This document shows positions 1-64,000 of a stretch of DNA of 64,000 bases, in pieces. Positions within the stretch are counted from its first letter, which is position 1, and the number at the start of each line of letters is the position of its first letter. The notes under the pieces are model-generated. The model ran no database searches, was not told where the DNA came from, and worked only from the letters and a program-made list of their open reading frames with translations. This stretch comes from Gavia stellata (taxonomy: Eukaryota > Chordata > Aves > Gaviiformes > Gaviidae), in NCBI RefSeq assembly GCF_030936135.1, contig NC_082611.1, positions 372,001-436,000 on the forward strand, written 5' to 3'. Both the position numbers and the translations under genes were made by a program.

Positions 1-3000
1 CAAAAAAAAAAAAGCCTAATTAACAACTCAGTTTAAGTAAAATAATAATAATAAAAAATCTGGTATTTCCAAGCGTGAGAAAAGTAAATGTCATAGCTAC
101 ACCCAAGCAAAAAAAGAGTTGAAGTCTCTCAGTCCACCAGTTATATGCAAAACCAAGCTTTCTTCTTGAAAAAAAAATCCATTACCAATGTACACTGCCA
201 TCTAATCACAAAGCTAAAGCAAGGGGGAGGCAGCAGGATTCTCTAGCTGTCCAGTAGAGGCCAACAGCAGTGACAGCAGGGGCACGAGGGCCACGTCAGC
301 TACAGGAAAAATTTACAGTGAAGTCACAGATATCAAGCAGTAACAAACTGGCAGCAGGGGAAATTGGTGGAAAGGTGGACATTACCTTGCCCCGTCCTTT
401 CAGCTGTCCATTTCAGCCCTCCAACACTTCCATGGCTGGCCTGGCTAAATCATTACTGTAACTGCAGACACTGCATACACGAGAGCTGGAAAGCAGGTGG
501 ATCTCATCAGCACTGAGTAAGAGTAAAGCCTACTTGTGCACGACCAAAAGCTGTAGTGTATTGGAATACACAGTGATAAATGGTGGTTGACGTCACCACT
601 GTATCAGTATTACTGTGCCGACAGAAGGATGTGGTGAGCAGAGGAGGCAATGAATTCAGGTCCAAACACCCACACATTTATTACTGTATCGCTCTGCTCT
701 CTTATGTGAGAAAAAGGTGGGAGAGCAGAGAAAAACCTCACAAGCCTCAGATCTAGAAGGTCATAGCAGGGCTGGTGGAGTTTGAGGCTTGCAGTAGAGA
801 GGCATCAGTGCCAAGGCATTAAATGGTTAAGCCTAACTATATAGTACAGTGTGTACCACATCGGAGACAGCCAAGTACCACTGCGCTCTGCTTCCACCTG
901 TCTCCAAAACGGCCCCTGGGACCAGGGCAATAGCACCAATCCTCAGACCACAGGCAGGGAGGTGGTCTGGCTCCGGCACAGGTGGAGGGGCTCATCCCTA
1001 CCCTGATCTCATGCCTGCAGCTTGTGTCTGGGCTGGGACTCTCCAGATTGCAAGGCTGACACTGAGGGAGGGTAGGTCAACTCACCTCTGCGTGCCTTAA
1101 AAGGGGCTGCAAGGAGCCCAGTGCACGCTCCTTGTGTCCTTGGGCAAGAGGGAAAGGAGCAGCATTATGGAGGGGACTTGGCACACACAGCACAGCGTAG
1201 TAGTAGGAGGGTAAAGAACAAGGAGCTGGAATGACTCAAGGCGACTGCAGCAGTGAAGTGGGCACAAAGCAGCTGGGTGCAGGACGAGCAGGCTATGTCC
1301 AGCCCTGAGACCTGCTGAGCCAAAGAGCCCACTGCCCCTACTGCACCCACCACACAGCGAGAAGACTCCGCACATGCGGAGACTTCGTGTGGCACAGCAC
1401 AACTCAGCCAGGCAGCCTGGAGCAGCAGATGCACGGCCAGCGGGGGCCAGCTCTCACCCAGACCTCAGCGCTCCTCCGATAGCTATGAGGAGAATTACAG
1501 GTACGGGAGAGTCACGGCGGGTCAGTCTGAGTACAACACATTTTTATAGTAGTTAAAGAACAAAACAAATCCCATCCCTCATGTAGGCAAGCACGCAGCA
1601 ATCACAGGCCGTAGAGGGCATAAGATTGTCAGAAGATGCTCAAGACAGAAGGTCCCAGCTCCATATTCAGCAGAAGCAGCTGTCTCTCTTTCAGGTAAAT
1701 AATCAGGAGCTTACTGCTTCCAGCATATATTCCATCTGTTTGAAAGGGAGAAATCCAGACTTAAAAGGCTAGACTGCTGATCCCAGTCTGGAGCAATGAA
1801 TACAGAGTCATGGGGAAACTGCTAACAACAGTGCAAAAGAGAGCAGCTCCAATTTCTATGCTGATACATAGACAGGAAGAAGGTGAGGGGTCACTATGTC
1901 AGGGAATGTTCCCAGGATACTGTAAGAGTGTTAACAACATGACAGAGGTTTTATAAAAGGAAGTAGGGTATTCTGGGCTGTAAAGCAGGCCAGCAGGTCT
2001 AAACCAAAACTGTAAGAAAAGCTAACATGGGATTCAGTTAATATACAACAAAAGGATAATAATACAGAATAATTGCAGCCTCAGCAGTTATACAGAAAAT
2101 ATCAGCACAAAAATTAATGAGCTAAGTTTAAGAAAAACAGGCATTTAGGTGCAATATGTTTAAATTTATAAAGCAGTTCATCTTAGAGTACCACCAGTAT
2201 TCTTGTTTTAAAAGTTAGCTCTGTAATAGCAAATGTGTATTATTGCATGTTTTAAAAGTAGCGTGGCTTGTGCCTGCCAGACTATCACTCTTTGGACTGA
2301 TCACACATGCTGCCCCTTCCCTCCTTCCTCTGCACAAATAGTGGTGCTAGCACACCTTGAAGAGTCCTGTGTAACCATGGAGCAAAAGCTGCACCACTGT
2401 CCTGGTGTGTTTCTTACTAACTGCCTAGGAAATGTCTAGCTTAGCTGCTCAGCCTAATTGACCCTGTGCTATCCCACACTACACCCAACAGTGACAATCT
2501 CCGCAACCCACAGGCAGCATCAGCTGAGACAAGTCTTTTCTAGAAGCTTGGGCCTGACATTGTGCCGGTAAGCGATTCACAAAGCATGCAGAAGGAAGAC
2601 CTGGTCTCTCTTACAGAGATTCTGCCCCAAACACGAAGAGGAATAGCTGTTGGGCTAAGTAGCAGGATCTTTGCCATGCATGTTATAACAGTGCACAGCC
2701 AGCACATGGGCCAGCCCAGTTACCAGCAACTCCCTGGCAAGCATGGTCGAGAACCGCCTGCCCTGCCCTGAGTGGTCCAAACCGTCTGTTTTTCCCAGGG
2801 AGGTGTTTACTGTATAGAGACTAGGAAAGAGAGGTAGGACTGAAGGGGGGTAATGAGTCCTAGGAAAGGGCAGCAAGGGCAGTTGAAACTTCTTTTTCTA
2901 AGATAGTTAATTTTAATTTAGGAAAGTTTATCCTTCGCTGACTGCCAGAATGCAGATGTGTACAGTTTCCCTCCTGTGATGCTCACTGATGGTGAAGCAT

Positions 3001-6000
3001 AAAGCCAAAAGAAGTACTAAGGGCCTGCCAGAAGACTGGAATATCCATCCATCATGAATGGATGTGATGAAACTTAATGATTGGTTCTCTTCTGTCTTCT
3101 AGGACACACATGAAGGATCTCTAGGAGCCCCAGTACCTGTTGCCACCTGAAGCACAGTACATAGGTACACCTCCTGCATGGAACAAAGCAAAGCAGAGGG
3201 CTCAGTGTGCAGTGACCATCTCCAAGAGCACACAGCTCTAGAGCTACTCTGTGCTGTGGGGGCACTGACTGCTCTACACCTGAGGTTCCATGGCACTTCA
3301 GGGCAGCTGAATCCAGCCTCCAAGGTAAAGCACTTGGAGACCTGAAGCAGTTCAACTGCCATGGATTTATGTTGATTTGAGATAAGAGGCAACTACTTAA
3401 TCCAGCTGTAATCCCAGCCCAGCCTGCAGTGGCAATATTCACCAAGAAGCAAGTGTGAAGGGCACACCAGGGAAGTCTTGGTAGATTCTGCTAAAAGTTA
3501 TTGATGACCCAAAAGCATTTTGCCATGACTGGAAGAAGGGCAAAGTCTGTATGTATTTATCAGCAAGAATAAATACACACAGAGGAAATAACAATCAGAG
3601 CTGACAATTCCTTTCTCTAGGAGAGAGACTTAGTGACACTTGCAGTTACCAAGCTCACGATGTGGGGAAAAAACCCCACACAAACAATACTACCTCTGTA
3701 TTTTCTTCCTGTCACAATGGAATTAAAAGAATATCCTCAGCATCATCAGACCTGGTATAACTCTAGGGTCAAAGGCGCCTTTACTGGCTGGTGACATTTA
3801 GGAGGAAGATAATCATACATTACGATAAGTAATGAGTAAAAAAAATGGCAGGAGAACAGCTGAGGCATGAGTAACAGTGTTCTACTGGAAGGGAAAGCAA
3901 TAGAAGAAACCACCTCAAAGCTCAGGAAATGGGGTAAAATATGAATGAGCCAGGCAGAAAGCGGAGGTGTTAGTCAGCAAAGCAGCAGGTTGAAAAACAA
4001 CAAAGCCTCCCAGCTGGCAGCCTGTGAGCTGACACAGGATGCTGCACACAGGAGGGAGTGCATTGCTTTCGGTCTGGCGAACGCTGAGTGCCACCTACAA
4101 AGACCCCAGCACCCTGCCCTCCTGCCTCCCTTTTGCCTTTGCCAGTTGTCTCTTCATAGCCACCAACATTGGGCTCAGCCTCTTGTTTTCCCCAATATAC
4201 CTCAAGTCTGAACCCCCTCTGCATGAAGGCTGTAGTAGGAGGACATCACTTTGGCTCCTGCCAAAGGAAAAGAGCTTACCTTCACAGAGCTCTGACTGTG
4301 TACATCTTGCTCACATGGAGGGGATCGCACAGAGGCGCGTATCTTCTCTTAGGAAATCACCAGACACATGCTGGTAAACAGAAACAGGAATGACTGTGCC
4401 TGTGAACGCGCCCTGACCATCTGGAACAGAAACCTCCAGCTCTGCTCAGGCTCAAACCCACCACCCTCATCTAAGCCATACAAAATATGCCTAGAGCATC
4501 TCCCCAGATGCCTCACTGCACTGCATAGATTCAGCCCACAGAAAAGCACGCTCTCCCCAAGACAGCCTCCACAGCACCCTCCTCTGAGAGCCTAGACCCC
4601 TCTGGACAGCCCACAGGGGGTACTCTCCCTCCATATATTTGTCAGAGCCCTGCCCCACAGCTGGGTTCTTGCAGCTGCACAAACTAAGCATCAGCCTTTT
4701 CTTGTCTGTTCAGTTGATGTGTCCCATCCTCTCCACCCTCCCCTATCACAGCCATTCTCAGACTGGACCCAGGTCACACCTTCTGTTTGTGCTTCCAAAG
4801 AGCCCCGACTCTGCACGAGGTCACCAAGTCTGTCACACATTCCCACAGCACTCACCAGAGTCAGCAGTGCTAGCAGAACTCGCTGCTCCTTTCATGCAGG
4901 TTGGCAGAAACTGACCCATTTAGAGCCAACATCCATCAGCTTGTCCCCAGATCTCTGCTCACAGGGATGCACTAAACCCAGAACTCTGCTGCTGGCATAC
5001 AGCTATTTATGGCAAGAGCATCACCTGAGCCTCTTAGAGCTTTGTTTTGCCACAGCTGTCAAAAACCAGCATGCCCCACCCATGCTGCCGGGCCACAAGC
5101 TTTTACAGCAGGCCTTCCACACCTGGGGCCGGGTACAGCAACTGAGTGTGCCTTGGACAACTTCTGCCACCTCTAAGAGGGTGAAAAACACTGGCTATTT
5201 TCAGCCTGACTGTAGAAGCACTTTCAGAGCAAAAGCCAGTGGCTCGCGTTGCATGCTGCCTCCACGTGGCAAGCAGTGAGCTGCAGGAGACAATCGCATG
5301 GCAGACCATAGCCTCCAGCAGCATTGCTGGCTCCATCCCAAACCCGCAGAACATGCAGTCCTAATACAATTAGTGGCTTCTCATGTCACTGGCAGGGGTG
5401 TACTGTGTCTTTAGGAGAAAAGGCGGTATGGGGGTGCAGGATGGACAAACAGGCAGAGTTTCATTGAGAGGCACCTTGCAATATGTTGGGGCATATTAAC
5501 AACATTGGAGATAAAACAGATTTCAACAGAAACGGATTGCTCCAAAGTAGCCACTGTTTCCAAATTCAAAACACATTTCTGCATAGAGAAGCCAAAAGGC
5601 TTCGTGGGACTTTCTTGGGACAGCGTGAGTTTTGTGAAGCTGTGGCTTTGCTATGATGCTGGTAGGAGTTCATTGTAAGGTGACAGAAGGCAGGAGCTTG
5701 TTTTGTTTGAGGCTAAAAAGGCCAAAACATGGAGTTATTGGCTCCACTAGAGCACAGGGACTAATGTGATGAAATTGTGTCACATCGGTGTATCCGCACC
5801 CAAAGCAGCACCAGTGAATGTTTACGGTGCTCACCAAGAAGAGGAGTCTGAAGGTTGTTCCTACAAAATGTAGGGGCCGGGGGATTCCATGCTGCACTGT
5901 GGCTTTGGTTGTGGTGTGAGGCTCTTGCTCGAACAAGGAAGCTGCTTGGATCCCCTGGTCGCTGTTCTGTAACCAGGTCTGCATAGCCTAGTTTCCACAC

Positions 6001-7972
6001 TCCTTACCCTGCCACTGTGCATCTGCATGAGTTGGAAAGTGATGTGCTAGGAGCAGCAAGAAGCTAAAACAATGGCAGATAACATGCAAAATAGAGACAA
6101 TATGGACAGCAGTTGAATGTGTTGGTCTTTCACACTGGGGAGCACAGCTGGAGGTTTTTAAGACAAGTCGTCAGAACAGCAAAGGTGGCCTAACCAGAAG
6201 TGGGAAGAACCCCTGATGCTTCCGGACAACAGTATCTGTTGCAGGGGCCCAGCACAGCTCAGAATGAGGCCATGGAATATGTAGCACGTGCTAAACTATG
6301 GGTCCTAATTTCTGCCCTTGCGGAGGAAACAAGGCACTTGATGGCTGTTGGCTCCCTCATGCTGTGGAGGAGCATACTATGTGCTTCCGGAGACCCTCAG
6401 CTAGGCAGCAGGGGAGCAGACCACCCAGCAATGAACGGCCCTGCATAACCTTCAAGCCCAGAGCCTGTCAGATAAGACACACCGGTTAGTGAACGCAGCA
6501 CAGCATGAGCCTGCCAGAGCCAGCTCCCCCAGAACACTGCTGGCTGCTCACCAAGGGCCAAGAGTGCTAACTTCAGGGCCAACCGTGGCCAGTGCAGACC
6601 TGGTTCTCACAGCAACTCTCTAGAGCATTGAGACAAGAACCCGGGACTGGTTAGAACCCTGACCAGGTGTGGAAATTCTACGCCCAGAAGGCAGTCCAGT
6701 GCTTTCTCACCCTGTTATAATGCTTGTTGCTGTGTGGGCGGCTCACTGCAAGTGAAACCAGCAGTGGCTGAGCTGGGGAGAAGCAGCCAACCTCAAACTC
6801 TTTAGCTTATGGCAAATTCCCCCATGTCTAAGAGCTGGGGAAACAGCAGCAAGTAGGAAAGTCCCAGTGATATATTAGTCACTGACTCAGTCACCTTCAA
6901 GCAGAGGACAAACACCACACTGCTCTTACACAATGGAGCACAGACAGGACCATGGAAGCGGCTGATCCATCACTGAACTGGGACAGGAGCTCCTTAGGAC
7001 ACCTGCCACACTCCGTGGACCGGGGCAGGTCTAGTGCAGTCATGCCTCTATCAAAGACAGGCTGCGTCTCACAGGCTGGTACCAACTCTTGCCATTACAA
7101 TTGCCTCTCTGCATTGAGAATACAGAATTTTACGTCTCCTGCACAGATGGTCAGTTTTACAGAAAGTATTCTAGCTAAGAGCAAAAAAAGAAGAAAACAG
7201 CTGCTGCTCCCCCCTACGCAGCTACATGTGCCACAGCAGTCAGTTCCGCACACTGTTCATTAAAGGCTGCAGCCAGTTTTTCTTCTCTTTCATCTTGCAG
7301 TCTTGCTGGAGAAGTAGAAGGCGGCTGCGTGGAAATTTCCATGTTGTAGAAAGCCACAGAAGGGACAGGATGGAAGCAGGACAGCACAAGGAACAAACAG
7401 AGCAAAGCACCTTTGGCCAGAGTACAACAGAGATGCAAAATTCCTCTCAACATTGTTTCTCAGCTTGCCAAAGGAATGAGAATACTCAGGACTTAGCAAA
7501 CCAGTGGTGCTGCTGATGGCTGTTATTAGGTACTCTGAGAAAACACACCAAGGTACGGCAATTTAGTAAGCTTTAACTTTGGTTAAGTATGTTAGAGAGG
7601 TACCTGGAAAGTGCCCTCTTCCTCACTCAACTGTTTTTTTTCCTTTGCTTTGGAGCAATCTGCTTTGAGACACAATAGTCCTGCAGCTGAAAACCAGACT
7701 AGTTCATCGCTCTGACCATGGTCTCATCGCTCTGATTGTCAGCAAGTTCACGCTGAGCTGTTGCTCGGCTTCCGACCTCATCACCACAGTTTAGTGAGAC
7801 GGGCCTTGAGGTCTGTGTGCCATGGCTGCAACATCTGATGAAAAGCTGACAGCATGACATGGCTGCCTCAATCATAGCAGCGTGGTGAAAAAAATTAAAA
7901 TTCCGGGTAATGTGTAATCATGATACATCACCATGTGGGAGCCTGGCGCAGACCTTTTACTCAGCATCCTGC

Positions 7973-7993
7973 GGGGGGGGGGGGGGGGGGGGG
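7973..7993. repeat. Poly-G homopolymer, 21 bases
   Basis: An uninterrupted run of 21 G follows a C at 7,972 and ends before ACGGGACGACAC. Runs this long are rare in vertebrate DNA. They are length-unstable and hard to sequence, so the true length may differ from the assembly. Confidence 0.9.
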
Positions 7994-10863
7994 ACGGGAC
8001 GACACACGATCTGTGTATATGTGTGCCTGAGCATTGCACGGGCACAGTTCCCCTGAGAATAAGTCAAAAACACCTATTCTTTGTGAAAGCAACTGTATGC
8101 AAAATTGCACACTTTGAAAGCACCTCTGCCAGAACTAGAATACAAACTGCACAAATCATGCTCCGTAATGAGTCTTCTACAGAAAAAACGTGGCTAGGAG
8201 AAAGCAAACCGTCCTCTCAGTCTCTATTCACTAAGGAGTTTTGTCACGTAATTCCACAGTCAGAGGTAAACATTAGGCAGCAGGGTTTTCGAAGTCACAA
8301 CCCCCTCATTTGCTTCTCTCACCCTTCATTCCTTTGGCCATGTCACTACTAGCATGCAATACCTAAAAGAACTTGTTTTCTTAGTTTGTAGCTCATGATG
8401 GATAAGCACTTGGACATCTTTGCACCCTGCCTGAACAATGCAGGGTCCCAAAGCAAGATGCAGACACAAATTATTTAAAAAGCTGACCCCTCCCTCACCC
8501 TAAACTAACTTGCCCCTACCCCCAAGAACTTCACCGCACATCTTCAAGCTCCTGTTCCATACTAGTCTCACCCTCATCTTGTGGTCATTGTTAGTTTTCC
8601 ACAGGCAATGACAAACCTGTGGATTGACAAGAATTTTCCAACAGCTGTTCTGTACAGATGCACGTTTCCAAGGAGCTAACGCTGCTCAGGAAGGAGAGAA
8701 AGAAAAAAGGCAAGGCTGCGGCATTCTCTGCAAAGGAAAAGCAGTGTATCAGAAGTACCCTCTCCTGAACTGGGAATACACCTGCTTTTCTCAGGAACCC
8801 ACTTCACTCATGTGAGTCAGATTGCTAATATTTGGTACGCAGCCAGGTGAGAAAGATGTGGAGGCGGAGCAATTGTGAGCAAGTAATAAATGGCATTGTA
8901 ACTAGGCTAAAACTTGGCACAAGCCTCCACTTGCACTGCAGTCTTACAAAACAAACTGAAAAACACTAAAGATACACTTAGTACGATTAGTAATTCTCTG
9001 TCCTGGTAGGAGCCTTCCACTAGCTAAAAAGGACATGCTTAGAGGGTCCCAGCCTTCAGGAATTCCTCTCTCGGGAGAGTAAGCTGCTTTTGCAAGCACC
9101 GGCTGGTCCGCAGGAGGTGCGGCTCAGGCCAGTACACCTCACTGGCACTCCTGGGAGCCAACCCAAAGTCAGAACTCCCACGCACTCCAGGCTGATCATC
9201 ATCTTAGGCCAGAAATGCGTCATTTGAAACCTACCTGCATTTTATAGCCTGGCAATAAATAGCTCCAGACGGCAAAAGCAGAGGCAGTGGAGGACAAAAC
9301 ATGAACTTAGCTCCCGCTGCAGTCATGCACCGTGCCTATCAAGGGACAAGGGGTGAGCTGGCCAGCCGCCCAGCCAGCCCCGGTGTTTATCGCCAGTTCT
9401 GGGTTATACAAAGACATTGGAATAGGGCTCCCTCTTCTCAAAGAGTTACAGTTTGATTTCACCGCAGAAATACTGAAGAGAGAAAAGGAGAACACCACCA
9501 ATGCACAGAAAGCCATCGAACAGAAATGAGCAGGCAGGAGGGCATAGCTATGCAGAAAAAAAGCCAGGGAAAGGCAGAACAAAGCTGGGGCTCAGCAGAG
9601 AAGCGCTGCAGCAAACAGCTTTCCAACCCTGGCCTGAGCAGACCTCTCCTGGCTGCTCCAGCCAAGTGCAAGCCTTCCAGGAGGATTTCTCAAAGAGCAC
9701 AAGGGAGAGTGCAGGAGCAGAAGGGGAAGAAAGCACCACTGGTGTCCCTGGGCCTCCCTTAACAGCCCTGTGCTACTACAGTAAACAGTGAGTAATGCAT
9801 TCCGGTTAGCTGCAATAACTAGCTGTGAGCTTTTGCTTAAACTTGACTTTGCTTGGATTTAGGGAAGTGAGTCGGCTTACCCATGAGGCAGACCATGGCC
9901 TCTACGCATCCTCCTATTCCACCATTTCACTGCGGGTTTGGTTGATGGGTCCTGGAAAGCCTCTTCATCTGTTTGCCTCACAGCCCTCCCACTTCACAGA
10001 ATTTGTGCTGATGTTTAGTGCAGCAGTGACTGCCCTCACGCAAAGAAAGAGTATTTCTGATAGAATTAAACCTCCCCTGAGTGAAAATAAAATTCAGCCT
10101 GGTATTTTCAGTAAAAACAAATAAATAACATGTTCATCAGCACCTTAGCTACAAGCAGTTAACATCTTTCACTAACCACCACCACCTTAGTGAAAGTGAG
10201 CTACAAGCCAGTGCCTATACAAATATTATCACATCTAAATACAGACACTTCACTGAGAGTCTCCTTCCAGGGCCTACACACCCTTCTGTACCGCTGCGAA
10301 ATTGATGCATAGATACCTCTGCTACTTGGCCAACCTGAACTTTGAAGAGAGATTTGCAGTACAAAATTCTTTCTTACAAAACATGTTAAACCTGTTTCTG
10401 TGCTTAGCATTACGGTTTCCTTCCTTATGAATGGCAATGCAAATAGGGTTTTCTAAATAATGACAATACACATATATAAATACACATTATATTACTTAAC
10501 GGTTCTTAACTATTTTGTGCCACTGTCAGCATACTAGGCTGGAATTTACCATACCAAAACATATGATAATGCCCTAGAAAAGTTCAGAGTCGTGAGTAAA
10601 ACTTTTGGAACAATTATCCAACAAGAAGTATATGCTGCCAGGCATAACTCTCATTCTGACTGGACAAGAACAAGAAGCCAAAAAAATGCTCCATCAGTTT
10701 ACGGAGTCTGACCATAAACTGGCTAAACCTTCTGGGAAAACACTCCTTAGAAATGTCTGATTGCATTTACAGCTGTAGAAGTATGAAATAACTCTGCTTG
10801 CTTCTACAGAATAAGAAACTAATCATCAATAATAGCATTGCTTAAGCCCAAATGACAGTAATC

Positions 10864-10869
10864 TTTATT
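10864..10869 (-). terminator. Candidate IL4R poly(A) signal, distal
   Basis: AATAAA on the minus strand about 565 nt past the IL4R stop, which would give a more usual 3' untranslated length than the proximal hexamer. Confidence 0.4.
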
Positions 10870-11389
10870 CCAGGTCTTGATTGAGCAAGTATAGAAACAT
10901 ACACCCCAGGCTGGGGCTAGGCACGCAGGACCTCCCTCCTCCCCTTCTCCCCCAATAAATAAATTACAGAAGCTGTGTGATGCTGTCAGTGGAAGTCAGT
11001 CACTTCCCCTTTGACCTGCACCTAGGTCCCTTCCAGCTGTGTCAGCACCTTCCACATCACCTTTTTGTGCTTCCCAAGCCACATGCAGAGCCAGGGCAAT
11101 AACCACAGGAGCTGTACTAAGAACTCCCTCTTTCTGCAGCTGCTGCTCACTTTTAGAGCACAATGACAGCCAGAGAAACTTCAGCTCTGGCTTCGCTGCC
11201 CCGACAGAGTTGTAGCTGCCATTGTTAGATGCTAACCCCTGATGCTCCCCAGGGGCCGGTATCACATACCGGTTGCCAGCCCTGCAGCAGGCATGAGTGT
11301 TACAACCCACTGAAACCATGCCTGAACTGTAGCAGCCCTCACTTCAGGTAAGATTGGAAGAACAAACAACGTTTCAATTTGCTGTACAG

Positions 11390-11395
11390 TTTATT
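11390..11395 (-). terminator. Candidate IL4R poly(A) signal, proximal
   Basis: AATAAA on the minus strand, 37 nt past the stop codon. If used, the 3' untranslated region would be very short. A second AATAAA lies at 10,869-10,864. The sequence alone does not decide between them. Confidence 0.35.
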
Positions 11396-11432
11396 TCCAA
11401 AGACTGGTTTGGTTCAGTCTTGGCGAGGGTGT

Positions 11433-13614
11433 CTAGGCTACCTTCATGTAGCAGTTGTCCTCCTGTGCATGGGCTGGTACAAGTTTCATTTTTTTGTCAT
11501 TCTTCCTGTTGTTTTCCATCAAAAGTTCTACTGGTCTTTTTTTAACTGCAGGTGCCAGTCTGGAACCCTCACTGTGAATGGTGTGAGAATCAGGACAGGA
11601 GTTATCCACAAAAAGAGGAGGTGACAACTTGTCCGAGACCAAGAGCTCCAGGGGCTCTGCAGTTTTTCCTTCTAAGTTTAGCCCACTGCTGTCCAGTGAT
11701 TCTTCTGGTAAGCTAGCTGCTGAGCCACACCTCCTGCCCACCACATGCTTTATCACCTCTTTATTTTCCCCTGCACTTCCAAGTTTCCTCAAGTGGTTGT
11801 GTGTATGGCAGTGAAAGTCAGTATTTAGTCTGTTAATGCTGCTCTCTTGCATTCCTTTATCCGTGTAGTTAAAGTTAGTACGTTTTGTCCCCTTTATAGC
11901 TCTTTCACGGCTGTTAAAATCTTGACAGTTCAGCTCTAACAAATGCGACAGCCGTTCATCTCTGCTGGTATTTTCATCTTTGCTCTCACTAGACAGCTCA
12001 TTAGAGTTGATGATCCAAAGGCTGCCATCACTAGTCTGCGCAACATTCTCACTAGAGGCTAAACCTGGGACAATGCTGCAGTCAAAACCCTGTACAGTCA
12101 AACATCTGTGGTCATCTGTCCTCTGGTCAGGTTCACAGCTCATGGTATCTGGAGGTGTTTCTCTCAGGCTGTTGTACAGAAGATGAATGACGGGTTCATC
12201 TAGTGACCTAGAGATAACCACACTGTCATTGTCACAGTATGTACCAATACATTTAACTGCATTATCAAAAGGTTGATAACCAGATGTTTGAGGTCCAATG
12301 GGGCAAGAAATTGTATTGCCTTTCTTTTCAACATTTTGATATGTTACGTGCTTATGTATTTCTTCCTCTGGCAGGAAAGCTGAAGCACTGTCATTTGCAT
12401 GTGTGGAGAAAGATGGAAAATCAGTGTGTTCTGAACAGGTGTTTTGAAAATCAAGCTCAGTGCAAGGAGATCTGTAGTTGGTATAACACGTCTGATTGCT
12501 AGGGGGTCGATAAATTTGATCTGTGCAGCTAAGTTCTGGTGTCTCTGAAAACTGTGCCAAAGGTGGTGAGGAGCACACATTTTCAAAACATGGAGTCAGG
12601 CTACTGTTAGCCACAGACTGAGACATGAGGGTATCAAAGCTCTTGTATGCAGAGCTACTTGGTTCCTTGAACGCAGACACAGGAATATCAAAGCTCTTGT
12701 ATGCAGAACCACAGGGCTCCATGGATGGAGAGATAAGGGTGTCAAAGCTCTTGTAGGCAGAACCACAGGGCTCCATGGATGGAGAGATAAGGGTGTCAAA
12801 GCTCTTATATGCAGAGCTACACAGCCCCATGGATGGAGACACAAGGGTATCAAAACTCTCGTGTGCAGGGTTGTTTATTCTATCTTTTTTGGTCCCAAAG
12901 GATGGTTTATTTGGAGATTCCTGGATCAGAACACATGAGTCATGCTGACTTTCAAAACTGCATGGAAAAAGGCTTTGATGAACCATATGTTGAAGATCTC
13001 TTGCATCCAGAGAAGTAGAATTTATGCTGGAGCTCTGATAGCCAGATTCAAAGGATCCTTCTGATTGTTCTGACTTCTTGCTGGCTGTACTACAATTGTA
13101 GTCATCTTGAGAGGCTTTGGTGAAAAGGGAGACTGTGTAAGAAACACCACATGGCTGCTGACTCTGGGCTGCACTTTCTTCTGGATTTTGCTGTGATGGA
13201 TTTTCTGACTCAAGTTTCTCAAAGGTTTTATTCTCACCTGTGATGATGTCTGGGTCTTTATTGTCTTGCATGTTGTTTTCATCTGCCAGGAGCTCAATAA
13301 ACATGCTAGCTAGTGCATCATTGTGTTCAGTGTGCTCTCTGAAAGCAATGACACTGCTCTCACAAGGCTCAGATATGGGGATCTGGTCACTAGCCTCTTC
13401 CTGGCTCTCAGCCTCAATGTCGGTTAAACATTCACAGATTTCTATAGACTCTTCAACTAGAATTGTCTCAGGGGTTAAAACTGCACTGCTGCCTTTTGGA
13501 AACCACTCTGCAGACGTGCTGTGGCAACTGCAAGATTTCTCAACATTTCTGATATTATCTTTTCCCTTGAAGTTTTGGCTTGATAAACTTTGAGCCAGAC
13601 AGTTCTTGCAACTT
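11433..13614 (-). CDS. IL4R: IL4R last exon, cytoplasmic signalling tail
   Basis: Acceptor CCAAAAACAG precedes 13,614 and the stop is at 11,435-11,433. About 727 residues, low in hydrophobics and rich in Ser, Thr, Glu and Asp, as in other cytokine-receptor tails. It starts C-K-N-C-L (mammalian W-K-N-C-L). Tyrosine motifs in order: G-Y-Q-S-S, four A-Y-K-S-F, G-Y-Q-P-F and L-L-Y-N-S-L. The upstream in-frame Met at 13,631 lies in the intron and is not the start. Confidence 0.94.
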
Positions 13615-16600
13615 CTGTTTTTGGAAGTCAAAAGGAAAGGACAGTTAATGTTTATGTAATAGGAAACTACTTTATGCTGTAAAGCAGAGGGTTTTTTTTC
13701 CTTTATCTTACTTACATTTGGTTTTCCATGTGACTCTGCTTTAAGTCATGGAAAGGGAACTTAATTTCATCAATGTAGCACAAAACTGAAAACTAATAAA
13801 GATACAAATGAGATTTAGAACACATGTGAATTGTATTTAGTATCCCCTGCACTAGCCAGACAATAGCACTTATTACATATTCTACTTCTGGTGATCAGGA
13901 AAAGATATTTTTTGCAAAGCCTTTAAATTACCTTGACATTTTTTACGACCAAATGGCTCTTTGCTGGATTTGGGATTTGATCCCACCATTCTTTCTTCAC
14001 TCTGCAAGGGAAGAATTAAAATTGTTTGCTTTGACTGCATTTTGGCTTCATCAGTGTACACCTCCCTCTTTTGTTCTTCTCTCCCTCTTAGCCATCTGCA
14101 TTGCAGCAACAGGAAACGCTTGTTCTGTGCATCTCCAAGTGCTGCTTTTCATTAAACTAGTGCAAAGATGTTTGTATGTTTGGTGCGTGACTGCTCTGCA
14201 CAACCACAGTCATATGTTCTTCTAATCATGTTTGAAATGATGTGAGAAACAGATAGGATCCCACTTTCACATTACCACTAAAAAATGTAAAAAGAAATAC
14301 AGATATTTAACCATCGTTACTGGAACTCCATCAAAGACTGGGGTCCAAAACTGACAAACCCCATAACTGCAGCCTGTTTTGGATGCTGTAACAAGCCCAT
14401 TCTAGTAAGATTAATAGAGAATATTCAGTTATCTGTTCAGAAAATGACAGAGTCAACTCATTCATGTTTATAAAACATTTGCTCATAGAGAGCAAGATAA
14501 AGGTGGTGAGGAAAAACAAAGCATTACATTCCTGTACGACTGGACATTCAGCTAATCAATAGGAATACTGGTATCTGTGCAAACTGCTACCCTATAAAAC
14601 CTGTGAACAGCATGATACATACTTGGTAAAACCGAAGTAACAAATTACAGATACTGCCATGATCAGTATGCAGGATATGGGAACGGCCATCTGCAGAATG
14701 TCTTCAGCTGTTACTTGGTAATCTGTTAAATAAACATACATATTTAGATGTGTATGTGCGTAGAAATACAAGTACTGGCAATACCAAATTCATTGCTCTT
14801 CTTTTGCACCTTAAAAAAAAAACAAAGCTCCTTGAGAGGATGTAAAATAAAGCCTCCAGCAGATAAATAACAGAACATACACAGCTACCAGTGGTGATGG
14901 TGTGTGGCATGTCTGAAAGGTCAATGCAGGTACTGCAGTCAGTCACTGTGAGTGTTAGGAGCTGGGAGAGCCAACGTGTACTGTGTACTGAGGCCGTTTG
15001 TCAGCTCTCAGGGACAAGCCTGTCACACAGTCCCTAAAATGGCATTATCATCTCCATTGTAGTGCAGCTATGCCTCTTGCCTTTCTGTTGCTCTTCACAG
15101 ATTTTTATAAGTCCTCAGCCCTCTGACGGTTGAAGTATTACTTAATTTGCAGCCTAAATAGCTCTTGTACATTTATACCCGCTTGCTCTTACGTCAATGT
15201 TGTTCTTTAGTTTAAATATCTCTTCTCCTTCCCTGGTGTCTCCTTCATGAAATATTTATAGAGAATAAACACATCCCCTTTCAGCCTTTTTTTCACAAGG
15301 CTAAACAATACAACTTCCCTTGGTCTTCTCTTCCTTAGTTTCCCCAGGAGCTGCCTTTTTACGTCTCTTCTCTTTGGAAGCCTTTACAGATGTCTCCACA
15401 ATAGATTCAAAAGGATGAAGATGATGATTCCATAACTCTCCTCTGAGAGGAGAGAGGCAGGGCATATATGATATGGTTTATAAAACGATACCATCCTTTT
15501 ATCAAGCTGCTATTTGTTACAATACTTACCACAGTGAAATTCAACTTCTTCACTCCATTCACTCCAGTAGGCCGGATAGTCTGTATAGTTACACCTTACA
15601 CTTGCAACATAATCATAGCCTCTCCTCAAGGAGCTTGCAGTAATTTCAAAGCTTTTTGCCTTGTAGTTAATTGCTTTTACAGAAACCTGAAAAGAAAGTG
15701 AGAAAGTTCACTCTTGATTTCTTTATGAGGTGAAGGGTTAGTGACAGCAATTAAGTAACACCAGTGTTACATGTTTCAGTGACCTTTCAGAAATGAGCAA
15801 ATGAATGACTCTATACCTAATCTGCTGTGTGTGATAACTGTGTTTTGTTGTCATTAGCAGGCAGTATTTGTGACATGCCACCATGCATGTTCTTCCCCTA
15901 CCAGAAGAAGCCCAGCCCTTAAGTGCTGCATTGTTCAGGAGGGTGTCTGAAATGCCTCAGGTGCGCCACAGAGTCCTGAACAGCCTCCAGCTTCCTGATG
16001 TCTGAGGAGCAAATGAAGTCCAGGGAACAGAAGCACTGTGTTTTCAATCTCCGCCCTGCCTACTGTGAGCAGCAGATCATTTTGGGGTGGCAGTCAGAAG
16101 AGTTTCAATCCTTTAAAGCCCAGCTGAACCACCTTGTGGCAATGTGACCTGTGGCAGGTGTGTGATCAGGAACATTGTGGGACTTGTCCTGGCTGGCCCT
16201 TACACCATTATTCATTAAATGTTTTCAAGACTTTTCAGAGGATTTTTTAAACCTGAAAGCTCCAGAGAGACAGAAAATGAAGAGACTGGCTGTCTCTTAC
16301 CTCTGTTGGGTGCTGCTTCCTCCAGTATTTCACTTCATAGATGACCGGCTGTCCATAGAGCATGGATGGAGGAGAGTAGCTCTCCTCCCAGCTCAGATTG
16401 AAATTACCATTTTCAACTTTCTCAATGGTAAGATTTTTGGGGGCCCTTGGCTTAACTGTATGTTAAAAAATACAATTAAGGAGAACATGGCAATGGGAAA
16501 GCATTGATGGAGAGAAGCAGAGAGACAAACATTCACCAGAGACCAGAATCTCATCGCAGTCAATGCATGGAGCCCTTTTCACTATGCTGTAGCACAAGGA

Positions 16601-19600
16601 TATAGAGGCCAAACCAGAGCAACTGCGAGGTATTCATTAACAAGCACTGAATCTTCAAGCTGGCTGAACAAACTGCAAGTTCAACCTTTTGGTGCACTGG
16701 ATGCAGCTTTCAGCCTGGAAAAATGGGAACAACCTCCGCCCTCACAACAGCATGCTGTGCCGCGGGGTAGGCACAGAGCTTCTGACAACTTCACAGCCAG
16801 GCTGTCCCGGCTACCCGTCTCTTAGAAACTGATGCAGGCTCCTGCTTATTCTGCTGATAAGCAGCAGTGACAGTCAAGTATTCTGAAAAGAACCAGCTCA
16901 TCAATGCAGATGAATGCCTGCCTAAGGTATGTGAATGATTTCTCTGAGTGCTTGAGGTGACAAGTATTATGAACAAGCACACTGTTCTAAACAAATGAGG
17001 CGCCTAAAGAGAGACATGAACTGTATCTATCCTCTATCCTGTGAAAGAGCAGAGTCATTAACTTTTTATCACTGGTCGTTATAATCCAATAGCAATTGCT
17101 GTAAAAATCTCTGTCAGGGGGATGATTCAACTAGCATGAAAAATCAAAGTAGAGACACGAATGGAAGAAATTTCAGTAGGCATAGCCTAGCGTCTTTCAG
17201 GAAACTGGAACTAGCACATTCCTCTTCATCCTTGAGTTCTACAGCCACAAGTAAAATGCACTAAAGACACGTCTAAGCCCCCAAGCTACTGCTGGCTGGC
17301 AGCTGGGAGGCTACAGCTAGAGGAAGAATCACTCTCTGCTTGCCCCGTTATTTATACTCTTTCCTTAAAGAGTCTACCCCAGAATCAGGTTTCTAAGCTA
17401 AATGGATTTTGCATTTAAGCCAGCTTGGCACTTTTCACCTCTGATAAGGAAAAACTGTTCCAGTGACACGAATGAGGAGATAGCTAGGATTGCAAAGCCT
17501 GGAACCAGATGTCCTAGTGACAAAGTAAACAGTTTCTTACCAACCAGGGCTGGTGTAACACTGTAATTCCACATAGCAGTCCCATTGAACTGTAGAGCTA
17601 GAATATAGGTGAGGCCCGATACAAAATAATCTGGACATATTGTGCAAGTGCACCTTAAACTGTCTTTTCCATTCTCAGGGACACACACGTGATTTCTGAA
17701 AAACAGGCAGAAAATTATGTGATGTTTAGAGTGTGGCACACTATTTCTTGAAAGGGTGAAATCAAGCTTCCCAATGGGTAGTGCTAATCAAATCCGAGAC
17801 AACCAAGCTGAGTTCCTAGAAACGTTTAGCCCAAACAAATCTAAACCAAAACTGAGCTCCCCCAAACTCCCAAACAACCCACCCTCCCCAAACACCCCTT
17901 GGATATCTGTATCACACAAATGAAAAGCTTGACAGAAAGGCTAAGGATTGATCCCAAGAGGACAAATTAACACCCTTTGTCACACTTCAACCTCTGAAGG
18001 AGCGGACTGACAGCTTGCTAGTATAGGAACAGGATTACTATAGTGTACGAAGTGAGGTTATTTGCATGTCTGTGTGGAAAAATCATATGGAGAGAAACAG
18101 GAGAGCCCAGATGCATCTTCCTTTGTAGGAGGTGACGACTGGCCCTGCTGCAGGACGGGGACAACAGTCTGTGCTTGAACATGGAGTTAAACTGTATGCA
18201 GAGATAATCACCTGGGCTCTAGGGGAGAGTACCTTTCACAGAGGGTACAGTCTGGAAAATCAGGTAAGATTTCTCCTGAAGGAGGTAAAATTTTGCATGA
18301 AATGAAGATTGAGTAAACTTATGAGAGCCCCACCACTCCTACAAGTAGAACTTGATCACTCCTCTGTACTAAGAGTGCAGAGAGGTCTGCAGAAGAGTAG
18401 CCCACTGAACAGAGTATGCTGTTAATTGCAGCAACCCACGTTCCTCCTGGCAAGAATAATAATCTGGATTACTGTTTGTCCCAGACACCCATGGCAGAGG
18501 GGGGGAATCAAAGCTGGTAATGGCTATAGGATATACGAAGTTCCAACAATGATAATGTAACATCTTAACACTTACGGCAGAAAAAAAAATTCCTTCCTGT
18601 AGTAGAGCAGGAATTCTTTGGAACAATTTGTTTGTGCAGGCACCTTCCAGTGACAAATCAGCTCTTTGTCATAGTCAGTGAAGCATGCAAATTCCTGTGC
18701 ATGTCCTGCAGCCATAACTAGGGAGAAGCAGCACGCAATGAGAAGAGAATCAAAATAATAAATTGGACTAAGCAGAAACATTAACTTTTCCATCTAAACA
18801 GAGCTACCAACCCTCTATATATTAAGTGAAAGCATTGTTATTTTTCATGTTCTGGGTAAATGGAAAGAGATGCATGTCACCAAAGGTCTCCACCTTTCTG
18901 GAGACAATGTCTACGGTCGTGGAGAGGAAGAAGGACTGCAGTAGTAATATTGAAATAGAAAGGCACAACTCATCCAACGCAGTCTTCCAAGCATAGAAAA
19001 TCTGATTGTGATAGCTCTATCTAAAATACATCAACATTTAATTATAAAACAGCATCATCCTATGTGTTAAATACAAAAGGTTCAAAAGCCAAAATGCAGA
19101 TAATTAACAGAGTCAGACCAAGACCACTGCCTACACGAATGTACTCATGCTTTATCTACAATGGTTCTAAGCTTCCCAAATGCATGCCCTCTGCCTCCCC
19201 AGAGCAGTTTGCCATCACCTAGATGATCTTCCTGTCACAGGCTTCTAGTATACACCTTTTCTTAATTTCACTCTGCATTTCCTGTTCTGTCTTCTCTACT
19301 TTTCATTGTTACGATAGTGTTTGGAGACCTGGAGAGATTTAGAGTCACATTGTTCCAGGCATTGAGAGGGTACAGAAAAGCCCAAAGTCTCTGCACTCCC
19401 CATGTCGCGTCTACAATCTCCTTCACTGGCAGTATTTAAGGAAAAAATAGAAAACATTGGTCAAAATATCCTTGTTAGAACTGGAAAGGGAAATGGAATA
19501 CACAATCCTCAGTATCCCTTCCAGCCTCATTTTCCGTTATTTCAATGCACTCCACATGAGTGAAACAAGGAACAGGAGAGGAGGAGCTATGTGAGAGTAA

Positions 19601-22588
19601 GGCCATGCTGTTATTAGGACTAACAGTGTGCCAAATGTGGTACTGGAATGTGATCATTTCTGAATGAAACAGTCAGAAATAGCTAATACTTTTATCATCC
19701 CAGACAGTTCTTTGCCTTTGTTGATGTTTGACTTCTCTGTTACTGGTAAATATTAACAAGATCTCCCTTTTCTTGCACAAGTTGTACAGATCTAAATCCT
19801 TCCCTCCTGCTCTACATCTCAACTCCCTATAAAAACTTAGGATAGCTTTGGCTGGTTTTTAGAATCCTATTAATTGATATTTTTCTGATCGTTTCCTAAG
19901 GGATTCTGCTAGAAGGTTTCCTGTAGCAATTATCCAAAGGCCATATAAAGACATTATTTCATTTCTCCATAGTATGTAAATAATTTTGTTTACATGACCC
20001 AGCACATTACTCACTCTCCATTCTTGTAATTTACATTGCAAATTCAAGATTAAGTTGCCAACAATTCACATCCCGTAAGGTCCCTGTCCTTCAGCCACTG
20101 CTGCTTCACAGACTTATTCTTTCCAATGGGTACCTAAGTTTCAGATTATTCCTCCCAAGCAAAACCTTTTGTTGTCAAAACCACCTAATTTCATTTTATC
20201 CTTCCTACATTTCTACTTTTCTGTAGTCCACTCATGTTATTTGTTCTGATGTAACTTCTGCATACTGTGATACAGTCCAGTATCTGCAAATGTAATAAAC
20301 ATGATGGTCAGATGCCTTTTAGAGGACATGATACGTTACATACAATGGGATCTACCACCAGACCCTCTGGTACTTCAGAAAAAAACATGACTCAAAGAAA
20401 CACTTAATTGTTTAGTACTGACAGTGTATGGTCTTTCACCCTTGTTAAAATCCACACATTGCTTTCACTTGCCTTTCTAAAAGGCCTCTCATAAAACTTG
20501 ACTACCAAGCAGTCCTGGATCACTTGAGTAAGCTTAATAACCTCAGTGAGGCTCACTGACACAAATGAGGACATATGGCAATGTCAAGGAATCATTTAAA
20601 AATTCTACAAAAACCATAATCTACATTGTCTGGTATATTGACTGGTTATAAACCTAGAAGTGACTGCAGCTCATGGTTTCATTAGTGTTCAAATATTTAG
20701 AAAAAAATTTGGTTTGTTTTAGTTACTAAGGCTAGATATTTAACTTGTAGATAAGAACTATCACTCTCATATCCTTTCTGGATGGCAGCACCACATTTAG
20801 TTCCCTTTTGTTCTGCATGGTCCCTAACTCTTCCAAAAACCCCAAGAATCATCAGAAAAACAGCAAGTTGAAGATTAAACTTCCGCAATACTGTTAACAG
20901 TCACACTGCTCATTTATTTTAAAAGAACCATTACCTATTTATGCTGTTGCTGTTGTTTATATTTGGTTGCCATTTGTGTTTTTAGTTTCTTTTTTTTTCC
21001 ACTTTGAGATGTACTTTTAGAAGAAGTACTAACATTTTAAGCCCTTTACAGATGAATGTCATTATTTTTCAATGTGTTAATGATCTTACACTTTCAAGAA
21101 TATGCCAATTAAATGAAGCTCTTCCTGCTGTGTTAAGCTATGATGATTAGCAGCTTTACTTTATCTTGCCTTTCAGTCTCCTCATGTCTTTCCAGGATTC
21201 TAAATTATCTTCTGTATTCTTTTCCTGGGACCTTCTTCCTTTTCCATCTCTGGTACACTGTATTTTCTTTAAACCTCAGATATTTGAGAATTTCCTTTTG
21301 AAACCACATAGAGTACAGAGTTTGTTTTCAGTTCGTGTAGTTAAAAAAGGGAACTGAAATACTGGATTTCTTTTTTAATCCTCAACTAGAATACCATGCT
21401 GAAGAAACTTAAAACGTGTAGTTAACTAGGGGGGAAAAAAAATAATCTATAAAATTAAACCTTGATAATTTACAGAAAACGTGGGATTATCTAGATTAGA
21501 TGACCCAGCCAATGCGCTCTTGCAAACCTTGATCTTTCTCATTATTTCATATTATATTAGTTCACAGTACATAAGAAAGTAGCTAATAAACCTTCTTTTT
21601 TAGAGATGGTCTCTTTTTATTTTTCTTTTAACTATTTTGGTTTGCTTTTAAAAAAAAAAAAGAAAGAACACCAAAAATCTGTAGACTACTGTGGAACTAC
21701 TTAAAAACTACAGAAAGCAAAATGTAAGATTCATTTTCCGGAGAATAAAAATGCATTGTCAGAAAACATGATTTTATATATCTAACTTGTCTTTATAATC
21801 AAATATCATAAAAGATACAAGGAAAAAACAATTTCCATATTCAGCCCATGCCACTTGAACTTCAGAAAATAACCAGCAGCATTAAGCCCTAATGCAGCTA
21901 CACGTCCTGCCAGACCATCACATGTCAGTCATCTGCCCCTGTACAGGCACAAGTCAAAGCACGTAATGTCTCACAGCAAGCGCCTACAAAGTTTGTTCAA
22001 ATCCAGTCAACTAAATTACCCAACTTAGCAACTCTGCACACTTTGGAGAACACAAACTGACAGATGCCCTTTAACAGTAGAGCTACAGGCTCCATTTCAT
22101 GAGCACAGCTCCCTCAAGGTTCTGCATGATGAACAGTGGCAGTTACGAAAATAAGCAAATGAGAGACTAGTGCTTTCTACTCCTACGGGATTTCCACAAA
22201 GATGTCCCTGGGTTATTGCTGAGCACCTTGTTTGCAGCAAGGTCTCCAATGGAGATTAGATAATGGGGAAGCAGGGAGATGACTTTCCAAACCTCAGTTC
22301 CTCCTTCCTGAAAATTCCTATTTCTTCTTGCCCTTATGGAAAAGGTCAACAAAAAGAAAAAAAATCTAAGCATTTATTTTAGTATACAGGTATTTCTGAC
22401 ATTTGAAGCTACACATTTTGTGTTAGTTAATTAATGGTAATAGTGTTGCCTACTAGTCATGGGAAAATGCTGTCGATAAAAACTTCAGTATAACAATTTA
22501 AAACATTGACAAACGTACCTTCATTTGTTGTATACGAAAAGAAAAGGATCCACAGGGTATGTGGTGCAGCACTTGGGAGTCTTGCCAT
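11433..22588 (-). CDS. IL4R: Interleukin-4 receptor subunit alpha, nine coding exons
   Basis: Type I cytokine receptor that binds IL-4 (and IL-13 with a partner chain) at the plasma membrane and signals through JAK kinases and STAT6. The joined exons (22519-22588, 18576-18717, 17541-17695, 16301-16455, 15530-15686, 14623-14722, 13932-14001, 13716-13735, 11433-13614) keep phase and give about 1,016 residues; human IL4R has 825. Visible in order: hydrophobic signal peptide (about 1-24), Cys-rich first cytokine-receptor domain, second fibronectin-like domain starting K-P-R-A-P, W-S-E-W-S at 215-219, a membrane segment (about 237-257), box 1 with W-W-D-Q-I-P-N-P (about 265-272), an acidic segment near 391-404, a five-unit tyrosine repeat (540-629), a G-Y-Q-P-F motif (Tyr about 736), an ITIM-like L-L-Y-N-S-L (Tyr about 770), and a C terminus ending Y-M-K-V-A, close to mammalian Y-M-R-V-S. 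IL21R is the main alternative, but the N-P-A and G-Y-x-x-F modules and C terminus favour IL4R. The extra length lies mainly in the cytoplasmic tail. Confidence 0.93.
12597..12866 (-). repeat. Five-unit 54-bp tandem repeat inside the IL4R tail
   Basis: Five in-frame 18-residue units lie head to tail (protein about 540-629). Their cores are A-H-E-S-F, then A-Y-K-S-F four times, most followed by D-T-L-[IVM]-S. Units 2 and 3 encode the same 18 residues and share a 43-nt identical run (12,710-12,752 against 12,764-12,806), so this step is recent or homogenised. Units 4 and 5 have diverged. The repeated core resembles the Y-[KR]-x-F tyrosine modules of mammalian IL4R that recruit STAT6 after phosphorylation. 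Confidence 0.95.
13716..13735 (-). CDS. IL4R: IL4R microexon, 20 or 23 nt, with NAGNAG acceptor
   Basis: The box 1 exon ends in phase 0 and the last exon needs two carried-over bases, so an exon of 3n+2 nt must lie in the 317-nt gap. The only good candidate has a strong donor, CAAAT|GTAAGTAAG, and a tandem acceptor AAGCAG. Using CAG gives 20 nt; using AAG gives 23 nt (high end 13,738) and one extra Gln. Both keep the frame, reading (Q)-S-H-M-E-N-Q-I. An acceptor still further upstream (high end 13,759, 44 nt) would also keep the frame but lacks a convincing pyrimidine tract. Confidence 0.6.
13932..14001 (-). CDS. IL4R: IL4R box 1 exon
   Basis: A 70-nt exon (acceptor CTTGCAG, donor GTCAAG|GTAATT) encoding K-K-E-W-W-D-Q-I-P-N-P-A-K-S, nearly identical to the mammalian box 1 that binds JAK1. 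It ends in phase 0, whereas the big last exon needs phase 2, which implies one further small exon between them. Confidence 0.93.
14623..14722 (-). CDS. IL4R: IL4R transmembrane exon
   Basis: A 100-nt exon between acceptor TTTAACAG and donor ACCAA|GTATGT. It encodes an acidic stalk (T-A-E-D-I), then about 21 hydrophobic residues (V-P-I-S-C-I-L-I-M-A-V-S-V-I-C-Y-F region) and a basic stop-transfer start that continues in the next exon as K-V-K-K-E-W-W. Confidence 0.9.
15530..15686 (-). CDS. IL4R: IL4R exon with the WSXWS motif
   Basis: Acceptor TTTTCAG precedes 15,686 and donor CTGTG|GTAAGT follows 15,530. It completes the second fibronectin-like domain and contains the exact W-S-E-W-S cytokine-receptor signature (residues about 215-219), just after an N-Y-T sequon and ahead of the stalk. 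Confidence 0.94.
16301..16455 (-). CDS. IL4R: IL4R exon, start of the second fibronectin-like domain
   Basis: Acceptor TTAACATACAG precedes 16,455 and donor CAGAG|GTAAGAG follows 16,301. The translation starts V-K-P-R-A-P-K-N-L-T, the linker into the membrane-proximal domain in mammalian IL4R (V-K-P-R-A-P-G-N-L-T), and continues with L-S-W-E and Y-E-V-K-Y-W. It ends in phase 0. Confidence 0.93.
17541..17695 (-). CDS. IL4R: IL4R exon, second half of the first extracellular domain
   Basis: Acceptor GTTTTTCAG precedes 17,695 and donor GGTTG|GTAAGA follows 17,541. It begins N-H-V-C-V-P-E-N, matching the mammalian H-T-C-I-P-E-N segment, and carries a C-T-C-T-I-C cluster and N-G-T and N-Y-S sequons. 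The split codon CC|A joins it to the previous exon as Pro. Confidence 0.93.
18576..18717 (-). CDS. IL4R: IL4R exon, first half of the first extracellular domain
   Basis: Acceptor CTTCTCCCTAG precedes 18,717; donor CTGCC|GTAAGTG follows 18,576. It encodes the first conserved Cys pairs: F-A-C-F-T-D-Y, C-H-W-K and a T-N-C-S sequon, in the same order as mammalian IL4R (C-V-S-D-Y, C-E-W-K, T-N-C-S). In-frame readthrough upstream of the acceptor gives a false start codon at 18,793, which should not be used. Confidence 0.92.
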
Positions 22589-22632
22589 CGTTGACACTGG
22601 CCAGGTTCAGCAGGACAAGCTGTGCTGAAATT
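22519..22632 (-). CDS. IL4R: IL4R exon with start codon and signal peptide
   Basis: The start codon lies at 22,588-22,586, after 44 nt of 5' untranslated sequence in the same exon. The 70 coding nt give M-A-R-L-P-S followed by a hydrophobic L-W-I-L-F-F-S-Y core, a signal-peptide pattern. The acceptor is TGTTGGCAG before 22,632 and the donor GAAG|GTACGT follows 22,519. It ends in phase 1, and the G joins TT of the next exon to make Val. No long open frame covers this exon; I found it from signal-peptide composition, splice sites and phase. Confidence 0.82.
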
Positions 22633-25600
22633 CTGCCAACAGAAAACGTTATTATAAGCTTATAGCAGTGTCCCAGTTAAGGTAAGGGTGTAGTTCTTCC
22701 TACTGCTGCACCAGATTTTAGGATTCAGATCCCCTGCAGTGCCTGATCCCCCTCAAGTTAGCTCAGGGAACAGCGAGAAGTGTAGAAGAATAAGGATAAT
22801 ACAAATGACCTAGGAGACTTTTCTGCAAAGTTTTAATTACAGAGGATACTCGACTGACACGGGCAGTGGACCTACTCTTTTCAGCTACTAGAAAAGCAAA
22901 GCTGCTCATATGTGAAACACTAAAAGGGTAAGCACTAGACCAAAATCATTGACAATCAACATGTCACCACGGCCCTACGATTCCACTCAAGACAACTGAG
23001 AGGATTTAAGAATGAAGTGTCTGACCTATTGACCAAAACATTTTCCCCAAGTCCTACCACCAGTACCCTAGATAATAAGAAAATCATCCTCTTGAAAAAG
23101 ACTTTAGCAAAGACCTCTAAGCCTTGCTTCAACAGAATGCAGATTCATTATACCAGTAAATAATTAGAAAGAAGTTGTAAAACACATACCTAATCATGAT
23201 ATAACCAGCACAACTTCGGAGAAAGAAAATTATGCAGCTTTTATATATTAGAATTATTTAAGCATAGCAAAGCTGCTTAAGTAAACTGAAAACAGATGAA
23301 ATAATTAATTTAAGACTTTCAAAAACCTTATTTTCCCAAGATTCTTTCGCTGATGCAACATAGCCACTTAGTGGAAGATCATATTCTGGATTAGATACGG
23401 CTACCAGCTTTCGTATCACTAGAAATGTATGTGATGCATTTAAAATTTTGGTAAATTTGTAGGTGAAGTCATGCTAACTACTATGGAATAACCATGACTT
23501 TGCATTCAGTATAAAAAGGGAAAAAACTTGTTCAGCAGCACATTGTCTGTTAATACACAACCCTTTTGTCCCTTCCTCTCATGCTCTTGGTACTTTCTAA
23601 TCTCCGAGTCAAGACACGGTGTCCTTACTACCTGCATGCTACAGTTGCTCTGCTTACATCTGCCAAGTTCCCAGGTGGCATGATATTTTTGATTTCAAAA
23701 CCTCATGGTTCTCTCTGTGTGACTGAGTAAAGAGCAGAGAACTTCTCAGAAGATCGCCTTTAGCAGGACAGCGGTGTTGGGCTTTCTGCAGAACTTTTGT
23801 TAGATTCTGAAGTAGAAGAGACCATTGAAATGTGTTTGTTGATGCTGGTTCAAATACCCTCTGCTCCAGCTACCACAGCAGAACCACCTTTGACACTTCT
23901 AACAGATTTGAGTTTCACCAGCACACACGACAAAAGGAATTGGCAAGGGATCAGCAACTCTGCTGTGGTATAAACTTGTTAAGTGATTAGCTTAGGAAAA
24001 ATTTAATGACCTTTTGGAAGTATGCATGTGGGCGCTGTATACATTTAAGGATGTGCAGCCCCAGAGGCATGCTACCAAAGCCATATCCCCTCAAAAACCT
24101 GCAATCTCTAAAACTGGGAAGATTCTCAAGCACAGCTGCTAAATATTTCTTGTCAAATACTCAAACAGAATAAACACAAGGTAGGCAACAGCCAGACTCT
24201 TTCTCAGTTGAGTAACGGACACAAAAATCACTTCTTTATAAAGAAGACCACACCTTTTATTAATAAACATATCTACACCAATCAAACTGTTGTGAAATGT
24301 AGCAATAGAATCTTAATTTTTTTCAGTATATTTAGAAGTACTAGCACTTCACTTATGACGACTCTTTACTTTGGTATGGCAGATTCAGACCAAGGCAATT
24401 ACCGCACAATCCAAGTTTCTGCGCTTGTCAGAAAAGTCATGTTTAATGATACCACATTTCTTCCATTCTCACGTGCATGACTGACCAGTCTTTAAAACAA
24501 GCTTCTAAAGATTAAACATGAAAAATTTCAGTCTTAGAGGTTAAGGGATAAGAACATAGCTAGTGAAACCAGAAGATTAGAATGGAAACTCTTTTGTGAC
24601 CTCCTCCGAGGCAGTTACTGCACATCTAGTAATAAAGGACATACTTGAAAGACGCATTTCTCATAAATGCTCCAGAAAACTATTGCTCAAGAGCCGACCT
24701 TTTCACATTTTGGGAACAGACAAAACATGACTGAGCACAGATCTTTTGAAAAGAACACAAGTGCCTTTGCTGTTGCTCAGGAAAAAAAAGAGCATAAAAA
24801 AAAATCCTTCTTCTTTTCCTCCTTTTTCCCGGAATTCTCAAGAGAGGAAGCGTTAGCTTTCCAGTCTGTTGTTAGTAACACTGTCACATGACTGGAGTTC
24901 TGAGAAACTCGCAAACCTTTGCCAGAGAATCCTGTACCACATAAGCACGTATGAATCAGCAGATGGCAGAGAAAAAATATCTTCCCCATAGGAGAAAAGA
25001 TCTGCACACGTTGATGAAAACGGAGTTAACCCATACCTCTAATGAAACTGCAAACTTTTTTTTTTTTTAGTAAGAGTAGTGGACTATAAATCCAATGCAA
25101 AGGGAGAAAACTTTAAAATGGCGTTAGCTTTCCTGTCTGTTAGCTGTTAAGTTTTTCTTTGTATCAGATAATGAAATACCAATCTTAGAAAATGTATGTA
25201 ACACACATATAGAATACTAAAATCACAACAAACCCAGTAATCCCAATATATTTGTGGAAAGTAAGGTGTAAAAGACACGACTTCCCCAAAACAATGAAAG
25301 AAATCTCTATCAGGGCTAGAAGCATGTCTATGTGATTACTGGCACAAGTTATGGGCTTTTATCATTTATCATTTCTGCCTCTTGAAAAAAAAAGCGATGT
25401 GATTGAAAAGATTTCATTTACTGTCAAGAAAAACAGTAATAACTTCTGGTCTGGGCTTCTAAATAAATTAAGGTCGTATTTAATCTACAGGCATAATTTG
25501 TAAAATTGTTAAGCTCAAAGAGTAACTCATGCCCAAAAGACAAGCAATAGTAATTTCTACGTAAGGCTGCTTAATTTAGCTTTGCTGCAATTGTACAGGT

Positions 25601-26989
25601 AAAGGAGCACTCCCTATTTTAAAACTGGCTCTTTTTAAAATTGAAGCACATCTGGTCTTATGCTTTCTGGTTTAAAACACTGGCTGAAACTGCAGACTAG
25701 AATGAGATAAGCAGTATATAGCAAAGCGGAAGTTCAGCAACTGATTTTTTGATCAAAATTTGAAAAAAACAAAAAGTTATGGAGTCATTTCCCTCTTTTT
25801 AAAATTGCTGCTTTGATTTTTTTTTTCTAAGTGCCTATACAAAAAGGCAAACCTATGCGACCATAAATCATAATGCATACTGTTTGATATGCAACATGAC
25901 TGTCAGAGGCAACCACACAAAGTATGTGTACAGTGAAAAGCGTAGGCGTCTCAGAGAAAGTGGGTTTTCACAAGAATTTGGAAGTGGAGGAGGGAGTCCT
26001 GTATGCTAGACTAAGGAGGAGGTTTAGATGAAAGAGTAAACTGGAAGGTATTTAGACGTTCCAATAATCAAGGATGGCAACTTTGGTCAATGAAGGGCCA
26101 AAAGATAAAATTCAATAGTTCCCAGTTCGTGTTATCTAACTGAACAGTAAAACCATTCCCACATGCTTCTCGGCCATTCAATTAATACACCCTTGTGTCA
26201 ATGTTATCTCTTCTTGCTGAGAGCACTGCAGTGGAAAGCGCTGGGCAAGCAGAAACTCAAACCCACGACCAGGTCCTTGGATCACCAATTCTTCAGTGGG
26301 GCGGCTTTGTCCATTTTTTATCTTAAAGCAATAGTATGTGTATTATGCCCTTCTCTAACACAGTATTTCCTGCATCATTGTATGATCACTGAAGAAGGAA
26401 TTCAACTTCAGAATTGTGGATTTTAATGGAGCAAGACATTCTTTTAAAAAGAGTAATTTTACTAATATTTTAACATCATCCTTGTTCCACGAATTCCTTC
26501 ATGTAGTTTGGGGTACTTACCATTAATGTCATTTTACGCAACAAGATACAAATGATATCTGCATTTCTGGAGCAGGACAGAGCACATCTGGATAAACCTC
26601 TCCTCATAAATACGAGAAGAGCCTCTCAAAATGAGCAGAAGGGTTCTCTTTAAAAAAAACCTGTAACATGTCAATTTTCAGTTAGGACTTAAGCTGAAGT
26701 TTCTGCATTCCAGCGTATTTTCATATTGAGATGAGGGAAGGCAGAAAAGGGCATAATAAGACAGCATTTGGGCCTATGAGGAATACAGCACTTTCACGGG
26801 TTGTGACACACTGCAAATCACCGTCTGCAAGCAGCAAGGCAACTTCAGATATCTTCTGGTTTCGAACTGGCAGAAACTATGGAAACTGCTGGATTCGGAC
26901 AAGTTGGAAAAAACCGCCAAAACCACCACATGCCGAGAACAGCGCACTTCTGATGCCCCGCTTCTGGGGGTTGAGCACAACTTGTCCGT
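22633..26989. other. IL4R 5' intron, no coding content
   Basis: A/T-rich DNA between the start-codon exon of IL4R and the CpG island. That exon begins with an acceptor, so at least one 5' noncoding exon must lie upstream, most simply in the CpG island. I see no further coding exon, repeat family or RNA gene in this stretch. Confidence 0.6.
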
Positions 26990-29000
26990 AAGTCCTCTTA
27001 GACTCCACGCGCAGTGGGGGGGGTTTCACAGCGCGAACTGCGGGACTCGGGAAGGGCTCTGCAGCTCCGAGCAAGCGCCGCGCGGTGACGGCGCCGACGG
27101 CGGAACGCGGCTGCGGGCTCCAGCCGCTCCTGCGGGGGAGCGCGGGCAGAGGGCCCGCCGTCCTGCGCCCAGCCGGCAGGACTTCCAGCGGGGAGGGCTT
27201 TCTGGGAGCGACACCAGTCTCCTCCCAACCGCCTTCAGAGGCACACCCCCAAGGACGGGCCCCGCTGCCAAAGCCAACGCTTCCGCCGACTCGCGGGCTC
27301 CAGCCGCGCCCGAGCCGCCCCGTCCCGGGACGCGCCGGAGCCGAGCGGCGCCCGCGGCGCGGGGGTGCCCACGGCCGCGCGAAAGGGCGAGCGCGCCCCG
27401 CCGCCCCCGGCAGCTCCCGCCCCCCGCCCAGCATCCCTGCGGGGCCAAGCGACGTCTCCCAGCGGTAACCGGAATTCTGCCCGGGCCGTCCCGTGCCGCC
27501 GCCGGCCCGCTCGGCACGGCAGCGCCTGCCCGCCGCCTTCTCGGGCCAGCTCAGGCTGCTCCCCCGCCCGCCGGGACGGCCGCCGCAGCGGGGCCGGGGG
27601 CGCGGAAGAGCGAGCTCCTTCTCGGCACCGGGAGCAGACCGGCAGACGCCGCGGCAGCCGCGAGGCGAAAACCGTGCGCAGTCAGCCCCAGCCACAGTCA
27701 GGAGGAGCCGCGGGGGGTACCTTGCCTGGTCTGTCTCGCGGTCGGCGCGGCGGGCTCCCGAGCTCCGGTGCGGCCCGGGGCGGTCCCGGCCCCGCGGCAC
27801 CTGCGGGTCCGCCCCGACGCGGCGCCGCGCTCCCCGGATCTGCGTCCTCCGCGGCGGCAGCGCGGCCCGGCCCGGCCCAGCGCTGCGGACCACGCGGGCA
27901 CGCCCCGTCCCGCCGCCCCCGCTCTCAGCGCGGCGCCGCCGACGCCGGGCGGAGGCGGCCGAGCACGCGCGACGGCCCCGCCCGGGACGGCGGGGAGGCG
28001 GGGCCGAGCCCGGCTGCGGCTGCCCGCGGGGCCGCGCCGCGCTTCCGCGGCGGGAGGAGCCGCCGCACCGCCGGGGCCTGGCGCGGCTTGCGGGAGGACA
28101 GTGGGGGCACGAACCCCGCGGCCGCCGGCCCGGCAGCGCCCTTCCGCGGCGGCGCCACTCGGCCGGGCCCCGCTCTGCCGGAGCCGCGGGGGACGTTCGT
28201 CTCTGCCGCCGCCTCGGCGCAGGGCGCGATCGGGACTGGGCCCACCGCCCCTCCCGAAACGGTGCAAAACAGGCGGGGGACGCCCCCCATAGCGGCCCCA
28301 ACGCGGGGCGGGGCGGCGCCGCCCCACAGCAGCTCGTCCCGGGGCGGGGCCGCCCCCCCCAGCCGCCTTGTTCCGGGCTGGGGCCGCCGCTGCCGGGCCC
28401 CGGCCCCGCCTGCCGCTGAGCCGGCCGGTGGCAGGCGCGTGCAGCGAACGCCGAGCTGCCGAGCGTGGGGGGTCAGCGGCGCCGCAGGCCGGCGGGTGAG
28501 GCGGCCGGGGGAGCAGGGGGTCGGGCGGCCCGAGGCCGGGGGCGGCGGGGGCCGTTTCTCGACGGCTGCCCGTGGCTTCACCCGCGGGCTGCGCCGGGCG
28601 GCAGGCCTGGGGCCGAGCGGGCGGTGACGAGGCGGCGGCCGGGGCAGGCGGGAGCGCGGGCAGAGGCCGCCGGTCGCTCTGCGAGCCTGCCCGAGGAGAG
28701 CTGCCGCGAGCTGGGGCGGCTGACGAGGGCGCGTTTTGGCGCGTCCCCTTCAGCAGCTCCCCGCGCGCCGCAGCCTCAGCAGCGAGTCCGCGCCGGCAGC
28801 GCCCGCCCCGCGGCAGCTCCGGGAGCCGGGGCTGCGCTCGGCCTCGCGCCTGGGCCGGCGGGAGCGGCGGAGGGCAGCGGGCCGGGTTCTGTTCCGCCGC
28901 AGCTTGTTCGCTGGCCCGGTGCTGCTGGTCGGAGGCCGTCCGTGTGCCAGGGCGGAGCGGGAGCGGGAGGCTGTAAAAGCGGGGCGCAGGCGTCGTTTCT
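26990..29000. promoter_or_regulatory. CpG island shared by IL4R and NSMCE1 (head-to-head)
   Basis: About 2 kb of very GC- and CpG-rich DNA with abrupt A/T-rich flanks on both sides. Its long overlapping open frames on both strands, rich in Arg, Ala, Pro and Gly, are by-products of base composition. NSMCE1 departs rightward and IL4R leftward, so one island probably serves both. A donor-like CGGCG|GTGAGG at 28,496 on the plus strand could end NSMCE1 exon 1. A donor-like GGCAAG|GTACCC at 27,720-27,719 on the minus strand could end the first IL4R exon. Neither transcription start can be placed from sequence. Confidence 0.8.
28486..28500 (+). promoter_or_regulatory. Candidate donor of NSMCE1 noncoding exon 1
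   Basis: The NSMCE1 start-codon exon opens with an acceptor, so a noncoding exon must sit upstream. GGCG|GTGAGG at 28,495/28,496 is the best plus-strand donor I see in the right half of the island. Other GT sites in this GC-rich DNA remain possible. Confidence 0.3.
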
Positions 29001-29528
29001 CAGTCTGGTCAGTTCTTGGCCCTTTGGCTTGGAGCAGTCTGGAAGCTGCTTTTTCCTTGTGAACTGTTAACGATCGTTTGGCTGCAGCGGTCAAGGAGTT
29101 TCTTGACATGCTTTTAATTTAGCTCTGATGTTCTTCAGAACATTTCGAGGAGGATTTTCTGTCTGAAGTATGTTACACTCTAATTAGGCAAGTTACTAGG
29201 ATATGCAGTGAGCAGAAGCATCTAACGCAGACCTATGCAAGGTATTCCGTTGATTGTTACACACACGGCGCTATTTTTGGTTTGGGGATGTGATAGCGCA
29301 ACGCCTATGTTTTATTCCGTAGCTAAAATTAGTTGGACTTCATTTTTTGCATCCTTCTCCTAGAACCTTGGAGTTAGTCACCATCTGTATTCTGAGAACA
29401 ACCTGGGGGATCTGCTTTTTTGCCCTGATTCAATGTTAGAGAGTTTAATTGAAATCTTCTGTTGCTTGGACTGCGTATTTTTAATTTGCATGAACATGTG
29501 CATTAATTCCAGCTTACACCTCTTGCAG

Positions 29529-29672
29529 CACTTGAAGCCTGGTGGAGTATTGCGATGGCAGCTCAGATGACTGATGCTCATCGACGGTTCTTGCAGGTCC
29601 TGATGTCTCATGGGATAATGGAAGGATCGGAGGCTAGGAAATTACACAGGCACTGCTGTGAAATCCATAAAG
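29529..29672 (+). CDS. NSMCE1: NSMCE1 exon with start codon
   Basis: The acceptor CACCTCTTGCAG ends at 29,528, the start codon is at 29,555 and the donor is ATAAAG|GTGTGT after 29,672. It encodes the first 39 residues, including [12 protein letters not shown] and a following H-C-C-E-I-H, and ends in phase 1. An 8.5-kb intron follows. Confidence 0.94.
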
Positions 29673-32600
29673 GTGTGTCTCTCTTTTGGAGAAACAGTAG
29701 GGAGATGGAAGAACTATTTTTTTTTTCCTGGTGCAGCTTGCAAATGATTAGATTTCTGAAAAGCATACACCATCTAAAAAAAAAAAGTTAAAAAACTTTA
29801 ATGATGTGAGTGTTCTCTCTCTTTTCTGGAAGATAAAAATAACACAGCAATGTGGAAACTAAATTTTAATCAGGTCAGACTCATACAGAGCACTTTTTAT
29901 TTCAGCAAAGATGTTTTTTATAAGTTATACATTTAAAAAAACCCTCATTTTTGACACTGATAATGCTGAAATTTCCCAAATGTTTTCCTTCATACTTATT
30001 TGGAAAGATTTCCTTTGGAATATAATATGAAGTGTATGCTGTTATCCATCTTGAGTAAATCTGTCACATCTGACCAATTACATGGTCAGCTGGTTAGTTT
30101 TAATATATGTCATACCAAGCTGAATTTTATGGCACATAAAACAAAAATTTGGTTGTATACTATCAAATCTGTTTGAAGTTCATGTTCGAACTTAAGTAGT
30201 ACAGAAATATGTAATCAACTTGATAAGGATTTTTTTTCAGAGATCTGCTTACAGATCAGAAATCTGTATTTAATCTTCACTAATTTTGAAAATGTGGTGG
30301 GCACAAACCAAAATAAAGCTGTAATGAGTAATGTATTTAGCACTAATTAACCACTAGGTCTCAGATGTGTCAGTTGCTGGTTCCCAGAAAATAGTGAAAG
30401 AATAAAATCTCTCTATTTTCATCTTCTCCTTGTTTATGAACAAAATTGAAAAGGACAAGGAATGCGTAAGAACAAAAAGTGCTATTTAAAAGGAAACACC
30501 CAAATGCTGTTCAAATTAGTGATTTTAAACCATTACTATTGAAAGGCAGATAACGCCAACAAATGGTTAAATTACACATTCTGAGATCTAATACACACTG
30601 AATATATGTCTCAAGTTATTTCCTAGTTCTCTAGTATTTATGACTTTAAAAATAAAAGCCTTCTTAACAGTTATTTGAGGGGTTTAGTCAGTTCAGGATA
30701 TCTGTGTGAGTCTGTTAGAGAGCTGAACCAGTAACTGCAGGGGAACTGAACTGTTCAGTTGCTGGTGGCTAACCAGGGTGATAACTTTAGTATCACCATT
30801 GCTAACTAGTCTTCCTCTCTGTTAAGAGAGAAGAGACTGTAGTTGCTGGTGCGCACAACCTGTTGAACTCCATCTTGCTTTGTTGCCACAAGTGGAGTCC
30901 TTTCTGGGCGATGGCACTATTTATGTATTTTCCTTAGTCAAAAGGAGTCAAACGGACTCCATAGGTTTTCAAACTCTTGAGCCAAAAGAGCTTATTTCAG
31001 CACCTGCCCAAATTACTGACTGAAAAAACAGAAGCGTGGAAAAATAACGTTGCTTTTTACAGGTTTAATCCTGTATTTGTGAGAACCAAGCCACTGTGAT
31101 TTGTAAAAGAATTTATCATAAATGCCAGAGATGGCCTAAGCCAATAGCATGGCTATAATGAGTTTATTGTGCGCTAAGAACAAAGAACCTTAAGACAAAA
31201 AACTTAACAGCTAGATCATGTTTTCAGTATGCAGGATCCGTGAGCTGTACTGCAGTAAGAGCTGATAGAGTTATTTTTCATTAGGAAGGTCTATTTAATA
31301 GAAGGATTCAGAAAAAAATGGCTCCATTGCAAATGCTGCCTACCAAGTACTTGATATTTTTTCTGCATAGTGACAGTTGATGTATAATGGAAAAGTTTGT
31401 GAAATTACACAGATACAGTGTGCGAGTTTTAACTGTTCCAGTTTTATTAAATGCTCTACCTAGGAAAGCTTTTTGTCATGTTGGGAGACAAAAGTATGTT
31501 GAACTTGACTCACTGGATGGAACGCTCCCCCCTGCATTTGTTTTGGGAACAAAAGAACCAGTGATTTGACAAACCCATCCTTGTTAGGGGTAAAGTTAGC
31601 AGTACCACAATTTAAGAGATCGTGGTACAGCATTTTTATGAGGAAAATCAGCTGGACTGGACTGTTTCTAGATGAAGTTCTGATTTGGATGTAGTTTCTT
31701 CAATAACATCTTAATACTGCTTAGTGCAATCTGAACCATGTTTTTCAAATTGGATCAAAGCTAATGTTACTAAAACTAGCTTATTTGAATTAATTCCTTT
31801 CTCCTGCAGGTTGTAAGCATTACATAACAAAGCTGTCTCCTATCTATGACACTGGTTTCCTTAAATACAAAAGGATAAAAAAGCTGTGTCAAATGAAGTC
31901 AAGTCATAGAGTAACCAGCCTGTGCAGCCTCTGAGCAAAGTGATCTGGAAACTTTCCCTCTTGGTGTTCAGCATGTTCTCTTGTTCTGGTTTACTTCAAA
32001 ATCCTAAGCCTTTTGGCAAGGAGACGCCTTCTTATTTTTTGTGTATCACCTGCATGCTTCTTGTTCGCAGACAAGTGTCTGTGCTGTAATCTGCACACGG
32101 GTCTGAAGGAAAGCTCCAAACATCTATCTAAGTGCTGCGTAGGACCACTAGAAAGTGTACCATTCAGTTATGATACAAATTGCAGGCTTGTTGAGGAAGG
32201 TTATTATAATCACTAATACTTTTTTACTGTAATCCCTTAATGCATGCTCTTTCTGTCTGCATTGTGTTATGGCTTCTGCAGTTATGGAACATGTTATAGT
32301 AAAAACTTAAGTGCGAAGTTAAAGACATCTTGCAGATCTCTAGCGTTATATACTAGCTAAGGTACCACGACATTCTCAGCACCCTTTCTGGGGGGGCTTT
32401 GTGTGTTGTCCGTAGCTGGCTTTCCCTTTGTTTGTATAGTCAGGGAAATGGTAGTATCTGAGTTGGCAATTGCTGGACCCCTTTACAAGACACTATCTGT
32501 GGGAGGAGAATATGTAGTATATTATCCTGGCCCTGACCCCAGCCTGAAATCAGGAAACAGTAAAAATAGGAGAGTTTGTAGTTATTTTTCCTGCTGTCTT

Positions 32601-35600
32601 CCAAGCCAGCTGAAGTTTTTCAATAACTGAAGCTCTGGGTTTACACTACTCTGAGTAGTACAGCTGGAAAGATGGTGCCTCTCCCCTGGAAAACACATTT
32701 CTGTCTGTAATAGCACAATTTTTTTTTTTTTGATCATGGAATAAACATTGAGATTCATGTGCTCTCTATCCCGTGATAGGTTTCCAAGTTTATCTGTTTT
32801 TTCTTTGATTCAGCACATCTTCATTTGACGAGCATTTAAATATAACAATATTAGGCATTTTTGTGACCAGCGTTTAATTTTCCAAAGACATGGCCATTCA
32901 CAAGTGTTTTCTTTGCCACATTCTTCAAGGCCAGAAGGTTAACAGAAAACAAATATATTTTATTTTGCTATATTTTTCATGAACCTAAGGGTAATTTGGA
33001 GGGATAAAATCAGGTTGCCTTTCAAACCAACGGCCGTATTTACTGAAGGACAATATAACGTAACATTTATACAATTAATTATAAAATGTAACTGTATATT
33101 AACTTACAGTGAGGTTCACTAGAAAAATGGCTGATGCAGTCCATATATGAAAGGATGTTTAGAAAAATGGAAGAACGAGAGAAAACTGCTTTTTTCCTGC
33201 CTATTTGGATGTACGGAAGGAATGTATTGATTAACCATTCATTAACGTGGATCAGTATCAGACTGGCTTTTGTCTAACTGTTTTGTATTTTATTGAATGG
33301 GCTTGGTAGCTGAACTCAGAAGAAAGTAACTGTTAGTGTCAAATTTAGTCTACAGTCATACCAATTTCTTAAGCATAATATATTTCGTGCTTGGCTGTTG
33401 AAAGACCCACTAAATAAATTATATAGGAGAAACAGGGATTCATAGGAAGACAAGCATTTTTGCTTTATATGTTTTGTATGTCTTTTAGTACTTAGTATTC
33501 TAGGAGAAGCCCCAGCAGCTGCTCCTATATGTGACCCAGTGTGCTCATTATGCTTGTACCTTGTCTGCAAAGTTCAGCTAGAGCTTAGGGGAATTTTTCT
33601 TATTTGTGGTGGAATTTGCAGATAACCATCTGTTTGAAGGCTACGTTTTATGTTAGCAGAGAAGTGTTTGCATTGCAAAACAACAGAAAAAGCCACTGTA
33701 CAGTTGTTTTGATATTTTGCTTTATAGTGCATCAAATATGTCAAAACTAGAAAAAGAAAGCACGGCTCTTGGCTCCTCAAACTAGGTATTTTTGTGTAGA
33801 CAATGAAGAATATCACAAGGCACCAACAAAAAAGGGACTGGGGAAGATCAGTGGGAGTAGACAGCGAGATCACACAATTCCTCAGCAGTATTTTGCTATA
33901 GCGTAGTGAATGCTTTTAAGTAAATGCACTTCAGTTATTCCTCTTAAGTGTTGTGGGAGACGTGAACGCTGAGGAAATGTTCTGATGAAGATGAGATGAG
34001 GTTTTCTGGTGGATGGCTGTTCTTTCTCCCATCTCATCTGCATCATGTTGCCCATTACTAGTTCTGGAAGCCATGCACCTGCAGGGTTAGTGGTATTCCT
34101 GTATCTTGTCGCAATGCTACCCACTCTACAGGGACTCTTCTGTTTTTTCTGTGGATTTGTATCTACTTATCCACAGAATTTAAGGTCAGAATGAAGTAAT
34201 CTGTTTTTGTGTCCCAAGTAACGCAGGCCATATTTTCTGCTAAATATTTTTTGCTGCATATTGGATGACTTGTAGCTGGATTGAAACATAAAATGTAGAG
34301 AAGCTTATCAATTACTCATTTAGATATTCTGGTAATGAAGACTGACTACACCCCTTGGGTCAAAATTCAATACTCCCTGTGTTAAGATGACTGAAAAAAG
34401 ATGGGCTGTGTCAGTCTCAAGTTGTACTGAACCAGCATTGTGGCAGAGTGTAGGTGTTAGTCATCGCTCAGGTAGTGGGTTAGTGGTTACACTTTTAAAA
34501 CTGAAGTTTTGGCTATGAGTCCTTACCGAAGTTCATTAGAACTTTTCAAGTGTATCAGCATTGCAGTGCTGGTGAAAATCCATCTGAGCTGTTTGAATAA
34601 CTGAGTATTTTCCCTCGCTAAACTCCTCTGCAGTCTGATTGGTTTTGTTCTAAATCGTTGCGTTGCAGTACGCTACTAGAAGCAGCAACTTACTCTTCTT
34701 CCCAGTGATTCTTTTTCATGGGAAGGCTGAAACACGTGTCATAGATGTATGTGTAGAAAGAGGTTTAATGTGAATGGTTTCATACAAGTTTAAAATAATG
34801 TAAAGCAGGATACATACAAAAAAATTAGCAGTGAATGACGTAGTCTAGTCTACAATTCAAATATCATTAAGCTCTCTGAGGTAGGGATTGCCTGTTTTTA
34901 TGTATTTATGTATAATACTTTGTGCTATTACAAGGAAATGTTCTGGCTTGTTTTTGATGTTTAACAGAAGAAAAAAAAGGTATTGTACAACATGTTGTTG
35001 CAAAGTGTAATTAAGAATGTTTTGTTTTTAAAAAACTTTGTAAACAAACGTTTAGATTCTCTTACTGGTGATGGTCCTGTTGCTTCAGTTTTTTCTAGCT
35101 ATAATAAAAGTCAGATGGCAGCATTTTCAAATCCTGATAGGGAGCTTCTTATTATATTAATCATCTTGGTACTAAGAGTAACTGAAGGAAATGGGGGAAA
35201 AAAAAATCCAAACACCACCACGTTTTTTTCCTCAGTTAACTTTTCTGAATGTTTCATTCTTTTAGTCTTCTGTGAAATGAAAACTGAGTATCAGTGACTT
35301 AAAATCCAAAGTAATTTGTCATGTTACTCTTCATGGTTTATTCTATTTTTATATTTAATTCTAAAGTTTGCAAACTGACTAACTCTATGCCAAAAGCCGT
35401 TGTACAGTTATTAGTTCTTTAAATATGGTTTGATCTTGAAAATCAGCTGTAAATATCAACACCGGTCCTTAGTGGCTTATATTACATCTGCTCAGTGTCA
35501 TCAAAGTAGAAGAAAAACATGACATTTTTGTATTGCTACTTTGCAGACTAGAATTGTACTTAATCTTCTGCTTATTGAGAACATAGAAGCTGAAGTACGT

Positions 35601-38600
35601 AGGTCTCTTGCTGTAAACATGGGAGCTCTAATTCATAACAGTGCCAGTCTTTTTAAACTTATCATGAAGCTGTGGGATCTCAGACTAATCTAAGTAATAA
35701 AGATTCCTATTGTTCACTTGTCTTTAAGCAAGAAAGTTTAAAAGGGTGCCTGTTGAAAAGTGGTAATTAACGAAGAGTGTACGTTCGTTTATTACGCTAC
35801 CTTGCTGTTTATAGTTTGCATACAGACACATTCAGAAAAGTTTCTGGTTTCTCCGAGTACCTCTGCTTTATCTTCAGTGAGGGCTCTGTTCAGCTTTTCT
35901 GTGGAAAATATTTGAGTTTATTATTAAGAGTTTGCTTAAATTTAGGAAAAAAAAAACAAAACCAAACCCCAGGATATTTGTGTTCCATTTATTTACTGTT
36001 TGCTGTTTCCTATTTGCTCATCTGCTGTCTGTCACTGAACTGCAATAATTTCATCTAAAGAAAATGCTCCCAAGCAGAGTTCTAGGCTAATACATAATGA
36101 GTGCTCTTTCTAATGGTGTCATGTGTTACCTTTGTTAGGTGTTCAGGGCTGAGAATTTTTTATTGACAGAAAAAATAATACCTGGTTCCTGCATATACTT
36201 GGTTTTAAATGCTATGAACAACTTTGTTGTGTTCATAATTGGGTACTGGAATAGTGATTTGCTTTAACTTTATTTGACTGAAACCAGTTTACAGTAAGTA
36301 CATCTGTGATACAGTATTAGCTGAGATTGCATTTTATGCCCTAGAGAAGGAAATTATTTATTTCTGTTACAAAAAGTAATTTACAGCAATTGCAACTAAG
36401 TCTTAGATTTTATTTTATTTTTTTGAGGTTCTGCATTTTACAGGGGAAGTTATTGGAAATTAAGATTTTTCAAACAGTTTAATCCAGTATTTTGGAAGTA
36501 GGGTAGTCCTGGCTCTAGTATGCATTTAACATACTCATGTTACAACAAGGTCTTCTTAAATACAGTCTTTCAAAGTAGTATTGACACCTCTGAGATATTG
36601 TACCAGAAGAAAAAAGGACAAAGAGATTCCTGTACATGTGTAGTTGGAATACAAAGATTACTGAATGAATATCATGCTAGTTTGTCTAATTTATCTTCAA
36701 ATCTGTTAACACTAAATAACTTGTTTCCAGTATATATGAATTTGAATAAACAGTTTCTGTCCAATCAGTTGCTATGGCTGCCTGTACAAGAACTGTTTCA
36801 TAGAGGTGAGTTACAAGCTTTTGCAAATAGTAAAGGACAATTTCTCCTGAGTCTGGAATTGTAAATTGACCAACTTTTTAGATGTTAAAATTGTTAAGTG
36901 TAGCTTTTGGTGTGGTCTGTTCCTCGTTCATTTTCTATGCAGGATTCATATCCCCTTTTTTTTTTTCACAGATCATCTACTAGAGCAGCCATTAATCTCA
37001 CATTTAAACGTTACAGCTGTTGTACTAAAGAATATTCTTCCATTATCTTTCATCTTGCCCTCTTTCAGATCTGTCATTAGCGCTCCCTGGCTTTGATGTA
37101 TGCAGTGTTTCCTGCTGACAGGTGCCAGGGAGGTGGCATGACAATTTAACAAAATTATGCTTCCTTTAATATGATACCTACTTTATTGTTGTTCTTGCTG
37201 TTTGTTGGTTTTGATATATCAGAATCATGAACGTTCTGGGCAGGAGCATCCTGTGACTGATGTTTTTGCATTGTACTACACTATAAAGTATAGTGGGGTT
37301 TTGAGAGTGGGACCTGTGTCTGACGCTGTTACACAAGTGATTGACTCTTATAACTGGGAATGGTATTAAGTTAGTGATAACTGGTAGTATTTTTGAGACA
37401 TCAATCCTTTTTCTAAAGTTATGAGCTGATACTTCACTCTTTTTTTTAAACCCTAGCCTGCTGAAGTCAACAGAAGTTTTGCCACAGATATAAGTTTGTT
37501 TTGAATGGAAACTCTTGAGGGCGTGTGCTCTTGACATCCGAGCAAAAGCCATAGCACGTGCTTCTACAGAATGACTCCAAAGTCCATCTTAATTATGTCT
37601 ATGATAGACCTTCTGCTAGTATTTGTTTGTAGAACATGACACAAGATATTACCTGTATTTCTACAATGCTAGAGTTTTAAGTTTTCTGGTATGTAACTTG
37701 ATCATTTACATGCCATTAATTTGTGAAACAGAACACAAAGAAACAAGGAATCCCTTGTGTGTAAATGAAAGAAAGCAAGTATGTATTTGTATTGTGCATA
37801 ATAATTTTTCCTTGTCATGTTTTCTTTTCTATTCAACTTAGTTCAAGTCACTGTAATTAATGATTAATGCGGTGGGTTTTATACAGCGAGGCAGAATGTC
37901 TGGACTCTCTCTCTAAACTCTGACTTTCAAGGAGCTGAGCTTCTCTGAAGGCTAGTAGTCAGCAGCACAAGAAAACGATATGTCTGCTGAATATACAAAC
38001 CTGTTTAAATTCTGCCTCACTAAGTTTTAGCTCTTTTACCGAGGATAAAAAAATGTTTCAGCAGATAAATATAAAAATATCTGCCTGATATGTAGTTGTT
38101 GGGGTTTTTTGTGTATGTGCTTTTTCTTACTTATTTTCAGTCTACTATGCACATGATAAACTGGATGATTTCATCAGTACTATTAACAGCCATCTACAGC
38201 CTTTGTTTATGCAGATCCGGAAAGGACTGTCGGAAGGTCATGGGAGAGCACATTATGCTTTAGTAAGTATGGGACGTGCTGCCATCGCGTGGTTTGGCTT
38301 TTCATGACTGAATGCGTGGATGGCAGAGCAAGCCTCCTGGGTCTCCTACTGAAAATTAACCTTTGAATAATGTGCCAATAAAAGGTCTCCACACCTTCTG
38401 ATTGTAAATGGGCAAAAAAAAAATCTAGCTGTATCTGTGCGTAATAAACAGAAGGCTGCCCTCAGTGCCATCTTTGGATGTTAGAAAGATTGAGTTACCT
38501 AGGGTCCTTCCTACAGTATATCGATAATAGAACTGCTATTTGGAGAAAACAGGATCTAGAACCGAAGACTGCATGTGCCAGCAGGCTTCTTACCCTTAGC

Positions 38601-41600
38601 AGTGTCTTGTGTGGTTTATGCGGGGCTGTTCCACTGTTATGCTGGTAGCTGCTGTAGAAGCTACTTGTAGAACAGGGAAGTAGGAGGATAAACTGCCAAC
38701 AGCCTAGATGCATGGAAATGGAACATGGCAGCAAGGGCTACAGCAGCGTCTGATTTATTTAACATAAACATTGTGTAAGTGCTGAAGTGAGATTTCTTTT
38801 TCAGAGGAGACTTTCAAGAGGAATTTTTAAGTTAGAAAACACGGAGAGCCCTCCAATGTTAGTTTTCTTTTTCTCTTACTTAAAAATCAACCTACCATAA
38901 AAGGGTTGCTATGGAGTGGCCTATAAAGTTTCCCTGGATACTCTGAAATGTGCATGTCAGAGATGGAAGATTATATAGTAATTTCAAAAGACCATACAGG
39001 AGGTATTCTAACATTAGCTGCTGCTTTTAACCTTTTTGGGTCATTTTCCCAATTAAGTTGAGTTAGTATTAAATAGAAGTAGCATGTGCAATAAGAACAT
39101 GAAATATCAGTAACTGTTTCTCACAGTGAAACAAAAATGTGTATTATAACACAGTCACTGCTACTGTCCAGCACAGTATCCTGGTGTAATGTATTAGTTC
39201 TACTGGGGGAGGTGGGATTGTGTAGGACCTTGGCTTGGGCAGAGGCAGCTGTGGAGAACATGTGGTTGGAAGATCAGGCATTTTAAAGAAAGGACTTGAG
39301 TACCATCAAGTGCCATCTTTAAGGAACAGTCTCTTTCATGCCACTTAAAGAAATGACGTTTCTGTTACTTGTAAGATGATGTATTCTTTACCCCAGAAGA
39401 TGCTTTACAGTTTATGGTGTAGAAATACAAAGGCACTTTGATTTCAGTTTAAGTATTTTTTTTTTTTGTAGGTGAATTTGGCAGAAACTGAAATAACTAA
39501 AATGGCATCTGACTATACAGAAAATGAATTAGAATTGTTCAGAAAAACAGTAAGTATGTCAGTTATTAGTTAGTAAGTCACATTATTTGTGAAGGTACCA
39601 TCTTAAAATGAATGGAAATGGAAATGAATGGAGATGTTGTTCAGGAAATAGTTGCCATCTTACCCATGTTTATCCCAAATCGAATGGGGGAGGCGGGGAT
39701 GGGAGTATATGCAAGGAATGATTGCCTGTTGAAAGTCAGTTATTGGTAAACTGAAATCAGCAATAGGGGAGTGCTCCTTGGAGTTAGTGACTTGATATAT
39801 GTGCTTTCATATCTGGATTTTCAGTTCTGATTGCTGAATTCTTCACTGGCTTCAGTAGTCTAGTAGTATACTGTAGATTTTAATGCTAGCAACATACAAG
39901 TTGGATTTCCTGATATGAATAGAAACATTTGTCCATTGTTACTGGTTAGCCAAGGACATTTGATGTTTAATTTCTTATCCACAGCCATTAATGTGAGTTG
40001 TGATCATAGGATCATACGATCATATGTATATGATCATAGGATCATACGTATCTTGCATGTTTTAGTGAATTGTTCTCATAGTGTCTTGAACTTTGAGGAC
40101 TTAATTTCTCCAGTCACTAGACTTTTTAGGGTTGTTTTTATTTTTCAAATCCATAAATTTTTCTGTATAAACTGGAAAGAGAGGTGTATTGACTATTCTG
40201 TGACAGCTGCAAAAGTCTAATCAACAGGGATAGTACCCAGAGATTTCCCTTCTCTCCCCCGTTACTGGTGAAGCACCTATACAGCCACGTCAGCACTGCA
40301 GAGATGGTGGTGTTGTGGCACATATTACTACTGGCATAAAAACTCTGCATGCTGCTCTGTGATAATGAGCAGCAGGAATGTTTCCAATGACAGTTTCTCT
40401 GAAGATTGGTAATACTGCTACAACCTTCAAGTGCCAGGTAAATTCAGCAGTACTAATGACCCCAGAGTAGACAAACTTAATTTAGTAGCGAGAGATTTTT
40501 CCTCAAAAGAACCTTGACAAAGAGCAGATAAAAAGAAACAGATTTGTCACCCCTGAGTATGCTCAAGGGCCCCTGGATGCAGCTTCATTTAGGCAGCACT
40601 CTACAGTTCTATTTGTGGAAATACTTTCTTGGCAAAGATTAAAACTGTCAAAGTAACAATGATTGTTTCACCTTTTGGCCTTCGTTTTACAGTTCTGGTT
40701 CAAGACATATACTGTAGTATATTTCATATGCATGGATGCTAAAAAAGCTGCACATTACTATAAGGTGTGTCTATCTAATTGCATGGATTTTTTTAATAGT
40801 TGAAAATGTTTCTTTCTGTAGATGGACCTAATCATTTTATCAGAAAATGGCTTTGCCTCTTCTACAGATATTTTAAACTTGGCTGACCAACTTAAGACAA
40901 AGAAAATGAAGAAAAAGGAAGCGGAGCAAGTGCTGAAAGTTTTTGTGGAGGATAAGTGGCTCTCTGAGGTAACTGCTGTTATCTGTTCAAGTATTTGTAT
41001 TTTAATAGTTCCAGCTATTATTTTCTTATGGATGTGACAGCTGAAACTGGAGCTGTTCTTTAATGAATGATGGCAAAAATGGTTTTGTGGGGCCTGTGCT
41101 TATTGCTGCTCCAGTGATTTTTGTAGAAGAGGCAGTATATTTACAAGGAGAAAGACCTTGGGTAGGTCTATACAGGACAACATGGTTTCAGTCTCGTAGC
41201 TGTGTGTACAGCCCTGCATTGCGACATACAGACATCCTTTTTACACAACAGCATGACATACTTAAACTTGGAACAAGAGCTGGGGAAAGTTCTTCAGGGT
41301 GATCAGTGCTGTTAGTTACATTTAGAGTATCCTGAAAAGCAGTGAGGCCAAACATGTTGAAAACGCCTGTACCAGAAATGCATGGGCCACTGTGCACACT
41401 TTTGAATCTCCTTACTTCATAGGGAGAAATTGAGATTAGCTTACCACGTGGACACTGCAGTTTCTTGCCAAGACAAGTAAGACCTCAATGCCTTTTCTCC
41501 TGGATTCATTGCATCATAGATCTCCAACCTGCTGCCACACGTTCACTTATGTTAGAGTGATTTAGCAGAGATTTAAAAAGATACCTCAAGCGGTAAATGC

Positions 41601-43697
41601 CTAGATTTTGCTGAAAGCCAGTACAATTTCTGCTAATGTGCAAATGGAGGATCCCAAAACTGCATGTCTTTGTTAAGGAGAGCATGCTTGCTCATCTGTA
41701 CCTTCCAAGGACTAGATCTCTGTTAAAGGTGTGAGATCTTTATTCTCACAGAATTCTTTATTCTCTCAGAGGATCTTTATTTGATCCTCTGAACAAATTA
41801 ATTCTGTACTTCAAAAGTATTTCAGCTTTGCATTACATCAGTGTCAGCATGCTAAGTTTCACGATGGCAGAAAAAAGTGGATGTCAAATGCTTGCTCGCA
41901 GGTGGTTAGAAAAGTCAAAGAAGGTAAAAGGAATTAAAAGAAATTCCTTGTCTTGCCACTTGTTTCCTTAGAGAAATGGAGAATATACTCTGCATACTCG
42001 CTGCATAATTGAGATGGAACAATACATTCTCAGCAACTACCAAGATGTGGCAAGGAAGTGTAACATCTGTCACAGCCTTGCCATCCAGGTAACATTTGTT
42101 TTATTACCTCAGTAGGCATCTGCCAATGTACTTATGTGGTTGCAGCTGAAGTTTGTGATACTTTCCTTAGAGTATTAGGCAGGCACTGAAAAATTCAGGT
42201 CTTGTAATCTGGTAATGGTGCCCATGTATATAAAGAAAATCCTCTTTTTTGTTTTCTTTTCGGTGTAGGTATTTTATTTTCTGTCTTTGGGAAAAAAACT
42301 TGTCTTGGAGCAGTATCTCCAGGTATAAACTTGGAGAAAGCAAACTCACCGAATGAGGAACATTATTGTGCTGTCTTGCTTCCAAAGCCAGCAGGCTAGA
42401 GATGAACCCCTTATCCTTAAATAGGCATAACCGTTAAGTGTTAGCTGTCTTATCTTTGGACCTTACAAATAGCAGTCTTGATGTGACACACATTTATCTT
42501 TTGGTCCTGGGGTTTTGGTTCAGGAATTGCTCGTCTTGAACCTCAGAATGAACACGTATGCTTATATATAGCATGCTGAAGCACTGTATTTTGATAGCTG
42601 CTAAGTTACTAGTTTAGTCTTGCATAAGTGGTTACAGCCTGAACTCCTATTCCAAAACTACTGTGTTCTCTTGCTCCTTGACCCTGCATCTTCTCATCTT
42701 CCCAGCTAACATGCTTCCATGTTACTTTTTCGGTCCCAGTTTGTCTCCTTTATTGCACCCAAAGAGCTCAGCGTTGTTTGTCTTTCAAACTAAGTTTTGT
42801 CCATATAGGTAAAGGGTATTTCTTAAGTTTCCAGAAAAATACCTCCTTTTATCATTTACCAGCTTTGACTTTCGAGTATCTACCAGCTGTACTGTGTGAT
42901 CCATTCTTAGGAATAAAGCATTGCTTATCTGCCGCCCTTTGTAACAACTAACCTGTCCTTCGGTTTAACATAAAGAAAGATCTCTTTTTTTTAATCAACA
43001 CTTCTGATTTCAGAGCCAAGTATGTGAATCCTGTGGAATTGGAATGCATTTACCTTGTGTCAGAAAGTACTTTAGAGCTCAGACTGAACGACGCTGTCCA
43101 CAGTGTAATGATTTCTGGTCTTGTGACATTCCAGGTACCAAGCAACCTATTTTCAAACAAATTTAGTGTAATAATACCAGAGAACGGACTGTGCTATTCA
43201 GTGGCACTGCCGGTATTGTTTATAACTGTAGTCAAATATCAGTTATTTCTGACTTCAGTTGTATGTTTCAGGCAGTACACCATACATGGGCAACACCGAG
43301 CCCTGAAAGTGCAAGGATTATGCCTTATGGTCACTAGCAGATCCTGTGCATGTTGTTTCAAAGAACATAGAAGTGGGGGTGGGGGGGTGGGGAGGGTAGG
43401 GAGGAGGAGACAGACAAAACACATGACACTAAAACTTCTGGAAATACCGAGCTTCTAGGAAGAGCACAGTCCCTTTGGAATTCCTCTGTTTAGCCAGGGA
43501 AATTGGACAGTCTGTACAGGAATACAGGAATCTATAAAGCATTTCAAAAATCTGAAGGTTATACAGTATCATCCTTTTCTTGTGTGTCATTTATTAACTC
43601 TGCTTTTGTTTTCTTTACAGGTATGAGTCGGATAGACTCCCAGTCGCCATCAAAAACAGGGAGAGCAGAGAAGAGCTTCATTCTCAACACTAGATGA
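29555..43697 (+). CDS. NSMCE1: Non-SMC element 1, RING-like subunit of the SMC5/6 complex
   Basis: NSE1 is part of the nuclear SMC5/6 complex, which handles recombination intermediates and DNA damage. It pairs with the MAGE-family NSE3 through winged-helix domains and has a C-terminal variant RING with ubiquitin-ligase activity. Seven coding exons (29555-29672, 38141-38262, 39472-39549, 40822-40968, 41972-42088, 43014-43134, 43621-43697) join in phase to 259 residues; human has 266. The N terminus reads [10 protein letters not shown], as in mammals. The RING-like ligands are C185, C188, C198, C201, H206, C209, C222 and C225 (C4HC3 spacing). The start chosen is the first ATG of the exon, four codons before M-T-D. 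The tail after the RING shares little with mammalian NSE1 beyond D/E-I-P. It converges on KDM8 and diverges from IL4R, the mirror of the human order. Confidence 0.96.
29673..38140 (+). other. NSMCE1 large intron
   Basis: About 8.5 kb of A/T-rich DNA between the first two coding exons. The flanking exons join in phase to a protein of normal length, so no coding exon is missing. Open frames here (for example 36,520-36,864) have no family resemblance and no fitting splice context. I see no CR1 copy in it. Confidence 0.8.
38141..38262 (+). CDS. NSMCE1: NSMCE1 coding exon 2
   Basis: The acceptor TTATTTTCAG ends at 38,140; the donor is TTTA|GTAAGT after 38,262. It encodes A-H-D-K-L-D-D-F-I through [10 protein letters not shown], part of the N-terminal winged-helix region, and ends in phase 0. 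Confidence 0.95.
39472..39549 (+). CDS. NSMCE1: NSMCE1 coding exon 3
   Basis: A 78-nt exon preceded by a long T tract and TAG, with donor AACA|GTAAGT. It encodes V-N-L-A-E-T-E-I through [10 protein letters not shown], aligning with the mammalian V-N-L-A-T-T segment. Confidence 0.95.
40001..40048. repeat. Short direct repeat of a near-palindromic word
   Basis: An 18-base word, TGATCATAGGATCATACG, occurs at 40,001-40,018 and again at 40,031-40,048, with GATCATATG-like sequence between them. Located in NSMCE1 intron 4 (39,550-40,821). It looks superficially like a CR1 tail but is not one. Confidence 0.7.
40822..40968 (+). CDS. NSMCE1: NSMCE1 coding exon 4
   Basis: A 147-nt exon between TTTCTGTAG and GAG|GTAACT. 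It contains the signatures N-G-F-A-S-S-T and [12 protein letters not shown], conserved in vertebrate NSE1 (second winged helix). The Met codon at its first base is internal. Confidence 0.96.
41766..41792. repeat. Perfect 10-bp inverted repeat with 7-nt loop
   Basis: TCAGAGGATC, loop TTTATTT, GATCCTCTGA, in NSMCE1 intron 5 about 180 bp before coding exon 5. Just upstream is an imperfect tandem of CTTTATTCTC-like words. No function can be assigned. Confidence 0.7.
41972..42088 (+). CDS. NSMCE1: NSMCE1 coding exon 5, first RING ligands
   Basis: A 117-nt exon between TTTCCTTAG and CCAG|GTAACA. It encodes G-E-Y-T-L-H, E-M-E-Q-Y-I and the first RING-like pair C-N-I-C (residues 185 and 188). Confidence 0.96.
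43014..43134 (+). CDS. NSMCE1: NSMCE1 coding exon 6, remainder of the RING-like domain
   Basis: A 121-nt exon between TGATTTCAG and CCAG|GTACCA. It supplies C-E-S-C, M-H-L-P-C and R-C-P-Q-C, completing the C4HC3 ligand set, then F-W-S-C-D-I-P. It ends in phase 1. Confidence 0.96.
43374..43406 (+). other. G-quadruplex-prone G-rich tract in the last NSMCE1 intron
   Basis: Successive G runs of 5, 7, 4, 3 and 3 separated by one or two bases satisfy the classic G3+N1-7 pattern with very short loops. It is on the transcribed RNA-like strand of NSMCE1, about 215 bp upstream of the last exon. Confidence 0.7.
43621..43697 (+). CDS. NSMCE1: NSMCE1 last exon, short basic tail
   Basis: The acceptor TTCTTTACAG ends at 43,620 and the stop TGA is at 43,695-43,697. 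It adds a 25-residue Ser/Lys/Arg-rich tail. Phase and splice site are clear although the tail itself is poorly conserved. Confidence 0.9.
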
Positions 43698-43829
43698 TGC
43701 TAGTAAAACTTGCTTTCAGTGAAATCTTTTTTCCCCACTCTTGCAGAATAACCAGACTGTATTGTATTCATTAGTAACAGTGCATTGTTCAGTGTACTTA
43801 TTTTTTTCGTGAAGTTTTAAGAATCTTAC

Positions 43830-43835
43830 AATAAA
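43830..43835 (+). terminator. NSMCE1 poly(A) signal
   Basis: AATAAA 133 nt past the NSMCE1 stop, followed within about 30 nt by a T- and C-rich stretch. This gives a short 3' untranslated region. Confidence 0.7.
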
Positions 43836-45179
43836 ACTATCATTGACCTTCCTGTTCTCCTTCTTCACAGTTATACCTGCACAGCTTTCTCAGAGGCTAT
43901 TTTGTGTACGTAGTTCTCAGTAGTCTTGGGTTGAGACTCTCAGTGCATGTTTGGGAATGAAAGATGCAAATGTTTTTAGTCAATCCTGCAAGCTGATCTA
44001 TGCAGGTGAACTATTCAGCAACAGTGTTCCCTATTTGTAGTTTTCAGTTGCACAACTGAAAATGAAACCTATTACTAGCACCACAGGGCTTCAAGTAGGT
44101 GAAAAATCAATGCAGCACGTGTGGGCTCCTCACATGGAAGGCTGGCTGAATATTTATCTGTCTGATCTAGGGCTAGAGTTTGAACACTTTCAGTGGGCAC
44201 TGTTGCTTGGTTTTTGTCCCTTTAGATACAGAAAAGGTCATCTGACATAAGGCCAGGTCATGAGCAGCTATGGTCAGTAAGAGAGGGAATATTCCCACAG
44301 CCAAAATGATTGGGAAGGAGCAGGACAAGACTTTTGGGGCAATGACAGCTTATATCTGCAAAGTGTTGAAAAAATTACGGTTTTAAGATTCTTTTTGTTT
44401 TTAGTATTAGCACTTCACTCTCCAGTTTTATGTAAAGATGCTTCTTCCTTTAAGAGTGACTTGACTTGAGAAAAAGACAAGCACTAGATATTGCCAGATA
44501 CCAGAGTGGAACGGGACCATACCTCTGTAGAAACCTGTGACACTGCAGAAGGTAGAGCATCAGCAGTTCAGTTGATGCTTAATCAAAGTGTGATTAAGCT
44601 GCAGTTTACTTAACTGCAATTAAACTATGGATAAACTACAATTAATTATGTTCCTAGGCCTTCACACCAGCAACTTCTTCTGTAGAGGAAGCTTTGTGTT
44701 AGCTTTTTTTTTTTTAATGTATTGAACCTTTGGGTAGCACCATCCCTCAGTGTTTATGTAACTCCAATTTTTACTGTTACTAAATCCAAGTAGAAGATAA
44801 CAGTAACCTGATGTTCCAAATATAGTTTGAAGCAGAGTCCTGGCAGCGCCCATATATAGAGCTGTGTCAGATGTACACACGCACACAAGATGATGACCTA
44901 ATAAGTTCTTTATGAGGAGTTCATGTTAGAAACATCCACAAAAATAAAGCGGCTGTATCATCTTCTTTCCATCTACCCACGCAGATTTTTTCACCATGCT
45001 GAAGCAAGAGTTTGTTGGGTTTTGTGTGTTTTTTTTTTTTTAATCCACCCCTAACCTCTGGCTAGGGAAGAACATTCTCATGCTTAAAAAGAATTGTCTT
45101 GTGAGAAGATGCCAGATGCTACCTTTTCTGACTTTTAATTCCTATTACAATGTTACTAGACTTTATGCATGCTTCAGAG
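43836..45179. other. Convergent gap between NSMCE1 and KDM8
   Basis: About 1.3 kb between the two gene 3' ends. It should hold the KDM8 3' untranslated region on the minus strand; ATTAAA hexamers on that strand lie at 45,134-45,139 and further downstream. I see no coding potential. A perfect 9-bp inverted repeat with a 5-nt loop is at 44,577-44,599. Confidence 0.6.
45134..45139 (-). terminator. Candidate KDM8 poly(A) signal
   Basis: ATTAAA on the minus strand, 41 nt past the KDM8 stop. No clear AATAAA is seen on that strand before the NSMCE1 end, so ATTAAA variants are the best candidates. Confidence 0.3.
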
Positions 45180-52056
<6,877 letters not shown>

Positions 52057-52712
52057 GGCAGCGCGCCTCCACCGGCTCGCCGGCCTCCGCGGCGCGGCGT
52101 TGCCGGGCCTGGGCGGGCCTCGGGGGGCAGGCCCCGGCGGGGCGGGCCTCGGGGCGCGGGTCCGGTCCGTGGGGCCGAGCGCGACCGCGGCTCCGCCCTC
52201 CGCCGGGCCGCCTGTGCGCCGGCGGCCCGGCGCGGCCCGGCACGCCGCTGCTGGGTAGCTCCGCCCCAGCGGCTGCGGAAGTAGCGTTGGCGTCGCGTAG
52301 CGAGAGCGGGGGTGCCGCGGCGGCTACGCCCGGGGCGGAGGGCCCTCGCGGCCCGTGGGGCCCCCGCCGCGCGCTGCCCGCGCCTGCCGCGGGTGGGCCC
52401 TGCGGGGCTGCCGTCGGCTTCGGCCGCTGCCGCGGCGGGGCCCGTCGAGGTCGGCGGTGGCCGGCTGGCGGAGGCGCGTTGGCGTCGGGTGCCGTTACCT
52501 CTTCCTCGTACCTGCCCCTCCTGCCCTGCCGCCGGCAGCTGGTCCGTGGGCTGGCGGAGCGGGCGTTGCGTCGCGCTGCTCTTTACGGTGTTCTTCAGAG
52601 CGCGCTTCCAGCCGGGAGTTTCTCGGCGGCTGTGAGCCGGTGCCCGGGGTGCCGCTGGTGGAAGAGCGGCCCCGCTCACGGGGGCCGTTCCTCCTTGCGT
52701 TTGTGCCCTTAG

Positions 52713-53508
52713 GCTGCAACAAGTCTTTACGCAGCTGCATAACGAGCTGGAATGGAAACCTCTTTAGATTAAAAAATACTCGTTTTCTTAGGGCAGTTTT
52801 ATCCCAGATCAGTCTCATCGCCCGGTTCATCGCGTAACTGTGTCAGCTTTTACGGATGTAAAGAAGGGAGCGATAGCGGGGTTACGCGGGTGAAGAAAGT
52901 GGAGCGATCCCTTTTGGTGGCTTTGCTGGTTTTTCGCTGGGTTAAAGGCTCTGTGAAACTGTTGCTTGGGTCTCCATGAGCCGTGTAATATCACCAAAAC
53001 TCAGTCTAGATAGTGTCATTTGGGCCCTTGGCCAGCGAGTCTACTGGAATTTAGTAATTGTATGATTGATGCAGCTGTTTGCATTGAAGGGGAGCATATA
53101 TATCCAATCTAGTTCTCTTTCTGCTGTAGCTTACATGTTAACCATACAGTGATGGTTACTTCAGAAATCTCTCTGTTCCAAAAGTGGGACAGCTATTACA
53201 AGTAGATGACTCCTGGAAGACTGGGAGATACTGTAATCAATGTTGAACTTAAGTATTACAAAGAAAGCCGATCTGGGACCTTGCATGCTGATCTGAGTAA
53301 CGTAAGAGGAGCCTAGAAGTGTCAGGGATGAACACTGCTGTGAGGCGATGTCCTTTTGGTGGTTTATGCTGCATGCTTTTAATCTGTGCTTGAGACGTAC
53401 TGCCTTCATGGAACATGCACCTCAGTCTTCTAACACGCTTTGCATGGTATCTTTCAGCCCCAGCTTGCTTTGATAATGTGCCCTGAACATGTTCTCAGTA
53501 CTTCACAC
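52713..53508. other. Gene-free flank right of KDM8
   Basis: Sequence falls quickly to A/T-rich after the CpG island. No exon, repeat family or RNA gene is recognised. Confidence 0.6.
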
Positions 53509-53652
53509 AGAATCGCTACAGTTGGAAAAGACCTGCAAGATCATCAAGTCCAACCATCAACTAACACCATTAAACCATGTCCCACAATGCCACATCCACA
53601 CGTTCCTTGAACACCTCCAGTGAGGGTGACTCCACCACCTCCCTGGGCGAAT
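53509..53652 (-). mobile_element. CR1 LINE 3' fragment
   Basis: About 145 bp reading on the minus strand as the end of a CR1 second open frame and its 3' untranslated region, closely matching 60,095-60,250 of the longer plus-strand copy. Strongly 5'-truncated, as most CR1 insertions are. The 3' tail retains only a trace of the octamer (CACAGAATC on the plus strand). Confidence 0.85.
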
Positions 53653-53698
53653 ACTTAATACTTGACTTAATAATACTTGACCTACTTAATACTTGACT
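53651..53698. repeat. Short tandem repeat beside the CR1 fragment
   Basis: Imperfect copies of ATACTTGAC / TACTTAATACTTGAC abut the truncated 5' end of the CR1 fragment. Confidence 0.65.
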
Positions 53699-53699
53699 G

Positions 53700-56600
53700 C
53701 AAAGAAAATATTATTTTACTTATAATTCAGCAGTTCTGAGGAATGTCTTAACATCATGAACCAAAATCTAAAGCAACATAATAAGAAATGAGGAATTTGT
53801 AACTCATGAAAAATTTTAAAAGTGTCACTTGTCTGGGGTTGAAATCTTCAGACTTGATGCAAAATATGAGGTTTCCAGAAGAAGTTAAAATCATCACCTT
53901 TTGTACTGACAGAACACTCGTTCTTCTTTGTTCCGTGCTCAGTCACTAGTGCTTTTGAAAAAAAAGAGTTGATTTGAGTCCTCCTGTCGCTGCGGCTGCT
54001 TGTGACTCTGCTCTACCCCATTCCCCAGCTGTCTTGTTTGAATCAGTTCCTCTTCTTCTGTCACACTTCAGACTTGCTGCATTGGCGTATCATGCTGGCC
54101 CATCTATTCTCTGTCTTCTAACTGCCTTTCTCTCAGCACCTTAAATTCGTCCTGTGACTGTGTGATTTTAGCACCTTCATCTAGAATTTTCTCCTCCTTG
54201 ATTGCTAAATGTTAACATATGCTGATATAAGAGAAAGTATTTAACCAGCAAGGAAAGCCTCTTGTTAGACCTTGTGTTTGATATTTGTAATTTATGATGC
54301 TAGCAAGCATTGCTAGTCTTGTGCTTATGGACTGTCCAATTTTTATTGCCATTTATATTAACTTCTATTCCTCTTTAAGTTGGTTAATACAATTCTCACT
54401 AAATCATAGTTTTTCTAGTTGAAATATTAGGAATATTTTTCACAAATTACATTTTGAAGATTCGGATTTTCTTTGTGGGATTTTAAATTACACCAAGTTC
54501 TGAGCGCGTAATCTTTAGTGCAATGCTGGGTCATTAAGGCCATGATAAGCTTTATCAGTTTGACTGTAGGTGAAGAACCAACTGGGAGTAGATTTTAGTT
54601 TTTGGGTATTCATGGAGGTTCAGTGTTTCTCTTTGAGTATACACTGGAAGACAATTCTTTCTAGTCAGTCATATTTTGGTACAATGGTTTGAATGCTGAT
54701 ATAGCATCAATAGTCTCGACAGGACTGAGCTGTATATCTGCTAAGCTAATAAAGATAGGTTTTCAGGTGTGTATTAAGTCTTGTCGTAGTGTATTTGGCC
54801 TTTAGTCTAGGAGGAAAATCCACTAAAATCTCATAATATCATACTGCATCTTAGCAATTTGCTTGAAATTGTCTTTATTGGAAAAAAAACCCAATAGATT
54901 TGCAAAAGCTGAATTGGGAAGTTTTGCTATCAGAGTAATTAACCTTGCAGTACATGGATACTAGTTTTGAATCATCTGTAAACTAATGCAGATATTTTTT
55001 GTTGTGAGCTCTCTGACCAAGGAAGTGGGTGCCTTCAGTGCTAGACGGTTCCATTCTAAGTCAACAAGAGATGATTTAATTCCTGCTGCCATGAACGAAG
55101 ATTATTGTCATCTGTGTAACCTGCAGAAATTGATGTGAAAAAGAGTCCCATTTCCCTGTGGATTATGCCACCATCACTGAAACTTGTGCTGCTTTCATCA
55201 GAAGTAAATTTTTAAAAGATTTTGGCAGCCAAACTGCCTAACCTTGCAGAAAGATCTCCCTTTTAAAACATGGAGGAAAAGTTGGTACCAAGATTTTTTC
55301 CCTGCTGCTTCCTGCAGTATAGTCTACAAAGCACGTTTGTTCTCCTTTATATTCTTTGTATTTTTTAAATATGCTCCAGGCAGCTTACTTTCTCCTGGCA
55401 CTGACATTCAGAACGAAATTACCTATTTAAATAAACCCAAATAAACAGGCACTCAATTAAGAGAGACAATAAAGACTGGTAAACCATATGTATTTCTCTC
55501 TTCTGTTTAGTCATAGATTCCAGGACCTGCGGTTGCTTGATGTTACCTTGTCTGCCACTGGTGGAAAAGTGATTAGTTACACCAAATATAAAAAAAAATG
55601 CTCTGTATCTTATCTTGCCTTTGTCTTCATTGGAAAGAGCAGGTGTTTGGCCTGTTCAGAATTGAATTATTTATTTGTAGTAATATTCTCTTTTATAACA
55701 CTCTTTCCTCATTTACTAATTTGAATTAATGAACGAAGTCCTGCGATTGTTTTTGGATTTTATTAAAATGACATCAAGACACATGCTCAGTGATTCACCA
55801 CTTGAGTCCCAAGTAGGACATTTTTACTAGGTGGATCAATTTTTAAAATTACAGCATCTGCTTGCTTGTACACATTTATTTATGATTCTTCCCCAGGCGA
55901 GTATAGCAGGAGTCTGGTGAGTAATAACCAGCTGTTGGAATTAGCAAATAGGGAAAGCAGTTATTTGATCTGTGAAGGAGTGTGGGAGCCGAGGCCAGAA
56001 GTAATAAAAACTAAACAGGTGCCCCAAATTTATAAACCCAAGCAGGGACTTGTAAATTACTTGCACTGCTGATGGGCAAAATTGTGTCAGATGCATTGAC
56101 TTTGTCTGGAGTTTTTATTGAAGATGAAACCCTCTCCGCCATCGCGTCACATACAGCCCTGCAAGGGAGTTTCTGGAGAGCGCCCTGGGTCCAATTCTAG
56201 CACTTCGGCAGTGCTCAGCCGGTGTGAGCAATAGCATGCAGAGCACGGCAGCTCCGTCTGGTGGCTTCCATCAGTTGCCGCTCCGATATATCAGCAGAAT
56301 GGGCAAAAAGGGAGTGTGAGGAAACTCTGCTCTTGGACCACCCTGTCTCAAATCCCAAGTGTGCAGTGACTCTGGTCCTTTCTGGTGCTCTTTTGAGGTG
56401 TGTTCTTATACTGAGTAGTTTCTTGGACAACCGCTGCAGGAGCACAACAGCAGCACCAAAGGTTTTCCATCTCCTCAGGACTTCAGGCTGCCACTCAGCT
56501 CCTCAGGAACTCTGTGTTCTTTTTGGGACCCTAGCACTCTGGAATTACCAAGGGAGGTGGTCTGCTTCGTCATTACCTGTGCTTTGCGAATGAGTCATCG

Positions 56601-58404
56601 GAAGATGCTTTCTGTGGGACTTCGGCCCTGATCCTCACCGTTGATGAGACCAGCCCTGAAGTGACCGTTGCAGCTTGATGGGGGAGGCCTGTCCCCAGAA
56701 TTAGTGTTTCCTTCCACTAAATAATGGGGCAGCTAAATAACATCTTCTGATAATTTATACCTCATAACCGTCTTTTGGGGTTCCATCTCTTCTCAGCTCT
56801 GCTCTCTTTACTAGGCTTGTATACTGTTATATAAAACAAACTAGTTAGCTGCCAATTTTTTCATTATTTCTTTCCTAAACTCAAATTTTTGAAATTTTAT
56901 CAGGATACAATGTATGCTTGCACAGTAAACCACACAAAATTTAAATGTAATAGTATAGCAAATCTTACGTAAGAATTGCAAGTAGAATATCTTAACAGGT
57001 TTTTATCAGGCTTACTATCTTCTGTTCTAGTAGAAGCAAAATGAGTGATAGATATGAGCACTGTTTTCCTAGAAAAGCAGCTCTTTCTCAGACTATACAA
57101 AGGTTTAAAACCTGCTAATCTTTATTCCTAACTATTTCAATTATATATGCATTTAGCTGTATCTATAGGTTGTGTATCAGCCATGTTACATTTTATCATG
57201 TTAATTACCAGTGCATTAGTCTTACATTGCATATAATTAATTATTGTGTTGTTAGAGGTTAATTTTTGTTTATTTTGGAAAATACAAGTGGTCGCCACTA
57301 ATGTCTTGTGAGAACATATATAGTACTAAAAACACTTACTGTTTATTTTACAGACATTTCAAAACTAGTACACATGCACTGCAAGGTTAATTGATTACTT
57401 AATAAGCAAATCAACCTTAAAAAAGTATCATGGTTGGAGGTCATATATTAAAGTAAACATTATATATGCATTTTATGTTTGTGCCCCAGGTCTAGATTCT
57501 CTGTTACAAAAGCTAACAGATTTTCAGCTAGAACTTAAAATTCTAGTCGATTTTATTAGTTTGCCCATTTAAAAAGAAAGCCTTACTTTAACCAAGTGTC
57601 TTAATGAGTTAACAGGCTATGTATATTGTTTAGCATCCTTGTTCTCTGAATCACTATTTCCAGTGGTTGATCTAAGCAGAACGGGCATCTGTAGATTCTT
57701 CATTCTGCAAAGTGAGAGAAAGCTGTGCAGGTTGATGTTGGTGCTCTGATGGTCTCCCTGCAACACTGGTGCCCAGCCGCTGTGCTGCTGAGGGCACCTA
57801 CCTGAAGCTCTGACACGTCAGGGTTACTGGCTCCATGCTGGTAGTGACTGTTGCTTACAGTTGTGGTGCTTCTATGAGATGATGGCAATCAGTTCCCCTC
57901 CAGCCATCTGCATCAGGAAGATCCTGTCATGGTTGGCCTGGGTGGTGTCTGCCTTTACCTGCCATCACAGCAGAGAAGTGCCTGTCAGCGTCAGCAATGG
58001 CCCTCTCTGCCTGGGGCAGGGATGAAGGGGTGGAAAGGCTGGTACTGCTGCTGCCCTGCCATGTGTGCCTTAGGGTAAAAGTAGACTGTTTCTGCTTCCA
58101 GGAGTGGTTGGCTGGTACCTTCCATGAGCATTGAACTCATTTTAACCCCCGGTCTGCCCCCTCCAAAAAAAAGGGGGGAAAAAGTGAAAACGGGAGATAA
58201 CATGCCCTCTGGTCCTGAGATGGGAGTGTAAATTGATGATTGCCATGACAGTGTTAGTCATCATGGCTGACTCTGATTTTCCATTACAGGGGATGAATGG
58301 TTGTCTCTCCCTCTGCAAGAGCAGAAGTATGAACACATAAGACTTTAAAGACTTTGGATGTCTTTCCTGGCTGCTTTGTCTGCTCCTGTGGACAGGAGAT
58401 GAAT
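53700..58404. other. Gene-free A/T-rich stretch
   Basis: No exon set, CR1 copy or RNA gene is recognised except for the ambiguous coding-like patch at about 57,690-58,165. Open frames are short and unremarkable. Confidence 0.55.
57690..58165 (-). pseudogene. Possible decayed retrocopy, origin unknown
   Basis: Less A/T-rich than its surroundings. From an ATG near 58,139 one frame reads M-S-S-M-L-M-E-G-T-S-Q-P-L-L-E-A to a stop near 57,991. Overlapping frames continue with protein-like text (A-D-A-D-R-H-F-S-A-V-M-A, then H-D-R-I-F-L-M-Q-M-A-G-G-E-L-I-A-I-I-S). This pattern suggests one old coding sequence broken by frameshifts. I do not recognise the parent, and no poly-A tail or splice structure is visible. 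It could also be chance or an uncatalogued repeat. Confidence 0.25.
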
Positions 58405-58758
58405 GATCAAAAGCCCAGCTAGAGCTCTATCTGGCCACAGTCATAAGGGATAACAAAAAATGTTTTTAAAAATATATTAACAACAAAAAGAAAGTCAAGG
58501 AGAATCTCCATCCTTTACTGGATGCGGGGGTAACATTGTCACCAAGGGTGAGGAAAAGGCTGAGGTACTTCATGCCTTCTTTGCCTCAGCCTTTAATAGC
58601 CAGGCCAGGTATCCTCAGGGTATTCAGCTCCCTGCGCTGGAAGACAAGGATGGAGAGCTAAATAAACTCCCCATGATCCAGGAGGAAGCAGTTAACGACC
58701 TGCTATGCCACGTGGACACTCACAAGCCTATGGGGCCTGATGGCATCCACCCAAGGGT

Positions 58759-59484
58759 GTGAGGGAGCTGGCAGAGGCGCTTGCCAAGCCACTCTCCATC
58801 ATTTATCAACAGTCCTGGTTAACGGGGGAGGTCCCAGCTGACTGGAGGCTTGCCAACGTGACGCCCATCTACAAGAAGGGCTGGAAGGAGGATCCGAGGG
58901 ACTACAGGGCTGTCAGCCTGACCTCGGTGCCGGGGAAGATTATGGAGAGGTTCATCTTGAGGGCGCTCACAGGGCACGTGCAGGACAACCAAGGGATCAG
59001 GCCCAGCCAGCACGGGTTCATGAAGGGCAGGTCCTGCTTGACCAACCTGATCTCCTTCTATGACCAGGTGACCCACCTAGTGGGTGAGGGAAAGGCTGTG
59101 GATGTTGTCTGTCTGGGCTTTAGTAAAGCCTTCAACACTGTCTCCCACAGTATCCTCCTGGAGAAGCTGGCGACTCGTGGCTTAGACAGGTGCACTCTTC
59201 GCTGGGTAAAAAACTGGCTGGATGGCCGAGCCCAGAGCATCGTGGTGAATGGAGTCAAATGCAGTTGGCGGCCGGTCACAAGCGGAGTCCCCCAGGGCTC
59301 AGTTTTGGGGCCGGTCTTGTTTAATGTATTTATCGATGATCTGGATGAGGGGTTTGAGTGCTCCCTCAGTAAGTTTGCAGATGACACCAAGTTGGGCAGG
59401 AGTGTTGATCTGCTGGAGGGTAGGAAGGCTCTGCAGAGGGATCTGGACAGGCTGGATCGGTGGGCCAAGGGGCCAATTGTATGA
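58759..59484 (+). pseudogene. CR1 reverse transcriptase remnant, frame A
   Basis: An open stretch of 241 codons covering reverse-transcriptase motifs: [38 protein letters not shown] and F-A-D-D-T-K-L. Motif A reads L-G-F-S-K-A-F-N-T where active CR1 has Asp at both changed positions (codons at 59,116 and 59,134). The catalytic motif A Asp is therefore lost although the F-A-D-D box remains. The Met at its start follows a frameshift and is not a real start. Confidence 0.9.
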
Positions 59485-60179
59485 GATTCTACAAGGCCAA
59501 GTGCCAGGTCCTGCGCTTGGGTCATAACAACCCCATGCAACGCTATGGGTTTGGGGACGAGTGGCTGGAAAGCTGCCCCGCAGAAAAGGACCTGGGGGTG
59601 CTGGTTGACAGCTGGCTGGATATGAGCCAGCAGTGTGCCCAGGTGGCCAAGAAGGCCAACGGCATCCTGGCCTGTATCAGAAACAGTGTGGCCAGCGGGA
59701 GTAGGGCAGTGATCGTGCCCCTGTACTCGGCTCTGGTGAGGCGGCACCTCGAATGCTGTGTTCAGTTTTGGGCCCCTCACTACCAGAAGGTCATTGAGGT
59801 GCTGGAGCGTGTCCAGAGAAGGGCGATGGAGCTGGTGAGGGGTCTGGAGCACAAGTCTGATGAGGAGCGGCTGAGGGAGCTGGGGTTGTTCAGTCTGGAG
59901 AAGAGGGGGCTGAGGGGAGACCTCATCGCTCCCTACAACTACCTGAAAGGGGGTTGTGGGGAGGTGGGTGCTGGTCTCTTCTCCCAGGTGACAAGTGACA
60001 GGACAAGAGGAAATGGCCTCAAGTTGCGCCAGGGGAGGTTTAGAATGGATATTAGGAAAAATTTCTTTCCTGAGAGAGTGGTGAAGCACTGGCAGAGGCT
60101 GCCCAGGGAGGTGGTGGAGTCACCATCCCTGGAGGTGTTCAAGGAACGTGTGGACGTGGCATTGCGGGACATGGTTTAA
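59463..60179 (+). pseudogene. CR1 ORF2 C-terminal remnant, frame B
   Basis: Continues the CR1 polyprotein after a frame change, beginning [11 protein letters not shown] and including [18 protein letters not shown] and the final [11 protein letters not shown] segment, ending at the stop at 60,177-60,179. The C-terminal third of the element is open and close to the family pattern. Confidence 0.9.
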
Positions 60180-60266
60180 TGGGCATGGTGGGGTTAGTTG
60201 ATGGTTGGACTTGATGATCTTACAGGTCTTTTCCAACCTTAGTGATTCTGTGATTCTGTGATTCTG

Positions 60267-61798
60267 ATTAATAGTACCTACAGAATTAATTGTTACACAG
60301 GAGTTATTTTCCCCAGATAAGCAAGGTCTTCCTGCTTGAGAATGACACAACTATGCATTTTGATTGTATCTTGGAGTTGAGTGTATTTGTACAGCGAAAG
60401 TGTAATGACGGAAATGTCTTTATCAACCTGTTTCCTGCATTGTGTTTTTATCACTGCCATCTGCTCTGCCGAGAGTGGCAGCTGCCAGGTCTCACAAATA
60501 GCGCTGTCATGTACTTTCATGTAGAACAACACATTGTCATAATTTCTCTGATATTACTAGCTGGAATAACTTTAAGTGAGATAAGGTGACATTTTGCATG
60601 GCACTTTGGAATGTATTTCATTGCAGTGTGTGTAGGACACACAGTGTTCTTTCTGGAGCAGGCTATAACAGCACAGCCAGTTCTACTTTCAGAAATCACT
60701 GGAAAACGCTTATTTTTCCAAAACCATTATGTAACATCCATCTGGGACATATGTGTCAGTGCTGAGATGCAACTGAGACGTAGTCAGTATTAGTATTGCT
60801 TACATATGTACCTTTGCTGGGTGGAAATTATGTAAGTTAGACTATTTTTAAAATTTAGTTATTTCTTTTTTTTGCTTATATTAACTTGAATCTCCTTCAT
60901 ATTTGCAAACATGTTCAGACAGCTCCTTCAACATGAAAAGAAACAAAAAATCTTTACAACAAGTCTTTAAAAAAATCTTTATATCAGTCGGTACTCTTTC
61001 TGTTGTCTCAGCTGGACCCTAGGTAGGAGAGTTAATTTTAGTCTAGGCCAGATTCCACTAGGTGTCCAGCCTAAGCTGATCCTCTGGGCTCTCTTGAGTT
61101 GTCTGAGAGAGAGGGATCCATCCCAGCCTGAGATGGGATACTTAGGGTAGGCAAGCAAGTGGAATAAATTGCTCTCTGTGGGTGTCTGTTTCTCTCCTCA
61201 GACTACAGAAGGAAGCTAAAAGACTAGCTTAGATGACCTTCTTGCCTTTTCGGCGGATAAATGTAGATGAGGTGAACCACATAGTGAACATATGCCAAGA
61301 CGTTCTCTTGTTCTGAGTGCCTGCCAAAATCTTGCTTGTGCACCAAGCGTAGGAAAAAAATTGGTGTAATCCACCTTCACAGAGATGCGTCTCCTTAAAA
61401 GTAATGAAGTACATCCTCTTTTACATATTCATCTCATTCTTTTGGATGTGTGCTTAGTGCAGTTTTTAGTACCCACGTAGTCCCAGTGATTTCTAGAGCA
61501 AGTGGCTGGCTAATCTCCTCTTTCTGTCATAGTCCCTATTACTACTTGCTAGCGATGAACAGCAAGGAAGGAAGGAAAATGGTGTGTAACTCAGAGAATA
61601 TACCTGTCTGTTGCAATATACCTGTCTCATATATGTGTGTTGTAAAGTGTGACACCAAATCTGTCTGCCTACTGGAAAGAGTTACAAGGAAAACTGATTT
61701 GGGATATTTCTTCTTGCTAATGAGCATTGATGAGAAACAGGCTTTCTGATGTGGCAAAAAAACCAGTTGTGATAAAGAAGGTGGAATATTTATTCTTG
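60267..61798. other. Spacer between two CR1 copies
   Basis: About 1.5 kb of A/T-rich DNA with no gene or repeat I recognise. The 3' ends of two CR1 elements face each other across it. Confidence 0.6.
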
Positions 61799-64000
61799 AT
61801 TCATAGAATCATAGAATCATAGAATGGTTTGGGTTGGAAGGGACCTTAAAGATCATCAAGTTCCAGCCCCCCTGCCATGGGCAGGGACACCTTCCGCTAT
61901 ATCAGGTTGCTCAAAGCCCCATCCAACCTGGCCTTGGACACTTCCAGGGTTGGGGCATCCACAGCTTCTCTGGGCAACCTGTTCCAGTGCCTCACCACCC
62001 TCATAGTGAAGAATTTCTTCCTTATATATAATCTAAATCTACCCTCTTTCAGTTTAAAACCATTACCCCTTGCCCTATCACTACCTGCCCTTGCAAAAAG
62101 TCCCTCTCCAGCTTTCTTGTAGGCTGCTTTCAGGTACTGAAAGGCTGCTATAAGGTCTTCCTGGAGCCTTCTCTTCTCCAGGCTGACCAACCCCAACTCT
62201 TTCAGCCTGTCTTCATAGGAAAGGTGCTCCAGTCCTCTGACTGTCTTTGTTGCCATCCTCTGGACTCAGTCCAACAGGTCCATGTCCTTCTTATGTTGGG
62301 GCCCCCAGAGATGAAAGCAGTACTCCAGGTGGGGTCTCATGAGAGAGGAGTAGAAAGGGAGAATCACCTCCCTCGACCTGCTGGTCACACTTCTTTTGAT
62401 GCAGCCCAGGATACGGTTGGCTTTCTGGGCTGCAAGTGCATACTACCGCTCATGTTGAGCTTCTCGTCAATCAACACCCCAAGTCCTTCTCCTCAGGGCT
62501 GCTCTCAATCCATTCGCTGCCCAGCCTGTACTTGTGCTTGGGATTGCCCTGACCCATGGGCAGGACCTTGCACTTGGCCTTGTTGAACTTCATGAGGTTC
62601 GCATGCGCCCACCTCTCAAGTCTGTCAAAGTCCCTCTGGATGGCATCCCTTCCCTCCAGCTTGTCGACCGCACCACACAGCTTGGTGTCGTCAGCAAACT
62701 TGCTGAGGGTGCACTCAATCCCACTGTCCAAGTCGCTGACAAAGATGTTAAACAGTGCTGGTCTCAATACCGACCCCTGAGGAACGCCACTCATCACTGG
62801 TCTCCACTTGGACATTGAGCCACTGACCACAACTCTTTGAGTGTGACCAGTCAGCCAATTCCTTGTCCACTGAGTGGTCCATCTGTCAAATCCATGTCTC
62901 TCCAATTTAGAGACAAGGATGTCATGTGGGGCATTGTCAAATGGTTTGCACTAGTCCAGGTAGATGACGTCAGTTGCTCTTGCCTTATCAACCAATGCTG
63001 TAACCCCATTGTAGAAAGCCAGCAAATTTGTCAGGCACGATTTGCCCTTAGTGAAGACGTGTTGGCTGTCACCAATCACCTCCTTGTTTTCCATGTGCCT
63101 TAGCATAGTTTCCAGGAGGATCTTCTCCATGATCTTGCCAGGCACAGAGGTGAAACTGCCTGGCCTGTAGTTCCCTGGGTCTTCCTTTTCTCCCTTTTTA
63201 AAAATGGGGGTTATGTTTCTCCTTTTCCAGTCAGTGGGAACTTCACCAGACTGCCATGACTTCTCAAATATGATGGATAGTGGCTTAGCAACTTCATCCA
63301 CCAGTTCCCTCAGGACCCACGGATGCATCTCATCAGGTCCTATGGACTTGTGCACCTTCAGGTTCCTTAGATGGTCTCAAACCTGGTGTTCTCCTGCAGT
63401 GGGTGGTTCTTCATTCTCCCAGTCCCTGCTTTTGCCTTCTGCAACTTGGGCAGTGTGGCTTGAGCACTTGCTGGTAAAGACTGAGGCAAAAAAGTTGTTG
63501 AGTACCTCAGCCTTCTCCATATCCCAGGTAACCAGGTGTCCCGTTTCCTTCCGGAGAAGGCCCACATTTTCCCTAGTCTTCCTTTTATCACCGACGTACC
63601 TTTAGAAGCTTTTCTTGTTGCCCTTGATGTCCCTGGCCAGATTTAATTCTATCAGGGCTTTAGCTTTCCTAACCTGATCCCTGGCTGCTGGGACAATTTC
63701 TCTGTATTCCTCCCAGGCTACCCGTCCTGCTTCCACCCTCTGTAGGCTTCCTTTTTGTGTTTGAGTTTGTCCAGAAGCTCCTTGTTCATCCATGCAGGCC
63801 TCCTGGCATTTTTGCCTGACTTCCTCTTTGTTGGGATGCATCTCTCCTGAGCTTGGAGGAGGTGATCCTTGAATATTAACCAGCGTTCTTGGGCCCTTGT
63901 TCACTCCAGGGCTTTATCGCATAGTACTCTACCAAGCAGACCCCTGAAGGGGCCAAAGTCTGCTCTCCTGAAGTCCAGGGTAGTGAGCTTGATGTGCCCC
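61799..64000 (-). mobile_element. CR1 LINE, long, dead, continues past the window end
   Basis: The 3' tail (ATTCTATG-type octamers on the minus strand) is at 61,799-61,826. Going right, it reads backwards through the ORF2 C terminus (61,897-62,256), the reverse transcriptase with F-A-D-D-T-K-L (62,471-62,905), the N-terminal reverse-transcriptase half (62,951-63,355) and the linker after the endonuclease (63,367-63,904). It still reads as CR1 at base 64,000. Frameshifts and stops interrupt it throughout, including TAG at 62,953-62,951 directly after the motif A Asp. Its 3' end differs from the 60-kb copy, so it is a different subfamily. Confidence 0.92.

Follow-up and report, generated by a model that had tools for sequence, protein, structure and literature searches.

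A tandem array of AYKSF units in the IL-4 receptor tail of Gavia stellata that seems to correspond to the single human I4R site

The cytoplasmic tail of the IL-4 receptor (IL4R) of Gavia stellata carried a tandem array of five in-frame 54-bp units in the last coding exon of the gene. By its position and by the NPA residues of unit 1, the amplified module seems to correspond to the human I4R site, Y497. The tandem multiplication of an I4R-type site appears to be new, whereas the receptor and its I4R and STAT6 docking sites were already known. We tentatively favour, at slightly below even confidence, the explanation that the array arose from a single I4R site, that its copies now serve as extra STAT6 docking sites beside the SGYQPF motif, and that docking of IRS and Shc at this position was weakened or lost. 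The window is the whole stretch of DNA analysed, 64,000 nucleotides of contig NC_082611.1 (positions 372,001 to 436,000).

The IL4R gene and its neighbours

Two exon frames on the minus strand matched the Pfam family IL4Ra_N (PF09238) above its cut-off. The following frames were assigned to the gene:

18572..18793, minus strand: first half of IL4Ra_N (Pfam, E = 1.2e-13)
17398..17787, minus strand: second half of IL4Ra_N (Pfam, E = 1e-14)
16247..16462, minus strand: fibronectin-III-like ectodomain exon frame (Pfam fn3, E = 0.00048, below its cut-off)
15510..15707, minus strand: frame bearing WSEWS, read by eye, with no relevant Pfam match
14592..14789, minus strand: apparent transmembrane exon frame, with no Pfam match
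13923..14015, minus strand: frame of the juxtamembrane box 1 region, KKEWWDQIPNPAKSHL (human KKEWWDQIPNPARSRL), with no Pfam match
11433..13614, minus strand: last coding exon of IL4R, encoding the greater part of the cytoplasmic tail (726 aa, SCKNCL to YMKVA) and the stop codon, from the open frame and the human alignment

We take WSEWS to be the WSXWS motif of class I cytokine receptors, and the frame at 14592-14789 presumably resembles the human IL4R transmembrane segment. The box 1 region was read by eye as KKEWWDQIPNPA. The last exon was contained in a 770-aa minus-strand open frame (11433-13745), and an acceptor AG lay immediately upstream of 13614 (by eye). For comparison we used the human IL-4R alpha tail printed in Table 1 of PMC7444064 (excerpt). 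Global alignment of the two tails scored 157, while 100 shuffles gave a mean of 12.1, a standard deviation of 19.9 and a maximum of 56.5. The tail had no significant match among PDB sequences or Pfam families, and none of its 11 pattern matches among bacterial and archaeal genome contigs was related. When the assembly (1.32 Gb, 1185 contigs) was searched with the tail, one match was found.

Two further genes were recognised in the window:

51211-52323 and 45180-47792, minus strand: KDM8 exon frames with N-terminal ARM repeats and Cupin_8/JmjC pieces (Pfam ARM_KDM8_N, 2.7e-15; Cupin_8, 6.4e-15)
29507-43166, plus strand: NSMCE1-like exon frames (zf-RING-like at 43008-43163, 3.7e-09; SMC_Nse1 at 29507-29788, 0.024, below cut-off)

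NSMCE1 and KDM8 are, as we take it, neighbours of IL4R in the human gene order. The IL4Ra_N exons, the alignment with the human tail and the KDM8 and NSMCE1-like neighbours supported the identification of the tail-bearing gene as IL4R, as the initial annotation had named it. Between the IL4R exons (minus strand) and the NSMCE1-like exons (plus strand), a stretch of 2 kb at 27001-29000 reached 77-83% G+C, with flanks of 42-44%, and may be a shared CpG-rich promoter. Reverse-transcriptase-like frames were found at 58741-60179 (plus strand) and 61897-63376 (minus strand), with an RVT_1 match of 4.2e-27 for 58741-59481; we take them to be, probably, CR1 LINE fragments.

Structure and history of the array

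Tandem Repeats Finder reported one array, at 12620-12868, with a period of 54, 4.6 copies, 81% matches and no indels. The repeat finder, the codon register, shuffles and a DNA profile placed the array and its units as follows:

12606..12875, minus strand: tandem array of five 54-bp (18-codon) in-frame units, 270 bp
12822..12875, minus strand: unit 1, NNPAHESFDTLVSPSMGL, I4R-like NPAxxSF with H replacing the tyrosine
12768..12821, minus strand: unit 2, CSSAYKSFDTLISPSMEP
12714..12767, minus strand: unit 3, CGSAYKSFDTLISPSMEP
12660..12713, minus strand: unit 4, CGSAYKSFDIPVSAFKEP
12606..12659, minus strand: unit 5, SSSAYKSFDTLMSQSVAN, with which the global alignment paired human AYRSF

AYKSF was present in four of the five units, and unit 1 read NPAHESF. 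The claim of five 18-residue in-frame units with four copies of AYKSF was thereby upheld, with the units at 12606-12875 and free of indels. In the best window at lag 54, 169 of 216 bases agreed; 2000 codon shuffles of that open frame never exceeded 91, which puts the array far beyond chance. A DNA profile built from the five units recovered those five in the window; the next match had an E-value of 0.1, outside the inclusion threshold, and this profile found no further or decayed units above threshold elsewhere in the window. A plus-strand open frame over the array (12570-12938) was taken as a by-product of the 54-base period. The longest exact match at lag 54 within the array was 50 bases, which replaces the 43 identical bases previously given for two units.

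The units had diverged unequally:

12699..12806, minus strand: most recent duplication or conversion, in the register starting at the K codon (12753-12806 against 12699-12752, 53/54 identical)

The sole difference within this pair was a silent GCC/GCA change, and identity in the remaining pairs, over the five registers within the array, was 30-43 of 54 bases. Since two successive units were 53/54 identical in the best register, one duplication or conversion was recent; gene conversion would leave the same pattern as a recent duplication. If neutral sites are assumed to change at 2e-9 per site per year, one difference corresponds to about 5 million years (interval 0.1-26), and rates from 1e-9 to 3e-9 gave 9 to 3 million years. 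Of the ten pairwise synonymous distances in the codon register, nine were 0.67-1.53 and that between units 2 and 3 was 0.31; because they rest on 11-12 sites, the array is not closely datable. The in-frame period of 54 and the one recent step agree with the annotated origin of the array by 54-bp duplications. Old divergence together with one recent event would be the pattern expected of an active minisatellite, as judged from one assembly.

In units 2-5 the SAYKSFD core showed 0 nonsynonymous and 10 synonymous pairwise differences (104 and 22 sites summed), and three of its seven codons were silently changed. The spacer of the same units showed 45 nonsynonymous and 24 synonymous pairwise differences (151 and 47 sites; pN 0.298, pS 0.511). 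When unit 1 was included, the core had 12 nonsynonymous differences, as unit 1 departs at three of the seven positions. Across units 2-5, the amino acid varied in 10 of the 18 columns and the codon in 13, and the longest invariant amino-acid run was seven (p = 0.004, 100,000 permutations). Constraint on the SAYKSFD core is supported by these four units, whose pairs are not independent.

These figures bear on the explanation that the array is a neutral or near-neutral coding minisatellite that grew in a disordered tail through slippage or through unequal exchange, and whose extra copies add little as SGYQPF suffices. We consider it unlikely. The many amino-acid changes in the spacer and the copy without tyrosine in its motif are in keeping with it. 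Extra sites may also be redundant, as any one of the three human STAT6 sites suffices for recruitment, independently of the I4R motif (PMC5962649, excerpt). Against it, SAYKSFD was invariant in four units despite the silent changes in its codons, and all five units were in frame.

No comparable array was found in the literature on chicken or bird IL-4R and STAT6 or on tandem docking sites, among the matches listed and by title and start of abstract, and a search for the string AYKSF gave only a Streptococcus paper. In galliform IL4R, site-wise signals of positive selection have been described, and the diversity in chicken was alternatively attributed to domestication and admixture (PMC3224688, excerpt); the words "repeat" and "indel" were absent from the main text of that paper. 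The available parts of PMC4690019 and PMC3296744 held nothing on the bird receptor tail.

Correspondence of the units with human docking sites

We took Y497 to be NPAYRSF, Y575 to be SGYQEF, and Y603 and Y631 to be the remaining GYKxF sites of the human tail. In human IL-4R alpha, IRS2 and Shc dock at Y497, and STAT6 docks at Y575, Y603 and Y631 (PMC8442009, excerpt). The human I4R motif with NPXY spans residues 488-502, and NPxY is recognised by IRS PTB domains (PMC5962649, excerpt). The order of motifs was NPAYRSF, SGYQEF, GYKAF, GYKPF, VYSAL and TYMRV in the human tail (sequence from PMC7444064, excerpt) and NPAHESF plus four AYKSF, SGYQPF, LLYNSL and CYMKV in the Gavia tail. Three motifs of the Gavia tail lay downstream of the array:

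12267..12281, minus strand: GYQPF (in SGYQPF), counterpart of the human STAT6 site Y575 (SGYQEF), by alignment pairing; score over -4..+8 of 38 with Y575, against 17-26 with the remaining three sites
12165..12182, minus strand: LLYNSL, resembling human IVYSAL (Y713) by motif
11439..11456, minus strand: NCYMKV, counterpart of the human C-terminal TYMRV, by alignment

We regard LLYNSL as ITIM-like. This is a reading from the motif, because in the global alignment LLYNSL fell opposite the human Y603 region, where the tyrosines do not line up, and not opposite VYSAL.

The global alignment placed human SGYQEF on SGYQPF and human AYRSF on unit 5, not on unit 1. Over positions -4..+8, the ungapped BLOSUM scores of unit 1 were 32 with Y497 and 5, 16 and 12 with Y575, Y603 and Y631, respectively. 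Units 2-5 scored 24, 23, 20 and 27 with Y497 and 25, 23, 12 and 28 with Y603, respectively. As the scores of units 2-5 do not by themselves settle the homology, the correspondence with Y497 is drawn from unit 1 and from position. Five residues of the I4R site (N, P, A, S and F) persisted in unit 1, where H stands for Y; this unit alone had the letters NPA-x-x-S-F, and the array preceded SGYQPF, the Y575-type site.

Downstream of the tyrosine the likeness was different. Over +1..+7, units 2, 3 and 5 scored 19 with Y603, 14-17 with Y631 and 12 with Y497, while unit 4, which had lost the TL after the core (DIP), scored 8 with Y603 and 9 with Y497. Unit 1 scored 14 with Y603 and 9 with Y497. Because this tyrosine-less unit also has the downstream likeness to Y603, that likeness need not be an adaptation that followed duplication. 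Homology of the array with Y603/Y631, favoured over +1..+7 by units 1, 2, 3 and 5, was set aside because of the NPA in unit 1 and because the array lies ahead of the Y575 counterpart. The initial annotation had taken the multiplied module for a mammalian STAT6 tyrosine; position and the NPA of unit 1 point instead to Y497, and the counterpart of Y575 is the separate SGYQPF.

One NPxY was present in the human tail and none in the 726-aa Gavia exon, because unit 1 (NPAH) has H in place of Y and units 2-5 (SSAY or GSAY) have SS or GS in place of NP. A single transition in each codon separates AAC CCT (NP, unit 1) from AGC TCT (SS, units 2 and 5), and one change separates CAC (H, unit 1) from TAC (Y). 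PTB domains of IRS or Shc might still dock on the units, in which case the array would multiply the I4R function and not replace it. In its favour, both the location of the array and the letters of unit 1 indicate the I4R site, of which A (-1), S (+2) and F (+3) were retained. This explanation is highly improbable, since the NPxY core that IRS PTB domains recognise (PMC5962649, excerpt) occurred in none of the five units and nowhere else in the exon.

Predicted docking and comparison with known systems

The STAT6 consensus is GYKxF (PMC5962649, excerpt). In engineered receptors, NPXY did not activate STATs and the STAT6 motif was nearly specific, with blots of n = 1 (PMC11685922, excerpt). The Gavia exon contained five matches to Y[KRQ]xF, namely the four AYKSF and GYQPF; outside the array GYQPF was the only one, compared with three human GY[KQ]xF STAT6 sites. 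Four of the five units had Y with K at +1 and F at +3, which fits the YKxF of the STAT6 motif. Glycine at -1 was found in none of the five units, all of which had alanine, while G at -1 was present in the three human STAT6 sites and in Gavia GYQPF.

The genome encoded a STAT6 SH2 domain, whose two main pieces, on contig C36, covered query residues 41-97 (74% identity with human) and 1-43 (84%). With weaker STAT-like matches on contigs C28, C8 and C36, the search yielded a total of 10 up to E = 10. With residue numbering that we set from R562, E587, I589, F592, R605 and L609 were unchanged between bird and human, and so were D596, R600, D604 and D608. The first five of these, together with H585, were named as STAT6 ligand contacts in a model (PMC3320567, excerpt); position 585 in the R562-based numbering was Q in both human and bird. 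The STAT6_C family (PF14596) had no match in the genome, an absence that carries no weight because none of 14 controls was matched either. Within ~1883754-2007578 of contig C36, a weaker STAT-like match (E = 0.66), perhaps STAT2, lay ~123 kb from a STAT6 SH2 piece; STAT2 and STAT6 are close together in mammals (PMC3296744, excerpt).

A reader for Y-K-x-F exists in the genome, and by motif likeness the AYKSF units are predicted to bind it. AYKSF may nevertheless bind neither STAT6 nor IRS/Shc, because the near-identical human AYRSF is counted among the sites for IRS2/Shc, not those for STAT6 (PMC8442009, excerpt). This assignment is the main reason for doubt about STAT6 binding.

Under the explanation that we favour, the founder would be the single I4R site of the receptor (Y497, NPAYRSF), which normally recruits IRS/Shc PTB domains. 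In-frame 54-bp duplications would have copied this site together with its spacer. One copy would then have lost its tyrosine (to H) and kept NP, while the other copies would have kept Y and lost NP (to SS or GS). The four Y-K-S-F copies match the +1 and +3 preferences of STAT6, and three of them resemble Y603/Y631 downstream of the tyrosine. Most likely, the AYKSF copies would be phosphorylated after IL-4 or IL-13 and would supplement the canonical SGYQPF with further, partly redundant docking sites for STAT6. IRS/Shc docking at the position of the array would be weakened or lost.

Signals of the form Y-x-x-hydrophobic are linked to AP-2, and the units could be unphosphorylated sorting signals of this type, with copy number setting internalisation and surface level. 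All four YKSF copies fit the internalisation pattern Y..[LMVIF] given for cytokine receptor tails (PMC7444064, excerpt), but the pattern does not discriminate because the human STAT6 sites fit it too. The invariant core also reaches past YxxF to S, A and D. Such signals would be compatible with STAT6 docking, and as an explanation of the array we find them quite unlikely. It is very unlikely that the phosphorylated units dock another SH2 protein, such as SOCS or another STAT, mainly for feedback. SOCS and STAT patterns are common in such tails, but K at +1 misfits the loose SOCS2/3 pattern pY[AFILVWY].[AFILVWY] and STAT5 Y[VLTFIC], and F at +3 misfits STAT1 YxxP and STAT3 YxxQ (PMC7444064, excerpt).

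A stronger version of the STAT6 reading would have the IL-4 receptor rewired: its only IRS/Shc site would have been amplified and converted to an SH2-type STAT6 array, IL-4/IL-13 signalling would run almost wholly through STAT6, and its gain would be set by a repeat number that is still changing. We hold this to be possible but, on balance, doubtful. In mammalian work, the IRS and STAT6 arms of IL-4 signalling are separate docking sites on one tail. If the copies bind STAT6, duplication of a site and a few transitions can shift a receptor from PTB to SH2 docking. Signal strength would in that case be set by copy number, and the array would be a natural test of whether the number of docking sites tunes type 2 immunity.

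The array lies in the same gene as the human I4R site (Y497) and, like it, ahead of the Y575-type site; unit 1 has the letters NPA-x-x-S-F in common with it, and the other units A-Y-[K/R]-S-F. Gavia differs in having five copies instead of one, and none of its copies has both NP and Y, so that the PTB-binding core is missing. With the mammalian STAT6 sites (Y575, Y603 and Y631; GY[KQ]xF) the units share the tyrosine, the +1 lysine and the +3 phenylalanine; units 2, 3 and 5 are also similar to them in the stretch that follows. Those sites are dispersed singles with G at -1, whereas the Gavia units are in tandem at a spacing of 18 residues, have A at -1 and occupy another position in the tail.

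The 48-bp exon 3 VNTR of DRD4 (dopamine D4 receptor) has a known copy-number polymorphism. Like the Gavia array, it is a short coding minisatellite that repeats in frame, lies in a cytoplasmic portion of its receptor and carries protein-binding motifs. DRD4 is a G-protein-coupled receptor with proline-rich motifs, unlike the IL4R array, and the Gavia array is known from one assembly. The engineered receptors likewise carry tyrosine motifs in a JAK-bound tail and indicate that the IL-4R alpha STAT6 motif works outside its own receptor; they are man-made (PMC11685922, excerpt), whereas the tandem array of Gavia is natural.
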